Shown here: positions 1 to 64,000 of the stretch, piece after piece
How the letters are laid out: every line of letters begins with the position of its first letter
Position numbering within the stretch: the first letter of the stretch is position 1
NCBI GenBank assembly: GCA_903863885.1
Contig: CAIPEB010000306.1
Coordinates: 1 to 64,000 of the forward strand
DNA length: 64,000 nt
Reading direction: 5' to 3'
Source: an uncultured Planctomycetaceae bacterium
GTDB lineage: Bacteria; Planctomycetota; Planctomycetia; Pirellulales; Pirellulaceae
Notes under the pieces: generated by a model
Databases searched by the model: none
What the model was told of the DNA's origin: nothing
The model's input: the letters and a program-made list of their open reading frames with translations, nothing else
Translations under genes and position numbers: made by a program

Positions 1-254
1 AGTTTTTTTGTGATTCAGCGAAGAAACTTCACAAGGCCTTCGCTGGTTCTAGGCCTAGATGGTCGAGGATTGCGACGTGATCTTCGCGTGGCAATCGCAG
101 TATCAATTCAGCAGCGGCAGCCGGATCTTCAACATGCGCGGAGAAGCAATCACTTCACTTACAGGAAAGCCCGCTCTGCGCTTGGAACGTACAGTTCCAA
201 GGGGCGGAGGTCGCCACTTACAACAACGGCCATGCGTTTTTTGGAAGGTTCAAC

Positions 255-1589
255 ATGCGAAGCGACGACTTCACCTGGCAGTCCGATCCGCGCCGCACGC
301 GCCGCCGCTTCATCCGCGACACGGCACTCTTGACAGCCGCGGGGCCTCTCACGGCGTTCCCGATGTGTGCGGCCGCTGAGCCGCCCGCAGCCGAGGCCGC
401 GGAGCAGGCCCACGCCGAAATCTGGCGGCGCTTCATCGGCCCGCACAATGTCATGCTGGACTTCACCATGCTGGACGGCTCGGTGTCGTTGCCGACCCCT
501 GAGGAGTGCCGAGCCGGCAAACCGAACGCGTTGGGCTGGTGGGCCCCCATTGAGAATGGCGCGATGTTCTGCGGACTCTATCTGGACGCGGCTGTCAACC
601 GCTGGCGCCGCACGCGGTCCGCGGAAGATGCGGAAAAGGCGCGGCGACTAATGGAGGGCCTGCTGTTCCTGAACTCGATCAGCGACGTCCCCGGCTTTGT
701 CGGCCGCGGTGTGAGCACCGATGGAAAATCACATTACGCCATGGGCTCCAACGACCAGACTTTCCCGTGGTTCCTGGGCCTGTGGCGTTATCTCGATTCC
801 GGGCTGGCCGGCAACGACGAGCGGCGGATCGTGGCCCACCTATCCGAGACCGCCGATGCGATCGTGAAACTCAACTGGGCGATGCCAGCTGAGCCGCCGT
901 TCGGCCGGCGCGGCGGATTCCTGGGCCTCGGCTTCGACAACGTGCCCCGCTTGCTGTTTGTGGCGAAGATGATGCACGTCCTCTCCGGGGACGCGAAATG
1001 GGACGCGATCTACCGGGCGGCCCTGGCACGGCGCGGCGGCAAGGACCAGCATTCCGGCCTCGAAGTCTGCGAACGGGGCATGTTCTTCGAGACTGCCTAT
1101 CACCACACCTGGACCTCTTGCTGCAGCGTGGGCGCGCTCCGCGGCCTGTGGGAACTGGAAAAGGACGAAACCCTCCGGGCCGCCTTCGCTCAGGGGCTGC
1201 AAGCCAGCGCCGACATCGCTTTCCAATATCTGCGGCTGGCGCAACAATTCGATCGCGACGACAAATCGTTCTTCGATCCCGACTGGCGCCGCTGCATGCT
1301 GCCGCTGTGGAAACCGCAGCAAACCGAGCAGGAGGCGCAAGACCTGGCCCACGAACAGTTACGGGCCTTCTGCAAGCAGTCGCCCCGCCGAAGCAAGGAA
1401 TGCGATTTCGTTCGCGAACCAGCTTCCGCCGCCTGGATCGTCACCCTGGCGCCCGATCCCGTCATCCTCACGCAGCGCGCTGCGGATATCCGCCGCGTCA
1501 TTGCGCATTACAACTACGCTGCACTGTACTACTGCACGTTCTTTTGGGTGGAATCGGCATGGTGGCGACTTGTGGCTGCGGCAATGTAG
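255..1589 (+). CDS. Tat-exported alpha/alpha-toroid protein, function unknown
   Basis: Protein of about 444 residues. Residues 15-40 form a twin-arginine signal (RRTRRRFIRD followed by a hydrophobic stretch and an Ala-rich cleavage region), so export in the folded state is likely. The rest is Trp-rich and helical, with repeated helix-pair patterns (GWWAPIENGAMFCGLYLDAA, NDQTFPWFLGLWRYLDSG, ETAYHHTWTSCCSVGALRGLW) typical of six-hairpin glycosidase and polysaccharide-lyase toroids. No family-defining catalytic motif was recognised, so the glycan link is inference from fold and neighbours. The ATG at 255 follows a GAAGG sequence about 10 bases upstream. The frame stays open upstream without another good start. 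It lies just ahead of the Kelch-fused glycosidase and may be cotranscribed with it. Confidence 0.75.
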   Translation: MRSDDFTWQSDPRRTRRRFIRDTALLTAAGPLTAFPMCAAAEPPAAEAAEQAHAEIWRRFIGPHNVMLDFTMLDGSVSLPTPEECRAGKPNALGWWAPIENGAMFCGLYLDAAVNRWRRTRSAEDAEKARRLMEGLLFLNSISDVPGFVGRGVSTDGKSHYAMGSNDQTFPWFLGLWRYLDSGLAGNDERRIVAHLSETADAIVKLNWAMPAEPPFGRRGGFLGLGFDNVPRLLFVAKMMHVLSGDAKWDAIYRAALARRGGKDQHSGLEVCERGMFFETAYHHTWTSCCSVGALRGLWELEKDETLRAAFAQGLQASADIAFQYLRLAQQFDRDDKSFFDPDWRRCMLPLWKPQQTEQEAQDLAHEQLRAFCKQSPRRSKECDFVREPASAAWIVTLAPDPVILTQRAADIRRVIAHYNYAALYYCTFFWVESAWWRLVAAAM

Positions 1590-1667
1590 TCTATTCGCTG
1601 TTTCCATCCCAATAAGATGCTGTCGCAGTGGAGGTCCCCGCGCGAATCGACAGAGGAGGCCTTTATC

Positions 1668-4600
1668 ATGCGGAGTACGATGTTCATTCACAGCCTGGGG
1701 CTGCTGATGTTGTGCCTTGGCGCAACGGCTCGGCAGGGAGTTGCCGACATCGCGAGTCCGCGCAGCAAGACAGTCTATTCCGTACTGCGCGAGCCACTGC
1801 CGGCCGAAGTCCTCGGCACCAGGGAAAGTGACAGGGAGGTCATCATCGAGGGTCCCACCTTCACTTACAGCCTGCAAAAGGCAACGGGTGGGATCTGTTC
1901 CCTGAAAGCGTGTCGCCAAGGGGCCGCGGTCCTGGAACTCGTCGGACCGGCGGATATCGTGGTCGACGACTACCGGCTGGCCGCAGACAGTACGGTCGGT
2001 ACGACTGGCATCGTCCGCCAGAGCAGTGAGCAGATCGTGCTCGAAACGGAGGGCACGTTGCACAGCAGTACGGCCGGCGCCCCAGAACTGCCCTATCGCC
2101 TGACGACAACCGTCTATAACGACGGAGTGGTCGTGTCGCAGATCACGCTTCACCCCCGGCAAGATGTCGCGGTACGTCGTGGCATCGAGTTCCGCGCCGC
2201 GGCGCAGGGTGTTTTTCGGCATTGCCTGCATAAGACCCGGAGCGAGCATGACGCGGCAGTCCGACCGATCGCATTGCCGATGCCGGGCAAGAGCATGGCC
2301 TTTACCGATCGGACCTCCTGCCTGCAAGTCTTCAGCTCGGAAGCCGCCTTGGCGATCTTCACCGACGGGGGCGGGCTGAACTTGAGCGACGACAAGCGGG
2401 AAACGGCCATGGTTCATGTTCTCGAGGCGCCGGCCGACCGCGTCCGCCTGGAGCTTTTGCAGAAGATCGTCGCCGTCGGCCCGGGCGATGAGCCGTTTCT
2501 GCTGAAGGCGGACGGCGGCTGTACTTTTCGCGTGGGTCTGAGCGTCGCTCCTAACAGGCACCCGCATCCCCGCTGGCGCGACCTCAGGATGTTTGTGTGG
2601 GCGGGTGATGCCAAGAACCCGTACCCGACCGACGAGGAGGTTCGAGAGGTGGCCCGGCTGGGATTCACCCTCTTTCAGATGCACCGGGTCGGGACGCCGG
2701 GCGAGCCGCGTCCCCCGGCCGATCAGTTGCAGCGCGTGATCGATGCGGTGCACGCGTCAGGCATGCTCTTCCTGTGGACGGAGAACGCCGACCTGATGTA
2801 TGCCAATGCCCCGAGGGTGGCGGAACTCCGTGAAAGCGGCCAGTGGCCGCTCTGGCAGGGATTCAATTATGGCGGACGGTACTGTGCCACGATGGATCCC
2901 TACTGTGATCTGGTGGCCACTTGTCTCGCGTCACCCAACGGCTTGAGTGACTACCGGCAGGTCACGTGGACGCGAATGTTCGATAAGTACGCCGTCGACG
3001 GCCTCTACCTGGATGACAATCTGGCGTACGCGAATTGCGAGCTCTGGAAAGAACATGGGCATCCGCGGCAGACGTACGACTGCCTGATCGAACTGCACGA
3101 TGTGAACTGGCGGCGCCGCCAACTGTTTCGACAGCGATGCCCGCACGCCGTGCTGGTCGACCACTGCAGCACGGCGACGTTCTTGCCGGTGATCGCCGAT
3201 TTCGACGTCCATCTCTACGGCGAAGGATACGGTTTCGCCACGCCGGAAACGTATCGGGATCAATTCGGCTGGCTGCAGAGCATGCCCGCCCAGGGTTGCA
3301 TCTGGCCCGGCGACTCAGAGAGTTCGCGGTGTGCCGCGCGCGTGGCCTACAACTTTGACTTGCTGACCGGCGGCGGACAATACAGCTACCTGTGCTGGCG
3401 TCTGTGGCCCGGCAAGTTCCCTTATGCGGCCGGAGTCACGGCCGACGAGACCTGGTTCGTGCGGACCTATAACCTCGCGCAGTTTTATTTCGGGATGTAC
3501 GAGTCGGACCCCTGCAGCGTCGCCAATTCAAAACGTCTCGTCTCCAATACGGCGCCCCAAACCTACGCGGCAGCCTATCGGAACCGAGCGTGGGGCGACT
3601 GGCTGATCGTCCTGGCCACTATGGCTCAGCAGCCTCAGGCGGCGTCCCTGGGGTTCGCGGCTCTCGAGGGGCTGAGCATGGCCCCCGACTCGCGGTATGC
3701 GCTCTACGACGTCCATCAGCGAAGCGTGCAATACCATGACGGAGCCTCGCTCGGGCGCGGATTGGCCGACTTCACGCTGCCGGCCGGAGGGCTGGGGCTG
3801 TTTTGCCTCCGCCCGGTCCCCGCGAACGGTCCCTATCATCTGTGGGGCGGGAAGCGGATTTCCGAAGAATGGACGCTTGCGGACTCAAAGCTGACCTGCG
3901 GACTTCACGGACCGAACGGACTCGAAGACCTTGTCCTCCTGGCCGACCCAAACCGCACAATTGAAGAAGTCAAAGTCGCGGGCAAGCCGGCGATGTTCGT
4001 CCGGGATCCCGCAAGCGGTTTGGTCTATGGGCAGGTGACTTTTGCGGCTGATCCGATCCAACTGGAAGCCGCCTGCCTGCCTGCGGGCAAGTCGCAATTG
4101 CCGGAACGGCCGATCCCCAAACTCGTGGCGCCGGGGCGGCAGGCTTCCGTCTCGGCTGCCGCTGCGGAGTACTCGTGGACCAAGGTGATGCAGGCCGCCG
4201 CGTTCGCTGAACGGGACGGTGCCGGAGCCGCGACGTACGACGGCAAGATGTGGTTACTCGGCGGCTGGGGGGACGACCCTGCGGGAGGTCCGCGCCACGT
4301 GGGCTACAACGATGTGTGGAACACCGTCGACGGACTGCGTTGGACGCAAGTCAGGCCCAACACGCTAAGTGCCACGGATGTCTGGGAAGGTCGCCACTGC
4401 GGCGGGTATGCCGTCTTCAACAACAGGATGTGGATTGTGGGAGGCGACCCGCTCCGGAAGCACTTCCAGAACGACGTCTGGAGTTCCACGGACGGAGTCG
4501 CCTGGCAACAAGCGACGGCCAACGCGCCGTGGGGCCAGCGGAATCTGCACGTGACGATGGTGCATGACGGCAAGCTCTGGGTGATGGGCGGTCAAGCCAT

Positions 4601-5153
4601 GCCTCAATTCGTGCCCGACGTTCCGGAAGCCTTCTACAACGATGTGTGGAACAGCACCGACGGCGTGAACTGGACGCAGGTCACGGCCCGCGCACCCTGG
4701 TCACCGCGAGGCATGATCCAGGGATCGGTGGAGTTCCAGGGGCGGATGTGGCTGCTCGGCGGCGGCACCTACGACACGCCCGCTCATCCGACACGGGCGT
4801 TCTATAACGAAGTCTGGAGTTCCGCGGACGGAGTGCAGTGGCAATTGAACGCGGTCGCTCCGTGGCCACCCAGGCAGTATCACAGCGTGGCCGTATTCGA
4901 CAACAAGATGTGGGTCATGGCCGGCGGCAACAACAGCACGCCCGGTTACAACCGCAATGACGTGTGGTACTCCGCGGACGGTGTGAACTGGACCGAACTG
5001 CCGAACACTCCTTGGCCGCCCCGCCACGCGGGAACCGCCTTTGTCCACAACGGCCATCTTTGGATGGTCGCGGGGAGTCATCCGGACAGCACTCCGATCA
5101 ACGACGTATGGCGGCTCGACAAATCGTCCGCTCCCCGGCAGCCTGCCGAATAG
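1668..5153 (+). CDS. Exported glycosidase-like TIM barrel fused to C-terminal Kelch propeller
   Basis: About 1161 residues from the ATG at 1668, which has a strong AGGAGG about 12 bases upstream; an upstream ATG at 1617 lacks one. Residues 1-30 look like a signal peptide. Residues about 60-300 are beta-sandwich-like and 310-620 a TIM-barrel-like domain with acidic strand ends (KYAVDGLYLDDNLAY, then IADFDVHLYGEGYGF and CIWPGDSESSRC), resembling DUF6067/GH-D-like uncharacterised glycosidases. The last ~330 residues hold about six Kelch-type repeats: each has a G-G pair in a MWxxGG context and a YNDVW(N/S)S(T/A)DGVxWxQV block. Kelch blades normally bind proteins or glycans. The exact substrate is unknown. 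The next gene, a GH3 enzyme, starts 96 bases downstream. Confidence 0.8.
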   Translation: MRSTMFIHSLGLLMLCLGATARQGVADIASPRSKTVYSVLREPLPAEVLGTRESDREVIIEGPTFTYSLQKATGGICSLKACRQGAAVLELVGPADIVVDDYRLAADSTVGTTGIVRQSSEQIVLETEGTLHSSTAGAPELPYRLTTTVYNDGVVVSQITLHPRQDVAVRRGIEFRAAAQGVFRHCLHKTRSEHDAAVRPIALPMPGKSMAFTDRTSCLQVFSSEAALAIFTDGGGLNLSDDKRETAMVHVLEAPADRVRLELLQKIVAVGPGDEPFLLKADGGCTFRVGLSVAPNRHPHPRWRDLRMFVWAGDAKNPYPTDEEVREVARLGFTLFQMHRVGTPGEPRPPADQLQRVIDAVHASGMLFLWTENADLMYANAPRVAELRESGQWPLWQGFNYGGRYCATMDPYCDLVATCLASPNGLSDYRQVTWTRMFDKYAVDGLYLDDNLAYANCELWKEHGHPRQTYDCLIELHDVNWRRRQLFRQRCPHAVLVDHCSTATFLPVIADFDVHLYGEGYGFATPETYRDQFGWLQSMPAQGCIWPGDSESSRCAARVAYNFDLLTGGGQYSYLCWRLWPGKFPYAAGVTADETWFVRTYNLAQFYFGMYESDPCSVANSKRLVSNTAPQTYAAAYRNRAWGDWLIVLATMAQQPQAASLGFAALEGLSMAPDSRYALYDVHQRSVQYHDGASLGRGLADFTLPAGGLGLFCLRPVPANGPYHLWGGKRISEEWTLADSKLTCGLHGPNGLEDLVLLADPNRTIEEVKVAGKPAMFVRDPASGLVYGQVTFAADPIQLEAACLPAGKSQLPERPIPKLVAPGRQASVSAAAAEYSWTKVMQAAAFAERDGAGAATYDGKMWLLGGWGDDPAGGPRHVGYNDVWNTVDGLRWTQVRPNTLSATDVWEGRHCGGYAVFNNRMWIVGGDPLRKHFQNDVWSSTDGVAWQQATANAPWGQRNLHVTMVHDGKLWVMGGQAMPQFVPDVPEAFYNDVWNSTDGVNWTQVTARAPWSPRGMIQGSVEFQGRMWLLGGGTYDTPAHPTRAFYNEVWSSADGVQWQLNAVAPWPPRQYHSVAVFDNKMWVMAGGNNSTPGYNRNDVWYSADGVNWTELPNTPWPPRHAGTAFVHNGHLWMVAGSHPDSTPINDVWRLDKSSAPRQPAE

Positions 5154-5249
5154 TTCGTGTTCCAAGAGTATCTTTCGTGCTTCGGATTGCGAACCTCAGG
5201 GTTCAAAGCCGTGATTTCTTACTGGCCCCGGTGATGAGACGACACTGCG

Positions 5250-7379
5250 ATGAAACACATCCGCTCACTGCTCGCCGCCCTGCTGCTCGCGCCGCTGACC
5301 GCAGTGCACGCTGCCGACGTGCGCGGGGCAGACCTCTTTCGCGATTCCTCGCAGCCTGTTGACGTCCGCGTGGCTGATTTGCTCTCGCGATTGACGCTCG
5401 AAGAGAAGGCGACATTGCTCGATCACAAAGGTCCGACCGTCCAGCGGTTCGGCATTCGCTCTGACCAGTGGAACCAATGCCTCAACGGTGTGAAGTGGGA
5501 TCGGCCGACAACGCTGTTTCCCACCTGCATCGCAATGGCGGCGACGTGGGATACGAATCTCGTTCACGAAGTGGCGACGGTGTTGTCCGACGAAGCACGA
5601 GCAATCTACAACGGCTGGCACCTGAACCCGAACGAGGCGGGCGAGCACAAGGGGCTGATCTACCGCGCGCCGGTCATTAATATCGGCCGCAATCCGTATT
5701 GGGGCCGCAATCACGAGGCGTGGGGCGAGGACCCGTTTCTGACGGGGAATATGGCAGTGGCCTACGTGCGTGGTTTGCAGGGCGACGACCCGCGTTACCT
5801 GAAGATCGCGGCCACACTCAAACACTATGCCGTCAATAACGTGGAGGCGGATCGCACGGCGTTGAACGCGTCCGTGCCGGAGGCCATGCTGCGCGATTAC
5901 TGGCTGCCGCATTTCCGCGACGCGGTGGTCGATGGCAACGCGCAGTCGCTGATGGCCAGCTACAACGCGATCAACGGCACGCCGAACAATATAAACCACT
6001 GGCTGCTCACGGACGTGCTGAAGAACGAGTGGCGGCATGAGGGCTTCGTCGTCTCGGATCTGGGCGGCGTCCGCACCATGGTGGCCGGCCACAGCAAGGG
6101 CACGATGACCTACGTCGATGCGGTCGCGCAGTCGGTGATGGCGGGCTGCGACTTTTCCGACAAGGAGTATCGCGAAAACATCCCCACTGCCGTGCGCGAA
6201 GGAAAACTCACCGAGGCAAGACTGAATGACGCGGTTTCGCGTGTGCTGCGAGTGCGATTCCGTCTCGGCGAGTTCGATCCGTTTGACGCAGTGCCTTACA
6301 GCAAGATCGCGCCGAACGTGGTGTGCAGCGCCGAACATCGCGACGTCGCATTGAAAGCAGCTCGGGAGAGCATCGTGCTGCTGCAGAATCGCGATCAGTT
6401 GCTGCCGCTGGACAAGTCAAAGCTCAAACGCATCGCCGTGCTTGGTCCGATGTCGAACCGCTTGGTGCTGAATAACTACAACGGCCAACCGGACGCGATC
6501 ATAACGGCGTTGCAGGGCATCCGGGATCGCGCCGGTAAAGACGTCGAGCTGCTCCACGACGATGGCTGCAATGTGACGGGCGGCGGCCGCGAAGACACCG
6601 GCATTGCGCATGCTGCTGATCTCGCGCGCGGTGCGGATGTTGCGATCGTCTGCGTGGGAACGGACGGGCGAGTAGAGCACGAAGGACGCGACAGAATTAC
6701 GCTGGGACTCACCGGCGCGCAGGAAGAACTGGTGAAGGCCGTGCTCGCCGCGAATCCGCGCACCGTCGTCGTGCAGATGAGCGCCGGCCCACTGACAGTG
6801 CCCTGGTTGAAAGCGAACGTGCCCACAATGCTGCAAGCCTGGTGGAGCGGCGAGGAAGGCGGCCACGCGCTGGCCGACGTGCTCTTCGGCGAAGTGAATC
6901 CTGCGGGACGTCTGCCGCACACGGTCTATGCCGGCGAGGCGCAGGTACCGCCGCAGGACGAATACGACATCAGCCAGGGCTTCACCTACATGTACCTGAA
7001 GAGCGAACCGCTTTACGCTTTCGGCCATGGCCTGAGCTACACGCGGTTCGAGTATGCGGGCCTCGAAGCTTCCGGCACGCCGCTTACCGTCACCGCCACG
7101 ATCAAGAACACCGGAACACTCGCAGGCGATGAAGTCGCGCAGCTCTATCTCGTACCGCCAAAGTCCGACGCCGCACGTCCGCGACTGATGCTGCGCGGCT
7201 TCCAACGCGTAAGTTTGCAGCCCGGCGAATCGAAACAGGTCCGCTTCACCGTGCCGGATGAAAGACTTGCGTTTTGGAACACGGAGACCAAGCACTTTGA
7301 CGTGCAGCGCGGCGCGTGGGGCGTGAACGTGGGCGCCTCGTCCTCGGACATTCGACTTCAAGCTCGTTTCATCAAGTGA
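5250..7379 (+). CDS. Glycoside hydrolase family 3 beta-glycosidase
   Basis: 709 residues, normal length for a three-domain GH3 enzyme (beta-glucosidase or beta-xylosidase type). A signal peptide of about 22 residues ends in HAAD. The N-terminal TIM barrel carries NIGRNPYWGRNHEAWGEDP, the substrate-binding KHYAVNN block and the nucleophile Asp at about residue 270 in FVVSDLGG. The second alpha/beta domain starts near residue 370 (ARESIVLLQNRDQLLPL) and contains GxxGRVEHEGRDR. A fibronectin-III-like domain closes the protein (GDEVAQLYLVPPKS). It would release non-reducing-end beta-linked glucose or xylose outside the cytoplasm. Which sugar is not decidable from sequence alone. The signal peptide belongs to a recurring type seen in six other genes here. 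Confidence 0.93.
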   Translation: MKHIRSLLAALLLAPLTAVHAADVRGADLFRDSSQPVDVRVADLLSRLTLEEKATLLDHKGPTVQRFGIRSDQWNQCLNGVKWDRPTTLFPTCIAMAATWDTNLVHEVATVLSDEARAIYNGWHLNPNEAGEHKGLIYRAPVINIGRNPYWGRNHEAWGEDPFLTGNMAVAYVRGLQGDDPRYLKIAATLKHYAVNNVEADRTALNASVPEAMLRDYWLPHFRDAVVDGNAQSLMASYNAINGTPNNINHWLLTDVLKNEWRHEGFVVSDLGGVRTMVAGHSKGTMTYVDAVAQSVMAGCDFSDKEYRENIPTAVREGKLTEARLNDAVSRVLRVRFRLGEFDPFDAVPYSKIAPNVVCSAEHRDVALKAARESIVLLQNRDQLLPLDKSKLKRIAVLGPMSNRLVLNNYNGQPDAIITALQGIRDRAGKDVELLHDDGCNVTGGGREDTGIAHAADLARGADVAIVCVGTDGRVEHEGRDRITLGLTGAQEELVKAVLAANPRTVVVQMSAGPLTVPWLKANVPTMLQAWWSGEEGGHALADVLFGEVNPAGRLPHTVYAGEAQVPPQDEYDISQGFTYMYLKSEPLYAFGHGLSYTRFEYAGLEASGTPLTVTATIKNTGTLAGDEVAQLYLVPPKSDAARPRLMLRGFQRVSLQPGESKQVRFTVPDERLAFWNTETKHFDVQRGAWGVNVGASSSDIRLQARFIK

Positions 7380-7506
7380 ACCGTCCTCGAACGTCGTGCG
7401 GAACGGCGCGACGCGCGATTCAGGACATGCGAGCAAAGGTGATGAACGGCGAGATGACCGCGGGCCGGCGTCGACGTATGCGCGTGCCTGTCTCTTGACT
7501 TCGCAT

Positions 7507-8796
7507 TCACACGATTTCCTCGCGAACGGAATCCCAGCGAACCTGCCGCCGCTGCTGGTACGAGAGCAGCGACATGAGGAACGTTGCGGTTTCAATGAAG
7601 GCCTCGTCAGTCGAACACTTGGGCGTGCCGCGGTTCTGGATGCAATTCACCCAATCCACGACGTGATCGGGTTGCTCGGGAGTCAGCTTCCAGTCATAGC
7701 CTTTGGGCAGGTCCTTTCGGGGGTTGTGATCTTCGGGAAGAATCTGGAAGCGGGTGACATTATGGGCGATGTCGTCGAAACGCAACGTGGCATCGCAGCC
7801 GCAGATCTCAACCGGTTGTTGGGCCTTGCCGGTGTTCATGCTCCCGGTGAATGTCATCGTCCGGCCTAGCTTCTCGAACTCGTAGGTCGCGGACCACGTG
7901 TCCGGCACATCACGATCATCCCGCAACTGAGCGATCAAGCCCGAGCACGTGCAGGTGTCCGGGATGCCGTGACCGAGGAGGTACTGTACGAAGTCCGTCT
8001 CGTGCGAAAGCAAGTCGCCGGCATAACCTGTACCGTAAGCCCAATAACAGCGCCAGTGCCAGAAGTGGCGTTCGTTCCACGGGACCTTCGGCGCCGGTCC
8101 GAGCCAGAGATCCCAGTGCACGTCCTTGGCGACCTGCGCCGGGTCCGGCCTGTCCCATTGATCGTAGTAACCGTACCAGCGCCAATTGGGACGTCCCGGC
8201 AGGGGCGACTTGAAGCGGCCGGTCCGTACCAGGGTGATCGGACCGAGAATGTTCTGGGCCAGCAGTTCCCGGGCCTGCAATGCGCAGGCGGACTGACGGG
8301 CCTGATGTCCAAGCTGGAATACGACGCGGCTGGCTTTCAACGCGTCGCGCATCTGTTTAGCCTCGGCAAGGGTCCGCGAGAACCCCTTCTCACAGTAGAT
8401 ATCCTTGCCGGCTTTCGCGGCATCCAGCACCATCTGGCAATGCCAGTGATCCGGCGTTGCAATGACTACGGCATCGACATTCGGATCCGCCAACAGTTCG
8501 CGGTAATCGACATAGGCTTTCACGTCAGGGTTCTTGCTGCGCTCGATGCCTTTCTGCCGGTGCGGAGCGTATACGTCACACACGGCGGTCACCTTGGCGT
8601 CGGGAGCATTCACCACGGCCTTGATGAGGTCGCCGCCGCGAGTGCCCAGGCCGATGCAGCCGATGCCGACCTGTTTGTTCGGCGATGGTGCGGAAATCGC
8701 CGCGGTGGCGAATGTCGAAACGGCGGCCAAGGCCGTGGCTGCCTTGCCGGTGGCATCAAGGAACCGCCGGCGGTTCATGGCGAGATTTCGTTTCAT
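7507..8796 (-). CDS. Gfo/Idh/MocA oxidoreductase, Tat-exported
   Basis: 429 residues from the ATG at 8796 (MKRNLAMNRRRFLDATGKAA). This start is preferred because it places the twin-arginine signal at the N-terminus. A Rossmann NAD(P)-binding domain follows (VGIGCIGLGTRGGDLIKAV, then VTAVCDVY), with the family Lys in IYCEKGFSRTL, an EKP-like motif variant with Gly in place of Pro. The C-terminal half is the usual Gfo/Idh/MocA beta-sheet domain. Members oxidise or epimerise sugars and polyols; secreted planctomycetal members are mostly uncharacterised. It is the last gene of a minus-strand operon with the esterase (53 bases upstream) and the sulfatase, which suggests action on a sugar freed by them. 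Confidence 0.9.
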   Translation of the reverse strand: MKRNLAMNRRRFLDATGKAATALAAVSTFATAAISAPSPNKQVGIGCIGLGTRGGDLIKAVVNAPDAKVTAVCDVYAPHRQKGIERSKNPDVKAYVDYRELLADPNVDAVVIATPDHWHCQMVLDAAKAGKDIYCEKGFSRTLAEAKQMRDALKASRVVFQLGHQARQSACALQARELLAQNILGPITLVRTGRFKSPLPGRPNWRWYGYYDQWDRPDPAQVAKDVHWDLWLGPAPKVPWNERHFWHWRCYWAYGTGYAGDLLSHETDFVQYLLGHGIPDTCTCSGLIAQLRDDRDVPDTWSATYEFEKLGRTMTFTGSMNTGKAQQPVEICGCDATLRFDDIAHNVTRFQILPEDHNPRKDLPKGYDWKLTPEQPDHVVDWVNCIQNRGTPKCSTDEAFIETATFLMSLLSYQQRRQVRWDSVREEIV

Positions 8797-8848
8797 GACT
8801 TGGAACCTCTGCAGTTTCTCTTCAGGTGATTGTCCACGGACCGCAAGC

Positions 8849-11407
8849 TTACTCCTCCAAAGCTTGTCGCGTGACGATGGGCACATAGCCGGCTTCCAAT
8901 CCGGGCGGCGGCGTCACCAGCAAAGCGGGATCGAGATCGGCCAGTTCGCCAACCTTGGGTGGCGGCAGGTAGTCGCGGTCCTGCTTCCAGTTGCGATGCA
9001 GCCTTTCGACCCGTGCCTGCATAGCCTCGCGTTCGTTGTCGGTCAAGTCGGCGTTGAGCATAGCGGGCTGGTCGGCGAAACGGTACCAGTAATACGTGAC
9101 CGTGCTGCCGTCACCGAGGCGTGCGCGGAATGGTCCGGCCACTGGACCGGGCTTTTTCCAGCAACTGGTCGGTTCCTCGGGCGTGACATAAGGTTCGGCG
9201 CGGGCTTTGCGCGGGGGACGAAAGTCGAACTCCGCCAGACCGGTTTCGGCAGGCACTTCTTCGGCACGCACGGGCAGCCACTCGGCCTTCTGATTCGGAT
9301 TCGTCGTCAGGCGATAGTACTCGGGCAGAGCCACAAGCGAACTGTGCGGCGCATCACATGGTGCGACCGACTGGCGGTTCCAACGGTAGCCGAATGTATT
9401 CGCGTCGAGAGCCAGCGGAGTAGCCAACGCGTTCCAGGCCAGCTGCGCTCGTTTTTCCTTGGGGACATCGGCCCCATAGATTTTCCAGGTTGCGCCGCCG
9501 CGTCCGCTGAACACGTGCAGCACGGCGCCGTCTTCTTTGATCGCCCCGCTGGCCGGAGGACCGCCTTCGAACCAGGCTTTCACCGCGTCCCACAGCGCAC
9601 TCTTGTTGTAGGAGGTGATGCGGTGCACCAGCACCGAATCGCCTTCTGCGCTGCTCGGAAAACGCACGTTGGCGACCCTCGCATACGTATCACCTTTGGC
9701 GTCGTCGGATTGCGCGGCCGGAATATATTGGGTTTCCATCTGCAGCGCCCGGTTGGGCTGGGAAGGACGCGCATCCAGGAACATTCCCGCCAGGCGAGGC
9801 TCGTTGACCGTTGGATGAGACCAGAAATAGGGCGTGAAAAACGTCAGGGGGCCTTTGAAGTTGCCCGTGTTCAGGAACAACGTCCAGCACTGATCGCCGG
9901 TGGGGACGTTTTGCCCGGCGGTGGTCGATCGGGCCGTCGCCAGCGGCAGCGGCAAGTAACCGTAGCCGAACAGTTTGCCGGCCTCGCCTTGTTTCAGATT
10001 GAGGCCGTCGGGGGGCCAGAGCAACCACGGACTGAGTTGCGCTATGCCGTATTTGCCCCGCGGTTGATCCCAGTCGCGGCCTTTGCCCGCCCCGGGGCCA
10101 TTGGCCCACTCAACGAAATTCAACGCCACTCCGCCCATGATGAACTTCGGCGTTTCGGTGGCAAAGCGGGTATCGCGCCACCAGCCCAGGCCCCCCTCGA
10201 TGTCGGAATACATTTCTTTTTGCGGCTTGGGGCCGTCGTACTGGGCGAACATCCACGTGCCGAACAGGCCGGACTGAAAGCGATTGCCCGGATACTGCTG
10301 CAACAAAGGCCAGGCCGCCACGTACATCGAGAAACCGGCGTTGTAGGTTTCCGGCACTTTTTCCTGCGGAACCAGCAGATACCCGGACATCTCTCCTTCC
10401 TGGACCCGACGGGCAGTGCCGGCCGTAATGAGCCGTTGCATTGCCTGGCCCATCGCTTCGCCGATGAGGTAGTACGTTTCGGCGTTCGAATTCCAGTGGT
10501 ATGCCTGTTTGCTCGGCGACTGCTCGCTCGGACGCCAGAACGCCCTGGTGCCCACGAACGCCACATTGCCCCGGAATTCCGGCCGCTCGGCGACTGCGGC
10601 CTGAGCCTTCATCAGCGAAAGTGCGCGCGGGTGATTTTCTCCGGGGCCGCTCATGCCGGTCTCGGCAATCACAAACGGCAGCGAGGGCACTGCGAGGTCC
10701 CTCCGCATGTCGCGGATGAAGCACGCCATGTTGCTCTCGTACTCGGCGTTGAACTTGTCGTTGATGCGGTCGTTCCAGCCCTGATGCCAGCCGAAGCCGG
10801 AAAGCACATAAGTTCCGTCGCTGCCCGGCACAAGATCTTTGATGTTCGCAATCGCTGCCCGGGTCAGCCTCAACGTTTCGCGGTAGTACTTGCCGATGAT
10901 TTCCGGATCTTGAGCTACCGCGGCATCGGCCGTCGTGCCCAGAGAATAGGCCGGCATGCCCGCACTTGGCGGGCGAAAATCGACTGCCAGGCTTTTGCCG
11001 CCCCAAGCGCATTTGATGAGAAGCACCGGTTCGTCCAGCGCGTCGCCCAGCACCCAGCCAAAACCGAGTTCCGGCCCGATCATCCCCTCGTTGGCGCCAA
11101 AACCGGCGGTCAGCGGTCCTTTGCGGTCCAGGTAGGTAATCCACACGTCGTCGCGCCGGCGCCATTTCCCGGCGGAATCCACCAGCGGTGCAAAGCGTTC
11201 CGCGGTCGCCGCATCCTTCACGAGGTATTCCAGCGAGCCCTTGCCGCCATTGCGATTCGGATCGACGGCGATGATACCGTGCCCTTCCATGTTCGACTGG
11301 CCCACCAGGACGAAGACTCGCGTCGGCTTCGTCGCCGCTCTCACTGAAGAGTTCGCGCCCCAAGCGGCCAGCAAGAACACCAGGACCAGTTTTCCTGTGA
11401 TTCTCAT
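8849..11407 (-). CDS. Exported sialate O-acetylesterase-type (SASA/CE6-like) esterase
   Basis: 852 residues with a cleavable signal peptide (hydrophobic core around residues 6-22). The SGNH nucleophile block VLVGQSNMEGHG sits near residues 32-43. Later blocks include GFGWHQGWND and the His-containing HWNSNAETYYLIGEAMG near residue 300. A long C-terminal portion of about 450 residues looks beta-rich and ends in a region rich in Pro and Glu; it is much longer than a minimal SASA domain. The domain removes acetyl groups from sialic acid or plant/algal polysaccharides. It starts 20 bases after the sulfatase stop, so the two are almost certainly cotranscribed, consistent with paired desulfation and deacetylation. 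Confidence 0.87.
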   Translation of the reverse strand: MRITGKLVLVFLLAAWGANSSVRAATKPTRVFVLVGQSNMEGHGIIAVDPNRNGGKGSLEYLVKDAATAERFAPLVDSAGKWRRRDDVWITYLDRKGPLTAGFGANEGMIGPELGFGWVLGDALDEPVLLIKCAWGGKSLAVDFRPPSAGMPAYSLGTTADAAVAQDPEIIGKYYRETLRLTRAAIANIKDLVPGSDGTYVLSGFGWHQGWNDRINDKFNAEYESNMACFIRDMRRDLAVPSLPFVIAETGMSGPGENHPRALSLMKAQAAVAERPEFRGNVAFVGTRAFWRPSEQSPSKQAYHWNSNAETYYLIGEAMGQAMQRLITAGTARRVQEGEMSGYLLVPQEKVPETYNAGFSMYVAAWPLLQQYPGNRFQSGLFGTWMFAQYDGPKPQKEMYSDIEGGLGWWRDTRFATETPKFIMGGVALNFVEWANGPGAGKGRDWDQPRGKYGIAQLSPWLLWPPDGLNLKQGEAGKLFGYGYLPLPLATARSTTAGQNVPTGDQCWTLFLNTGNFKGPLTFFTPYFWSHPTVNEPRLAGMFLDARPSQPNRALQMETQYIPAAQSDDAKGDTYARVANVRFPSSAEGDSVLVHRITSYNKSALWDAVKAWFEGGPPASGAIKEDGAVLHVFSGRGGATWKIYGADVPKEKRAQLAWNALATPLALDANTFGYRWNRQSVAPCDAPHSSLVALPEYYRLTTNPNQKAEWLPVRAEEVPAETGLAEFDFRPPRKARAEPYVTPEEPTSCWKKPGPVAGPFRARLGDGSTVTYYWYRFADQPAMLNADLTDNEREAMQARVERLHRNWKQDRDYLPPPKVGELADLDPALLVTPPPGLEAGYVPIVTRQALEE

Positions 11408-11426
11408 GGCGTGATGTCCTCAACTC

Positions 11427-13010
11427 TCATTTGTCGTTGTTTGCGGCCGGGTTTTCGGGCCGGGTGCGGCCTGACGTCTTGGATTGATCCAATAGTGCTT
11501 TCAGCTGCTTGGCGATCTGCGGCTGCTCGAAGTAGAGGTTCCTGGTTTCGCCGGGGTCGGTCTCCAAGTTGTAGAGTTGGCCCGGTGCTCCGGGGGCGGT
11601 GTCGGCGAGGATGAATGGCTGAAGACCGCGATCACTCTCGTAGTTATTGCCGCCCGAGCCGGTGTGATCCAGGTATTTCCAGTCGCCCTGGCGAATGGAA
11701 AGGTATGGCGGGCCGCCAAAAGCCTGCTGGAGCAGGTAGGGCCGAATGGGGCCGCTGTCCTGGCCCAGGAGGGCGGGAAGAAGGCTGAAGCTGTCCTCTG
11801 CCGCATCATTGGGCAAGTCCGCACCGATGATGGCGGCGACAGTGGCCATGATATCGGTCAGACAGGTGAGTTGCCGGCAGGTCGAACCGGGCTTCACCTT
11901 GCCCGGCCAGCGGACGAGGAACGGCACGCGATGGCCACCTTCCCAGTCATCGCGTTTCATGCCGCGCCAGGGGCGCGCGCCGTCGTGGCTGAAGTCGGCA
12001 CGCATGTGGATGACGCTGGCCGTTTCCGGACCGTTGTCGCTAGTCAGGATTACCAGCGTGTTGTCGGCCAAGCCAGTTTTTTCGAGCGTCGCCAGCAATT
12101 CCCCAACGATGTAATCAAGCTCATGGATGAAATCGCCGTGCGGTCCGGCGCCGGACTTGCCCTTGAATTGGTCGGCGGCGAACGATGGCAAGTGCACGGC
12201 CTGCGCGGCATGGTACAGGAAGAACGGCCTGCCCGGCGCACGTCGGGCGATCGATTCGATAAATTCACGGCTCTTCTGCAGGAAAATGAGGTCGATTTCC
12301 TCCATGGGAAAATCTGAGGCAATCAGTCCCTCTCTGCAATCATTGGCGCAGGGATGTTTTGGCAGGAGCTTCTTGTCGATTTTGCCCGTGGGCGGAACGG
12401 GTACACGGTCTCCGTCGATGAAGGCGTAGAGCCAGTCCGTCGTGGGGCAACATGCCGTGCCAAAGAAACGGTCGAAGCCGTGGTCGAGCGGTCCACCTTC
12501 GATGCGACGCGAGAAGTCCACACGCCGCACCGCCTCTGAGCCGTTGCCGCGGATCGGCTGGCCCTCCTTGTCGAAAAACGTCAATCCGATGTGCCACTTG
12601 CCGACGCACCCCGTGGTATAGCCCTTCGCACGGAGCATTGCCGGCAGCGTGAGCCGCCCGTGCGCGATGAGCGATGGACCACCGACGCCAGTGAACACCG
12701 AGCCGCCGCGCGGGACCCGGAAGGCCATCTGCCCCGTCATCAGGCTGTAACGTGAGGGCGTGCAAACCGTGGCCGGGCTGTGGGCATCTGTAAACCGCAT
12801 CCCTTCCCGCGCGAGACGATCGATGTTGGGCGTGGCGACTTTGGCTCGATCGTTGTAGCAGTTCACGTCGCCGTAGCCGAGGTCATCGGCGAGTATGACG
12901 ACGATGTTAGGTCTTGACGAAGGCTCCGCAACGGGAGAGCTCAACGCAATCAGCGGCGCCGTCACCGTGGCGGTGAAGCCCAAGAGAACGCGCAGTATCT
13001 TTCCTCTCAT
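11427..13010 (-). CDS. Secreted sulfatase (formylglycine type)
   Basis: 527 residues from the ATG at 13010, chosen because it gives a clean signal peptide. The alkaline-phosphatase fold starts at PNIVVILADDLGYGDVNCYN, whose acidic residues bind the metal. The nucleophile motif is CTPSR with Cys at about residue 83, to be converted to formylglycine. Further blocks are YTTGCVGKWHIG, the NTLVILTSDNGPE metal-binding block and RGMKRDDWEGGHRVPFLVRWPGKV. It hydrolyses sulfate esters on a sulfated glycan. No formylglycine-generating enzyme is encoded in the window, so maturation must rely on one elsewhere. It is the first gene of the sulfatase-esterase-oxidoreductase operon. Confidence 0.94.
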   Translation of the reverse strand: MRGKILRVLLGFTATVTAPLIALSSPVAEPSSRPNIVVILADDLGYGDVNCYNDRAKVATPNIDRLAREGMRFTDAHSPATVCTPSRYSLMTGQMAFRVPRGGSVFTGVGGPSLIAHGRLTLPAMLRAKGYTTGCVGKWHIGLTFFDKEGQPIRGNGSEAVRRVDFSRRIEGGPLDHGFDRFFGTACCPTTDWLYAFIDGDRVPVPPTGKIDKKLLPKHPCANDCREGLIASDFPMEEIDLIFLQKSREFIESIARRAPGRPFFLYHAAQAVHLPSFAADQFKGKSGAGPHGDFIHELDYIVGELLATLEKTGLADNTLVILTSDNGPETASVIHMRADFSHDGARPWRGMKRDDWEGGHRVPFLVRWPGKVKPGSTCRQLTCLTDIMATVAAIIGADLPNDAAEDSFSLLPALLGQDSGPIRPYLLQQAFGGPPYLSIRQGDWKYLDHTGSGGNNYESDRGLQPFILADTAPGAPGQLYNLETDPGETRNLYFEQPQIAKQLKALLDQSKTSGRTRPENPAANNDK

Positions 13011-13116
13011 CTGAGGAATTCCCTTCTGCAAGCGGCCGGCAACCGCCCCGCTCAGGACAGACGGCCGATTTGCGGGCCCCTCATGATGCCCGAGCGAATG
13101 CATCATTCGAGGGTGA

Positions 13117-13296
13117 CTTGTGGAAGCCTGTCGGTTATTGTCGGTGACGGACAAGCCGACTGGCAGCATCGCACTCGACTTCGGTTTAATCCATCGAACC
13201 GCTTTCAACAAGCTCTTCCGCAGACATTTGGGCCGGTTGCTTCGCGAGAGCCGCCGCCTGCGGGCAAGTTCAGGTCAATTCCGCCAGTATGAATAA
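13117..13296 (+). pseudogene. Relict C-terminal AraC-type helix-turn-helix
   Basis: An open stretch of 59 codons in frame 1, preceded directly by a stop codon and ending in TAA. It translates to an AraC C-terminal signature: ACRLL, then IALDFGLIHRTAFNKLF, then RRHLG and Arg-rich residues. That matches the second HTH of AraC/XylS regulators (IAxxxGFxxxSxFxRxFxRxxG). No start or N-terminal domain is visible. It lies between the divergent sulfatase operon and the toroid glycosidase, where a local regulator would be expected, so it is probably the remains of that regulator. Confidence 0.6.
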
Positions 13297-13338
13297 CGAA
13301 ATGGGGACGCAGACTCTGCAAACTCGGGATTCGCAGCC

Positions 13339-16300
13339 ATGAAAACGCACTTTCTAGTTCTGATCCCTCTGGTTGCGATCGGCGGCATCGCCGCAGGCGA
13401 ATCCATCACCATCGAAGGCCGTTTCGGCCGCGCAGAGGTCGAAACGGAACGGCCGCGTCTTACGTCCTTGGTGCTGCGTCGCGAGAACGGTTCGCTGGAA
13501 CCGCATTCGATATTGTCCCCGCGAGGTCTGCCTTGGCTTCGCGGGGTGCCGGATTGGGGAACGGAATCGCTTACCTACGCCGTAGATGAAAGCGGACATC
13601 GGCTGGAGAGCCGAAACAGGGCAGCGGAAGCGGTGGAGAGAGCCGCTGACGGCATCGTGTTGCGCGGGGTCGTGTTGACCGACGGGCCGCAGGAGCCGGC
13701 GGCGCGCGAGGATTGGCGGCTGACGAGCGAGGGCGACGAACTAGTCTGGACCGTCGAACGTACGTGGCTGCGAGACATGACCGTGAGCAGCACGGGAACG
13801 CCGGCGCTGTTCTTCAGCACGCGCCCCATCAACAGCAACCCGTCCACGATTCTGCCTAACTCGGTTGCCACGACGCTCTGGATCGACCCTGATAGGCTGC
13901 GGGGCTGGCACAATCCGTATTACCGACCGGCCGCGTTCGATTTCGGATATAAGTTGGCGTTGGAGAATAACGTGGTGGTCACCGAGCCGGGCGGTTGGGC
14001 CGTGCTGAAACTCTTCTCCGCCTGGTCGCATGAGTGCGAGCCTCGCTTCAGCGTCGAAGGCGGACATCTCTACCGGCGCGGACATTTCGGATGGCTGAGC
14101 GAAGCAGGAGTCGTTGGTTCGCCTGAGGCGAAGCGACACTTCAAAGCTGGCGAGAAAGAGAGGACCCGGCTGCGAATCGCCTCAGTTCCAAGCGCGGCGA
14201 CAGGCCACCAACTCACGGTGCAAGCCGAAGATGCCAGCGGGACGGTCGATGCATTACGTGCTTTCTACGGCGCGCTTATCAACGGCGGGTGTGTGAACGA
14301 TCAGGTTCACTACAACTTCGGCAACGAACCGGACGGATGGTATTACGGCGGAGCGTCGTGGATGAAGGGCCTGGCCTTGCTGGCTGGGGCGCCGGCTCCC
14401 GAACCGACCGCATTACGTCCCTATGACGTCCCTCGTGCGTTTCGCGAAAACCTGCCAATGATCGCGGGCACGGAGTTCGAACCGGGGCGGACGCGTTTCG
14501 GTTACAACTCGGCTGGGTTCGGCGCGGTTGGCGGCGATTACACCGACGACAATATCATTCAGATCATCGGCGGCCGGACGTATTATCTCTATTCAGGCGA
14601 CCTCGCTTTCATCCGTCAGCAGTTGCCGTTTTATCGTCGGGCCGCGACGTGGTACCTCGGAAAACGGAATGCCGAAGGACTCGTGTCGCTGACGCCGGCT
14701 CACTGGTATTACGACGCGATGCTCTCCAGCGGCGTGACTACGTACCACAATGCATTTCTTTATCGGGCACTTTGCGATCTGGCCCAATTGGAACGGGCCG
14801 CTGGGAACACTGTCGAGGCGGCAACTCGGGATGGCGAAGCGGCGCGACTCAAGGACGCCATCAACCGTGTGCTGTGGTGGGAGGAGGCCCCGGGCGGACC
14901 ACGGTATGTGGATTGGATTCAGCCGGACGGCACGAAGATCGCGTACGCCGCAGACCTCTGCCAGTTCCCGCCGGTGGCGTTCGGCATTGCAACGCGCGAG
15001 CAGTCCCGAAAGCTGCTGGCCACACTCGACCGGCGGATCGCCGAACTGGAACGCGAACACGGTTACGCTGGAATGGCGTCATCGTCCGCTTATTGGCCTG
15101 TGCCCGCCGCCGTAAACACACATCCAGCCAATCAGGGTTTCGGCGGCTACATGAACGGCGGATCGTTCCTCAGCATGACGTACTGGGAGATCATGGCCCG
15201 TTGCGAAGCGGGGGATGCTGAGGGGGCCTGGAATCGCCTTTGCCGCTTTGCCGCCGGCACTCGCCGCACCGGCACGCATGGCTTTATTGGAAATAACTGG
15301 GTGATGCCGGATGGTCGTATTGGCTTTGGTGCCAGCGACGAACCGTTTCTCTCCGACGCGATTGTCGTACCTGCGGCACTGGTGCACGGGATCCTCGGCA
15401 TCCGCCATACGAACGATTCGCTTGAGGTGCGTCCGGTGCTTCCCGCAGCGCTGCAGCGGGTCTCCGCCGAGGTCGTCCACCTTGGAATCCGCAAGCGTGT
15501 GACGGTCGATGGCGCTCAAGTCAAGATTGAGAATCTGGGACTCGCATTCGCACCGCCTCGTACGTTGACGTGGCGCGTGAACGCCGGTTGCCCGCCGCAG
15601 ACTGGCCTGTGCATTGATCGCACGTTTGAGGCAGGCTGCGGTTGGAAGGCCACGCCGGAGATCGTCATCCGTCCCGGTCAGGGGGTTGCGTTGAGACGCT
15701 TACCGACGTCCTCGCTGGCCGGTTTGTGGAAACTCGACGACGAGCCAGGCAATTCAGCTGACAACGGCACTGAATATGAGGCCGCCGGAACCTTGCGCGG
15801 GAACGTGATGCTGCGGACGCTTGACCGGCACGGAAAGCCGGCCGCCGCAAGATTCCAAGGCGGAGGTCAGATCGTGGTTGAAAACGTCGAACCATTCAAC
15901 GTGCAGGTCGACGACAGCTTCACCATCCAATCCTGGTTTCAAACCGCATCGCAGGAAAACCAGGTTATCGCCGCACGTCCGGGCGCATATTCACTGGGCG
16001 TGAAAGCGGGAAAGCTCTCTGCGTGGATCATGCAGAGCGGAGGCCAGTTCGTCGAAGTTGTCGGAGCGTCCATGGCAGCCGACGGGAAATGGCACCATGC
16101 GGCTGCCGTGTACGACCGTCAATCTCAGATGCTTACGGTCTTTCTGGACGGCGAGCGGGATGGCGAGCCCAAGAGTATCTCGGCAATTGGCGCTTCATCC
16201 ACGACAGAACGGCTGACACTGGGAGCTTTCGGCGGCGGGTTTCCATTCGATGGATCTCTCGACGAAATCTCGATTCACCGCAAGGCGTTGACTCCCGCGG

Positions 16301-16659
16301 AATTCTCGTTCGCCGCCGAATACTCCGCTGTCCCTCCCGTGAAACTCGGCGCACAGGCCGGCCGTTACACAACGCCAACGTGTGACTGGGGCCAGCCGAT
16401 ACAACTCACGGCCCTCCGGACAATCGCCGCGCTTCACGACGGCACCATTACTGCCCAGGTGGAGAGTTCCAACGACGATTTTCAGACGATCGTGGCCACC
16501 GAGCGACTCGCAATCCGCACCGGTGAAAACCTGACGCACCTTCCGAGTCTGCCGCCCGCGCGCTGCACGCGACTCGTTGTGATACTTGAAAGCACGGCCG
16601 ACGCCGTCTTATCGCCGCTTCTGCAATCCATCGAGCTCACTGGCGAACCCACGCCGTGA
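13339..16659 (+). CDS. Large exported six-hairpin glycosidase with LamG domain
   Basis: 1106 residues. A signal peptide covers residues 1-20. Residues 20-290 look like a beta-sandwich. Residues about 295-740 form an (alpha/alpha)6 toroid of the GH78/GH63/GH95-like superfamily (PDGWYYGGASWMKGLALLAG, GGDYTDDNIIQIIGGRTYYL, HPANQGFGGYMNGGSFLSMT, GFGASDEPFLSDAIVVPAALV). Residues about 800-1005 are a LamG/concanavalin-like lectin domain (LAGLWKLDDEPGN, DDSFTIQSWFQT, DGKWHHAAAVYDRQSQMLTV, GSLDEISIHRKALTPAEF). The final ~90 residues are another beta domain. The lectin domain probably anchors the enzyme to glycan. An alpha-rhamnosidase-like activity is possible but not proven. It is divergent from the sulfatase operon. 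Confidence 0.8.
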   Translation: MKTHFLVLIPLVAIGGIAAGESITIEGRFGRAEVETERPRLTSLVLRRENGSLEPHSILSPRGLPWLRGVPDWGTESLTYAVDESGHRLESRNRAAEAVERAADGIVLRGVVLTDGPQEPAAREDWRLTSEGDELVWTVERTWLRDMTVSSTGTPALFFSTRPINSNPSTILPNSVATTLWIDPDRLRGWHNPYYRPAAFDFGYKLALENNVVVTEPGGWAVLKLFSAWSHECEPRFSVEGGHLYRRGHFGWLSEAGVVGSPEAKRHFKAGEKERTRLRIASVPSAATGHQLTVQAEDASGTVDALRAFYGALINGGCVNDQVHYNFGNEPDGWYYGGASWMKGLALLAGAPAPEPTALRPYDVPRAFRENLPMIAGTEFEPGRTRFGYNSAGFGAVGGDYTDDNIIQIIGGRTYYLYSGDLAFIRQQLPFYRRAATWYLGKRNAEGLVSLTPAHWYYDAMLSSGVTTYHNAFLYRALCDLAQLERAAGNTVEAATRDGEAARLKDAINRVLWWEEAPGGPRYVDWIQPDGTKIAYAADLCQFPPVAFGIATREQSRKLLATLDRRIAELEREHGYAGMASSSAYWPVPAAVNTHPANQGFGGYMNGGSFLSMTYWEIMARCEAGDAEGAWNRLCRFAAGTRRTGTHGFIGNNWVMPDGRIGFGASDEPFLSDAIVVPAALVHGILGIRHTNDSLEVRPVLPAALQRVSAEVVHLGIRKRVTVDGAQVKIENLGLAFAPPRTLTWRVNAGCPPQTGLCIDRTFEAGCGWKATPEIVIRPGQGVALRRLPTSSLAGLWKLDDEPGNSADNGTEYEAAGTLRGNVMLRTLDRHGKPAAARFQGGGQIVVENVEPFNVQVDDSFTIQSWFQTASQENQVIAARPGAYSLGVKAGKLSAWIMQSGGQFVEVVGASMAADGKWHHAAAVYDRQSQMLTVFLDGERDGEPKSISAIGASSTTERLTLGAFGGGFPFDGSLDEISIHRKALTPAEFSFAAEYSAVPPVKLGAQAGRYTTPTCDWGQPIQLTALRTIAALHDGTITAQVESSNDDFQTIVATERLAIRTGENLTHLPSLPPARCTRLVVILESTADAVLSPLLQSIELTGEPTP

Positions 16660-16776
16660 CAGATGCCACTCGACTCCAAGCCTCTGTCCGGGGCGATCTA
16701 ATCGAGTGGTTCATTTCAAGACAGCAGCGATTAAGTACGCACGCGGATTTTCTCGACGAGTAAAACTACCTGCGCA

Positions 16777-17106
16777 TTGCACGATTACTGGCTTGGACGG
16801 CACGATGAAGCGCGCCAACGTCTCCGAGAGGCCATCGCGGACCAATGCACCACGGACCCGCAAGATCTGATGTTCTGGGATCATGGTTCCGGCGTGGTAA
16901 TTGATTACGTGAATCGGCGCGACTGGGTCGTGTCCTCCCAGTGCGGAAGGCCCCATTGTCGCCATTATACCTTCAAGTTGGGCGTGCTCGTGTATCCGAT
17001 CAAGCTCGTGAGAATGGAGCAGGAGGTGCCTCTCGCGCAAATGAAGGAGCGGTTGTGGTGCGTTCAGTTAGCCAAGGGAGGATTAGCGCATTTCGTGGAC
17101 GTTTGA
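16777..17106 (+). CDS. Hypothetical protein, doubtful
   Basis: A 109-codon frame in the 703-base gap between two exported enzymes. It has no recognised family, no signal peptide and no clear ribosome-binding site. The opposite strand is also open over much of this stretch, so coding is uncertain. The rest of 16660-17362 shows no gene, hairpin or repeat that I can support. Confidence 0.25.
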   Translation: MHDYWLGRHDEARQRLREAIADQCTTDPQDLMFWDHGSGVVIDYVNRRDWVVSSQCGRPHCRHYTFKLGVLVYPIKLVRMEQEVPLAQMKERLWCVQLAKGGLAHFVDV

Positions 17107-17362
17107 CCCGATGGAACGGCAACTCCCGGTCAGGATGCGACCGGCGAGGCGACGGCCATTACGATCCCCACCGAGACGCGCGGCCCACCGCAGGATAGAT
17201 GAAGATCGCGCGCAGGCAGGCGAGGTTCAACTCGCTACCGGGGAATGTCGACGCGGCCGAGTTTGGAAAATGCCGATTCGCTGCGCGCCGTCGCGGCCTG
17301 CACGCGATATCAGTAGACTATCGCCACGCGGCGGTTAATGCCCGCGGTGGGGAGGTCATGTC

Positions 17363-18322
17363 ATGTTTGCTCCCGTCAGTGTTGCCCTGCCTGTCTTCAT
17401 CACTTTGGCCATTGGCGCTGCCGCGGCCGAGATTCCGTCACAGCCGTTCCCTTTGGACTGGTCCGTTGCCGAACGCTCCGTTGTCGATCTGTCACGCTGG
17501 CTGGACGCACCGGCAGGCAAGGACGGGCCGCTGCGTGTGGCAGGTGGCCATCTGGTGCGACCTGACGGCCGACGTTTTCGCGCTTGGGGCGTCAATGCGC
17601 CGTTCGATGTGTGTTTCGTGTCCAAGGAACTGGCCCCACGAGTCGCTCAGGACTTTGCCCGGCTGGGGTTCAACTGCGTCCGCTTCCATCATCTCGACGT
17701 GCCCTGGGGAGCGAACATCTTTGATCCGAAGTTCGACGATACCCAACACTTGAATCCGGAGACGCTCGACCGCCTGGACTTCCTGATCGCCGAGTTGAAG
17801 AAGCGGGGCATCTACTTCACGCTTACCCTGAACGTGCATCGCGAATTCAAGCCGGGCGACAGCGTGACCCAGCGTGAGCAACTGGGGATCGGCAAGCCGG
17901 CGTTCTACTTCGATCCGCAGGTGCAGCGACTGTACCTGGACTTTGCTCGCCAGCTGCTGACGCACCGCAACCCCTACACGGGCTGCGAGTACCGCCACGA
18001 GCCGGCCCTCGCCTGGATTGAACTGCTCAACGAAAACTCGCTGATCGAGGCGTGGGCGCAATGGCGGCTGATGGTGCCGAAGCAAGAGCAGCAGCCTCAC
18101 ACTTGGTCGCCGATTTCGGCGGGCTACGGGCGCCAACTGACCGATCTCTGGATCCAATGGCTGGAACAACACGCGACGGCGGAGCAACGCCGCGCCTGGT
18201 CGGCAGCGTTGGGAGCGAATGCCGGCGATCCCGTTCCGCGCAGCCAACCACACGATTGGCAAGGAATGTGTCACGACGTGGTATCTGGTCGAGGTCGTAC
18301 GATAGCGCGTCCCGCGGGATAG
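17363..18322 (+). CDS. Truncated GH5-like cellulase-fold glycosidase
   Basis: 319 residues with a signal peptide (MFAPVSVALPVFITLAIGAA). The TIM barrel begins normally: LVRPDGRRFRAWGVNAPF, then FARLGFNCVRFHHLD and LDFLIAELKKRGIYFTLTLN. It reaches the strand-4 acid/base Glu in LAWIELLNENSL near residue 215. It then ends at residue 319 after a sequence unlike a barrel strand (CHDVVSGRGRTIARPAG). Strand 7 with the nucleophile Glu is missing, so this is a C-terminally truncated, probably inactive gene. Homologues of this type are usually over 500 residues. The break lies beside an intergenic repeat at 18321, which may mark the deletion join. Confidence 0.7.
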   Translation: MFAPVSVALPVFITLAIGAAAAEIPSQPFPLDWSVAERSVVDLSRWLDAPAGKDGPLRVAGGHLVRPDGRRFRAWGVNAPFDVCFVSKELAPRVAQDFARLGFNCVRFHHLDVPWGANIFDPKFDDTQHLNPETLDRLDFLIAELKKRGIYFTLTLNVHREFKPGDSVTQREQLGIGKPAFYFDPQVQRLYLDFARQLLTHRNPYTGCEYRHEPALAWIELLNENSLIEAWAQWRLMVPKQEQQPHTWSPISAGYGRQLTDLWIQWLEQHATAEQRRAWSAALGANAGDPVPRSQPHDWQGMCHDVVSGRGRTIARPAG

Positions 18323-18363
18323 GCCTGCGGCCTGTCCGGAGGGCAAGACAGGCAAGGTGCCTC
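18321..18363. repeat. Intergenic palindromic repeat, copy 1
   Basis: Contains the small hairpin AGGCC-TGC-GGCCT followed by GACAGGCAAGGTGCCT and a T-rich run. The second half recurs at 19936-19962. Such short GC-rich palindromes resemble REP-like elements scattered between genes. Confidence 0.5.
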
Positions 18364-18400
18364 TTTTTTTCTTCGGGTTAACGAACCGCAAGGCATACCG

Positions 18401-19609
18401 ATGGCAGAACACTCGGCAGACCGACTCGAAGAGCGGGCACGTTCGCCCGAGAATCCAACGAGCCCCCGCCTCGTCTCGCTGGATGCCCTCCGCGGGTTTG
18501 ACATGTGGTGGATCATCGGCGGAGATCTGCTGCTGCGTTCGTTCGTCAAAGCCAGCGGCAGAGAATCCTGGCAGTGGATTCCCGACCAACTCACGCACGT
18601 GCCCTGGGAGGGATTTCACTTCATCGACCTGATCTTTCCGCTGTTCCTGTTCATGATCGGCGTAGCCATTCCGTTCTCGATGGCCAAGCGCTTAGCTCTC
18701 GGTTCCAGCCGAACCCGAATCTATGGCCACCTCCTGCTCCGTGTGGCGATCCTGACCGTCTTGGGGATGATGGTCAACGGCAGTTTGCTCACGTACGATC
18801 CCCGGCAGTTTGAACTCAGCTACAGTGTGCTGCAGATGCTGGCATTGGGATATCTGGTTGCGTCGCTCCTGTTCCTGCACCTGCGTCTGCGTTGGCAGGT
18901 TGTGGCCACGGCCGCGATGCTGATCGGCTACTGGGCGTTGCTGGCCTTCGTTCCCGGTCCGGGACACGAAATCGGCAAATTCCGCGAAGGCTGCAATGCG
19001 GGCGATTGGATCACGGAGTTCCTGGTGGGCAAGTGGCGCGGCTATCAGGTCGGATGGATCGTCGGAGTTCTCGGCCACGCATCGACCGCGATGCTGGGCG
19101 TGTTTGCGGGACAGTTGCTGCGTTCGCCCCAGAGCGATGTCCGCAAACTCGGCGGCCTGGCAGCTCTCGGATTGAGTTGCCTGGCTTTGGGCTATGTGTG
19201 GAGCGGCTGGTTCGTCCAACATCTGGCTGCGACGGGCTTGGCGACGAGTCTGATCGATTGGCCGATCTGGTTTCCGATCATCAAGGATCGCTGGACCAGC
19301 ACCTTTGCCTTGTACGCGGGCGGCTGGAGTTACCTGCTGCTGGCCTTGTTCTACCTGATCATCGACGTCTGGAAGATCCGCCGCTGGGCCTTTCCGTTCA
19401 TCGTGATCGGCTCAAACTCCATTTTCGCTTACATGTGCTGGCAACTGGGCAGCGGCGTGTTCCGCAGTGCCGCCGAGGTGTTCCTGCGCGGCCTTGAGCC
19501 GTATGTCGGTCCCGCCTGGTACGAGCCGATCGCCTGGGCTGGCGCCACGGGCGTGCTATGGCTGCTGCTGTGGTATCTCTACCGTAACAAGACGTTCATT
19601 CGCGCGTAA
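18401..19609 (+). CDS. HGSNAT-like multi-pass acyltransferase (DUF5009 type)
   Basis: 402 residues, integral membrane. After a polar N-terminus of about 25 residues comes RLVSLDALRGFDMWWIIGGD, the hallmark start of the heparan-alpha-glucosaminide N-acetyltransferase/DUF5009 family. HFIDLIFPLFLFMIGVAIPF follows in the first membrane segments, and about 8-10 hydrophobic segments run to the end. Family members move acyl groups across the membrane onto sugars. It is the only clear multi-pass glycan-related membrane protein in the window apart from the DUF2878-NDH-2 fusion. It lies between the truncated GH5-like gene and the GDSL hydrolase. Confidence 0.88.
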   Translation: MAEHSADRLEERARSPENPTSPRLVSLDALRGFDMWWIIGGDLLLRSFVKASGRESWQWIPDQLTHVPWEGFHFIDLIFPLFLFMIGVAIPFSMAKRLALGSSRTRIYGHLLLRVAILTVLGMMVNGSLLTYDPRQFELSYSVLQMLALGYLVASLLFLHLRLRWQVVATAAMLIGYWALLAFVPGPGHEIGKFREGCNAGDWITEFLVGKWRGYQVGWIVGVLGHASTAMLGVFAGQLLRSPQSDVRKLGGLAALGLSCLALGYVWSGWFVQHLAATGLATSLIDWPIWFPIIKDRWTSTFALYAGGWSYLLLALFYLIIDVWKIRRWAFPFIVIGSNSIFAYMCWQLGSGVFRSAAEVFLRGLEPYVGPAWYEPIAWAGATGVLWLLLWYLYRNKTFIRA

Positions 19610-19935
19610 GGAACGACTACCTTGAGTACCCGCGATCCGTAACCCACTCGCCGTGATTTCGTCAAAGCCGCTGGGGCCGGGCGGCGATGGAACCCGGCGC
19701 GCTGACTGTGCTGCGGCAGCAAGACAAACAGCGACCACGACGACGGCCCGATTGATTTCACGAGGACAAGCAGCACGGGACGCGGGGTGAGCGGGCTCAG
19801 GGAAACAATGACCGCGTGTCCCTGTTGGGGAGCACTTCTGGCCGTGATGGTACCGGCTGAGGCGGGAGCGGCTTCCACGAGTGAAGTGTGGGCTCAATCC
19901 CATGCGAAGCCCGACTTCCGGCTTGTCATCAGCGG
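19610..19935. other. Intergenic stretch, no gene seen
   Basis: About 330 bases between the acetyltransferase and the GDSL hydrolase. Frames on both strands here show no family resemblance. I see no RNA structure or gene remnant. Confidence 0.5.
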
Positions 19936-19962
19936 AAAAGACAGGCAAGATGCCTATCCCAC
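19936..19962. repeat. Intergenic palindromic repeat, copy 2
   Basis: AAAGACAGGCAAGATGCCT followed by ATCCCACGAAGG. It shares the GACAGGCAAG(A/G)TGCCT core with the copy at 18321-18363. It ends just before the start of the GDSL hydrolase and its GAAGGA sequence also serves as that gene's ribosome-binding site. Confidence 0.5.
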
Positions 19963-19976
19963 GAAGGAACACAACG

Positions 19977-21407
19977 ATGAATCATCAACCGCAATGCCTC
20001 TGCCTTGTTCTCCTGTTCGCCCTCTGCGGCGTTCCGGCGCTGGGCCAGCAACCGACTTCCTTCGCGCCGCCGAAGGACATTGGCGATCCGGCCGTTCTGG
20101 GCCGCGGGATTCAACGCACGATGACGCTGCTGGCGACCAGCACGCCCGAGCGGCGTCATACGGTACGAATCCTCTTCTACGGCCAGTCGATCACCGAACA
20201 GAACTGGTGGAAGGCCGTGGCCGACGACCTGCGCCGGCGTTTTCCGCATGCCCACTTGGTTATCGAGAACCGGGCGCTGGGCGGGTTCTCCTCGCAACGG
20301 CTGGTGAAGACCGCTGAAACCGATTTGTATTCCTTCTACCCGGACTTGATGATCTTCTACGTGTACGGTTCGCACGTCGAATACGAGAACATCATCCGCC
20401 GCACCCGCGAGCGGACGACGGCCGAGATCCTGATGCAGACCGACCACGCCACGGCCGACGCCGACCACACTGAGGAAACCGACCCCGCCAAACTATTTCC
20501 CAGCGGCGCGATCTGGAACTCGTTCATGAATTATCGGTTCCTGCCCGAGACCGCCAGGAAGTACGGCTGCGGCCTGGTGGACCAACGCAATCTGTGGAAG
20601 AAGTACCTGACAGATTACCAACTCGCCGCCCCTCAACTGCTGCGCGACGGCGTACACCTGAACGCGCACGGCGACTATCTGATGGCCGAGTTGGTGAAAG
20701 CCTACTTGGTCCGGCGTCCCGATGAGCCGGTGGACCCGTTTCACTGCGACGCGGTCAACACGTTCGTCGTCGGCAAGGACGTTCGCTGGGACGATGGAAA
20801 ACTCACGCTGCCCTTCGAGGGCAACCGCGTGGATGTGATCCTGCGTCCCGGCGGTACCAAGCCGATGCGCATCCTGATCGACGGGAAACGGCCGTCGGAG
20901 TTCCCCGAGCTATACGGCTTCACCCGCGCGCTGGCCACACCCGGCGGCAAGTGGCCCGTGGTGACGAATCTCGCGTGCGAGAAGCCGCCCGTACTGGAAG
21001 ACTGGACGATGCAGGTCAAACGCGACCCGGCGGTCGAACAACGATTCACGTTCACTGTCGCCGGTTCCAAGACGGGCCCCGACGGTCAGGGGCGATCCGA
21101 CGAACGGTTCGTTTCCCTTTCCGGCCGCCTCGTGATCGGGCCCGAGCATTGGGACGTGGCCTACGCGCTGGGACTGGCAGGGGTGAAACCCTTGCCGCCA
21201 GAGTTCACCGTGCGTTGGCAGGTCGTGCCGAATTTCGCGGATGAAGTCCTGCCCGTGGCCGCGGAGGATCCGTCCGTCGAGACCATCGTCACCGTCACCC
21301 AGGGACTCCGCGGCCGGCGTCACACCTTGGAGATCGTTGGCGGCCCGGACGCGCCGCTCGCCGCGGTGCGAGTGTACCGGCCGCCCTTGGCGGTCACGAG
21401 CCAGTGA
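19977..21407 (+). CDS. Exported SGNH/GDSL hydrolase
   Basis: 476 residues from the ATG at 19977, about 8 bases after GAAGGAA. A signal peptide (MNHQPQCLCLVLLFALCGV) precedes the SGNH domain. Block I is RILFYGQSITEQNWWK with the nucleophile Ser. Block II is ENRALGGFSS, and DGVHLNAHGDYLMAEL near residue 220 carries the catalytic Asp and His. A C-terminal beta-rich region of about 240 residues follows. It probably removes acyl groups from glycans or acts as a cell-surface esterase. The substrate is unknown. Confidence 0.85.
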   Translation: MNHQPQCLCLVLLFALCGVPALGQQPTSFAPPKDIGDPAVLGRGIQRTMTLLATSTPERRHTVRILFYGQSITEQNWWKAVADDLRRRFPHAHLVIENRALGGFSSQRLVKTAETDLYSFYPDLMIFYVYGSHVEYENIIRRTRERTTAEILMQTDHATADADHTEETDPAKLFPSGAIWNSFMNYRFLPETARKYGCGLVDQRNLWKKYLTDYQLAAPQLLRDGVHLNAHGDYLMAELVKAYLVRRPDEPVDPFHCDAVNTFVVGKDVRWDDGKLTLPFEGNRVDVILRPGGTKPMRILIDGKRPSEFPELYGFTRALATPGGKWPVVTNLACEKPPVLEDWTMQVKRDPAVEQRFTFTVAGSKTGPDGQGRSDERFVSLSGRLVIGPEHWDVAYALGLAGVKPLPPEFTVRWQVVPNFADEVLPVAAEDPSVETIVTVTQGLRGRRHTLEIVGGPDAPLAAVRVYRPPLAVTSQ

Positions 21408-21437
21408 CGTTGGCTTGAAAGGCAACAAACGACCCGA

Positions 21438-21779
21438 ATGGAGAAGACGCCCAAGGTCCAGAAGCCGACCGTCGTCTCGGCCTTGTGCGTCGCGCGGTTT
21501 CTGGTCAGTCAAGATCCCGCACCGCTGCGAGCTGGGATCGGCGTTTCCGGCAGCCTGCAACTGGCGAGCGACAGGAAAAACGAGTTCGTGATCGTCACGG
21601 CGACCGAGTCTGGCCTGTACGACGATCGTTCCAAGGAACTGATCCGGAAGACCCCGGCGCCGGCCGAGATTCCCCACGACGAGAAGTATCACGCTGAAAA
21701 TGGGGGCCGTAGTCTGCTTTCGCAACGGATCCTGTCGGGTTCCTTCTTTGGTTTGCCCGAACGTGCAGCGCTCGGCTAA
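21438..21779 (+). CDS. Hypothetical protein or gene remnant
   Basis: 113 codons between the GDSL hydrolase and an oxidoreductase. No signal peptide, no clear ribosome-binding site and no family that I recognise. The remainder of 21408-21850 shows nothing else. Coding is uncertain. Confidence 0.25.
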   Translation: MEKTPKVQKPTVVSALCVARFLVSQDPAPLRAGIGVSGSLQLASDRKNEFVIVTATESGLYDDRSKELIRKTPAPAEIPHDEKYHAENGGRSLLSQRILSGSFFGLPERAALG

Positions 21780-21850
21780 GATGCAACACAGTCCGGAACA
21801 ATCCTGTGGGAGTATCCGGTGCCGCATCAACCTTGACGGAGATTTGCACC

Positions 21851-23107
21851 GTGTCTGACACGTACGCCACTCAGCAGCAATCCACACGCTCGCACAATTT
21901 CTCGCGTCGCGGCTTTCTGGCTGGCGCCAGTGCCGCCGCTGTGGGAGCGACAATCCTCCGCCCCGAGCTCGTCAGGGGGTACCAGGCGAATGAAAAGGTG
22001 GCAATCGGTCTGGTTGGCTGCGGCGGGCGAGGCACTTGGATCGCCGAGTTGTTTCAAAAGCACGGCGGCTACGTGGTGGCCGGCGCCGCCGATTATTTCC
22101 AGGACCAAGTCGACAAGTTTGGCGACAAGTTCAACGTCAAGACCGAAGCACGCTGCACGGGGCTCGCTTGCTACAAGCGGCTGCTCGAAAGACCACTGGA
22201 TGCGATCGTCATCGAGTCGCCGCCCTACTTTCACCCGGAACAGGCAGAGGCGGGAGTGGCGGCAGGCAAGCACGTCTACCTCGCCAAGCCAATCGCCGTA
22301 GACGTCCCGGGGTGCCAGACGGTTGAAGCCAGCGGCAAGCAGGCGACCAGTAAGGGCCTCTGTTTCCTGGTTGATTTTCAGACCCGTGCGGATGAGTTCT
22401 ATATCGAAGCTCTGAAACGCGTCCACGAGGGCGCCATTGGCAAGTTCGCCTTTGGCGAGGCCACCTATCATGCGGATGTGCCATGGATGGGTCAGATTCA
22501 GTACGCGAAAGATGCGGAAACGAATCCGGAGGCTCGTTTGCGTGCCTGGGGACTCGATCGCGTGCTCTCGGGCGATATCATCACCGAGCAGAACATCCAC
22601 ACGCTGGACGTGGCCAATTGGATCATGGGGCAACCCCCTCTGTGCGCTTTCGGCACGGGCGCCCAGAAGGTTCGCAACTACGGCAATTGCTGGGATACTT
22701 TCAGCGTCACGTTCCAGTATGCCGACAACGTCGGGATCGCGTTCAGCTCGCGGCAATTCAACGGCTACGGAACGCAACCCGAAGGAATCCTCAACCGGAT
22801 GTTCGGTACGGACGGCGTGCTGGAAACAAGCTACGGCGGAAAGGTGCTGATCCGCGGCAAAAACTTCTGGCGAGGCGGAGCGTCACCCGCCATCTATCAG
22901 GCCGGCGCCGAAGCCAACATCGCCAAGTTCCACCGGAGCATTCTGGCAAAGGACTGCGCCAATGCGACCGTACCGGAAAGCGTGCGCAGCAACCTGTTGA
23001 CCATCCTCGGCCGCTCTGCCGCCTATCGCGGCGAAGTCGTCCGATGGGACGAGTTGCTGAAAAGCAACGAGAAGCTGGATGCGAAGTTGGGTGGTTTGAA
23101 GAGTTGA
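21851..23107 (+). CDS. Gfo/Idh/MocA oxidoreductase, Tat-exported
   Basis: About 418 residues from the GTG at 21851, which follows ACGGAG at a suitable distance. Residues 14-40 carry a twin-arginine signal (FSRRGFLAGASAAAVGATIL). The Rossmann motif is VAIGLVGCGGRGTWIAELF. The family Lys-Pro motif appears as HVYLAKPIAVDVPG near residue 145. The C-terminal domain includes GDIITEQNIHTLDVANWIMG, the conserved His block. It differs clearly from the copy at 7507-8796, so it is a separate paralogue and not a recent duplicate. It probably oxidises a sugar or sugar acid outside the cytoplasm. Confidence 0.9.
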   Translation: MSDTYATQQQSTRSHNFSRRGFLAGASAAAVGATILRPELVRGYQANEKVAIGLVGCGGRGTWIAELFQKHGGYVVAGAADYFQDQVDKFGDKFNVKTEARCTGLACYKRLLERPLDAIVIESPPYFHPEQAEAGVAAGKHVYLAKPIAVDVPGCQTVEASGKQATSKGLCFLVDFQTRADEFYIEALKRVHEGAIGKFAFGEATYHADVPWMGQIQYAKDAETNPEARLRAWGLDRVLSGDIITEQNIHTLDVANWIMGQPPLCAFGTGAQKVRNYGNCWDTFSVTFQYADNVGIAFSSRQFNGYGTQPEGILNRMFGTDGVLETSYGGKVLIRGKNFWRGGASPAIYQAGAEANIAKFHRSILAKDCANATVPESVRSNLLTILGRSAAYRGEVVRWDELLKSNEKLDAKLGGLKS

Positions 23108-23173
23108 GCCTGCGGGCTCCACCACAAGGTGTCAGCCAACTCAACCCTGCGGCGGTGGGCGACGGCTGGGATT

Positions 23174-23512
23174 CTAGTCTGTCCGGCGCGCGTTTAGAAA
23201 GAACGCCGAACATAGATGCCGGACATCGGCGTCCTGGAACGTCGCTTCCACCGCGGTGCGGCCCGCTTGGACGTACAGCCGGAACACCGCGGCGCGATCG
23301 GATTCGGCGACGGAAGTGGTCACGCACTGTTCGCCGACGCGAAGCTGCGCACCGGCAATGGGAATCGCCACTCCCGCCGAAAATCCGGCATGGTCGGGAT
23401 TGTCCGTGTCGCGCGGAGTCCAGGCAGGGGCAGCGGCACGCAACGCCAGGCCGCTCTCTTCGGGCCAACGGCGCAGGGTGAATTCGTAGGTGCCATCACG
23501 CACAACCTCCAC
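23174..23512 (-). pseudogene. Orphan C-terminal fragment of a sulfatase
   Basis: About 112 codons matching the C-terminal tail common in planctomycetal arylsulfatases: VVRDGTYEFTLRRWPEESGL, then a short loop, GVAIPIAGAQLRVG and AVFRLYVQAGRTAVEATF. The catalytic domain with the CxPSR motif is absent and no start is present upstream. The rest of 23108-23769 shows only a GAGCC-TGCG-GGCTC hairpin at 23106-23119. This is a remnant of a largely deleted sulfatase gene. Confidence 0.65.
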
Positions 23513-23769
23513 GTCCCGCGTGCCCCGCCGCGCGACGCCCTTAGACTGCTATGCTGCTATTCGAGTGCAGGACAGACTTGACGGCAGCCCCTATGTTGCA
23601 CAATGCACGCACTTGGCATTCGAGTCCGTGAAGCGGAGACTGTCCGCGCGGTTCACACCGCCTTCGGGATGCGATATTTTCTTTAGCCTGCGGCCGTTAC
23701 CATGTGCCGCAAGTAGAAAAGTGGTTGGGGCGGTATTGAGGACGAGTCCTTCTGATAGAGACCCGCATC

Positions 23770-26043
23770 ATGAGAAGCTTCTCCTCGACGCATATCGCTT
23801 TCATCTGGGCGGCCGCGTGGCTGCTTTCCGCACAGTGGCTCTCCGTGGCCGCGTCGGAGGAAGCGAACCCTGAGCCTGGGATTGCGGAACTCCCGGCCTG
23901 GAGTGCGTCGGGCACACTGGCGGTTCGCTCAATTGTGATTGATTCTGCCGCCGTGGGCCGATTCGAACCGGTGGAAGCCACGATCGATCTGGCGGCCACG
24001 TACAACAACCCTTTCGATCCGCACGATGTCGAGGTCCGAGGCCTCGTGACGACTCCCAGCGGCCGATTGGTTGAGTGTGACGGGTTCTTCTATCAGCCCT
24101 ATCTTCGCCGCACCGGCGAGGACGACTCGCAGTCGCCTCTTCTTGACGCGACTGGGCCGCCGTGTTGGAAGATCCGCTTCACTCCGACGGAGGTGGGAAG
24201 GCACAGGTTGCAGGCGACGGTCCGCGATCGGTCGGGGCAGGTAGAGAGTAAGTCTGTCGAATTCCAGGTCGTGGCCTCGGCCAAACCCGGCTTCGTCCGC
24301 GTCAGCCAGCAGCATGGTCGTTATTTCGAGTTCGACGACGGAACGGTGTTCTTTCCCGTCGGCCAGAACCTGCAAAACGATTGGCCGGTGCTGAGTCACC
24401 TGGAGCCTCTGGCCCGCGCGGGCTGCAATGCCGTGCGTCCGTTTCTTTTCTGTCACTGGACGTGGCTGGAATGGTCACTGATGCCCTCGTATCCCTGGGC
24501 AGGACGGGGGCACTTCATGCGTTCCTATGCAGGAGCGGCCCATTACAACCAGCGCATTGCCTGGATTGCCGACGAGTTCTTCCGACGCTGTGAGCGCGAT
24601 GGGTTGCGTGTCATGGTTTGCCTGGGGGCCGACGAACTCGACGCGTGGCCCGGCTACGACGCTTGGGCGGATAATCCCTACAACGTCTCCAAGGGCGGAT
24701 TCCTGGCGACGCCGGAGGAGTTCTGGACAGACCCTCGCGCGAGATCGCTCTATCGACAGAGACTTCGGTACATCGTCGCCAGATACGGGTACAGCCCGGC
24801 AATCTGGGCTTGGGAGCTGTGGAACGAACGCGGCCAAGAAACCTCTGCCATGATTGCCTGGCATCAGGAAATGGCCGCCGGCCTCCGGCAGATCGATCCC
24901 AACCGGCACCTGGTGACCACGAGTTTCTGGGGTACGAACCCCCGGACCAATCCGCGGACTTGGGAGATCCCCGAAATCGCCTTCACGCAGACCCACAATT
25001 ACGATGGGGCCTCCACGATTCGCGAAAGGACAAGCGAGATGCTCGCGCTGAGCCCGAAGCCCCACGTTGTCGGCGAAGGGGGTGGACCTCCGGGCTCAGA
25101 GATCGATCCTGGGGGAATCGAGTTCCACAACTGCCTGTGGGCCGGAGCCTTGTCGGGCGCCGCTGGGGCGACATTGCCTTGGCACTGGCGCGAACGGATC
25201 GAACCTCGACAGCTCTTCTTCCATTACACGGCGATCGAACGGTTCGTCCGCAGTGTGCCGTGGATCGCCGAGAAGCTTGTTCCCGTGTCGAAGGATGACT
25301 GGCGAGTGTCGATGCCCGGCGATCAGCCCGGTCTCTCGCCGGTGATTGTCGTTCCGCTGGGGCCGAACTGGGGGCGAAAGGCCGCGCGGAACGAGTTTCG
25401 TATCGAGTCCGATGGTTCGGTGCTCCACCTGGACGAGATGAGCACAAGTCTCTACGGCTCGATCCGTTCGGAGTGGGTCAATCCGCCCACGCTGGACGTC
25501 GAGTACCCGGCCGGCGGCCGCTTCGTGGTTCACGTGGAGGCCGCGTCCCATGCGGTGCTTGAGATCGCCATGGACGACAAGACGGTCCTGCGCGACGAGA
25601 GCCTGAACAAACCGCGCGATTACATCCGCAAGGATTTCGGAATCGACGTTCCGGCCGGGCGACACCGGATCACGCTGCGCAATACCGGCGCCGACTGGAT
25701 CGGCCTCGGCCATCTCCTGTTGACGAACTATCGCGATGCCCGCCGTTTTCCAGACGTCGAAGTTCATGCCGTGGCTTCACCGCGATATGCAGCGTCCTGG
25801 TTTCACCATCGGGTCAACCAATGGGCCTTCCGCAACGCCGGCCTTCATCCGCAGCCGATCACGTCCGCCGTGGTGGAGGTTCGCGGACTGAATCCAGGCG
25901 ATTACCGGGTCGAATGGTGGGACACCTATCAGGGCCGCGTGTCGAAAAGCGAGCAGGTTGCCTCCCGCAACAACGTGCTTCGTTTGACGGTGCCGCCTTT
26001 CGACAGCGACATTGCCTGCATGCTGCGTCGCGAGTCTATGTGA
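23770..26043 (+). CDS. Exported DUF5060 glycosidase (GH5/GH39-like)
   Basis: 757 residues. A signal peptide (about 30 residues) precedes a DUF5060-type beta-sandwich at residues 55-165 (VEATIDLAATYNNPFDPHDV, WKIRFTPTEVGRHRLQATV). The TIM barrel spans about 180-510: YFEFDDGTVFFPVGQNL, ARAGCNAVRPFLFCHW, acid/base Glu in WAWELWNERG near residue 355 and a likely nucleophile in HVVGEGGGPPG near residue 438. A C-terminal CBM-like domain follows, with residues such as HAVLEIAMDDKTV and a GHxxHRITLRNTGADWIGL-type ending (RHRITLRNTGADWI). It is an endo- or exo-glycosidase of unknown linkage. Confidence 0.85.
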   Translation: MRSFSSTHIAFIWAAAWLLSAQWLSVAASEEANPEPGIAELPAWSASGTLAVRSIVIDSAAVGRFEPVEATIDLAATYNNPFDPHDVEVRGLVTTPSGRLVECDGFFYQPYLRRTGEDDSQSPLLDATGPPCWKIRFTPTEVGRHRLQATVRDRSGQVESKSVEFQVVASAKPGFVRVSQQHGRYFEFDDGTVFFPVGQNLQNDWPVLSHLEPLARAGCNAVRPFLFCHWTWLEWSLMPSYPWAGRGHFMRSYAGAAHYNQRIAWIADEFFRRCERDGLRVMVCLGADELDAWPGYDAWADNPYNVSKGGFLATPEEFWTDPRARSLYRQRLRYIVARYGYSPAIWAWELWNERGQETSAMIAWHQEMAAGLRQIDPNRHLVTTSFWGTNPRTNPRTWEIPEIAFTQTHNYDGASTIRERTSEMLALSPKPHVVGEGGGPPGSEIDPGGIEFHNCLWAGALSGAAGATLPWHWRERIEPRQLFFHYTAIERFVRSVPWIAEKLVPVSKDDWRVSMPGDQPGLSPVIVVPLGPNWGRKAARNEFRIESDGSVLHLDEMSTSLYGSIRSEWVNPPTLDVEYPAGGRFVVHVEAASHAVLEIAMDDKTVLRDESLNKPRDYIRKDFGIDVPAGRHRITLRNTGADWIGLGHLLLTNYRDARRFPDVEVHAVASPRYAASWFHHRVNQWAFRNAGLHPQPITSAVVEVRGLNPGDYRVEWWDTYQGRVSKSEQVASRNNVLRLTVPPFDSDIACMLRRESM

Positions 26044-26665
26044 GCAAACAGCCGACGGCATCAGCAACTGGTTCGTGATGGGGGCCAACGCGGAAAGAGC
26101 AGGGCGGATCACTCTGCTGTAAGCAGGGTCAATTGACGCTGCCAAGAAGGGCCGTTGTGCGGGAGCGTTTTGGTTTGGCCACCTCGGGTCTCGGCAACGA
26201 TGGCCTGATAGGGTTTGTCGATGAACAGACCTCGCTGAACGTGAACAACGTCCGCACGTTGTCGTCACCTTCGTCGTCCGCCCGTGCCCCGAACGTCTGC
26301 GGAGCGGTCCATTTGGCCGGAGTCTCGCTCGTTCAGAGCGACAAGCCGGCGGACGTTCCAACACGCGCGAAATGAATGCCTGTCAACAGCCCCGGTAGCC
26401 GCACGATCCATTGCGGATCGATCAACCAGCGGTATTTACTCTCGGCTCAAGCGACCACCTCATGCTTCACCGCTGCGGTGACAATCGGATTGCCGAAGAC
26501 TTCCCGATCGACACGTTCCCTCAAGACGCGAATGACGCACTACAGCGAGCCAAAATCCAAGTCCGCCACCCGCATGGGGATGACGTCGTTGCCGCGCAAC
26601 TCAGATCATTTCAGATTGTCAGACCACCGGCGGTCGACGGTCCGGTCGGAGTCAATCGTCTTGCT
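26044..26665. other. Intergenic stretch, no gene seen
   Basis: 622 bases between the DUF5060 glycosidase and the convergent glutathione peroxidase. Reading both strands gave no recognisable protein, RNA or repeat. Decayed coding sequence is possible. Confidence 0.5.
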
Positions 26666-27268
26666 CTAACCGCCCCCGGGAGTGTCCGCTGCCTTCGCCA
26701 GTTCTCGCTCGATGACCTCCACGACCTCGGGCGCATCCGGCTTCGTGCCGGACCCAAAGCGAGCGACGACAATTCCGCTTCGGTTCACGAGGAACTTCTC
26801 AAAGTTCCAGCTGATCTTTCCAGCTGCCTTCGGCTTCGTGTCCAGGGACGTCAGGAACTTGTACAACTCGCAGGCCTTCTCCCCCTTCACGTCCACCTTG
26901 GCGAACATGTCGAAGGTCACACCGTAGTTCATTCGGCAGAACTCCCCGATCTCCGCTTCAGACCCCGGTTCTTGCCAGAGGAACTGATTGCAGGGAAAAC
27001 CGAGAATCGCCAAACCGCGTTCCGCATACTTTTCGTGCAACTGCTGCAGCTGTTTGTACTGCGGCGTGTAACCGCACTTGCTGGCAACATTGACGATCAT
27101 CACGACCTTGCCCGCATACTTGGCAAGATCGACTTCTTCGCCCTGCAGCGTTTTCACTTTGAATCGAAGGGCCGAGGTCTCTTGTTGGACGCCTTCGACG
27201 GCACGACTACAGCCAGTATGCACAGTGACCAGAGCTCCCGCCGCAAGAACCAAGAGTAGGTTATTCAC
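26666..27268 (-). CDS. Glutathione peroxidase-like lipoprotein
   Basis: About 200 residues from the GTG at 27268, with GGAGG about 10 bases upstream. The N-terminus (VNNLLLVLAAGALVTVHTGC) looks like a lipoprotein signal with Cys20, so the enzyme is probably anchored outside the cytoplasmic membrane. The peroxidase fold has peroxidatic Cys65 in VNVASKCGYTPQY, FPCNQFLWQEPG and the catalytic-triad WNFEKFLV near the end. It uses Cys, not selenocysteine, and probably depends on thioredoxin. The start codon overlaps the stop of the NADH dehydrogenase in a GTGA, so the two are translationally coupled, which suggests a joint respiratory or oxidative-stress role. Confidence 0.9.
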   Translation of the reverse strand: MNNLLLVLAAGALVTVHTGCSRAVEGVQQETSALRFKVKTLQGEEVDLAKYAGKVVMIVNVASKCGYTPQYKQLQQLHEKYAERGLAILGFPCNQFLWQEPGSEAEIGEFCRMNYGVTFDMFAKVDVKGEKACELYKFLTSLDTKPKAAGKISWNFEKFLVNRSGIVVARFGSGTKPDAPEVVEVIERELAKAADTPGGG

Positions 27269-29223
27269 TTCTCGACCTCCTGACACGCCGATTGCCGCTG
27301 ATTTGTCAAAGACCGGGAAGATCCTCCCTGAGGTGGATGAGCTTCTTCGGGCGTTCCGATTCGGGCAAAACCCGCTGGCAAGTGCTCCGTTCCTGTGATC
27401 AACCGAGCCCCTCGATTCCAGGTGACATAGCTCCAAGCCCACTCCATGAGGACAAACACTCGGTCGCGGAATTCGACCAGATTCATAAGATGCACAAAGA
27501 GCCAGGCAAACCAGGCGACGTAGCCGGAAAACCTGAGTGGCCCGCAGACGGCGACCGCGCGATGTCTGCCAATCGTCGCCATCGTGCCAAAGTCGCGATA
27601 ACGGAAAGGCCGCGTGGGCTTGTTCTGAAGACGATTGCGGATGGTGCGAGCAACGTGCTGGCCCTGCTGGATGGCGACCGGCGCCACGCCCGGCAGAGTC
27701 CTTCCCGGCCCGCAGGCAAGACTAGCCAGATCGCCGATCGCGAAAACTTCCGGATAGCCTGCTATTGTGAGATCCGCTTCCACCGGAATCCGCCCGACGC
27801 GATCCGTCTCGATGCCGGCTAAGCTGGCGACCCGCCGACTCAGATTTGACGCCTTGACGCCAGCCGCCCAGAGTACGGTGCGGGTGGGTATCCGCTCGGT
27901 TTGCTCGCCGGCGCGGACGGTCACATGGTCTGCCGCGATGTCACTGACCAGTGTCCCGGTCCGAACCGTAACGCCCAACTGCTCGAGCTGCTTCTGCGCC
28001 TTGTCAGGCAGGCTGCCGGGGTAAAAAGGGAGAATCCGATCGGTTCCCTCTAACAGCAGGATCCGGGCGGCAGCCGGGTCAATGGACCGGAACTCGTGCG
28101 TGAGCGTGTCCCGCGCGATTTCGGCGAGCGCGCCGGCCAATTCCACTCCCGTCGGTCCGCCACCGACGACCACGAAGGTGAGTAGTTCCTGAACCCCTTC
28201 CGGACTGCCAGTTCGCTCGGCAGCCTCAAATGCCAGGAAGATCCGGCGTCGGATTTCCGTCGCATCTTCGATGGTCTTCAGCCCGGGGGCCAGCATCTCC
28301 CAGTGATCGTTGCCGAAATAATGGTGAGAAGCACCGGTTGCAACGACGAGCGTGTCGTAGTCCAGCATACCGTCGCCGAGGATCACGCGGCGGTTGGCGA
28401 GATCGAAGTCGCATGCCTCGGCCAGCAGCACGCGGGTGTTCTTCTGGCGTTTCAACACGGAACGCAATGGTGCCGAGATGTTAGCCGGCGAAAGTCCGCC
28501 TGTGGCCACTTGATAGAGCAGCGGCTGGAAGAGGTGAAAGTTCCGTCGGTCAACAAGCGTGACGTCGACCGCCGCGCGCCGCAAGCCAATCGCGGCACTG
28601 AGACCGGCAAAGCCGCCACCGATGATTACCACTCGATGCGGATGTGTCATTACTACTCGTCCCCCTTGGAATCGGTAGCGGCTGCCGAGAGAAGCTACGA
28701 GGTCTAATCGATCCGAGACCCAGATAATCGCCGGCAACGCAACGGACCAAAAAACCCCCAGGACCGCGAAATGGGGGAGTCGAGGCGCTAGAAACACCAC
28801 GGCTCCAACTTTTTCGCCGGCATAGTAGGCCAGGGGGCCGCCCACCAATCCCAGCACGGCACTCAACCAGTACCGGTTCGATAGCCAGTGCAGGGAGAAA
28901 GGCAGGATTGTCGCAAACTGCATCCACAGCACACCGACCCACAGCGGAGCTAGCCAAGGAGCGATCGTACCGCCGGGAAATCGGAAGACGCCACACCACA
29001 ACTGCAGAGTGTCAATGGTCAGACCGATGACGCCGGCGGCTCCGATCAGAGCCAGTTGTCGGCGGGTTTCTCCGCTCAGCCACAGATGGACGCCGACCAA
29101 GCCCAGGGCAAGACCCATCCCAAGCCAGGGTTGGCCATTCGCCGCACCGAAGATGCAGGCAAACCAGCCCAGTTGATACAGACAGAAGTTGAAGAAGACA
29201 GCCATGGTGCACGGACCAAACAT
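27265..29223 (-). CDS. ndh: Type II NADH dehydrogenase with N-terminal DUF2878-like membrane domain
   Basis: About 652 residues in one frame. Residues 1-190 hold five or so membrane segments of DUF2878 type (FNFCLYQLGWFACIFGA, VIGLTIDTLQLWCGVFRF, VGGPLAYYAGEKVGAVVF). From about residue 192 a full NDH-2 follows: HRVVIIGGGFAGLSAAIGLR (FAD), then VVGGGPTGVELAGALAEIA (NADH) and GYPEVFAIGDLA, with a C-terminal amphipathic membrane-binding region. NDH-2 oxidises NADH and reduces quinone. An ATG at 28650, preceded by AAGGGGG about 10 bases upstream, could start a separate 461-residue NDH-2, so fusion and coupled initiation are both possible. The ATG at 29223 follows GGAG; upstream and downstream alternatives exist. 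Confidence 0.88.
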   Translation of the reverse strand: MFGPCTMAVFFNFCLYQLGWFACIFGAANGQPWLGMGLALGLVGVHLWLSGETRRQLALIGAAGVIGLTIDTLQLWCGVFRFPGGTIAPWLAPLWVGVLWMQFATILPFSLHWLSNRYWLSAVLGLVGGPLAYYAGEKVGAVVFLAPRLPHFAVLGVFWSVALPAIIWVSDRLDLVASLGSRYRFQGGRVVMTHPHRVVIIGGGFAGLSAAIGLRRAAVDVTLVDRRNFHLFQPLLYQVATGGLSPANISAPLRSVLKRQKNTRVLLAEACDFDLANRRVILGDGMLDYDTLVVATGASHHYFGNDHWEMLAPGLKTIEDATEIRRRIFLAFEAAERTGSPEGVQELLTFVVVGGGPTGVELAGALAEIARDTLTHEFRSIDPAAARILLLEGTDRILPFYPGSLPDKAQKQLEQLGVTVRTGTLVSDIAADHVTVRAGEQTERIPTRTVLWAAGVKASNLSRRVASLAGIETDRVGRIPVEADLTIAGYPEVFAIGDLASLACGPGRTLPGVAPVAIQQGQHVARTIRNRLQNKPTRPFRYRDFGTMATIGRHRAVAVCGPLRFSGYVAWFAWLFVHLMNLVEFRDRVFVLMEWAWSYVTWNRGARLITGTEHLPAGFARIGTPEEAHPPQGGSSRSLTNQRQSACQEVEK

Positions 29224-29402
29224 TCGGCTCCAGGCGAAAGTGGGGACTTGCAGGGTGACCACGAAGTCGTGGCAACTCTCGCGTTCTCAGTCGGCATGCT
29301 AGACTTATGGCTCGTGGTCTGTCTACGGCGGTGCTCGAGAGTTGCTCGGAAGGTGCGGATCGCCGTGGTCGAGACATAGCACATGCTGAGCTGGAGAGCG
29401 AT

Positions 29403-30155
29403 ATGACTGGCGACACGCAGAACGAATCGCCCGTACATCTGATCTGCGGCGCCTCCGGCGGCGTCGGATCGGAAGTATGCCGCCGACTGGCAGCTTCAGG
29501 AGCGACCGTGGCCTTGGCAAGTCGGCCATCGGATCGGCTGGACGAACTCGCCAAACAGCTTGGCGCCCCCAAGTGGGATCTCGACATCACTGAGCCGGAC
29601 CGAATTGAGTCGGTAGTCGCACAGGTCGTCGAGCGATTCGGCCGTTTGGATGGAGTGGCAAACTGCGTCGGTTCGTTGTTGCTCAAGCCGGCGCATTTGA
29701 CCAGCTTCGAGGAATGGGAGGCCATCATCCGAGTTAATCTGACGTCCGCGTTTGCTGTGGTGGCTTCGGCCGCGAAAGTCATGCGGCAACGGGGCGGTTC
29801 GATCGTGCTGGTCTCGTCTGCCGCCGCGCGGATCGGCTTGGCCAATCATGAGGCAATCGCCGCTGCGAAAGCGGGCGTCATCGGCCTGACCTTGTCGGCT
29901 GCGGCGACGTACGCGTCGAAAAGGATCCGCGTCAATGCGGTTGCCCCGGGCTTGGTTCGCACACCGATGACGGAGAGGATCTGGGGTAACCCGAAGTCCG
30001 CAGAAGCTTCCGAGTCCATGCATGCCTTGGGGCGACTCGGGGAACCCTCGGACGTGGCCTCGTGCATCACTTGGCTGCTTGATCCGGCAAACGCCTGGGT
30101 CACCGGACAGGTAATCGGTGTCGACGGCGGCTTGGCGTCGATATGCAGGCGTTAG
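29403..30155 (+). CDS. Short-chain dehydrogenase/reductase lacking the catalytic Tyr
   Basis: 250 residues from the ATG at 29403 (GAGAG upstream). The cofactor motif is GASGGVG at residues 16-22, followed by the strand-2 ASRPSDRL and VNLTSA of classical SDRs. Catalytic Ser138/139 lie in VLVSSAAARIG and Lys156 in AAAKAGVIGLT, but the position four before Lys, normally Tyr, is Ile152 (NHEAIAAAK). The C-terminal VNAVAPGLVRTPM and ITGQVIGVDGG-like blocks are intact. It belongs to a classical SDR subfamily of unknown substrate. Loss of Tyr suggests altered chemistry or a binding role. It is divergent from the NDH-2 gene. Confidence 0.85.
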   Translation: MTGDTQNESPVHLICGASGGVGSEVCRRLAASGATVALASRPSDRLDELAKQLGAPKWDLDITEPDRIESVVAQVVERFGRLDGVANCVGSLLLKPAHLTSFEEWEAIIRVNLTSAFAVVASAAKVMRQRGGSIVLVSSAAARIGLANHEAIAAAKAGVIGLTLSAAATYASKRIRVNAVAPGLVRTPMTERIWGNPKSAEASESMHALGRLGEPSDVASCITWLLDPANAWVTGQVIGVDGGLASICRR

Positions 30156-30200
30156 TTGACTCGCAGCAAGACCTGAGGCCTGTTGCAGCGAGTCATTCCA

Positions 30201-30398
30201 TCAAATCGAGTTTTCGCGTGCAAACTCTTCACCCGGCGAGGCCCCTGTTGTTTTCCAGAAGGCATCGAGCAGCGTGCGGGCGCTGGCGAGTCCCGAAATG
30301 CCAGCGCCGACAACGGCCACACGCAATCGAGTCTCGCGCAGCGGCGGCGCGTGATGGAAATCGCTGTCTGGATCGCGTCGTTCAACGCTGTAACTCAT
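30201..30398 (-). pseudogene. N-terminal stub of an FAD/NAD-binding oxidoreductase
   Basis: 65 codons starting with ATG at 30398, inside the last codons of the upstream amine-oxidase-like gene (17-base overlap). The sequence LRVAVVGAGISGLASARTLL is a Rossmann FAD-binding motif at residue ~24. The protein stops shortly after at EEFARENSI, so most of the enzyme is missing. The overlap suggests it was once the translationally coupled second gene of an operon. Confidence 0.6.
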
Positions 30399-31635
30399 CC
30401 TGGACGCGCTCGGCGGCCCTCCGGCCAGAAGCCATGGCGCCCTGAATCGACGGGTTTTCGCAATAGTCGCCGCACAGATAGGTCCCCGGACGGACCTGGA
30501 TGGGCCGGTCTGGCCCCGGAGTCCAGCGCGGTTCGATAACCGGCAACGCGTGGGCAACGCGGTACGTTCGCAGGTGCTCCCATCGCTGTACGGCGGAGCC
30601 GAACCAACGGGAAAGCTGATCGCGTATCTGCCGCTCCAAATCCGCGTCGGATACGGCCGGCATCTCCACCACGGACGCCGAGATCAGGGCCGCGCCGCGA
30701 GGGGCATACGAGGGAGCAACAACGCTGGGCACGCACAGGTTGTTAACAGGGCCGTCGCCATCGGCGTTGAGCAGCAGAATCGGCTCCTCGACCGGCGGCT
30801 TATCCGCGGCGAAGTACACGCACGTCACACTGCGGCTCGCGGGCACTGGCAACTCTTCGACAAGTCGTGCGGCCGCGGGGCCGTCCGTGGCGAGGACGAT
30901 CGCGCGAGCTCGCAGTCGCTCACCGGATGCGAGCAGGACGGACGTGCCGTCGATGGCCGTGACGACTGCCTGCAGGCGGATTCGCTCGGCGGGCAATCGC
31001 GCCGCTAACTGCCGAGGGATTGCCTCCATGCCCGCAGCCGGTAATGCCGCGTCGCCCGAGGCAAACATTCGGAAGACGAACTGGAGCATGCGACTTGACG
31101 TTTGCAGTTCGGACTCCAGGAACACCCCCGAGAAGAACGGGCGGAAGAAGCGTTGGATTACCTCGGGAGAGAATCCAAACTCGCGCAGGAACTCCATAGC
31201 CGAAACGTCGCGTAAGGCGAACATGGCAGACAACTCGGTGGTGAGCACTCGCCTTCTCAACCGCGCAATGCGGAGTTTGTCCCTGGCGCCACTGATTGGC
31301 GCGAGCACGCTAAGAAACGCATCCCAGGGATGACGCCACGGATCTGCGAGGCGATGGAAGGCGCCATCGCACCGAATCAGCGCACCCGCGTAGAACGGTC
31401 GCAGGCCTAGATCGCCGTAGTCCAGCGATTCTTGAGCTTCCGGGTATGCGGTCAAGAGGACCTGGAAGCCCCGATCCATTCGAAATCCGTGCATTTCATC
31501 CGTCCGCACGCGCCCGCCGATGCCGTCGGATGCTTCGAGCACCATGACGTCCAGGCCCCGCGCAGCCAGTCGGCGCGCGCAACACAGGCCCGCGAGGCCA
31601 GCGCCGACAACGATCGTATCGCAATCGATGACCAT
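30382..31635 (-). CDS. FAD-dependent amine oxidase/phytoene desaturase-like protein
   Basis: 417 residues from the ATG at 31635 with GGAG about 10 bases upstream. The N-terminal FAD motif is [20 protein letters not shown], followed by [20 protein letters not shown], the conserved GGRxRT block of the amine oxidase family. The C-terminal FAD contact is [20 protein letters not shown]. The substrate may be a terpenoid or amine; family breadth prevents a firmer call. A truncated FAD-binding gene overlaps its end. It ends convergent to the SDR gene. Confidence 0.85.
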
Positions 31636-31758
31636 TTTTCTAATCTGCTCCACCTGCGCGTCGTGTGCTGTTTGCGGCAGTCTGCAGAGTTCGGCTCGCC
31701 GACCCTGTTGTCGCCATTGTGCCAGTATTCGAAGTCTTCTCGTAGACTGGGTCCACCT

Positions 31759-32085
31759 TCAGCGCCAGGTCAGTCGTGACAGATGCCGGATCTTCGCCCC
31801 GCGGAACATGACCTGCAGGTTCGAGGCGATGTTCACACCGTCGCTGAACACCTGCACTTCCGCGATTTCGATTGCGCCCGGCTTCTCCCCCCGGTGCTCG
31901 ATCCGCACATACTTTCCCAAGGCCGGCGATGCGCTAGGCGGTTCCGCCGCGGCAGACGAGGGGTTCGCGCCGAGCAACGACGTGGCACACGCGAGAACCA
32001 GGAGACCATCGGCAAATCGACGAGAGACTTTCGATTCTTGCAGCACGGCAACCACTCCCATGATTTTGAACTGGACGGCTCGCAT
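31759..32085 (-). pseudogene. Truncated exported protein with the start of a discoidin-like domain
   Basis: About 108 codons. A hydrophobic signal (FADGLLVLACATSLLGA) is followed by YVRIEHRGEKPGAIEIAEVQ, the opening strands of an F5/8 type C (discoidin-like) carbohydrate-binding domain. It then diverges into an unrelated tail (MFRGAKIRHLSRL) and stops. Full proteins starting this way run to several hundred residues. It follows the deleted GH29 gene by about 12 bases and is read in the same direction. Confidence 0.55.
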
Positions 32086-32096
32086 ACAACTGGAAC

Positions 32097-32585
32097 TCAG
32101 ATGTTCACGTTCTTCCGCAGCCGCGTCAGCGCAGCGATGGTGTCGTCGGGAATCAGGCCGTGCCGGTCGGGCGGGACGGACAACAGCAGGTTGGCCCCGC
32201 CGGCGCGGCAGGCCTCGAACTGCTTCCGCAACGCCTCGTCCGGGCGAGGCTTGTCGCCCGAGACCCAGAACCAGTCCTTGCCGATCGGATCGCAGACCTC
32301 GCCGGGCAGGTAATAGCGTTCGCCCTCGATCTCGCGCCATTTCTGGTGGCCGCTGCCCGGCGGGACATTACGTTCCATGGCGATCAGATCCGAAGGCCAG
32401 AGGCCGGGCTTCGCAAACGCATTCGGGCTGCCCGGCCCCCAGTTGAAGTCCACGCAAAATGCTCTGACTTGGCCGTTCAGGATGCCTGTTTTCCAAGCTG
32501 GTGTTTCTGCGACGCCCGTCGAAACTCGGCAACTCATCGCGAGCACAGCCAGGAACGAGACGACAACGATTCTCTTTCTTTTCAC
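32097..32585 (-). pseudogene. GH29-like alpha-L-fucosidase gene with internal deletion
   Basis: About 162 codons from a GTG at 32585, which has GGAGG nine bases upstream. The first 55 residues give a lipoprotein-type signal (VSFLAVLAMSC) and an N-terminal block QVRAFCVDFNWGPGSPNAF. The frame then jumps into typical GH29 C-terminal sequence: WPSDLIAMERNVPPGSGHQK, RYYLPGEVCDPIGKDWFW and GGANLLLSVPPDRHGLIP. The nucleophile Asp and the TIM-barrel core, over 200 residues, are absent although the frame is kept. The product cannot be an active fucosidase. It may be a deletion between two GH29-like genes. Confidence 0.75.
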
Positions 32586-32695
32586 AGCGTCGAACCTCCG
32601 TCGGATGCAGAAGAACCGCATGGTCTCCTTCCTGCCTCGGCAGCGCGAAAAACAGGTTCTCATTGGTGGTCTACTTGTTGGTCAGAAGGGCTGTG

Positions 32696-33167
32696 TCAGT
32701 GCTTCTCGGTCTTCAGTTTTTCCCGCAGACGCGAGGGCAGACGACGCGTGTCGGGGGGCAGCGGACGATGCGTCGGTTCGGGGAAGATGCTCTGGCCGTC
32801 GCGTTGGAGCGGCTCGATGCCGAGGCCGGTCATGTCCATCGGTTCCTTCGCCTTCTCCAGGCTGATCCGATCGATCGAGCCCAGCGGTTTCCCCGTAGCA
32901 GATGTGACCACGAAGTACAGAGTCTGTGGGCCGACAGGCTTCGTCGGCTCGAGTGCCGTGACCGTCTCGCGATACGTGTTGAGTCCGCCCGTGGAACGCG
33001 GGTAACGGCTTGCCTTTCATGCCGGGATTGGCGTCGTAGCCGCTGGGCGCGACGTGAAATTCCGCGGCATGCAGCGCGGCCAGCAGAGCCAGCAGCAATG
33101 CAATGAGGATCGCGTGGATGGGTTTCCTCAGCATTGGACCCATTTTAATGTTCATAGCCGGATGCAT
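32696..33167 (-). pseudogene. Beta-helix protein start joined out of frame to a CBM6-like end
   Basis: The 5' part, starting between 33167 and 33134, encodes a signal peptide of the recurring type (ALLLALLAALHAAEF) and HVAPSGYDANPGMKGKPLPAF, the usual opening of right-handed beta-helix proteins. Near 33000 the sensible sequence moves to another frame: STGGLNTYRETVTALEP, then GPQTLYFVVTSATGKPLGSI, and it ends in LKTEKH at 32696. That tail resembles a CBM6-type carbohydrate-binding module. The middle of the gene is gone and the two ends are out of frame. Its ATG directly follows the stop of the upstream fragment (TGAATG). Confidence 0.65.
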
Positions 33168-34159
33168 TCAGGGGTCTCGCGCCACGTCCGGTATATCACC
33201 TTCGGCAAGATGCATCGACGGTGAATCGTAGAGGAGGCGGAATGTAACGGGTTGTCCATTGATGCTCCGCTCGATAATGCGATTGCCTGCCGAGCTCCAC
33301 TGGAGAGCCATCGCCGTCGTTCCGGCCTGCCAGCGGATGTCGCGTTCTGCTGGTTCTGTTTTCTCGATGAGGGGCCAGTCACCGAAAATCTTCAGGAACT
33401 CAGCTAATGACGAATGCTCGGCCGTTGTGCTGCAAGCAACTGCAAAACCCGCATTCAAGTCATTGTGCCGAACCGGAGTGGAGGATTCGTCGGCCAGAGG
33501 GCAATCAAGACATAGCCCGCCCTCAGCCACCGGCCCCAAGCAGTAGCCGACAGAGTCGGGCTGTCCGGACTTCAGGCCGCGCGACCGCAGCAGCCGAACA
33601 GCCACGAGCGTTCCGGCAACCCGCCAGCCTATGACCGTGCCGGGTTGGATCTCGATGGCGCTGTGATCATAGGGACGGCCCGCGACAACAATCTCATCAC
33701 ACATGCCGCCATCGCGCGGCTCGATGTCCAGACGAAGCCTCGCGACACGTTGCTCGCTGTCCTTCAAGTCCGCCTCGTAGAGAACGATGGCGACCGGCCC
33801 TTCCTGAAGGGCTGCGACGGTCACATGGTTGGTGGTTGGCTTGGGAGTGATGAAGGAAGCTCGACGTTCTGTCTTGGAACCGGCGTAGGTGATCTTGAAA
33901 GGGATATCCCAGATCGGGCGGTCCTCATAAAGGGAACGCCGCCCCGTCTGCGAGGCGAGGCTGAAGCCCTTCGTCAAGTACAGGCTGCTCTCAACAGTTT
34001 CGCCAGATTCGTGGATCCGCGTTCGCAGCGATAGTGGAACCAGTTTCTCCTTGCGGGCCATTGCACGGATTTGCTCCGGCACGGGATAGTCGTTGACGGC
34101 GAACACGTAAAGAAACGGCTCCATCGAAATCCTCAACGGCTGGCCGCACTGACGGAAGA
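33168..34159 (-). pseudogene. C-terminal part of an exported enzyme disrupted by an insertion sequence
   Basis: About 320 codons of host sequence adjoining the left end of the insertion element. It is beta-rich (FLYVFAVNDYPVPEQIRAMA, SSLYLTKGFSLASQTGRRSL, PIWDIPFKITYAGSKTERRA) and resembles the beta-sandwich half of toroid-plus-sandwich polysaccharide lyases or glycosidases. An internal ATG follows the insertion by about 35 bases (MEPFLYVF). The matching N-terminal toroid lies on the other side of the element at 36251-37108, same strand. A precise excision would leave the two parts out of frame by one base, so either further mutation occurred or these were two adjacent genes. Confidence 0.6.
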
Positions 34160-34203
34160 CTAGCCTGGATTCCCACACCGGAACTCGGACTAAGGAATTT
34201 GCC
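34160..34203 (+). repeat. Left terminal inverted repeat of the IS
   Basis: Starts CTAGCCTGGATTCCCACACC. Its first 16 bases are identical to the reverse complement of the right end, and similarity continues, with small gaps, over about 43 bases (GGAAC..GGACTAAGGAATT). Confidence 0.85.
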
Positions 34204-34427
34204 AAAAAACTTCTGATTTTCTCGGCGTTTATCGCCAAGTGCTCTAGCGTATTGGTTTACATAAAAGATATTATCCACATTGCTACAGTGGCGTGGCGTT
34301 TCGGGAGGGGATTCTGCCACGAGTGCCATATGTAACGCGTTTCTCGATGAATACAGCACTTTCTGTCGAGCGGCAGTGAATGCATGGTGCTCGACGAGGT
34401 GGCGTATGGCCATGGATTGGCGCTTTT

Positions 34428-36158
34428 ATGTCAAACTGCGAGCTAAGTGATATCGCCGACCGTTTCCTCGTTCCGCAGAACACGACCCACCGACACTACG
34501 AGGCGCTGCGGGCCTATTTTGTCGATCGGGTATCCGGCCCCGAGGTGGCCCGCCGCTTCGGATACACGCCCGGAAGCCTGCAGCAGCTGGTGCACCAGTT
34601 CCGCCAGCAGCCGGATCGCCGTTTCTTCCTCGAACCCACGCCGCCTCGACCCGCGGGCACCGATGCGGTTCGAGAGCGGATCATCCAACTCCGCAAGCAG
34701 AATCAATCGATCTACGATATCAGCGAGGCTCTCAAGAAGGAGGGCTATCCGCGAACGCCGGCCGCCGTGGGGCAGGTGCTGCAGGCCGAAGGGTTTGGCA
34801 AGCTGCCGCGGCGTCTGGACAGCGAACGGCCGGCCGGCACGAAACCCACGGCCGCCGATCGAGCCGATGCCCGCGCGATCAATCTGGAGCCGCGTCAGTT
34901 CCGCACCAGGTTCGGCGGCTTGTTTCTGTTCCTGCCGGCCCTCGTGGACCTGCAGATGGATCGGGTCATTGGCGAGTGCGGCCTGCCGGGCACGCAGGCG
35001 ATTCCGGCAGCGCACGCGATGCGAAGCCTGCTGGGACTCAAGCTGTTTGGCACGCAGCGACATGTGCATGTCATGAGCGCGGTACTGGATGAAGGACTGG
35101 CCCTGTTTGCCGGATTGAATGTAATTCCCAAGCGATCCTTCCTCACGGAATACAGCTCCCGAATCCCCCCGTCGTGCATTCCGAAGCTGATGCGGCATTG
35201 GTTCGATGCCATGACGGGGCTGGGTCTGGAGCATGGATCGTCGTTCGATCTCGACTTTCATACGATCCCTTTCCATGGCGAGGACGCGCTGCTGGAGAAG
35301 CACTATGTGTCCAAGCGGAGCCGGAGACAGAAGGGAATTCTGGCCTTTTTGGCCCAGGACGGCGAAAAACGTTTCTTCTGCTACGCCAACAGCGACCTCC
35401 GCAAGGACCAGCAGAACGACGAGATTCTGCAGTTCGTGAAGTTCTGGCGGCAGCGCACCGGCACGCTCCCCGAAGAACTGATCTTTGATTCCAAGCTGAC
35501 CACCTACTCCAATCTGAATCGGCTGAATCGCCAGGGCATACAGTTCATCACCCTGCGGCGACGCAATCACGCTCTGGTCACCGATTTGCTGACGCGGCCG
35601 CGCAGTGCGTGGCGGCGTATCGAACTGAATGGAGTGTCTCGGGTGTACAAGACGCCGCGGATTCTGGACGAGCAAGTGACCCTGGCCGGTTACGACGGGC
35701 CGCTTCGGCAAATCGCGGTGACCGATCTGGGGCACGCGGAGCCGACGCTGCTGCTGACCAACCAGTTGCAGCGTTCCGCATCGAAACTCATCGAGCGCTA
35801 TGCCAAGCGAATGCTCATCGAAAACAATATCGAGGACGGCGTCGATTTCTTCCACATGGACGCCCTGTCCAGCGCCGTCGCGCTCAAGGTCAACTGCGAT
35901 CTCCAACTGACGCTGATGGCCAGCAGTCTGTACCGGCATCTGGCGCAACAGATTGGAAACGGCTACGAGACAGCCAAGTCACGTCACCTGTTCCGTGACT
36001 TCATCGATGCCACGGCGACCGTCATCATCGACGAACGCGACATCACGATCCAGTTCCAGAAGCGAGCGCACAATCCGCTGCTGATCGCAGCAGGCTTCAA
36101 CAACAAGGAAGTCTGTGCCCCCTGGATCGGACGCCGCGTGCGATTTCAACTCGGCTGA
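34428..36158 (+). CDS. IS4-superfamily DDE transposase
   Basis: 576 residues from the ATG at 34428; an upstream ATG at 34380 would add 16 Arg/Trp-rich residues. The N-terminus has helix-turn-helix segments (SGPEVARRFGYTPGSLQQLV; QSIYDISEALKKEGYPRTPA). The RNase-H catalytic core shows Asp at about 276 (SFDLDFHTIPFHGE), Asp at about 354 (ELIFDSKLTTYSNL) and Glu at about 465 in RYAKRMLIENNIEDG. That last motif fits the Y-x2-R-x3-E signature of the IS4 superfamily. The frame is intact, so the element could still be active. Confidence 0.92.
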   Translation: MSNCELSDIADRFLVPQNTTHRHYEALRAYFVDRVSGPEVARRFGYTPGSLQQLVHQFRQQPDRRFFLEPTPPRPAGTDAVRERIIQLRKQNQSIYDISEALKKEGYPRTPAAVGQVLQAEGFGKLPRRLDSERPAGTKPTAADRADARAINLEPRQFRTRFGGLFLFLPALVDLQMDRVIGECGLPGTQAIPAAHAMRSLLGLKLFGTQRHVHVMSAVLDEGLALFAGLNVIPKRSFLTEYSSRIPPSCIPKLMRHWFDAMTGLGLEHGSSFDLDFHTIPFHGEDALLEKHYVSKRSRRQKGILAFLAQDGEKRFFCYANSDLRKDQQNDEILQFVKFWRQRTGTLPEELIFDSKLTTYSNLNRLNRQGIQFITLRRRNHALVTDLLTRPRSAWRRIELNGVSRVYKTPRILDEQVTLAGYDGPLRQIAVTDLGHAEPTLLLTNQLQRSASKLIERYAKRMLIENNIEDGVDFFHMDALSSAVALKVNCDLQLTLMASSLYRHLAQQIGNGYETAKSRHLFRDFIDATATVIIDERDITIQFQKRAHNPLLIAAGFNNKEVCAPWIGRRVRFQLG

Positions 36159-36207
36159 ACGTGCTCGTATGGTGTAAAGCGACCGCCTAAGTCCAGCCCA
36201 ACCACGG

Positions 36208-36250
36208 GGCCAATTCTTAGGTCCGTTCGTTGTATGGGAATCCAGGCTAG
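36208..36250 (-). repeat. Right terminal inverted repeat of the IS
   Basis: Read on the minus strand it begins CTAGCCTGGATTCCCATACA and aligns with the left end over about 43 bases with several mismatches. Confidence 0.85.
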
Positions 36251-37108
36251 GCAAGAAACCAGGCTCATGCCCGTCTCTCGATCATCCGGATAGGCACGGC
36301 TATGTGTGCCGGCCCCGATGCCAGCCTCCCAGTGCCAGTGCTGGAAGACGTCGGCATAAAGGTAATCAAGTGTCCGGGCGACCTGCTGACGGAGGCGTTC
36401 AGATGTCGCATGGTGATAGACCCATTCCAGCGCATAGACGTTGACCGCGCTGTAGCACGGACTGTTGTATTCACACACACCGCTCTTCGCAGTCAGTTCA
36501 ATCCAACGCTGGATTCGCTCGGCTCCATCGGCCTCCAAGCTGGCGTCTTCGAGTGCGCGGCCCATCATCACGAGCGACGCCGCTTTGAGCAGCCAGATGT
36601 TGGAATAATCCGGTCCGCTGGGATGGGCTCGCACCGCTAGGATGCAGTGCGACAGAGACGCGTGCAGCCGCGACGCATTGGCCGCCGTCAATTTTCCTCC
36701 ATGCTCTATCGCGATGTGCGATAGCCAGGGAGACATGAAACACACGGCATTGCGGTCGCCTACACTGGTCTCGTCACCCCACCAATGGAAGTTCCCGAAC
36801 GTTGGAGAGTCCTTGCCGAGGTCCTGGTGATCGAGCACGGCGGACACGATGGCGTTGGCCCGTTCCATCTGATCTCCTGCACTGAAAAGCGCCGCCGCAT
36901 ACTCAAGGCTTGCTTGGCAAACATTCAGACGGTCGCGACATCGGAGGTCACGGACAAGGTTCGACTTCGGATCGAAGTTGGCTTCTCCCGATCGAATCGC
37001 GCCGTCACGCAAAATGCGGCCTGCAACCTGTAAATCCGCGGCGTTCAGAGCGGCCAACGGCAGAAGCAGCAGGGCAGCGAGGAGGGAGTGTCGTCGGCTG
37101 GTTCTCAT
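36251..37108 (-). pseudogene. N-terminal toroid part of an exported enzyme disrupted by the IS
   Basis: About 285 codons of host sequence from the ATG at 37108. The signal peptide SLLAALLLLPLAALNAAD is of the recurring type. An alpha/alpha-toroid domain follows (TFGNFHWWGDETSVGDRNAV, GPDYSNIWLLKAASLVMMGR, GVCEYNSPCYSAVNVYALEW). The EYNSPCYSAVNVYAL block resembles toroids of alginate- or chondroitin-type lyases. The frame runs into the right end of the insertion sequence after GMSLVSC and ends within it. Together with 33168-34159 it probably represents one disrupted lyase or hydrolase. Confidence 0.7.
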
Positions 37109-37240
37109 AAACGTGTGCGGAGATAGTGTCTGGTTGATCATGGAGGGGCTTCCGTACTGGCGCGGATCAGTGTGAGGAGATTGCTGCTTTTCATGGCCAC
37201 GATGCGAGTCTTCTGCCCTTGTGTGCTGCTTACATGAGGG

Positions 37241-38395
37241 CTAATGACTTGCCTTGGGAGGTTCCAGCAGCCCGGCATCGCGCAACATCTTCCCAAGTTC
37301 CACCAGTTGCCGAACATCCTCTTGACGCATACTGCCGGTATGGTCGGCCCCCAGGCTCAGCAAGACATTCGCGGCGCCACGGTCGTAACCCTGTTTGATC
37401 CAGTCGAATAACAGCTTGGCCTGGAACGGTTGGCTGGCTTTGAAACCTCTGCCTTCGCCGTAGGTGAACCATGCCCCAACCGGGCCTTGGGGCGTGTTGG
37501 AGAAGCCTGATCCTCCATGCTGCGAGACCGGCTCGAACTCGAACGGTAGGTAATACCGTTTGCCGTTCACCGTGCGGAAGGGCGTGTGACCGGCAGCGGG
37601 TGGCACCGTTACTTCGCCATTGAGGACATCGGTTGGGAAGTATCTGATCACGCCACCATCCTGCACGTGCTGATTGATGAGCACAATCGTGTTGGGTTGC
37701 TGATTCTTGATCGAGTCGTAGACCTCCTGCGTGGAGAGAGTAGTCGGTGCCCAGTATCCCATATCAATCCAGAAATACGGAATCTCGCCGTATCGGCTGG
37801 CCAGTTCGTTGAGTTGCGCGAGAATGATGGCACGCGCGTTCGGGTGCGGCATCCAATCCTTGCCACCCCACAGGCAGTAATACAAGCCGGGCGCGATGCC
37901 TTGCCGCCGACATTCCTTGATGAACTCGCCAACCACGTCGGTCTTGTTCGGGCTAGAGGCGACGTCGAACTCGCTGGTGGCGCTGTCCCACAGCAGAAAA
38001 CCCGATGTGTGCCGCGCGGTGAGCACGGCATACTTCATGCCGGCCTGCTTCATCGCGATGGCCCAGCCGGCGATGTCAAGGTTCGAAGGGTTGTAGAGCT
38101 TCGCGTCTTCGTTTTTCGAGAGTTCCAAGCCGTTGAACTGGTTGTCGTTGAAGCAGAAGAACCCGCCGAAACGGTAACTCTTCCACTGCTTGATGAGGCC
38201 GGCATCGCCTTGGGCCGGCTCGTGGCGCTGTTTCAAGTCTACGCGATAGGTGGCGACGTCGTTGCCCGCCTTGGAAATGACGCGCAACTCGGAAACTCCG
38301 TCGCTGTGCTGTTGTTCGACAACATCTGGTTCACCGACAAGCGCTCTTGCCGTCAACGCGATTACAGTCAGAAAAAGGTGAGCTGTCTTGTTCAC
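37241..38395 (-). CDS. GH29 alpha-L-fucosidase
   Basis: 384 residues from a GTG at 38395 with AAGGAAG about 12 bases upstream. A short signal peptide ends near GEPD. The TIM barrel has KSYRFGGFFCFNDNQFNG, MKYAVLTARHTSGFLLWDS (fucose-binding H-T region) and the likely nucleophile Asp211 in PYFWIDMGYW. The C-terminus contains RGAANVLLSLGADHTGSM, which corresponds to the GANLLLNxxP block. The length is on the short side because no C-terminal beta domain is present. It releases alpha-linked L-fucose. It is an intact counterpart to the deleted GH29 gene at 32097-32585. Confidence 0.88.
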   Translation of the reverse strand: MNKTAHLFLTVIALTARALVGEPDVVEQQHSDGVSELRVISKAGNDVATYRVDLKQRHEPAQGDAGLIKQWKSYRFGGFFCFNDNQFNGLELSKNEDAKLYNPSNLDIAGWAIAMKQAGMKYAVLTARHTSGFLLWDSATSEFDVASSPNKTDVVGEFIKECRRQGIAPGLYYCLWGGKDWMPHPNARAIILAQLNELASRYGEIPYFWIDMGYWAPTTLSTQEVYDSIKNQQPNTIVLINQHVQDGGVIRYFPTDVLNGEVTVPPAAGHTPFRTVNGKRYYLPFEFEPVSQHGGSGFSNTPQGPVGAWFTYGEGRGFKASQPFQAKLLFDWIKQGYDRGAANVLLSLGADHTGSMRQEDVRQLVELGKMLRDAGLLEPPKASH

Positions 38396-38706
38396 CGCAT
38401 GGCTTCCTTATTGGGGGGGAGTTATCGACGCTTGTTCGAAGAGTCGCGGGAGTGTCTTATCTTGGTATGGAACACGAGAACAAGGCGGCTGACGGAATAG
38501 TGCGGTTCATGGGATTACCTCCGGGTGGTTCATGCCGTTAGTTGCGACGTGGAAAGCGGCCGCGCCAGCGACCGGACAGAGGCAGGTTCGCACAGGCGTG
38601 CGATGCCGCTAATTTTATCGAACGACACCCAACGCCAACAATCATTGCGAGATCTGTGTTTCCGGCGTTGTGGGATGGGTTTCCGGCATCTGGCCCAGCG
38701 GCGGCA
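38396..38706. other. Intergenic stretch, no gene seen
   Basis: 311 bases upstream of the fucosidase start and downstream of the AraC-type regulator. It probably holds the fucosidase promoter, but no clear -35/-10 pair or operator repeat was found. Confidence 0.4.
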
Positions 38707-39576
38707 TCAACCGGGGCGGCGCACGGGCCAGCGGTATTCCTGCGGCGAGCGGCCCTCGAGCAAATGAAATTGATGTTGGAAGTTCGCCAGGGACAGGTAG
38801 CCGCAGTCCCTGGCGATTTGGTTTACCGTCCGTTCTGTCTCCACCAGCAGGCGGCAGGCGCGGGACACACGGAGTTCGTTGATGTAGCGTGGAACGGTGC
38901 GTCCCGTGGACTTCTTGAACAACCGACTGAAGGCGCTTTTGCTCAGGTTCGTCAGACGGGCCAGTTCCGACGCGTACAGCGGCTTTCCCAGGTGTTCTTC
39001 AATGTGCTCGCAAACACGACCGATGCGGTCCGCGCCCGCGCCGCCGGTGCGACGCTCGAAGCCGGGTGAGGCAATCTCGCGGAGTTCCTTCGAGTTTGCC
39101 AGTTCTTCCAGCAACCCGAGCAACATCGCCACCCTTCGCAAGCCCGATGCTCGCACCATGCTCTGAACCTGCCGCGAGACTCTCTGCCGGGTGCGCCCCG
39201 AGACCTCCAGACCAAAGCCGGCACGCTGGGACAGACGCCGGACCCTTCCCACCGAAGGTCGCTTCAGCCAGTCGTCACCCAGGATGTTCGGCAGAAACTG
39301 CACGACGACCGCTTCCACGCGGGGTCGTCTTCTTGCCGGAAGTGCCTCATTACGATAATCGTGCGGCAGGTCGGGCCCGATGACCACCAAGTCGCCGGGC
39401 CGGAGAGGCGAAATTTTGTCGCCCACCATCCGGTACGTTCCCCCGCGCTTGACCAGGGTGATCTCCACTTCCGGATGCTGATGCCAAACGCATGCGAAAT
39501 CCGGCCCGCGAAATACCTCGCAACCCACCAGTTCGGTTGTCACGTGCGGCGATTGTTTTTCGACGATCGGTTTCAC
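38707..39576 (-). CDS. AraC-family transcriptional regulator with cupin domain
   Basis: 289 residues from a GTG at 39576. An N-terminal cupin sensor spans about residues 20-95 (CVWHQHPEVEITLVKRGGTY, PGDLVVIGPDLPHDYRN), whose His residues line the sugar pocket in related proteins. The C-terminal double HTH (about 185-285) has YASELARLTNLSKSAFSRLF and VNQIARDCGYLSLANFQHQF. It probably senses a sugar and controls neighbouring glycan genes. The fucosidase lies downstream on the same strand and the four-gene enzyme run upstream. Confidence 0.92.
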   Translation of the reverse strand: MKPIVEKQSPHVTTELVGCEVFRGPDFACVWHQHPEVEITLVKRGGTYRMVGDKISPLRPGDLVVIGPDLPHDYRNEALPARRRPRVEAVVVQFLPNILGDDWLKRPSVGRVRRLSQRAGFGLEVSGRTRQRVSRQVQSMVRASGLRRVAMLLGLLEELANSKELREIASPGFERRTGGAGADRIGRVCEHIEEHLGKPLYASELARLTNLSKSAFSRLFKKSTGRTVPRYINELRVSRACRLLVETERTVNQIARDCGYLSLANFQHQFHLLEGRSPQEYRWPVRRPG

Positions 39577-39609
39577 GGTCCGGGTTCCCAGTTTCTTCAG
39601 CCGTAGTCT

Positions 39610-40186
39610 TTAAGTCGGCGTTAGGCAATGGGGATGATCGCGAGTTCAAATTGCCGAGGCCCTGAAGAGAGCCGCGTCTTCTCAGGATCACGGCTGCAGT
39701 TCGACGTTCGATACACCGCCGCTTGTCGATGACGCTCACGTTTTCGATCACCAGATCATCGCAGCGAGTCGCGCGAATTCCCTCGCTGGATGTTTCCATC
39801 TTGCCCTACGCACGCGTCAGCGTCAGATCGCGAACCACAATGCTCGAGGCATTCTCGATTTCGATGACCGGCTCGTCCGCCGTCTGCTGGATGATCCGCC
39901 CGGGACCGAACCGGCCGGTGCGGTCCTTGTTCAAAACGATCTTTCGCGTAATCAAATAATCGCCTGACGGCGGGTAAATCATCCGGCCGGAATTGGCGTC
40001 CAACGCGGCTTGAATGGACGGATACGACACCGCCGACAGCACCCCTGGTACGGGCTGTTCGGCGACCGCCTATGGCAGTAGTCCGCCGCAAGGCAGGACC
40101 AGCCAGGACAGCGGTGCAGCCAGCGGGGCGAGCAGCACGGCGGTGAGGACGGCGAGGGAGGATCTCGTGGTGGTGATTTGTCGCAT
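39610..40186 (-). pseudogene. Frameshifted right-handed beta-helix protein gene
   Basis: Starts ATG at 40186, ten bases after the upstream beta-helix gene. The first frame gives a recurring-type signal peptide (SLAVLTAVLLAPLAAPLS) and stops after 38 codons. A second frame resumes with SYPSIQAALDANSGRMIYPP, FGPGRIIQQTADEPVIEIEN and SIVVRDLTLTRA. A third frame continues with EGIRATRCDDLVIENVSVID and then decays. These are beta-helix coils with asparagine-ladder spacing, as in pectate-lyase-like enzymes. At least two frameshifts show it is non-functional. Confidence 0.72.
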
Positions 40187-40195
40187 TCTGGTTTC

Positions 40196-41902
40196 TCACT
40201 GTTGCTGGACCGAATCCCGCGTGGCTTGGTCTTCAATCTGGATGCGCGCAGCGGGCATGGTTTGTTCGCCCAGTCGGTTTCCCTGTAACAGTACCTCACG
40301 GCAGTCGCCGATCGTCAATTGGCCGCGGTCCGGGGCGAAGCGATTGTTCACCAGTCGCACGTTCTGCGCGTGCCGCAGATCGAAGCGCCCGTCAATCTCG
40401 TTCTCCTCGAACCGGAGGTCTATCAAGGGCGGCATCCCGTTTCTTGCCGCGGGCGTTGGCAACCCGTTGAGCCGTCCGCTGCACGCGACAGCAATTTCTG
40501 GATTGCCGCGGCCCAATCGCAGCCGGCAACGACGCACCACCGAGCCGGACGGCAGCGGACCTTCGATAGTCTCGCCATAAAACCAAAGAAGCGCCGTGAC
40601 GTCGCAGTCCTCCAGCGTGACGCGAGATTGAAAACGGCAGGAGTTGCGAATGGTGCAACGTCGCAGCGTAGTGTCCGGGTTGGCCGCTTCGACGGCCCAG
40701 ACCTGGTCGCCCACGGCCAGGCGGGGCACCGCGCGGTCCAGCGTCAGCGTGACCTGCGGTGCGTGATCGGGATTGGAGTCAGGTTGTTCCTCGACCGCCA
40801 GAACCCGGGCGCGCTCCAGCAGAGTTCCGGTGTTTGTGGCATAGCCGGCCAGCGTGTCGCCCACCCGCCAGCCGACATAGCCAAGAGGAAAGTTCTGGCG
40901 CACACGCAACTGTCGGCCTTCCACTCCGACCACCTGCGAGAGATGCGTGGCGATATTGAAGGCGTCATCATTCATGCCCTCGAGCACGCAATCTTCGAAG
41001 AGCAGCCGGGCGCGATTGCCCTTCACGTGCAGGCCGTCGCGCCATGACGACGTGATAAGTGCGCTGCCGGGCCGCGGGCGAACCTGCACACGGCGCAACG
41101 TCACACTGCCTTCGTTGCGTTGCACCACACAGGCAAACCAGGGAGCCGACCAAACCTCCACGTCCTCAATCACAATGTCGCGGTTGCCAACCAGTTCCAT
41201 GACGGCGCCGGCTCCAGGCCGATGCGCAATGCCGCGCACCGGCACCGTCATGCGGGTCGTACCAGGTTGGATCACGTTCCAGTCGTGAAAGCTATCGGCC
41301 GTCACCACGCGCACCAACCGCGTCTCATTCGGCATTGGTGTCAGGTCGGCGACCCAGTAGTGGTTGCTGCGCAAGGCGTGCGGGCCGGGATTCCAAAGCA
41401 TCGCGAAGTAAGCCTGTTCACCTCCCGTGTTGGTTGGACCGCCCGGCGGCGGCATCGCGAAGCCATCGTCAATGCGGGCCATGACGCAACGGGATGCCGG
41501 GTCCACGCCGATCACCAGCGCCTCGGCAAAAGGGAGCGGATCGTAATCCATGCGCAAGCCGTGCACTGCCACGTCCCGGCAACCGTGCAACGCCACGCCA
41601 CGCCGGTCAGCGCCCAAAAGCAAAATGGCTCCCGCGCCCTCGATGCGGATGCGGTCCTGACCCTGTAAACGAATGGCATACCCGGCGCCGCTGGCGATTC
41701 GGTAGGTGCGTGCCGCTTCGAATCGCAACACCGCCGGCTTCGGCGCAGCCACAAGCGCCGCGACGGCCTTCTCCAACGCCGCCGCATCGTCGGCCGTGCC
41801 ATTGCCGGCCGCCCCGAAATCCTGGACGTGAATTTCGGCAGCGTACGATGCGGCCAGCGGCACGAGCAGCAGGGCTGTGAGAAAAGGCATGCGTACGTTC
41901 AT
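40196..41902 (-). CDS. Exported right-handed beta-helix protein, GH110-like
   Basis: 568 residues from the ATG at 41902, which overlaps the upstream stop in an ATGA. The signal peptide MPFLTALLLVPLAASYAAE is of the recurring type. VQDFGAAGNGTADDAAALEK is the classic pectin-lyase-fold opening. The core includes WRDGLHVKGNRARLLFEDCV and LEGMNDDAFNIATHL, which resembles the acidic active-site region of GH110 alpha-1,3-galactosidases. Later coils are RCTIRNSCRFQSRVTLEDCD. Activity on alpha-galactosides is plausible but unproven; other beta-helix hydrolases remain possible. Confidence 0.82.
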   Translation of the reverse strand: MNVRMPFLTALLLVPLAASYAAEIHVQDFGAAGNGTADDAAALEKAVAALVAAPKPAVLRFEAARTYRIASGAGYAIRLQGQDRIRIEGAGAILLLGADRRGVALHGCRDVAVHGLRMDYDPLPFAEALVIGVDPASRCVMARIDDGFAMPPPGGPTNTGGEQAYFAMLWNPGPHALRSNHYWVADLTPMPNETRLVRVVTADSFHDWNVIQPGTTRMTVPVRGIAHRPGAGAVMELVGNRDIVIEDVEVWSAPWFACVVQRNEGSVTLRRVQVRPRPGSALITSSWRDGLHVKGNRARLLFEDCVLEGMNDDAFNIATHLSQVVGVEGRQLRVRQNFPLGYVGWRVGDTLAGYATNTGTLLERARVLAVEEQPDSNPDHAPQVTLTLDRAVPRLAVGDQVWAVEAANPDTTLRRCTIRNSCRFQSRVTLEDCDVTALLWFYGETIEGPLPSGSVVRRCRLRLGRGNPEIAVACSGRLNGLPTPAARNGMPPLIDLRFEENEIDGRFDLRHAQNVRLVNNRFAPDRGQLTIGDCREVLLQGNRLGEQTMPAARIQIEDQATRDSVQQQ

Positions 41903-43740
41903 TTTTCTTTGGCTTTTACGTCCTCGAGCACCGCCAGCAAAGCGTGATAGTTGTCCACCAACAAGCCCTCGTAGCCGTGGCCGCCGCCTTGCCAATCGCG
42001 CCAATCCAGGGAGCGGCCGCTCGTGGGATCGAATCCCTGGAATTTGCCGGCGGCGTAGCCGGACAGCATGGGGTGAAAGATGCGGCGCGCGTCCTCCACC
42101 CGGCCCCGCTGGTAGAGCGCCGTGACGGTGTAATAGGCCCAGCAGCCGGTCGCCCCACCGTTTTCATAGAACTGGAAGCCGTCGCTGCCGTCGTCGAGCA
42201 GCGGTTCGCCGGTGGCTTCGGGCTTGTGGTTCTCGTGAACGTAATCGCCCTTCTTGACCGGCACGAGATTGCCGGGCAGGCCGATGCTGAAGTTGGTGAA
42301 GCCGACCTCCTGCATCTTCGCCAACAATCGATCCATGACGCGGTTGGCGGTCGGATCGTCGAGCAGACCGAACGTGATCGCCATGCCTTGCACGTAGGTG
42401 AACCAGTAGTCGTGCAATTGGCCGTCCGCACTTTTCCATCCCGCCAGCACGCCAGTCGCCGGATTCAGCAGGTTGGGCGCGTAGGCGGCCCGGAGCTTCG
42501 CGGCTTTCTCGCTGAAGAACCGGGCGTCCTCGGCGTGGCCCAGCTTCCCCGCCAACTCGGCGAACATCGTCGCAGCTCGGTAGGCGAGCGCATTGGCGAA
42601 GGCGTCCTCGTGGCCGAAGTTGATGCAGTCCCACCAGTTCGAGGGCCGCCGGTCCGTTTTGGGGCGGTCGCCGAAGTTGCCGGTGCCGGGATATTCGATG
42701 AGGCCGTTGCCGTCCTTGTCGGCGGCAAACATCTCGCGGCCCCACGCGGCCAGTTGGTCGTAACGGGCCTGAGCCCACTGCGTGTCGCCCGATCCGTCAA
42801 CGTAGTTGCAGGCGGAAATGAGGAAGGAGGGTAACGAATCCAGCGAGGTCATGGGCGTTCTCCAGGCCGCAACGTCCGCCTCGCCAGGCGTGCAGCCGTA
42901 GCCGATCTGGCCGTAGCCCAAGGCACCGGCGAGGTAGCGGTCGAGCGTCATCCGGATGAGGTCGTTGGCCGTCAGGCCGTCCGCTAGCGGCGGCGTGTGC
43001 CGCGCGAGGTCCGAATACTCGAAGAGCGTGAAGGCGCAGGGATCGCTCGAGGCATTGTTGGCCAGCATCTGCACGCGTGGATTGACTTGAAAGATGTTGA
43101 GCCAGTCGCGGCGAAATCCGTCGTAGAGCGGATTCTCTTCAATGCCCGGGAGCTGTGGGTAAATGGCTACCACTTCGAGCCGATACTCGACGCGCTGCTG
43201 AATTGCCGTCGCTGCCGGAAAGGCGACGCGAACAAACGGAGGATTCACGAACCGCCGCGCGTCGTAGTCGAGCCTGGCGTCTCGCGCGCTGCAGGTGATA
43301 CGCAAGGTCCCCATGTCCGGCATGTGCAGCAGGCAGGGCAGGCTCATCTGTCGCTCGCCCGGCTTCATCAGGCCGAGCAGCGTGGCGTGATTGGCCTTTT
43401 GATGGAACGTGAGCGTGAACGGCGGGGCCTCCGCACCGGCCACGTAATCCGAACTCAGAGTCAGCACCTTTTCGCTGCACGTCACCTGCCAGATCGGTTG
43501 GCCATGGAGTTGGTAGGTCTGGCCGACCAGTGCGAGGCCCGCCATGGAATTGGCCTCAGGCAGAACGGGGTTCTGATCCAACTGGCCGCGTCCCAACGAA
43601 TCCACAGCGAACACCGAAAACGCCGGGGCGCCTGGTGACAGGCCGACCGCGAGATGCTGGGATTGAAAGGTCGCATCGGCGGCACGCAGTTCCGCCAGCG
43701 GCGCGAGCAACAAGGCGGTCAGGGCGAGGAGTTGTTTCAT
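41899..43740 (-). CDS. Exported six-hairpin glycosidase-like protein
   Basis: 613 residues from the ATG at 43740, with AAAGGA about 9 bases upstream. The signal peptide LLALTALLLAPLAELRAAD is of the recurring type. Residues 25-225 form a beta-sandwich; residues about 250-600 an alpha/alpha toroid (GYGCTPGEADVAAWRTPMTS, KDGNGLIEYPGTGNFGDRP, NWWDCINFGHEDAFANALAY, DGFQFYENGGATGCWAYYTV, GGGHGYEGLLVDNYHALLAV). The GNGLIEYPGTGN block resembles the catalytic region of GH63/GH15-clan enzymes. The stop overlaps the start of the beta-helix gene by four bases, so the two are translationally coupled. Confidence 0.8.
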   Translation of the reverse strand: MKQLLALTALLLAPLAELRAADATFQSQHLAVGLSPGAPAFSVFAVDSLGRGQLDQNPVLPEANSMAGLALVGQTYQLHGQPIWQVTCSEKVLTLSSDYVAGAEAPPFTLTFHQKANHATLLGLMKPGERQMSLPCLLHMPDMGTLRITCSARDARLDYDARRFVNPPFVRVAFPAATAIQQRVEYRLEVVAIYPQLPGIEENPLYDGFRRDWLNIFQVNPRVQMLANNASSDPCAFTLFEYSDLARHTPPLADGLTANDLIRMTLDRYLAGALGYGQIGYGCTPGEADVAAWRTPMTSLDSLPSFLISACNYVDGSGDTQWAQARYDQLAAWGREMFAADKDGNGLIEYPGTGNFGDRPKTDRRPSNWWDCINFGHEDAFANALAYRAATMFAELAGKLGHAEDARFFSEKAAKLRAAYAPNLLNPATGVLAGWKSADGQLHDYWFTYVQGMAITFGLLDDPTANRVMDRLLAKMQEVGFTNFSIGLPGNLVPVKKGDYVHENHKPEATGEPLLDDGSDGFQFYENGGATGCWAYYTVTALYQRGRVEDARRIFHPMLSGYAAGKFQGFDPTSGRSLDWRDWQGGGHGYEGLLVDNYHALLAVLEDVKAKEK

Positions 43741-43795
43741 ATCGGTTCCTTTGATACTTCCATTTGCCGTCAGCCGCGGCGGTGACGGTTTGGCG

Positions 43796-44947
43796 CTACA
43801 GGTCGCTGACCCGGATTCTCATGGTGCGGATTTCTTTATACCGGTAGTCCCAAGCCTTTTCCTTTACGGTTTCCGGTTTCCACGCGTAGAGAACGTACAG
43901 CCATTCCACGTCATCAATTGTTGACATTAGCGCCTGCGGCACATGCGAGCTGGCCATGCCCTCGGGTCGGAGGTAGCCCAGATAACTCCAATCCAACCCA
44001 TTCTCGGATTCGGCCATGGTCAACAGACGCCCGTCGCCACCGAGCGATTCAGGGTAGTTGGGAGTGTCTGCAAAAGCGTAGTACTTTGTGCGCACTTTGA
44101 TCACGCACGGATTGGGATAGTCTTTCAGCAATGGTTGTTTTTCCGCCCGCAGGACCTCCCATGCGCCGGGGTTCATAAAATCCTGCCTGTTTTCCGCGTA
44201 GCCCATCGAAAGAAAAGTGCCTGGGTGATAATAGTCAAACCAAAGCCTCCATCGGCCGTTGTCCCACAGCAACGAGGGGCGGTGGTAGGAACCGTAGTAA
44301 TCAGCGGGCGGCTTCAAGTTGTCGCCCGATGCAAGAATCCAGCGGTTTGCATCCTCCTGCCCCCAAATCACGATCGGTGTTTTCGTGATGCTCCAGTTAA
44401 TGCCGTTGGTTGATTTCGCGCCCATCACGCAGTTGATCTGGTGTAGCTGCTTCCTGCCATCCGCGCCCACCACCGTCTCGACACCCACGGAAGAGTAGGC
44501 CATGAAGTAGGTGTCGTCCTTTCTGACCACAGAAGGATCGCCCGCAGCCCAGCAGTTCCATTTTTCCTGGCCTCGCGACAACACCGGGACGAACTTCTTT
44601 GAGTCGCCGGTGACATCCCAGCGGTCATCGCCGGCATACACTTCCCAGTGAAGCAGGTCCTTGGACCTTGCGTGATAGATGGCATCGCCGCCCACCGTGC
44701 TGAGGTTATTCTCCTCTGCGGCCCATCCGAACAGCCACATCTTGTAGGGATAGAGTTGCCCGGGATCATGCACCACGCACGGGTTGTAGAGGTTGTAAAA
44801 CGGTCCCAGGATCGGCTTGTGGTTTACCTCCCATTTGCTGGTGAGATCGGTCATCCGCTCCGCTGCCCGACACGGCGCGAGCCCACCCAGTAAGATGACG
44901 CCGGACAGCAGCAGATACGGCATGGATGTGGCGAGGATGAGTCTCAT
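43796..44947 (-). CDS. Exported five-bladed propeller glycosidase-like protein (GH43/GH32 type)
   Basis: 383 residues from the ATG at 44947 (AGGGA upstream; clean signal peptide MRLILATSMPYLLLSGVILL). A longer form from the ATG at 45010 would overlap the upstream stop in an ATGA but bury the signal. Propeller blades show repeated YNPCVVHDPGQLYPYKMWLF, WNCWAAGDPSVVRKDDTYFM, YHRPSLLWDNGRWRLWFDYY and YPNPCVIKVRTKYYAFADTP. The acidic residues near strand starts fit GH43/GH32/GH130 folds. It may hydrolyse or phosphorolyse an exo-linked sugar. Confidence 0.78.
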   Translation of the reverse strand: MRLILATSMPYLLLSGVILLGGLAPCRAAERMTDLTSKWEVNHKPILGPFYNLYNPCVVHDPGQLYPYKMWLFGWAAEENNLSTVGGDAIYHARSKDLLHWEVYAGDDRWDVTGDSKKFVPVLSRGQEKWNCWAAGDPSVVRKDDTYFMAYSSVGVETVVGADGRKQLHQINCVMGAKSTNGINWSITKTPIVIWGQEDANRWILASGDNLKPPADYYGSYHRPSLLWDNGRWRLWFDYYHPGTFLSMGYAENRQDFMNPGAWEVLRAEKQPLLKDYPNPCVIKVRTKYYAFADTPNYPESLGGDGRLLTMAESENGLDWSYLGYLRPEGMASSHVPQALMSTIDDVEWLYVLYAWKPETVKEKAWDYRYKEIRTMRIRVSDL

Positions 44948-45006
44948 TGCAGTCCCTGGGCCGCTCTGCAACTGGGCGACGAAGTTTGTGAGGGTGTGTT
45001 GCGTCG

Positions 45007-46719
45007 TCATTGATCCATACGTTCCGGCGTCATCGCCCAGCAGCGCAGGTCGGTGAACTCAACGGTCCCGCTTTTCGCAAACAACCCCATACGCCCTGAG
45101 GCTGGTCCGGTGACGCAGGTCTGGACGTAGAGGTCATCGAGATACAGTTCCCAGATGCCGTGCTTGACGAGCAGACGGAAGCGATGCGACGTGCCGCTGC
45201 GGACTCCGCAGGGAACCGCGTAGCCGAGAGGGCCGATGACGTCTTCCTGCGCGAAGCGGCTGAGGCCGAGATAGGGACCGCCGCGCTGGATGTTGCCAAA
45301 GGCGGAGACATGAAACTCATCGTTGTCAAAGGCGGGTTCGGGACGATACTCGAAGACGCCGGTGCGGGTGAGGCCGAGGGTCTCCAACTGCACGAGCATC
45401 CCTTTCCCGGGCGATTCCTCGAAGTAGACACCCGCCGCGGCCGCGTGCCAATGCGTGCCGATGACGGGACCGCGCGGCTCGGTAGCTTTGAGCGTGCCTT
45501 CGAGGATGATGCCTCGCCCGGGATCGAATTGCTCCGGCAGCATCGCGATGGCTCCGTCCCGACCGGCTTGCAGAGTGATCGCGTTGTTTCCGACGGGCGT
45601 GAGCGAGCAGAGCGTGCCGCGATGCTGCTGGGCCGGATGAGCGAACACGGCCTTGTCGGTGCTCACGGGCAAGACGGCGCCTTTCGCGGTCTCATTGCCC
45701 GGCCACCACGCGAGACGGGCGTGACCGCGTTGGTCGGTGATGAGCTTCTTGAGCGGACCTATCCGGAGGGACTGGCCGTTGCCCCAGATACCAGGGAACG
45801 AGTTGTCGAGAGTGGTGGTGATCCAATTGCTCACCAGAATCTCGCCTCTCCAGTGGAACGTCTTGGCCAGCCAATTCGTATCGCGTGTCGTGTTGCCGCA
45901 AAGGCGAAGGGTCTCCTTGTCCGGACGGAACGGGCCGGCGGGCGAATCGCTCACGAACATCATCACGGAAAAACCAAGCTGCCCCAGGTAGCTCCGCGAA
46001 CCCATGCCGAGATAGTAGCGTCCGCCGATTTTCTCGCAGAAGCAAACCTCCATCTGCTGCGGCGGCAGGCTGTCCCACTCGAAAACCGGCGGAGGTAATG
46101 GCTCCCACCGCACGCCATCGGCGGACTTCAACATGCCGAGGCTGTCCTGCGCCAGTCCGGGGCGCGGCTCGCTGGTGATGTAGCCGTAGAACTCTCCGCT
46201 ATCGTCGAGGATGACCAGCTCGTCCCACCGGCAACGATACCACCGCCTGTCGGGGCGCGTGGTGAATTCCTCGCCCATGAACTCCCAGTTTTTCAGGTCG
46301 CGGGAGCGATGCTGCCGCAAGACCACCGGATAGTCTTGGCGGTCGGCTCCTTGATTGAGTTCGCTGGAGAAGTAAACGAATTCCTTCCCGGTCCAACGCA
46401 CGCAATAACCGGCCAGTCCGTGTGCGAGCGGACAGGCAAAGGCATCGGCTTCGCGCCAATGCACGCCGTCGTCCGACTCGGCGATGGCAACGCCCAGCGG
46501 CCCGGCGTTTCTGCCGTCCGGCCCGAATCGCTGAACCGAGACCGCATTGAACAGCCGTCCATCACGCACGGCAATGGAATGGCTCCAAGCGGAGAATCGC
46601 TGGCTCCGGTCGGCGAGCAACGACGGTTGGTAAAACAGCGTGCTCTTGGTGTCGGCGGCGTGGAGCGCGGCCAGCGTTTCGAGCAGCAGGGCGGCGAGTA
46701 GTGTGGGGGTGAGTTTCAT
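45007..46719 (-). CDS. Exported GH32-like propeller protein with C-terminal beta-sandwich
   Basis: 570 residues. The signal peptide PTLLAALLLETLAALHAAD is of the recurring type. The first ~340 residues form a five-bladed propeller (SAWSHSIAVRDGRLFNAVSV, WTGKEFVYFSSELNQGADRQ, YRCRWDELVILDDSGEFYGY, MEVCFCEKIGGRYYLGMGSR). From about residue 390 a beta-sandwich follows (GIILEGTLKATEPRGPVIGT, RFRLLVKHGIWELYLDDLYV), as in GH32/GH68 enzymes. The substrate is unknown. It heads the minus-strand run of four exported enzymes, and the next gene starts at or near its stop. Confidence 0.8.
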   Translation of the reverse strand: MKLTPTLLAALLLETLAALHAADTKSTLFYQPSLLADRSQRFSAWSHSIAVRDGRLFNAVSVQRFGPDGRNAGPLGVAIAESDDGVHWREADAFACPLAHGLAGYCVRWTGKEFVYFSSELNQGADRQDYPVVLRQHRSRDLKNWEFMGEEFTTRPDRRWYRCRWDELVILDDSGEFYGYITSEPRPGLAQDSLGMLKSADGVRWEPLPPPVFEWDSLPPQQMEVCFCEKIGGRYYLGMGSRSYLGQLGFSVMMFVSDSPAGPFRPDKETLRLCGNTTRDTNWLAKTFHWRGEILVSNWITTTLDNSFPGIWGNGQSLRIGPLKKLITDQRGHARLAWWPGNETAKGAVLPVSTDKAVFAHPAQQHRGTLCSLTPVGNNAITLQAGRDGAIAMLPEQFDPGRGIILEGTLKATEPRGPVIGTHWHAAAAGVYFEESPGKGMLVQLETLGLTRTGVFEYRPEPAFDNDEFHVSAFGNIQRGGPYLGLSRFAQEDVIGPLGYAVPCGVRSGTSHRFRLLVKHGIWELYLDDLYVQTCVTGPASGRMGLFAKSGTVEFTDLRCWAMTPERMDQ

Positions 46720-46829
46720 CGTGTTGTCATTCCAGTCGGTTGGATTCCACCGCTTTCTTCGCTTCGGTGTCGCCTTGGTTGCCCTTCTTTTGGCTGTCGT
46801 GTTCGAGTTCGGCCGAACGATTTCGCAGA

Positions 46830-47027
46830 TCAGCCAACCCCGTCGAAGATTCGACCGAAGGTCGCCGTATCAGCGAAGCCGTGATGGACTACTGGGTGGC
46901 TTTCCTGCGGACCGGCAAGCCCCGTGCAGAAAATCTGCCGGTATGGCCGGCGTTTGCGTCATCGGCGCCCCAAGCGATGGTGTTCGGCAACTCCGGCATC
47001 GAAGCCAGAGGATTCCACAGTTCATGA
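46830..47027 (+). pseudogene. C-terminal remnant of a type-B carboxylesterase
   Basis: About 65 codons resembling the end of carboxylesterases: EGRRISEAVMDYWVAFLRTG, KPRAENLPVWPAF and QAMVFGNSG. The nucleophile Ser region is absent. It lies between the divergent starts of the propeller gene and the PHB-depolymerase remnant. Confidence 0.6.
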
Positions 47028-47098
47028 AACCACGAGGCGCTTTTCAAGTCACCACTGCGGTCTGCGTGGCCGTCATTGCATCGAGTGGGGCATCTGCC

Positions 47099-47556
47099 AT
47101 GCATCGATTGCTGTTGACCTTGTGCCTGGGCGAATTCGTGTTGCCCGCCATCGTTGCCGCTGCCGCCGCACCGAGCGCTGGAACAACGGCGTGGCGCACA
47201 AATACACCGGCGGCGTGAACAACTCCGACGACCTCGGCTTTTTCCGCGCGATGTTCGACAAGCTCATCGCGGAGGACGTCGCCGATGCGAAACGCATTTA
47301 CATCACGGGCGGCAGCAACGGCGGCGTGATGACCTACATGTTACTCAGTGAAATGGCGGATCGCATCGCCGGCGCGGGCGTCGTCGTGACCACACTGCCG
47401 GCGATTGTGAAAACGTGGCCGAAGCCCTCGCGCTCGGTGCCCATTCTCATCATGCTCGGCACGGCATACCTGATGATGCCGTGGAGCGGCACACGCGGCT
47501 TGCAGCAGGCGATATCCGCCCGCGATGTCCGCCCTGTTGGCCTCGGTTTACAATGA
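47099..47556 (+). pseudogene. Deleted PHB-depolymerase-like esterase gene
   Basis: The ATG at 47099 starts a signal peptide (MHRLLLTLCLGEFVLPAIVA). After about 30 codons the sensible frame shifts by one to the middle of an LpqC-type esterase: WNNGVAHKYTGGVNNSDDLG, then the nucleophile block RIYITGGSNGGVMTYMLLSE. After GTAYLMMPWSGT the sequence no longer matches and it stops at 47556. Both an internal deletion and a 3' truncation are visible. Confidence 0.65.
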
Positions 47557-47615
47557 CGTGGCAGAAGAGAAATCAGTACCAGTTTCCAAATCTCACGGCC
47601 ACACGGCGAACCAGC

Positions 47616-49046
47616 ATGACAACGGCTTGGGAGTCATCTCGGCGACGATTTCTCCAACAGATCGGTTGGTGGGGGTGTGGCCTGAGCCTGTCGGGAGGCT
47701 TGTCCGAATCACGTGGCTCAACATCGGGCCCTGGCCAGTTGTGGGAGAGTGTCGAATGGATCAAGGCGATTACCGATCCCGAGATTAGGAGCGGCGTCGA
47801 GACGGCGATCACCCGCAACCTGCTTCCGGCCGCCAGTGAACGCCAGTACCCAGGCCATTTCTCCATCACCGCCGACGGCGCCGCGTTTGGTGCCGATACC
47901 ACTTGGCCCGGTCTCGATTCCTGGCAGATGGCCGGTGCGTATCTGCACCTGGGTCGGCAACAACTCGTTTTGGACTACTTTGAATTCGTGCGTGCAGCGC
48001 AGCGCCGAGACGGCCATATTCCGTTCGCCATTTTTCCGGGTTCGACAAAGTCGGATGGCAAATGGCTCCGCGGTCTTCGAAACCCCGAGGACGTCTTCAC
48101 GTATCAGCCACCGCAGCGCGAAGGCGCAGCAGAGTCCAGCCAGCAGACAAAACAATGGGTGGGGCTCTTCGAGCACTGGCAGCCGAAGGCGAATCCGCTC
48201 AGCGTTCTCGGACCGGTCTGCTATCTGTTGACGGCTATGGAGATCTTCGAGCAGACACAGTCGGCCACTTGGTTGCAGGCTCGGATCGCATCATTGACGG
48301 CGGCGGCGCAGTACCTTGCCGATCACGCCGGTGACAACGGTCTTATCTCAGGCTCGGGGTTCTATATGGAAATGCCGCCTCGCTTCGGCTGGGACGGCAT
48401 AACGCAGTGTTATGTGGTCCACGCCTGGCGTGCCTTGAGTCGATTGTGCGGTTCGGCCGGAGACGGGGACGGTCAGTTGAAGTGGGAGCAGCTGGCGAAT
48501 CGGTTGCGAGACCGGTTCGCGGACATGTTCTGGCGCGATGATCACTTCGCCGAGTACGTGCATCAGGAGCGCGGCGTGGTCGATGCGCACGGGCTCTCGG
48601 ACGTCAACTGGGCCGCCGTGGCGTTTGGCCTCGCGGATCACGGTCAGATTGCTCGTCTGTGGCCGCGACTGATGAAGGAAGACGGGTTCTGGGTCGGAAA
48701 AATGCCCACGCAGATCGTCACGCGCCCTTTCAGTTACGAAGCTTGGGAGCTGCATGAGCCTCTGCCATTTCCCACCACGTCGCCACTGAATGACATCGCG
48801 GCCATGGGTCGGGTGTGGTACCTGGAGGCGCTTGCCTGCCGGCAGCAAGCCGCGCACGAACGCCTGTTGACCTCGCTGCGGCACGTCTGCCGCGCCGCTT
48901 CGGCGGAGGGTTACTGGCGCGAACGCTACCACCCGCGACCGGACGGTTCGGTTGTACCGGCCGGTGCCGAAAAATACTGCGAATATCCAGCGGTATTGGT
49001 GCGCATCGCGTTTGCTTGCCGAGCATGCCTTGGTGACGGGACCTGA
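47616..49046 (+). CDS. Tat-exported alpha/alpha-toroid protein (glycosidase-like)
   Basis: 476 residues from the ATG at 47616, chosen because it puts the twin-arginine signal SSRRRFLQQIGWWGCGLSLS at the N-terminus. The body is an alpha/alpha toroid: TWPGLDSWQMAGAYLHLGRQ, LSVLGPVCYLLTAMEIFEQT, RFGWDGITQCYVVHAWRALS, GLSDVNWAAVAFGLADHGQI and RPFSYEAWELHEPLPF. It resembles glycogen-debranching or GH63/GH37-like toroids. No catalytic assignment is safe. It is convergent with the GH38 gene (65 bases apart). Confidence 0.72.
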   Translation: MTTAWESSRRRFLQQIGWWGCGLSLSGGLSESRGSTSGPGQLWESVEWIKAITDPEIRSGVETAITRNLLPAASERQYPGHFSITADGAAFGADTTWPGLDSWQMAGAYLHLGRQQLVLDYFEFVRAAQRRDGHIPFAIFPGSTKSDGKWLRGLRNPEDVFTYQPPQREGAAESSQQTKQWVGLFEHWQPKANPLSVLGPVCYLLTAMEIFEQTQSATWLQARIASLTAAAQYLADHAGDNGLISGSGFYMEMPPRFGWDGITQCYVVHAWRALSRLCGSAGDGDGQLKWEQLANRLRDRFADMFWRDDHFAEYVHQERGVVDAHGLSDVNWAAVAFGLADHGQIARLWPRLMKEDGFWVGKMPTQIVTRPFSYEAWELHEPLPFPTTSPLNDIAAMGRVWYLEALACRQQAAHERLLTSLRHVCRAASAEGYWRERYHPRPDGSVVPAGAEKYCEYPAVLVRIAFACRACLGDGT

Positions 49047-49111
49047 GTCACAACGTGTCGGCCTTCGATGCTTCACGCCGGAGCATGACGCACGCGCACC
49101 TTTCCGGCGAC

Positions 49112-51979
49112 TCAATCCGCTGCCGGCGGATGGCCGACCAGGTTCGGGTGCCTGGCGTTGCGCATGAATGCCCGTTTGGACTCGGGAATCAGTCGCTCGA
49201 ACGATCGAATGGGTTCGGGAGCCGGCACGCGGCCCGCCGTCCTCAGTCGCAGCGTCACGATTTCCTGCGGTCGCAGATCGAGTTCATAAGCGGGACCGCC
49301 CGGCAGTTCCACGCGGTTCGCGCCGCGCACATCGGTTCGCACGGATGCCGTGTGGGGCAGACGCACCTCAATGCGGCCCTTACCGCTCAGCCCCAGGCAC
49401 TCCACCAGTCGCACTTCAATTTCGTCTTCCACCCGGCGTATTGACTCGATGATCACGTTGGAGGATGTGTCGCAGAAACTCGCGGCTGGCGCGCTGAACC
49501 CGGCCCGCGCGATCACCGGCATGTTGTATTCCCACGCCCATTGCGGCACTTCGGCAGCTTCCCAGTCCTCCGCGTGTGCGAGCAGCGCATATTCGTACGT
49601 TTGCGTGCCCCGCCCGCTCATCCATGCCGACGGCTGGCTGAACTCCCGGTCGTGGATCCTCCATGTCAGGGCATACGCATCGCAGACGTTGTGCAACAGC
49701 AGCAACGGTGTGTTGTCCACCAACTCGCGTCCCGGCACACCCCGGTCGAGCAGCGCTACACCTCCGCCACCTTTCAGGGCATAGTCGGAATAGCGGATGG
49801 CCGGCACAATTCCGCGGACCTTCGCCGCCGTCGCCGCATCGGGTCTTGAAGCGTCACCGACCGAGAACCCGAAGGGAATTCCGCGGTGCACTTCCCGGAT
49901 CGTCTCCGCCAGAGGAAACTCCACCGAGACGACCGTACCATCCGGCAAGTCCGTGGTCGCTGTCACGAAGTCGATCCGCGGTGAGTGGCGGTAAAACCGC
50001 ATGACACGGCGCAGCGCACTGCCACCATGAAAAGGTGAGTGTACCTCGACAATCGTGGCCAACGGCCCCTCCGTGACCTGGATCGTGGGACGAATCTCGC
50101 TGGAACTGGCTAATCGCGCGCGTTGGGCCTTGGCGGGGAGCGCGTGCGGGTCGCTCTTGGTTTCCATCAGCACGACATTCGCCGGACCGCCCAGGACCTC
50201 GCGTCCCGATGGCTTGAGCCGCAAGCTGATCAGCGCGCCAGTGGTCGGATCGACTTGGGCGACGTAATGGTCCGTCGCGATGGCTGCGGGAACCTGGTCT
50301 GTCGGCGCGGGCGGCGGACCGGCGGAGGTAAATTTCAGCGACGTCAGCGCCATCGATTCCATCGGCAGTTCGACCAGCGTCGTGCTGGCGTTGATTAGTG
50401 ACTGGCTCACGGGACCGGCGAGCGTCTGCCCCGCGGGCAGTTGCAGTTCGACCGGCGCACGGCGAGCGTGGTTGGCGGGGTTAAACAGGACAACCGAATC
50501 GGCCGCGTCCCGCGCCAGGCTCTGCAGCGATTGCCGCATTGCCTGATCGGCATTCGCTTCCACGTAGTCAAAGCGATCCGACGTGTCCCAGCTGTTAGGG
50601 TCGGCAAACGAGGCATCCACTCCCGCACCCCACAAGACGTTGCGGTCCATGTTGAGCGCCATCAGGAACCAGGAATCGGCGAACTCCTGGGATGGATAGC
50701 TCGCCTGCCCGCGGAGACTTCCGATCGTCGTCAGCATTTCGGCGGCCTGCAGCAGATGTTCGTCGCGGCGATACCGTTGCTTCACTCGCGGCATGCTGAC
50801 CCAAAAGGCGCTCCATCCGTACTTGCTTGAGGCCATCGCGGTGGGCAGCTCCACGTTCCGGTCACGGATCAGCGGCATCACCGCGTCCAGGTACGCACCA
50901 AAGGTCGTCAGCCGCAGCGGCATGTCGGGCGACAAGCGATCCCACTCGGGAATCAGTTCCGCCGGATAACGCGGATAGCGGAACGGAAGTGAATAATCCC
51001 ACTCGCCGCCGAAAATGATCGGTGGTATGCCCGTGGGAAAACGCTGGCGATTGGCGCTCGCCACGGCGATGCACTTGCGCAACTCTTCCTCGCCCACCGC
51101 CTGTGGACTGCGAAACAATGGCTGGAATTCCACGTCGCAGTAGAGGCCGGGACTCACCGCCAAGACGCGCGAACCGTCCGGCGAGACAGCCCAGTGCAGG
51201 GCCGAACCCGATTTGACTTCATCCCAGTTGGTAAGTGCCGGCGCTCCGGTCGGCGGCGGGCCGGTGGGGTTGAAGCGACAGTAGACCAAGGCCTCCAGCC
51301 CCAACTGCTTCGTGATCTGGGCCATCTGCTCGTGCCAGCCGCAAAGGTCGATCATCCACGCCGTGCGCGGCTTCTGCTGCAACACCTGCTCGTACCATCG
51401 CAGTCCCAATACACCCTGCTGCACGAGCGCTTCACCGCCCGACAGACTGACAGTCGGTTCGAGCACAAACGCGTTGGCCAGTTCCACCCGTCCTTCGGCA
51501 ATGCGCCGTTTCAATTCGGCCAGACGCTCCGGTTCGTACTCCATCATCGTGATCAGGTGCGGGATCTCGGACATCACGAAACGGTACTGCGGATCGGCAT
51601 TTACTCGATCCAGGTGGGCCAGGTACGAGTACAGGCCGAAGTTGCGCTCCTCCGCGTAACTGACGAGCCATCCCATGCACGCGTCGTGAAAATTCGGCAG
51701 CAAATAACAAGGCACCGGTTCCGTGGGCGCGACCGGTCCGGCTCCGTCGTCAGTCTGTGTCGCGGCAGCGGCCAAGGAAGTAGCCGTGCCTGCGGGTCGG
51801 TCGTGCGGAGCCGAAGTGTCTTGCGCTCGCGCGATTCCGGCTGCGGTGAAACCGGTCGCCAGCACGGCGAACATGATCGACAAGTGACAACCGTTTCCCA
51901 GGATCAAGCGGAGCTTGCTGCTCGGTGTGGTCGGCTCTTGGTGACATCGTTGGGTCATCGCTCTGTTATCACGTTTCAT
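49112..51979 (-). CDS. Exported GH38-like alpha-mannosidase
   Basis: 955 residues from the ATG at 51979, with AGGAAA about 9 bases upstream. The signal is at residues 25-52. The catalytic alpha/beta barrel starts at LLPNFHDACMGWLVSYAEER, where the usual H-x-D metal site reads as FHDA. It continues with YRFVMSEIPHLITMMEYEPE, RVELANAFVLEPTVSLSGGE and the nucleophile region RTAWMIDLCGWHEQMAQITK (Asp in WMID). The C-terminal ~550 residues are the beta-sandwich domains typical of GH38. It would remove alpha-linked mannose. The altered HxD-type site deserves attention but the rest of the catalytic signature is kept. Confidence 0.82.
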   Translation of the reverse strand: MKRDNRAMTQRCHQEPTTPSSKLRLILGNGCHLSIMFAVLATGFTAAGIARAQDTSAPHDRPAGTATSLAAAATQTDDGAGPVAPTEPVPCYLLPNFHDACMGWLVSYAEERNFGLYSYLAHLDRVNADPQYRFVMSEIPHLITMMEYEPERLAELKRRIAEGRVELANAFVLEPTVSLSGGEALVQQGVLGLRWYEQVLQQKPRTAWMIDLCGWHEQMAQITKQLGLEALVYCRFNPTGPPPTGAPALTNWDEVKSGSALHWAVSPDGSRVLAVSPGLYCDVEFQPLFRSPQAVGEEELRKCIAVASANRQRFPTGIPPIIFGGEWDYSLPFRYPRYPAELIPEWDRLSPDMPLRLTTFGAYLDAVMPLIRDRNVELPTAMASSKYGWSAFWVSMPRVKQRYRRDEHLLQAAEMLTTIGSLRGQASYPSQEFADSWFLMALNMDRNVLWGAGVDASFADPNSWDTSDRFDYVEANADQAMRQSLQSLARDAADSVVLFNPANHARRAPVELQLPAGQTLAGPVSQSLINASTTLVELPMESMALTSLKFTSAGPPPAPTDQVPAAIATDHYVAQVDPTTGALISLRLKPSGREVLGGPANVVLMETKSDPHALPAKAQRARLASSSEIRPTIQVTEGPLATIVEVHSPFHGGSALRRVMRFYRHSPRIDFVTATTDLPDGTVVSVEFPLAETIREVHRGIPFGFSVGDASRPDAATAAKVRGIVPAIRYSDYALKGGGGVALLDRGVPGRELVDNTPLLLLHNVCDAYALTWRIHDREFSQPSAWMSGRGTQTYEYALLAHAEDWEAAEVPQWAWEYNMPVIARAGFSAPAASFCDTSSNVIIESIRRVEDEIEVRLVECLGLSGKGRIEVRLPHTASVRTDVRGANRVELPGGPAYELDLRPQEIVTLRLRTAGRVPAPEPIRSFERLIPESKRAFMRNARHPNLVGHPPAAD

Positions 51980-52133
51980 GGGTTTTCCTGAAGCAGGGCA
52001 TCAGACACTCGGATTCCAACGTCACTTCTGAACTATTCGCTCTTACTCTTCTCCTGCTCGAATGCCGCCAAGCGGTAATCGGCTTGTCGCATCACGTTGT
52101 TCAACATGACACGACGCCGGTCGGTGGGCCCGC

Positions 52134-53228
52134 TCAGGGACGTACGAGCTTCAATCGAAGCACGCCGAGGCTACCGTACTTGCCTACTCCCGGCAGATCG
52201 GAGTAGCCGGTGTAGTGCAGCGTGAAATGATCGCCCCCCTCGTCAATCAGACCCAGCGGCGTGCGCAAGTCCGACACCCAGGACTGAGCTGAATCCAGCA
52301 CCAGATGCTGGGCCGGCGACCAGTGCAAACCGTCCGGCGAAGTTGTGTAACCCAGCCGGTCGCCGCGCAGAATCACATCAAATACAGCCATGTATGTGCC
52401 GTCCTGCAGCCGAGTCACGACTGGATTCTCAACCCCCAACTGAGGATCCAGAGCGACAGGATTGGTCGCGGAGAGTCTCTTCCATGTTCCCGCCAGAGAT
52501 GTGGCCTCCGCCAAGCCGACTTGCCATTTGCCAATCTGCTTCTCCTGGGTGTTGGCACTGCCATAGAACGCCAGCCAGCGATCGCCCGCACGAAAAGGAA
52601 AGAACGAATCCGTTCCCTGCAGACCTTCCCAGGCATCCGAAGCGGCGCCCGGTTCGAGCACGATTCCCGAATCGCGATACGGACCGCCGTAACCACCTGG
52701 CCCGGGCGTCTGAGAAACGGCACGCCAGATCCGCCCCTCATGATTGGTCAGCCACCGGTCGGGCGGATCGGGCGCGCACCGATAGGCCACGTAGAACAAA
52801 TTCCACCGCTCCTCCGGGGCACTGTAAACCGGCATTGGTGCCCAGACCGCTGCGCGCGGATCGGTCCCGTCGTAGTTGCCGCTAGACTCCATCAAGGTCG
52901 ACAGACGTTGCCACTTCCGACCGTCCGGACTGCTCCAATGCGCCAGCTTCATCTTCACCCAGAACGGATCATCCACCATTTCCGACACAAACAGGTGGTA
53001 AGCGTTGTCCAGCTTCAGGACACAACCGCCCTCAAACCCGTGGCGATTTCCTTCCGTACCGGGCATTCCGTGCGACAACACGGGCGCGGCGAATTGCTCG
53101 ATGATCTGCAAACTGCGAGCCCCGCCGTCGACAGCCGGAGACGAGTGCTCTGCGGCCAGTGCCACCGCATTTGCGGCGAGCGTCAGGAAGACCGCCAGCA
53201 TCTCTGAGTTTGTCGCACTTCTCATCAT
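52134..53228 (-). CDS. Exported GH43-like five-bladed propeller protein
   Basis: 364 residues with a signal peptide (SEMLAVFLTLAANAVALAAE). Blades show HGFEGGCVLKLDNAYHLFVS, PRAAVWAPMPVYSAPEERWN, TDSFFPFRAGDRWLAFYGSA, VENPVVTRLQDGTYMAVFDV and RLGYTTSPDGLHWSPAQHLV. The E-N-P-V block near residue 265 fits the acidic residue of GH43/GH130-like propellers. Substrate is unknown. It is upstream of the GH38 gene on the same strand and separated by about 150 bases. Confidence 0.75.
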   Translation of the reverse strand: MMRSATNSEMLAVFLTLAANAVALAAEHSSPAVDGGARSLQIIEQFAAPVLSHGMPGTEGNRHGFEGGCVLKLDNAYHLFVSEMVDDPFWVKMKLAHWSSPDGRKWQRLSTLMESSGNYDGTDPRAAVWAPMPVYSAPEERWNLFYVAYRCAPDPPDRWLTNHEGRIWRAVSQTPGPGGYGGPYRDSGIVLEPGAASDAWEGLQGTDSFFPFRAGDRWLAFYGSANTQEKQIGKWQVGLAEATSLAGTWKRLSATNPVALDPQLGVENPVVTRLQDGTYMAVFDVILRGDRLGYTTSPDGLHWSPAQHLVLDSAQSWVSDLRTPLGLIDEGGDHFTLHYTGYSDLPGVGKYGSLGVLRLKLVRP

Positions 53229-53544
53229 GGAAATTGTGTGCTTGGTGGGTCAGCTTCTCAAGGTCACGCGCGTGTCTGAGGCACGGATTTGGCGAATACG
53301 CTTCGCGCAGTGGTACAAATTGCCGGACGCGACGCGTCTCGCTCCCGCGTGCGCGAGGGGGACTTGGTGATTCCCATCCTCGCCCCAGGGATCGGAGTTG
53401 GTGCCGGAACGAAAGAACACCTGATAAGTGTGACGTTGCATACGTTCTTTGCCGGCATGATCGGCCTGACCGCATGGACGCAACGCCTCACCTCGTCACA
53501 GGCCGCGACGTTTCCGTTGGCTGGAGAATTCTCCTGCAAAGAGA
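53229..53544. other. Intergenic stretch, no gene seen
   Basis: 316 bases upstream of the divergent GH43-like gene. It may hold that gene's promoter. No clear coding, RNA or repeat signal was seen. Confidence 0.4.
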
Positions 53545-53880
53545 ATGACTCCAACAGCACGTGGTCTTACCCGTTGGACGACGGGCAACCGCTATCGGAT
53601 TGGCTTCTCGAGCCGCATCGTGGGCGATATCGAGATCATTGGCGGGGAAAAGGGAAAGATGACGGTTGCGGTTCGCGAGTTGTGGTGGGACAAGGAAGGC
53701 CAAGTCGGCGTTGTCAAGTGGTTCCGTCCGCAGTCGCAGACCCAGGGGCAGGTGCGGCAGGCCTGGGAATTCGATGTCGAGGCACCCAGAGAGGCCGTCT
53801 CAATTGGGCTCGAACTGCGATCCTGCAGCACCGCGAGCAAACGCTGGTTCGACGAGGTCAGGATCTTCCCGGTTAAATAA
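53545..53880 (+). pseudogene. C-terminal beta-domain remnant of an exported protein
   Basis: 111 codons with a beta-sandwich pattern: YRIGFSSRIVGDIEIIGGEK, MTVAVRELWWDKEGQVGVVK and ISIGLELRSCS-like text (VSIGLELRSCSTASKRWFDE) ending VRIFPVK. This looks like the C-terminal binding domain of a larger secreted enzyme. No signal or catalytic domain lies upstream in frame. The stretch 53881-54113 holds nothing I recognise. Confidence 0.4.
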
Positions 53881-54113
53881 GTCCAGTCGCTTTCACCGTT
53901 CACACTCGATGAGCTTTGCCGCAGGGGGCAAGTACAATCGCAGTCGTGAGGGTGAAGGCACGCGTCGGAGGCGACGGAGGTTCAGTCGGGGAGACTCGCC
54001 GTGTGCTGCGAGATGGCGGGCGATCAGGACGGCATTCGGCTCAACCTCAAGTTCTGACGCGGAGACCTCTCGGCACAGTCACCACGATTTGACCGGGCGG
54101 AGCCCTCGGGGTC

Positions 54114-55136
54114 TCAACTCGAACATGACGCATCCGTGGGGGGCGGGAGGCGGCTGCCCGACGCGCCCCGGAGCGTGTCGGACGGCAGTTCGCGGAACAA
54201 GCGGCGGTAGTCCCCGGCGAAATTCCCCGCGTGATGGAACCCCAACGCCCCGGCCACGTCCGCGATCACGGCGGCCGGGTCCGCCCGGAGCCGCGACCGG
54301 ACGGCGTTCAGCCTGAGGTACTTGAAGTAGGCCATCGGCCCAAGCCCGGCCCGTTCACGGAACGTCCGCCGGAGGTTCCGGTCGCTGACCCCGAGTTCCC
54401 GGCAGAGATCGATTGCCCCGACCGGATCGCTGAGGTGGGCCCGCATGAACTCCTCAGCACGGCGGAACATGTGTGACCGTGCAGCCAACGACAGGTACGG
54501 TTGTGGAGTGGCCGCTGAGAACATCGCGGCAATAATTGCCCGCACGCACTCCTGTTCGAGCCGGTCACCTTCCGGTGTTCCCAGGAGGGTCGGATCTGTT
54601 ACCCCCTGATTCAGCAGGCTGGCGATGTGTTGGCAGAGACGGGCGAAGCTTTCAGGAGGTGGCGAATGCGCGGTCCAATGTCTGGGTAAGGCCACCGCGT
54701 CCGTCGCCAGCAGCGACCTGGCCGTTTCCAAGAGAGTGTCAGTACGGAGGAATGCCCCTTGGTAGTCCGTCCGCCGTGCCGTGACGTGATTCGCCTCGCC
54801 ATCCGCGTCGTCGAGAACGAGGTGGCCCGGGGAGAGTCGGCGACCTTCCCACAGGCTCCCGCAATTCCCGGCGGTCACCGGAAAAATGGAGAACATGTCA
54901 GAGGCGTCGTGACCGCGGAGTGAGAGGCGCTGGTTGGCCTTGATCTCGATGGTACGAACAAGCCCACCTTGTACAACGCGGAGTACACCCTCGAAACGGC
55001 CGCTGGAGATTTGTTCGAACCGACCCTGCCAGTTTGAAAACAGCGCGCCCACCTCGTCGAAATCCACAAGGGGAATGACCTGGGCGGCAGGCTGTTCAAA
55101 GATCGGCTCGTGCGATCCGGACATCGTTATTTCCAT
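54114..55136 (-). CDS. AraC-family regulator divergent from the DUF1254 operon
   Basis: 340 residues from the ATG at 55136 (ATG at 55124 is an alternative). The N-terminal ~190 residues are an AraC ligand-binding region (DFDEVGALFSNWQGRFEQIS, GRFEGVLRVVQGG, FSIFPVTAGNCGSLWEGRR). The C-terminal HTH pair is at about 225-325 (EFMRAHLSDPVGAIDLCREL, VSDRNLRRTFRERAGLGPMA, VIADVAGALGFHHAGNFAGD). It probably controls the DUF1254/DUF1214 genes, whose first member starts 309 bases away on the other strand. Confidence 0.9.
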   Translation of the reverse strand: MEITMSGSHEPIFEQPAAQVIPLVDFDEVGALFSNWQGRFEQISSGRFEGVLRVVQGGLVRTIEIKANQRLSLRGHDASDMFSIFPVTAGNCGSLWEGRRLSPGHLVLDDADGEANHVTARRTDYQGAFLRTDTLLETARSLLATDAVALPRHWTAHSPPPESFARLCQHIASLLNQGVTDPTLLGTPEGDRLEQECVRAIIAAMFSAATPQPYLSLAARSHMFRRAEEFMRAHLSDPVGAIDLCRELGVSDRNLRRTFRERAGLGPMAYFKYLRLNAVRSRLRADPAAVIADVAGALGFHHAGNFAGDYRRLFRELPSDTLRGASGSRLPPPTDASCSS

Positions 55137-55445
55137 CTGGCAACCGGCCTGACTTCTTTGCACGGTGCGGTTCGGGCATTCGGCTGAGCAAGTCTGTGCC
55201 GTTCGTCTTCAGGTGCGGCGATCGCTTTTCGGGAAGACCCACGACCGGACTCATCGTACGCAAGCGACGACCACCCCCCTCAGAGTTCCAAGGTCCGGAA
55301 TTGGTGCAACCCATCGCCAGTTCTACGGTTTGGCCAATTTTGGATCCTGCAGGCTTTACGCATAGCTAGAATCGTAAATCTAGTCAATATTTTTCCTCAA
55401 CCCCACTTGCTTTGTCTCATTTGGCCCTTTTGGAGGTTCGCGATT
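55137..55445. promoter_or_regulatory. Divergent promoter region for AraC regulator and DUF1254 operon
   Basis: 309-base region between divergent genes. A noticeably AT-rich patch at about 55360-55400 (TAGAATCGTAAATCTAGTCAATATTTTT) sits 50-85 bases upstream of the first DUF1254 gene, where a promoter is expected. No operator repeats could be defined by eye. Confidence 0.4.
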
Positions 55446-56978
55446 ATGCGCACCCGTACGCATCTGACATGCCTGACCGCTGGTGCAGCCCTCGCCCTAC
55501 TGGTCGCAGCTCAACTCACCCGCGACAGTCACGCCCAGGACGAAACGCCTGGTGGGAAACGTGCCACCAAACCGGAGCAATCCTTGCCGACCAACGGCAC
55601 CGTCGAATCTCGCATCGGGCCATTGGCGTTCGAAGGGGGGTACCCGACCGACGCCACCGTCACCAAGCTGTACGACGAGATGGACTTCCAGCGGGCCGTG
55701 CAGGCCTACGTGTGGGCGATCCCGATCGTCTCCTTCGCGAAGTGGCAGGAGCAGCACGAGACCGTGTTCGGCCAGCAGGACGGCGACCTCGTGCAACTCG
55801 AGAGTTTTCGTGACCGGATGGGATTCCTCACGCCCAACGACACCACGACGTACCTGGTTGGCTATGTGAACCTCGAGCGGACGGGTCCGCTGGTAATTGA
55901 CTACCCGAAAGGTCCGACGGCCGGCGGCATCCTCGACATGTGGCAGCGTCCGATCACCGACCTGGGCTTGGCCGGTCCGGACCGGGGCGAAGGGGGCAAG
56001 TACTTGGTGGTGCCGCCCGGCCAAAAGGCCCCCAAAGATGCCGAGGGCTACCGCGTCTTCGAGTCTCCCACGAATAACCTCTTTCATGGGTTCCGCGGGC
56101 TGAGCAAGGACCCGAAGGAAGCGAAATCGCTCAACAGCCAGTACCAAGTGTACCCGTTCGCCAAACGAGACAATCCCCGCAAAACGCGGATCATTCCGGC
56201 AGCCGACAAGAAATGGTATGCCTGGCCGACCACCGGACTCGAGTTCTGGGAATTGCTTTCCAAGATGCTCAACGAGGAACCGGTCCACGAGCGCGACCGC
56301 ATGATGGTGGCCATGCTCAAGCCGCTGGGCATCGAGAAGGGCAAGAAGTTCGAGCCGGACGCGCGGCAGAAGAAGATCCTGGAACAGGCGGCGGTGGTCG
56401 GCGAGGCAATGGCGCGAGCCAACACGTATGCCAATCGCGATAAGGAAGCCCGACTCTGGGGATCCGACAGCCAGTGGAAGCTGATCATCCTCTGCGAGGC
56501 CAACCAGGAAGCGAAGTATCACACTGCCCTGGATGAGCGTTCGGCCTACTTCTACGAAGCGGTGGCGCTGTCCGACGGAATGACCACGAAGACGCCCGGA
56601 GTCGGCCAGGCCTACATGGGCATCCGGAAGGACAAAGACGGCGGGTGGTTGCAGGGCGGCAACAATTACACGCTTCGCGTTCCGCCGAACGCCCCCGCCA
56701 AGCAGTTCTGGGCGATGACGCTGTACGACACCGAGACCCGCAGCTTCATCGACACCAAGCACGACATCGCCGGGCTCGACTCCCGCAAAGACCTGGTCAA
56801 GAACGACGACGGTTCCGTGGACCTGTACTTCGGCCCGGAGGCGCCGAAGGGCAAGGAAAAGAACTGGGTACCGACGGCCCCCGGACGCGGCTGGTTCGGT
56901 CTCTTCCGCCTCTATGCGCCGACCGAAGCCTACTTCGATCGGAGCTGGAAACTGCCGGATCTCGTTCGCGTTAAGTGA
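55446..56978 (+). CDS. Exported DUF1254-DUF1214 protein 1
   Basis: 510 residues from the ATG at 55446, with GGAGG about 10 bases upstream. A signal peptide ends in DSHAQDE. The DUF1254 domain (about 80-250) shows QRAVQAYVWAIPIVSFAKWQ, FLTPNDTTTYLVGYVNLERT and GPDRGEGGKYLVVPPG. The DUF1214 domain (about 350-505) shows KTPGVGQAYMGIRKDKDGGW, AKQFWAMTLYDTETRSF and VDLYFGPEAP, ending KELGW-like (NWVPTAPGRGWFGLFRLYAP). The pair of domains occurs widely in bacteria and archaea, but the biochemical role is unknown. Confidence 0.92.
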   Translation: MRTRTHLTCLTAGAALALLVAAQLTRDSHAQDETPGGKRATKPEQSLPTNGTVESRIGPLAFEGGYPTDATVTKLYDEMDFQRAVQAYVWAIPIVSFAKWQEQHETVFGQQDGDLVQLESFRDRMGFLTPNDTTTYLVGYVNLERTGPLVIDYPKGPTAGGILDMWQRPITDLGLAGPDRGEGGKYLVVPPGQKAPKDAEGYRVFESPTNNLFHGFRGLSKDPKEAKSLNSQYQVYPFAKRDNPRKTRIIPAADKKWYAWPTTGLEFWELLSKMLNEEPVHERDRMMVAMLKPLGIEKGKKFEPDARQKKILEQAAVVGEAMARANTYANRDKEARLWGSDSQWKLIILCEANQEAKYHTALDERSAYFYEAVALSDGMTTKTPGVGQAYMGIRKDKDGGWLQGGNNYTLRVPPNAPAKQFWAMTLYDTETRSFIDTKHDIAGLDSRKDLVKNDDGSVDLYFGPEAPKGKEKNWVPTAPGRGWFGLFRLYAPTEAYFDRSWKLPDLVRVK

Positions 56979-57061
56979 CGTGTTCGCCTGCCTCCGGTCG
57001 CGATGCGAAACTCGCGGCCGGAGACCTAAGGCAGACTTCAAACCTCATGGGGAGACTCCTT

Positions 57062-59548
57062 GTGCGTATGACATCACTCACCGTAGCCGCTTCGGCCATT
57101 CTGCTGTTCGCCCTGGTGACTCTCAGCCAGGCCCAGGAAAAGGCTCCTGGGGTCGTCGTGACCCAGGAAACCTACTGTCGGGCTGAGACGGACCGGACGT
57201 TCAACAATACCATCAAGCTCACGGGCGGGGTCAACCGCTTCTATCACTTCCGCAAAGTCACCCCTCTCGACAACCAAACAGTCGTGCGGATGAACCGCGA
57301 CACGCTGTACTCGCCTGCCGTTGTGGACACGTCCAAGGGGGCGACGATCACGGTGCCGAAAATGCCGGATGGTCGCTACTGTTCGGTCTTGTTGATTGAC
57401 AACGATCACTACTGTCCGGGAGTGATCTACGAGGCGGGAACGCACCAACTGCCCCACCATACGAAGTACCTGGGCGTGCTCGTGCGGATTCAACTGCTCA
57501 AGCCGACCGATCCAGAGGACGTGAAACTGGTCAACTCCCTTCAAGACAAATTGGAAATCAAGGCGGAGAGCGCCGACCCGTTCCCCGAGCCGAAGTGGGA
57601 CGCGGCCTCGCTGGAGAAGCTGTCCGCCATCTACAAAGCCGAATTTGCCAAGTACAACAAGTACCCCGACGGTTTCATGGGCGCTCGGGGCGTAGCGGAC
57701 GAGAAGATCCGGCACATCGCCTGTGCCGGGGCCTGGGGCCTGTTTCCAAACGAGCACGCGGTTTACATCAACTACAACGCCGGTTTACCGGCCAAGGGGC
57801 ACCACACCGCAACGTACAAGGTGCCCGAGAACAACGCCTTCTGGTCGATCACCGTGTATGGCGCTGATGGATACATGAAGAGCGACAATGCCCTCCTCAA
57901 TGGATCAAACACAAAAATGAACCCGGACGGCACGTTCACGGTGCATTTCGGCTCCAAGGAGGATTGCGGCGACCTACCGAACCGGCTCGACGTGAGCGAC
58001 GGCTGGAACTTCCTGATGCGAGTCTACCGGCCAGGGAAGTCCGTGTTGGACGGCAGCTATAAGCTCCCGGAGGTGACCCTCGCAAAGACCGCGCAGGGCA
58101 ACTCGCTTGGCGGGAAACCGAAATACGCGGCGGACGTTCCCCAATCGATCCTGACCCCGGACGTCGTGAAGACAGAGCGGCTGGGCGACCTGAACTTCTT
58201 CGACGGGTTGCCGTCGGAGGAGACGACCAAGAAGGTGTACGACTACCTCGATACCGCGCGGGGTGTGGACGCCTTCCTGAACGGCATGCCGGCGGCCTCC
58301 ATCCAGGCCTTCATCCAAGGCATGAAGGACGTGGGGATGGACACCTACAGCATGGGCATCCACGGCGGGTTGATGGACGCCCAGTCGTTGTGGCTCACGC
58401 CGAACACCACCACCATCTACTGCGTGGCCGAGATCAACGTGAAGGACGGGCCGACGGTCATGGAGGTTCCGCCGGGGGTTCTGGGGCCGGTCGATGACGC
58501 GTACTTCCGCTGGGTGACCGACATCGGCCTGACCGGCCCGGACAAGGGCAAGGGCGGCAAATACCTGTTCCTGCCGCCGGGTTACAAGGGGGACGTCCCC
58601 GATGGCTACTTCGCGGTCCGCACGCGGACCTTCCGCAACTGGCTGCTCATGCGCGCCTTCGTGATCGACGGCGACGGCGAGAAGACCATCAAGAGTGTGA
58701 AGGCCGGCTGGCGGCTCTACCCGTTGTCGGAGGCGAAGAAGCCCCGGGAACCGCACTTCGTGGATCTGACCGGCAAAAAGTACAACACGATTCACGCGAG
58801 CGATTACAAGTTTTTCGAAGAGCTGAACGAAGTCGTGCAGTATGAGCCGGCCGACGCGTTCGACCCGGAAATCGTCGGTCAGTTCGCGGCGATCGGCATC
58901 AAGAAAGGGAAGCCCTTTACCCCCGACGCGCGGATGAAGAAGATCCTGACCGAGTCGGCGGCGATCGGGAACGCGGCGGCGAGGGCGATCTCCTTCCGGC
59001 CCCGCAAGAAGTCACTGTACTTCTACGAGGATCGCCAGTGGTACTCGCCGTTCGCGGGCGGGAGCCACGAGTTTACGAACAACGGCGAACAGGTACTCGA
59101 CGACCGCATCATCTTCCACTACATGGCCACCGGCATCACCCCGGCCATGGCCCAATCGGCCGTGGGCCAAGGGTCCGCCTACGCGTTCACTGCCCACGAC
59201 CAGAAGGGCAAGTACCTCGACGGGGGCAAAACCTACAAGGTGACCCTGCCCAAGCCGGTCCCCGCCAAGGCTTTCTGGTCGTTTGTTGTGTACTCGACCC
59301 AGCACCGAAGTCTGCTGGAGACCGACCAGAGGAGTGCGGGCGTGGATAGTAACAGCCCAGACCTGAAACCGAACGCGGATGGTTCTTACACCGTCTACTT
59401 CGGGCCGAAGCCTCCGCCGGGGAAAGAGGGCAACTGGGTCCAAACCATGCCCGGCAAGGGGTGGTGTGTTCTGTTGCGACTCTACGGCCCACTCGAGCCG
59501 TGGTTCAACAAGACCTGGAAGCCTGGTGACATCGAGCTGGTCGAGTAG
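57062..59548 (+). CDS. Exported double DUF1254-DUF1214 protein
   Basis: About 828 residues from the GTG at 57062 (GGGAGA upstream). Signal near residues 1-25 (MTSLTVAASAILLFALVTLS). It holds two complete units. Unit 1 (about 30-340) is a compact form: VRMNRDTLYSPAVVDTSKGA, GRYCSVLLIDNDHYCPGVIY, NNAFWSITVYGADGYMKSDN. Unit 2 (about 370-825) is the longer form shared with its neighbours: MDAQSLWLTPNTTTIYCVAE, GPDKGKGGKYLFLPPGYKGD, AKAFWSFVVYSTQHRSLLET, VYFGPKPPPGKEGNWVQTMP. The two halves differ enough that a recent duplication is unlikely. Confidence 0.9.
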   Translation: MRMTSLTVAASAILLFALVTLSQAQEKAPGVVVTQETYCRAETDRTFNNTIKLTGGVNRFYHFRKVTPLDNQTVVRMNRDTLYSPAVVDTSKGATITVPKMPDGRYCSVLLIDNDHYCPGVIYEAGTHQLPHHTKYLGVLVRIQLLKPTDPEDVKLVNSLQDKLEIKAESADPFPEPKWDAASLEKLSAIYKAEFAKYNKYPDGFMGARGVADEKIRHIACAGAWGLFPNEHAVYINYNAGLPAKGHHTATYKVPENNAFWSITVYGADGYMKSDNALLNGSNTKMNPDGTFTVHFGSKEDCGDLPNRLDVSDGWNFLMRVYRPGKSVLDGSYKLPEVTLAKTAQGNSLGGKPKYAADVPQSILTPDVVKTERLGDLNFFDGLPSEETTKKVYDYLDTARGVDAFLNGMPAASIQAFIQGMKDVGMDTYSMGIHGGLMDAQSLWLTPNTTTIYCVAEINVKDGPTVMEVPPGVLGPVDDAYFRWVTDIGLTGPDKGKGGKYLFLPPGYKGDVPDGYFAVRTRTFRNWLLMRAFVIDGDGEKTIKSVKAGWRLYPLSEAKKPREPHFVDLTGKKYNTIHASDYKFFEELNEVVQYEPADAFDPEIVGQFAAIGIKKGKPFTPDARMKKILTESAAIGNAAARAISFRPRKKSLYFYEDRQWYSPFAGGSHEFTNNGEQVLDDRIIFHYMATGITPAMAQSAVGQGSAYAFTAHDQKGKYLDGGKTYKVTLPKPVPAKAFWSFVVYSTQHRSLLETDQRSAGVDSNSPDLKPNADGSYTVYFGPKPPPGKEGNWVQTMPGKGWCVLLRLYGPLEPWFNKTWKPGDIELVE

Positions 59549-59717
59549 CCGGGGTGGCTGGCTGAAGCAACCGTCAGGGCCTACTTTCATCTGTGCTGGA
59601 AACTGACGAATCTCGTTCCCGTCAAGTGACGTGTTCCCCGCTCTCTGGTCGCGACGCAAAACTCGCGGCCGGAGAGCGGTTCATGTGTTCGGTCAACGTC
59701 TTTCTCAGGAGTCCATC

Positions 59718-61196
59718 ATGACCACCAGGTTTGCGGTCCTTCGTCTTGCCGGGGTCACACTGATCCTCGGCTGCCTCGTCGCCCTCTCTCTGGAGCCGGC
59801 TGTGACCGCACAGGACAAATCGCCAGGCGGCCAGCCGCTCCCCGGCACCAAACAATCCGTTGCTGATCTCGAAGAGCAGGTCGCCTACCACCGGGCATTC
59901 GAGGCCGTCGTTTGGGCCATGCCGGCGTCGGCCATGCAGCGGTTCCGCCAGGGAGTGCTCGCCCTGCCGGGCGTCGAAGACAACGTCATCCTGGCGTATT
60001 CGGACACGTTGCGGACGAAGCACAAAGCCATCACCGCCAACACGGCGACACCTTACATCGCAGCGGTGACGGACCTCCGCAAGGGGCCGGTAGTGCTGGA
60101 AGTGCCTGCCGTGTCGGAGAAGGCCAGCCTGTACGGCCAGGTCGTCAACGCCTGGGAAGCCACCATCGCGGGGGTCGGACCTGTCGGGGCGGACAAGGGG
60201 AAGGGCGGCAAGTACCTGCTCATCCCTCCCGGGTACAAGGAAAAGATTCCCGACGGCTATTTCCCGATCCGAAGTTCGACGTACCGCATCGTCCTGGTCT
60301 TTCGCTCCATCCCGGCAAAGGGGGCGACGGCGGCCGATGCTTACGCCTACACGAAGACGCTGAAGATGTACCCGCTGGCCGAGTCGGCCAACCCCAAGCC
60401 GACCAAGTTCGTGGACGGGCTGCCCATCCCTGTGTACACGCTGCCCTACTACGACATCCGCGCCCTGCAGGACATCCACGACATCATCAGCGTGGAGCCC
60501 GTGGACGCGCGGGACAAGGTGATGATCGGGATGCTGGCCACGATCGGCATCGAGAAGGGCAAGCCGTTCAACCCGTCGCCGAAGATGAAGGCGGCGATGG
60601 AGCGGGGCGTCGTCGATGCCTATCACTACATCCAGAAGCTCACCCGCGACCTGCATGAGAAAAACCTGTGGTGGCCCGATCGCAAGTGGGCCTTCGTCAT
60701 GGTTCCTGACGAGAAGCGAGGCTTCGAGTTCGTCAACGATCGGGCCGTGGAGGTGGACAAGCGGGCCGCCTGCTGGTTCTTCTACACCTTCTACCCGGCC
60801 GTCCTCGACGAGACGGCCGGCACAGTGTACCTGGCGCCAATCGCCGACACGGACGGCAAGCCGCTAGAGGCCGGCAGCCTTTACCGCATCCGGGTCCCGA
60901 AGGACACCCCCGCCAAACAGTTCTGGTCGATCACGGTATACGACAACGCCAACTGGGGCTTCATCGAGAACCCCCAGGATCGATCTGGGTTGGGGACGTT
61001 CGACAAGGACAAGATGAAGGTCAACGACGACGGCAGTGTAGACATCTATGTCGGGCCGAAAGCTCCTGAAGGCCTCGAATCCAACTGGATTCCCACGATG
61101 GACAAAAAACCATACATCTGGCTACGGCTGTACGGCCCGGACGAGCCGTTCTGGAAGAAGACCTGGAAGATGCCCGACGTCGAACTTGTGAAGTAA
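59718..61196 (+). CDS. Exported DUF1254-DUF1214 protein 3
   Basis: 492 residues from the ATG at 59718 with AGGAG about 8 bases upstream. A signal peptide ends at VTAQDK. The DUF1254 domain has EEQVAYHRAFEAVVWAMPAS, KHKAITANTATPYIAAVTDL and GADKGKGGKYLLIPPGYKEK. The DUF1214 domain has AKQFWSITVYDNANWGFIEN, DGSVDIYVGPKAPEGLESNW and ends IWLRLYGPDEPFWKKTWKMP. About 32 bases separate it from the next gene, so cotranscription is likely. Confidence 0.92.
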   Translation: MTTRFAVLRLAGVTLILGCLVALSLEPAVTAQDKSPGGQPLPGTKQSVADLEEQVAYHRAFEAVVWAMPASAMQRFRQGVLALPGVEDNVILAYSDTLRTKHKAITANTATPYIAAVTDLRKGPVVLEVPAVSEKASLYGQVVNAWEATIAGVGPVGADKGKGGKYLLIPPGYKEKIPDGYFPIRSSTYRIVLVFRSIPAKGATAADAYAYTKTLKMYPLAESANPKPTKFVDGLPIPVYTLPYYDIRALQDIHDIISVEPVDARDKVMIGMLATIGIEKGKPFNPSPKMKAAMERGVVDAYHYIQKLTRDLHEKNLWWPDRKWAFVMVPDEKRGFEFVNDRAVEVDKRAACWFFYTFYPAVLDETAGTVYLAPIADTDGKPLEAGSLYRIRVPKDTPAKQFWSITVYDNANWGFIENPQDRSGLGTFDKDKMKVNDDGSVDIYVGPKAPEGLESNWIPTMDKKPYIWLRLYGPDEPFWKKTWKMPDVELVK

Positions 61197-61228
61197 CGTT
61201 GCAACCATCCCGTTCGTAGGAGCTGATT

Positions 61229-62722
61229 ATGGGATTGGAACTCTCTGCCTCTCGTCTTTCCCGGACCGCACTGGTCCTCGGCTGTCTCGTCGTGTTTTGG
61301 CTGTCGCCCACCCTGAGCGCGCAGGACAAGAAGTCCGAACGAGGCACCTCGCCCGCGAAGCAATCCGAAGCTGTGTCGTTTCAAGACCTCGAGCGACAAG
61401 TCCTGCAACATCGCGCCCTCGAAGCGGTGATCTGGGGCATGCCGGCGGTCAACCGCGATCTCATGTACCAGGCGATGCTCCGCGAGACCAAGGGCCGGGA
61501 CAACCAGCTGCTCTACTGGTCGAAGCTGCTCGACTGGAAGAACCAGACCCTCACGCCCAACACCGACGTGATCTATCTCACGCCGCACTTCGACACGAAG
61601 GACGTGGGACCGGTCGTGATGAAGATTCCGGCGGCCGACGGGGGCGCCATCGTGGGCACCATCATGGACGCCTGGCAGACGCCGCTCGAGGATGTGGGAC
61701 CCGCCGGCGCGGATAAAGGTAAGGGCGGGAAGTACCTCATCCTCCCGCCGGACCACACCGCCAAGGCGCCCGACGGGTACATCGTTTTGCCGTCGTCGAC
61801 GTACAAAGGTTATGCTCTGCTGCGGTCGATTCGGAAGAGCGGTAGCGACGAGGACATGGCCAAGGCAGTGGAGTACGGCAAGCGGATCAAGATTTACCCC
61901 TTGTCGAAGGCGGACAATCCGCCGCCGACGACCTACGTGGATGCCGCCGGCGTCCTGTACGACGCGACCATCCCGTATGACATCCGCTTCTTCGAGTCGC
62001 TCAATCGCGTGATCCAGCACGAGCCGCGGCTGGAGCGCGACCGGGTCATGATCGACACGCTGCGGTCGCTCGGCATCGAGAAGGGCAAGAAGTTCGCCCC
62101 CGATGCGAAGATGACCCAGACCCTGAACGCCGCCGCCAAGCAGGCGCACGGATATCTCGAAGGGAGGTATTACGAGCTCGTCAGCAAAGGGCCGTTCGCG
62201 AAAGGAAGTCGGTGGTCATTCCCTGAGCGGATGGGGCTCGTCTTCAAGGCGGGCCAGAACCAGTTTGCGGAGCCCAACTTTTACCCGGTCGAAGATCGAG
62301 GCCTGCTGCTCTCGTTCATCTTCTTCCTGCCCAAGCGTCTGGGTGAAGGCCAGTTCTACCTGATGGGTATTGAGGACAAGGAGGGCAACCCACTGGACGG
62401 CAGCAAGACGTATCGGCTGAACGTGCCGGCCAATGCCCCCGCAAAGCAGTACTGGTCGGCGACGCTGTACGATCGGGACACTCACGCGCTCATTCGCCAG
62501 ATGTCGCACGCAGCCCGTTCCTCGCAGACCCCGGGATTGCAGGTCAATACGGACGGATCGGTGGATCTGTACTTCGGCCCGAAAGCCCCAGCGGGCAAAG
62601 AGTCGAACTGGACCCCCACGGATCCCAAGGGGGAATTCGAGATCCTGTTTCGGTTCTACGGCCCTCTTCCGTCACTCTTCGACAAGACCTGGGTACTGCC
62701 GGACGTCGAGCCCGTGAAGTGA
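61229..62722 (+). CDS. Exported DUF1254-DUF1214 protein 4
   Basis: 497 residues from the ATG at 61229 (TAGGAG about 9 bases upstream). A signal peptide ends at TLSAQDK. It is most like the preceding gene: ERQVLQHRALEAVIWGMPAV, NQTLTPNTDVIYLTPHFDTK, GADKGKGGKYLILPPDHTAK, AKQYWSATLYDRDTHALIRQ and VDLYFGPKAPAGKESNW. The last ~10 residues (TWVLPDVEPVK) match the ends of the other copies. It is the last gene of the array. Confidence 0.92.
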   Translation: MGLELSASRLSRTALVLGCLVVFWLSPTLSAQDKKSERGTSPAKQSEAVSFQDLERQVLQHRALEAVIWGMPAVNRDLMYQAMLRETKGRDNQLLYWSKLLDWKNQTLTPNTDVIYLTPHFDTKDVGPVVMKIPAADGGAIVGTIMDAWQTPLEDVGPAGADKGKGGKYLILPPDHTAKAPDGYIVLPSSTYKGYALLRSIRKSGSDEDMAKAVEYGKRIKIYPLSKADNPPPTTYVDAAGVLYDATIPYDIRFFESLNRVIQHEPRLERDRVMIDTLRSLGIEKGKKFAPDAKMTQTLNAAAKQAHGYLEGRYYELVSKGPFAKGSRWSFPERMGLVFKAGQNQFAEPNFYPVEDRGLLLSFIFFLPKRLGEGQFYLMGIEDKEGNPLDGSKTYRLNVPANAPAKQYWSATLYDRDTHALIRQMSHAARSSQTPGLQVNTDGSVDLYFGPKAPAGKESNWTPTDPKGEFEILFRFYGPLPSLFDKTWVLPDVEPVK

Positions 62723-62978
62723 AACCTCGTCTGCCTTCGGGCCTCGCCAACGGCCAGCCGACAACACCGACGCCAGTTGCGCCGAGCGTCTAAACTGCTC
62801 CGGTGAAACACACCGCTGTAGTTGCGCCCAGGCTCTTTCGCATTTTCCCCCAGGGTTGGCCCGCGTTGCGTCCGGCCGGAATGCGGCACCTTATCGGAAG
62901 GCGTCCGGTGGAATGCGGTCGGGGCGGCGGTGTAGATTCGCTGGCGAGCGCGCCGATGGGATGTCGGGGGACACGCTC

Positions 62979-63197
62979 ATGGCGGGTCGTGCACGGTCCG
63001 CAGCGGAACAACGGTGGCGTGATCGGATGCGGCGCTGGCCACAGTCCGGATTGAGTGGTCACGAGTTCTGCGCGCAAGAGGGAGTTGGCGAACCGTGCTT
63101 CCATCATTGGCGTCGCAGTTTTGGGCAAGCGCCGAAGCGATGGCAAGGGAGGCGTATCCCAAAGGCCTCTCAGCTCGTCCCCAGTTTCTACCGGTAG
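62979..63197 (+). pseudogene. tnpA: IS66-type accessory TnpA remnant
   Basis: About 72 codons from the ATG at 62979: AAEQRWRDRMRRWPQSGLSG, HEFCAQEGVGEPCFHHWRRS. This matches the HTH of IS66-family TnpA (SGLSxxxFCxxEGVSxxxFYxWRRRL). Sequence resembling the expected tail (FLPVEIVEP) lies one frame over after about 63180. No TnpB or TnpC follows, so the element is a fragment. Confidence 0.65.
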
Positions 63198-63249
63198 AGA
63201 TCGTTGAACCTACCGTTTCGTTACGCTCGCCGTCACACACGGTCAAGCG

Positions 63250-63339
63250 AGCTGGTCCATGCCCAACGCGTGGCTCAGGGAACTCGGACTCTTTGAGCTA
63301 ACCGACATCGAAACCGGAGTTTTGCCCCAAGCCAATTGA
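63250..63339 (+). pseudogene. Possible C-terminal tail of a group II intron-encoded protein
   Basis: 29 open codons ending in TGA: SWSMPNAWLRELGLFELTDI and then ETGVLPQAN. It directly precedes domain V of a group II intron, the position expected for the end of an intron reverse transcriptase. The RT and maturase domains are absent. The call rests mainly on location. Confidence 0.4.
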
Positions 63340-63354
63340 GATTACTTGAAACAT

Positions 63355-63433
63355 GAGCCGTATACGGACCCGTACGTGCGGTTCTGTGAGAGGGCTGGGC
63401 CTTGGCTGATCTCCAAGGCTCACCCTACTCGAT
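63355..63433 (+). ncRNA. Group II intron 3' end (domains V and VI)
   Basis: Bases 63355-63384 fold as domain V: GAGCCGTA pairs with TGCGGTTC, TACG with CGTA around a GACC loop, with a two-base CG bulge at 63375-63376 and the catalytic AGC at 63356-63358. The upper stem is four pairs, shorter than the usual six. A second hairpin (GGGCTGGGCCTTGG with CCAAGGCTCACCC) forms domain VI and ends near CTACTCGAT. The rest of the intron is missing. Confidence 0.75.
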
Positions 63434-63709
63434 CACGCGCTGACCGGTCGGTTGTCTGCACAACTGGTGGAACTTAACTTCGTTCACGCGATCGAACACT
63501 GGTGAGCCATCACTCGCGCGCGGCCTAACGCCCTTCTTTGAGCTCGCAGTCATCTCACGCCATTGGTTTCCGAATTGCCCACATCGCCGCTCCGCGCATC
63601 CCTGCATTCTGGTTCGTGAAGGGGATGCGATCGGATTCTCGTCCCGGCCGCTGTCCCCCGACACCTCGGCCATTTGTTGTTCGCCCTTGCTTCCAGGAGG
63701 ACCTTGTCC

Positions 63710-63922
63710 ATGAACCGCGATCGCATTGAGCCTTCAAGGCCTCGTCCCGACTCTGACGAACCTCAGCGAGACCCGGACGCCATCCGTCAAGATCTTGCCA
63801 CCATGATCGGCCAGTTGTTGGCTCGCCGCTGGCTGCGGCAGCGCGCACAGGCCGCTGGATCAGATCGATCCGTCCGGTCGGGTCCCGACACAAACATTCG
63901 ACGGTCAGTCACTGAACCGTGA
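63710..63922 (+). CDS. Small hypothetical protein
   Basis: 70 residues from the ATG at 63710, with AGGAGG about 10 bases upstream. It is charged and has a helical segment DAIRQDLATMIGQLLARRWL. Short proteins of this style (charged start, then a helix with LLARxWLR) are often seen ahead of recombinases in planctomycetal mobile regions; that link is from memory, and no recombinase lies within the window. Bases 63434-63709 and 63923-64000 hold nothing recognisable. Confidence 0.55.
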   Translation: MNRDRIEPSRPRPDSDEPQRDPDAIRQDLATMIGQLLARRWLRQRAQAAGSDRSVRSGPDTNIRRSVTEP

Positions 63923-64000
63923 ACGCGAGGGCAGGGGAGGCTAAATACTTGGCCATTTGCGTGTCACAAGAAGAAAACACACTATTTTCCCGTGCAAGTC

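Follow-up and report, generated by a model that had tools for sequence, protein, structure and literature searches.

The five DUF1254-DUF1214 units found beside a divergent AraC-family gene in the window, by which we mean the whole 64-kb stretch of DNA analysed here, on balance probably form a horizontally assembled cassette in an organosulfate-responsive regulon, the units acting on sulfated substrates with sulfatases that are encoded elsewhere. The protein family is known, though uncharacterised, and its arrangement in this array is new.

Results

Organization of the array

Four genes hold the five units (Table 1). The second gene, U2, is double and contains two stretches each of DUF1254 and DUF1214 (Pfam, E values of 8e-24 to 9e-43 across the array). 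DUF1254 is followed by DUF1214 in all four genes, with scores above the curated cut-offs, and Pfam shows these two domains alone in the units, with no sulfatase domain (PF00884). The starts of U1 to U4 were picked from the reading frame and the N-terminus, and all four N-termini resemble Sec signal peptides, as judged by eye only. Pfam thus confirmed the five units, in four genes of which one is double, and the divergent AraC gene that had been described in the initial annotation. The divergent region of 309 bases given there holds if the regulator starts at an in-frame ATG at 55136; counted from the GTG start at 55163, 282 bases separate the regulator from U1.

The spacers between U1 and U2, U2 and U3, and U3 and U4 are 68, 169 and 32 bases long. 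No plus-strand terminator-like site is listed within these spacers, so it is plausible that U1-U4 are carried on a single transcript. No sulfatase gene was found in or beside the array, and the nearest one listed on the contig lies 41 kb away; the genome as a whole contains 55 matches to PF00884. The window also encodes GH3, GH38-like, MGH1-like, rhamnosidase-like and fucosidase-like genes.

Table 1. Positions of the array genes, the regulator and associated sequence features in the window
Feature	Position	Strand	Basis
AraC-family regulator (HTH_18), 349 aa	54114..55163	-	PF12833, E 4e-18
Operator-like site 1, matches TTGCCGNTTTTGGATA of AraC-sulfatase gaps	55330..55347	+	Top matrix score in window
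Operator-like site 2, weaker, overlapping U1 ribosome-binding region	55420..55437	+	Matrix rank 4
U1, exported DUF1254-DUF1214 protein, VPA0735-like	55446..56978	+	Pfam, sequence match, tree
97-nt direct repeat, copy 1: U1 end and spacer	56928..57024	+	85% identical to copy 2
U2, double gene: short U2a (about 57047-58100) fused to full U2b (about 58106-59548)	57047..59548	+	Pfam, fold
97-nt direct repeat, copy 2: non-coding relic, U1-type gene end and spacer	59579..59675	+	Between U2 and U3
U3, exported unit	59718..61196	+	Pfam; 94.4% DNA identity to L197 gene
U4, exported unit	61229..62722	+	Pfam; 86-89% DNA identity to genes in L198, L200, L209

Relation of the units to known structures

VPA0735-like proteins (PDB 2p3y, 3vb9) are similar to U1 and U4 in sequence (E 7e-123 and 4e-61 against the Vibrio protein VPA0735, respectively) and to U2b in fold. 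In the predicted structure of the double protein U2 (mean pLDDT 83, pTM 0.62), the second lobe, corresponding to U2b, superposes on VPA0735 with a Z score of 46 and 34% identity. U2a is a short form that is nearer VPA0106 (PDB 3u07) than VPA0735. When U2a was modelled alone (pLDDT 88), 3u07 was its best fold match, ahead of 6ans, and the U2a family profile matched 3u07 with an E value of 2e-28, but identities to VPA0106 and 6ans in the fold alignments were just 16-19%. These comparisons covered U2a and U2b by model, U1 and U4 by sequence, and U3 only as the first row of profile A2. Past 2p3y, 3vb9, 3u07 and 6ans, the fold search returned weak matches only, for example to jelly rolls and seed globulins.

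The VPA0735-like entries are named only as uncharacterised or hypothetical, and VPA0106 and 6ans are likewise uncharacterised; the window differs in having five units in one array, with one gene double. A search of open-licence papers found no function for the DUF1254-DUF1214 family, though structures have been solved. In the parts of the sources available, VPA0735-like is named as a fold (PMC2744874), and COG5361 is mentioned without a tested role (PMC13125312, PMC10686091).

Asn132, Tyr137, Arg218, Tyr391, Asp397, Tyr409, Trp423, Tyr428, Asp456, Asn474, Arg489 and Tyr491 (numbered as in the U1 stretch) are each conserved in at least 98% of 185 aligned units. All 18 short units share Asn83, Tyr88, Arg147, Tyr271, Arg325 and Tyr327. 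Invariant residues comprise Asn, Tyr and Arg in DUF1254, and Tyr, Asp, Trp, Asn and Arg in DUF1214. The conserved core, which is retained by every unit of the window including U2a, has the appearance of an active site or a binding site. In U3, Asn replaces a mostly conserved Asp (165 in U1; 94% conserved).

The array is a mosaic

The four full-length units of the window are only 31-39% identical to one another. In a maximum likelihood tree of 72 rows, drawn from 42 loci chosen by hand, U1 grouped with units of L074 and L079, U2b with L079, U3 with L063, L090 and L042, and U4 with L074 and L041. Since each unit has nearer kin elsewhere, the array is a mosaic of old paralogues.

The DNA of U3 shares 94.4% identity, across 1434 bp, with a gene of genome G240 (locus L197), which belongs to another family of the class; the G+C content is 57% in the U3 stretch and 63% in the matching gene. 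For U4, DNA identity is 86-89% with genes of G219, G275 and G478, also of other families, compared with 81% and 74% for the genes of two own-family genomes. This pattern points to movement of array genes by horizontal exchange. In addition, the end of U1 and the following spacer have been copied into the U2-U3 gap as a 97-nt direct repeat, and the copy between U2 and U3 is probably a recombination scar.

Recent tandem amplification was considered and rejected, because of the low identity between the units and because neighbouring units at other loci are mostly of different subfamilies. Adjacent units on the same strand joined different subfamilies in 46 of 51 pairs; the five same-subfamily pairs compare with 4.1 given by random pairing of labels, which is neither excess nor avoidance (L009-L038, L060, L066 and units with fewer than 300 aligned residues were left out of the subfamily cut, besides the clustering exclusions given below). 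The proposal that the array arose by amplification in place is thus contradicted: the paralogues are ancient, and every unit has kin of its own at other loci.

Relatives of the AraC regulator mostly lie next to sulfatase genes

The window AraC protein has a C-terminal AraC-type helix-turn-helix (PF12833, 66 bits against a cut-off of 33.6). Of 149 genomes sampled in its own family, only five others contain a match passing E<=1e-20, with identities of 27-31%. Conservation of the regulator within the family was accordingly rejected; the close homologues sit in other families of the class. A search of the class, covering 397 genomes, gave 17 matches at E<=1e-40 outside the genome itself. Fifteen of these loci, encoding AraC proteins 35-58% identical to that of the window, were fetched (the matches in G488 and G515 were left out) and scanned by six-frame searches for sulfatase and unit frames.

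A sulfatase frame directly adjoins the AraC homologue in 14 of the 15 loci and is divergent from it in 13. In the remaining one of these, L204, the sulfatase lies downstream of AraC on the same strand, and in L211, the exception among the 15, sulfatases are 5.8 kb off. Pfam identified as sulfatases the frames next to AraC in L198, L200, L202 and L204, as well as another frame in L201. As a control, 20 other AraC sites from five genomes of the window's own family were taken with 5-7 kb of sequence; this set is unmatched for family and includes two stretches shortened by contig ends. A sulfatase was present at one site, L230, which is itself an AraC-sulfatase pair of divergent appearance. A divergent sulfatase was also seen at three of six remoter AraC homologues, within about 1.4 kb of flanking sequence.

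The AraC-sulfatase loci (L198-L205, L210, L212-L216) resemble the window in having a homologous AraC gene, divergent in 13 of 14. The motif described below is present in 11 of the 14, and the window has a site that departs from it at three positions. The loci differ in the adjacent targets, which are sulfatases in these loci and DUF1254-DUF1214 units in the window; the window AraC gene itself has no adjacent sulfatase, unlike 14 of its 15 fetched homologues. Both kinds of gene occur together at some loci. In L198, AraC is followed by a divergent sulfatase, a second sulfatase and a U4 homologue; in L200 the order is AraC, sulfatase, one small frame and a U4 homologue; and in L209 a U4 homologue comes after two sulfatases. 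In L197, the neighbour of the U3 homologue is a divergent AraC gene that is less similar to that of the window (E 5e-18), and sulfatases are absent from the 12.9 kb examined there. In the window's own family, a U1-U4 pair in L074 adjoins an AraC gene of a different subgroup. The AraC proteins of L074 and of L041, which has a U4-type gene, are 60% identical and belong to this subgroup, apart from the window AraC. The subgroup has its own motif, GCCGAAAYTACGTAGA, of which exact copies occur in both genomes only at these loci.

An operator-like motif of the relatives and candidate sites in the window

In the AraC-target gaps of the window and six relatives, the best 14-mer had 17 summed mismatches, compared with 21-25 in 12 shuffles, and the best shared 18-mer had 28, compared with 36-39. 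The same motif was recovered from relatives alone, with L199, L200 or L202 as the starting point and sums of 12, 8 and 15 against 22, 26 and 26 (one shuffle each). Copies of TTGCCGNTTTTGGATA with two mismatches or fewer were found in the scanned regions of 10 of 15 relatives, in a single orientation, and no such copy was present in four of the 15 loci. L204 has a copy with one mismatch between AraC and the sulfatase.

Site 1 of the window differs from TTGCCGNTTTTGGATA at 3 of 15 positions and is still the top-ranked site in the window. A matrix made from ten relatives' sites, with the window sites left out, scored it at 18.7 bits when both strands of the 64 kb were searched, the next score being 15.5. 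It lies inside the AraC-U1 gap in the same orientation as in the relatives, and site 2, the fourth-ranked, is in that orientation too. When 120 other loci (1.86 Mb) were scored, the best sites of three exceeded the window site; the highest of the three, in L039, is downstream of the units rather than in front of them. A relaxed pattern, designed to include the window site, has one exact copy in the 11-Mb genome, at this array; allowing one mismatch, it occurs 20 times genome-wide, compared with 10 for the control. The overlap between site 2 and the ribosome-binding region of U1 could point to repression.

DUF1254 genes and sulfatases in other genomes

DUF1254-DUF1214 proteins were found in many bacterial phyla. 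DUF1254 is present in 52 of 119 sampled genomes of the window's own family, and the genome itself has eight DUF1254 stretches, five of them in this array. Of the 397 genomes searched in the class, 28 contain genes similar to U3 (E<=1e-70), this genome being one of them. Arrays with several units occur repeatedly at other loci; the exact set of the window was not met again among the fetched loci, in a search that was non-exhaustive. The conservation in related genomes on which the initial annotation made its idea depend thus holds for arrays in general and was not seen for this set. The suggestion that several diverged units make up a dedicated exported system controlled by AraC is partly supported: it gains from the recurrence of arrays and from an operator-like site resembling that of the AraC relatives, and loses its amplification component.

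The biggest cluster of neighbours at DUF1254 loci has 53 members from 41 loci, and consists of sulfatases according to the members scanned: all five (one each from L044, L061 and L088, two from L047) were sulfatases by Pfam. The family was built by single linkage, and a sulfatase motif of the C/S-x-P-x-R type is present in 34 of the 53 members and absent in 19, some of which are partial. No glycosidase was found among the scanned neighbour clusters. Counting the window, a sulfatase lies within five genes of the units in 36 of 116 DUF1254 loci, a set that retains overlapping or near-duplicate loci; none lies within this distance in the other 80, many of the loci being cut by contig ends. Other neighbours in the 116 loci were AraC (two clusters, 21 loci, window counted), TetR (7) and DUF2092 (7). 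In a set of 80 loci, a sulfatase is within five genes in 19, counting loci without called units (L086, L109, L129, L150 and L152 have no gene-called unit). L001-L008 and the near-duplicates L059, L093, L094 and L112 were left out of the clustering, and genes in the loci were called longest frame first, so that some units and sulfatases were missed in GC-rich loci. The view of the initial annotation that nothing else in the array reveals the role does not stand, as most fetched AraC relatives and many DUF1254 genes adjoin sulfatases.

To see if the sheer number of sulfatases in a genome could account for the link, expected frequencies were calculated for 31 DUF1254 genomes, which contain from 1 to 44 sulfatases each. 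A sulfatase lies within 6 kb of the units in 15 genomes, compared with 0.69 expected, and directly adjacent to them in six, compared with 0.13. The genomes were chosen with the neighbour clusters already known and related genomes are non-independent, so that P values from this comparison are not clean. Sulfatases flank DUF1254 genes in several phyla far above expectation. DUF1254 matches also occur in 182 plasmid records. Five of these regions were read: in one, an alpha/beta hydrolase and an arylsulfatase come after a pair of DUF1254 genes, two have DUF2092 upstream, and two have neither arrangement.

Discussion

We infer that the window AraC protein binds the shared motif, that its inducer is sulfated and that the units act on sulfated compounds. 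The inducer, probably a sulfated breakdown product, would bind the AraC protein, which in turn would most likely recognise a TGCC-N-N-TTTTGGAT-type site between AraC and U1 and turn on or off the genes that lie to the right. The slot held in relatives by one or two sulfatases is here filled entirely by the five DUF1254-DUF1214 units; in two fetched relatives a U4-type gene comes after the sulfatases. Once exported, the units probably act on sulfated substrates of the glycan or lipid type, either as enzymes or as substrate-binding partners, and the partner sulfatases would be made elsewhere in the genome. Each paralogue may serve its own substrate, or the paralogues may work in mixed pairs.

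The search of open-licence papers found none that tied the DUF1254-DUF1214 family to sulfatases. According to the available part of one paper, DUF1254-DUF1214 proteins also occur in fungi and an alga (PMC4634964). The same source describes a Malassezia PF06742 gene, of the same DUF1214 family as the window units, as secreted; unlike the window array it is fungal, mostly a single gene, and predicted to be a glycosyl hydrolase (PMC4634964). Its Chlamydomonas orthologue rises sharply under sulfur depletion (PMC4634964), a response that would fit a role of the units in sulfate metabolism.

Jelly-roll domains are accessory parts of beta-galactosidase-type enzymes. The units might nevertheless be glycoside hydrolases themselves, with a sugar-cleaving site in the DUF1214 jelly roll and the array serving as a glycan-degrading operon in a carbohydrate island. 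The GH3, GH38-like and other such genes of the window would suit this idea, as would a weak resemblance of U2a to beta-galactosidase jelly rolls, but these matches rank after the true relatives and have TM-scores of 0.05-0.32. None of the units has a glycoside hydrolase domain according to Pfam, and the largest neighbour cluster is of sulfatases, with glycosidases lacking from the clusters scanned. Although homology modelling predicted a glycosyl hydrolase for the Malassezia homologue (PMC4634964, in part), we regard this explanation, the chief alternative, as unlikely for the window units.

It is rather improbable that the units belong to a general system of exported stress or envelope proteins that has no link with sulfate and whose regulators and neighbours are interchangeable. 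The regulators do differ between loci, with the two kinds of AraC and TetR noted above, and other DUF1254 genes appear in the available tables of iron-, NnrR- and bacteriocin-responsive genes (PMC3751524, PMC6710368, PMC12791056). Against this, sulfatases accompany DUF1254 genes far more often than expected in several phyla, and a sulfatase is linked to 14 of the 15 AraC homologues that were fetched.

That the AraC gene remains from a sulfatase operon that has been lost, beside which the array arrived by chance and outside its control, would agree with the missing sulfatase, the probable scar and the signs of lateral transfer, but is very unlikely given two motif copies in the same orientation between AraC and U1 and the U4 homologues that come after sulfatases in L198 and L200, where the AraC gene is of the same type.

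The interpretation as a cassette in an organosulfate-responsive regulon could be extended to the whole family. DUF1254-DUF1214 proteins would then be widespread exported organosulfate-processing enzymes, five of which, gathered horizontally, have here replaced sulfatases under a sulfatase-type AraC switch, as substitutes or obligate partners. We think this extension doubtful; the presence of other DUF1254 genes in the iron-, NnrR- and bacteriocin-responsive lists makes a single shared role uncertain.

The linkage to sulfatases through the regulator subgroup and its motif offers a concrete, testable role for the DUF1254-DUF1214 family. If this role is correct, sulfatase-rich bacteria would re-use one switch for other exported proteins by means of cassette swaps.

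Genomic context of the DUF1254-DUF1214 array

In the window the DUF1254-DUF1214 array is positioned past two stretches of carbohydrate-degrading genes, which encode GH3, an SASA esterase, a sulfatase and fucosidase-like, rhamnosidase-like, MGH1-like and GH38-like proteins. The small frame following the array gave no match in a Pfam search; we take it to resemble an IS66-type accessory protein. Arrival of the cassettes may have been aided by a mobile element. A DUF1254 gene elsewhere in the same genome (L078) is perhaps broken.

Features of the window and of comparison loci
Feature	Locus	Position	Remark
Carbohydrate-degrading gene stretches	window	5250-13211; 37241-51979	
Sulfatase	window	11427-13211	within carbohydrate-gene stretch
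Second AraC gene	window	38707-39576	cupin-type sensor domain; near fucosidase-like gene
Small frame	window	62856-63197	directly beyond array
DUF1254 gene	L078	4552-6652	on contig C569 of the window's genome; appears as a pair of frames, 334 aa and 291 aa long
16-base motif GCCGAAAYTACGTAGA	L041	3906-4960	adjoins AraC differing from the window's
16-base motif GCCGAAAYTACGTAGA	L074	4545-4737	adjoins AraC differing from the window's

Neighbours of DUF1254 genes in other loci

A TetR gene lies immediately 5′ of the DUF1254 units in seven loci from the window's own family (L046, L052, L056, L063, L068, L069 and L072), and the member scanned, that of L063, has an EthR-like C-terminal domain. DUF2092 genes, whose products carry the annotation "predicted periplasmic protein", were found close to DUF1254 in 7 of the 116 loci (among them L104, L107, L119 and L128) and in two of the five plasmid regions read. 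The AraC gene with the GCCGAAAYTACGTAGA motif neighbours DUF1254 pairs in L041 and L074, and exact copies of the motif in these two genomes are confined to these loci.

In the Pseudomonas loci L095-L097 the DUF1254 pair has AraC genes on one side and genes for an acyl-CoA dehydrogenase, an AMP-ligase and a short-chain dehydrogenase on the other, the domain scan of these neighbours having been done on L096. A sulfatase is present further along in two of the three. The gene content of these loci hints that the substrate is a sulfated lipid or similar.
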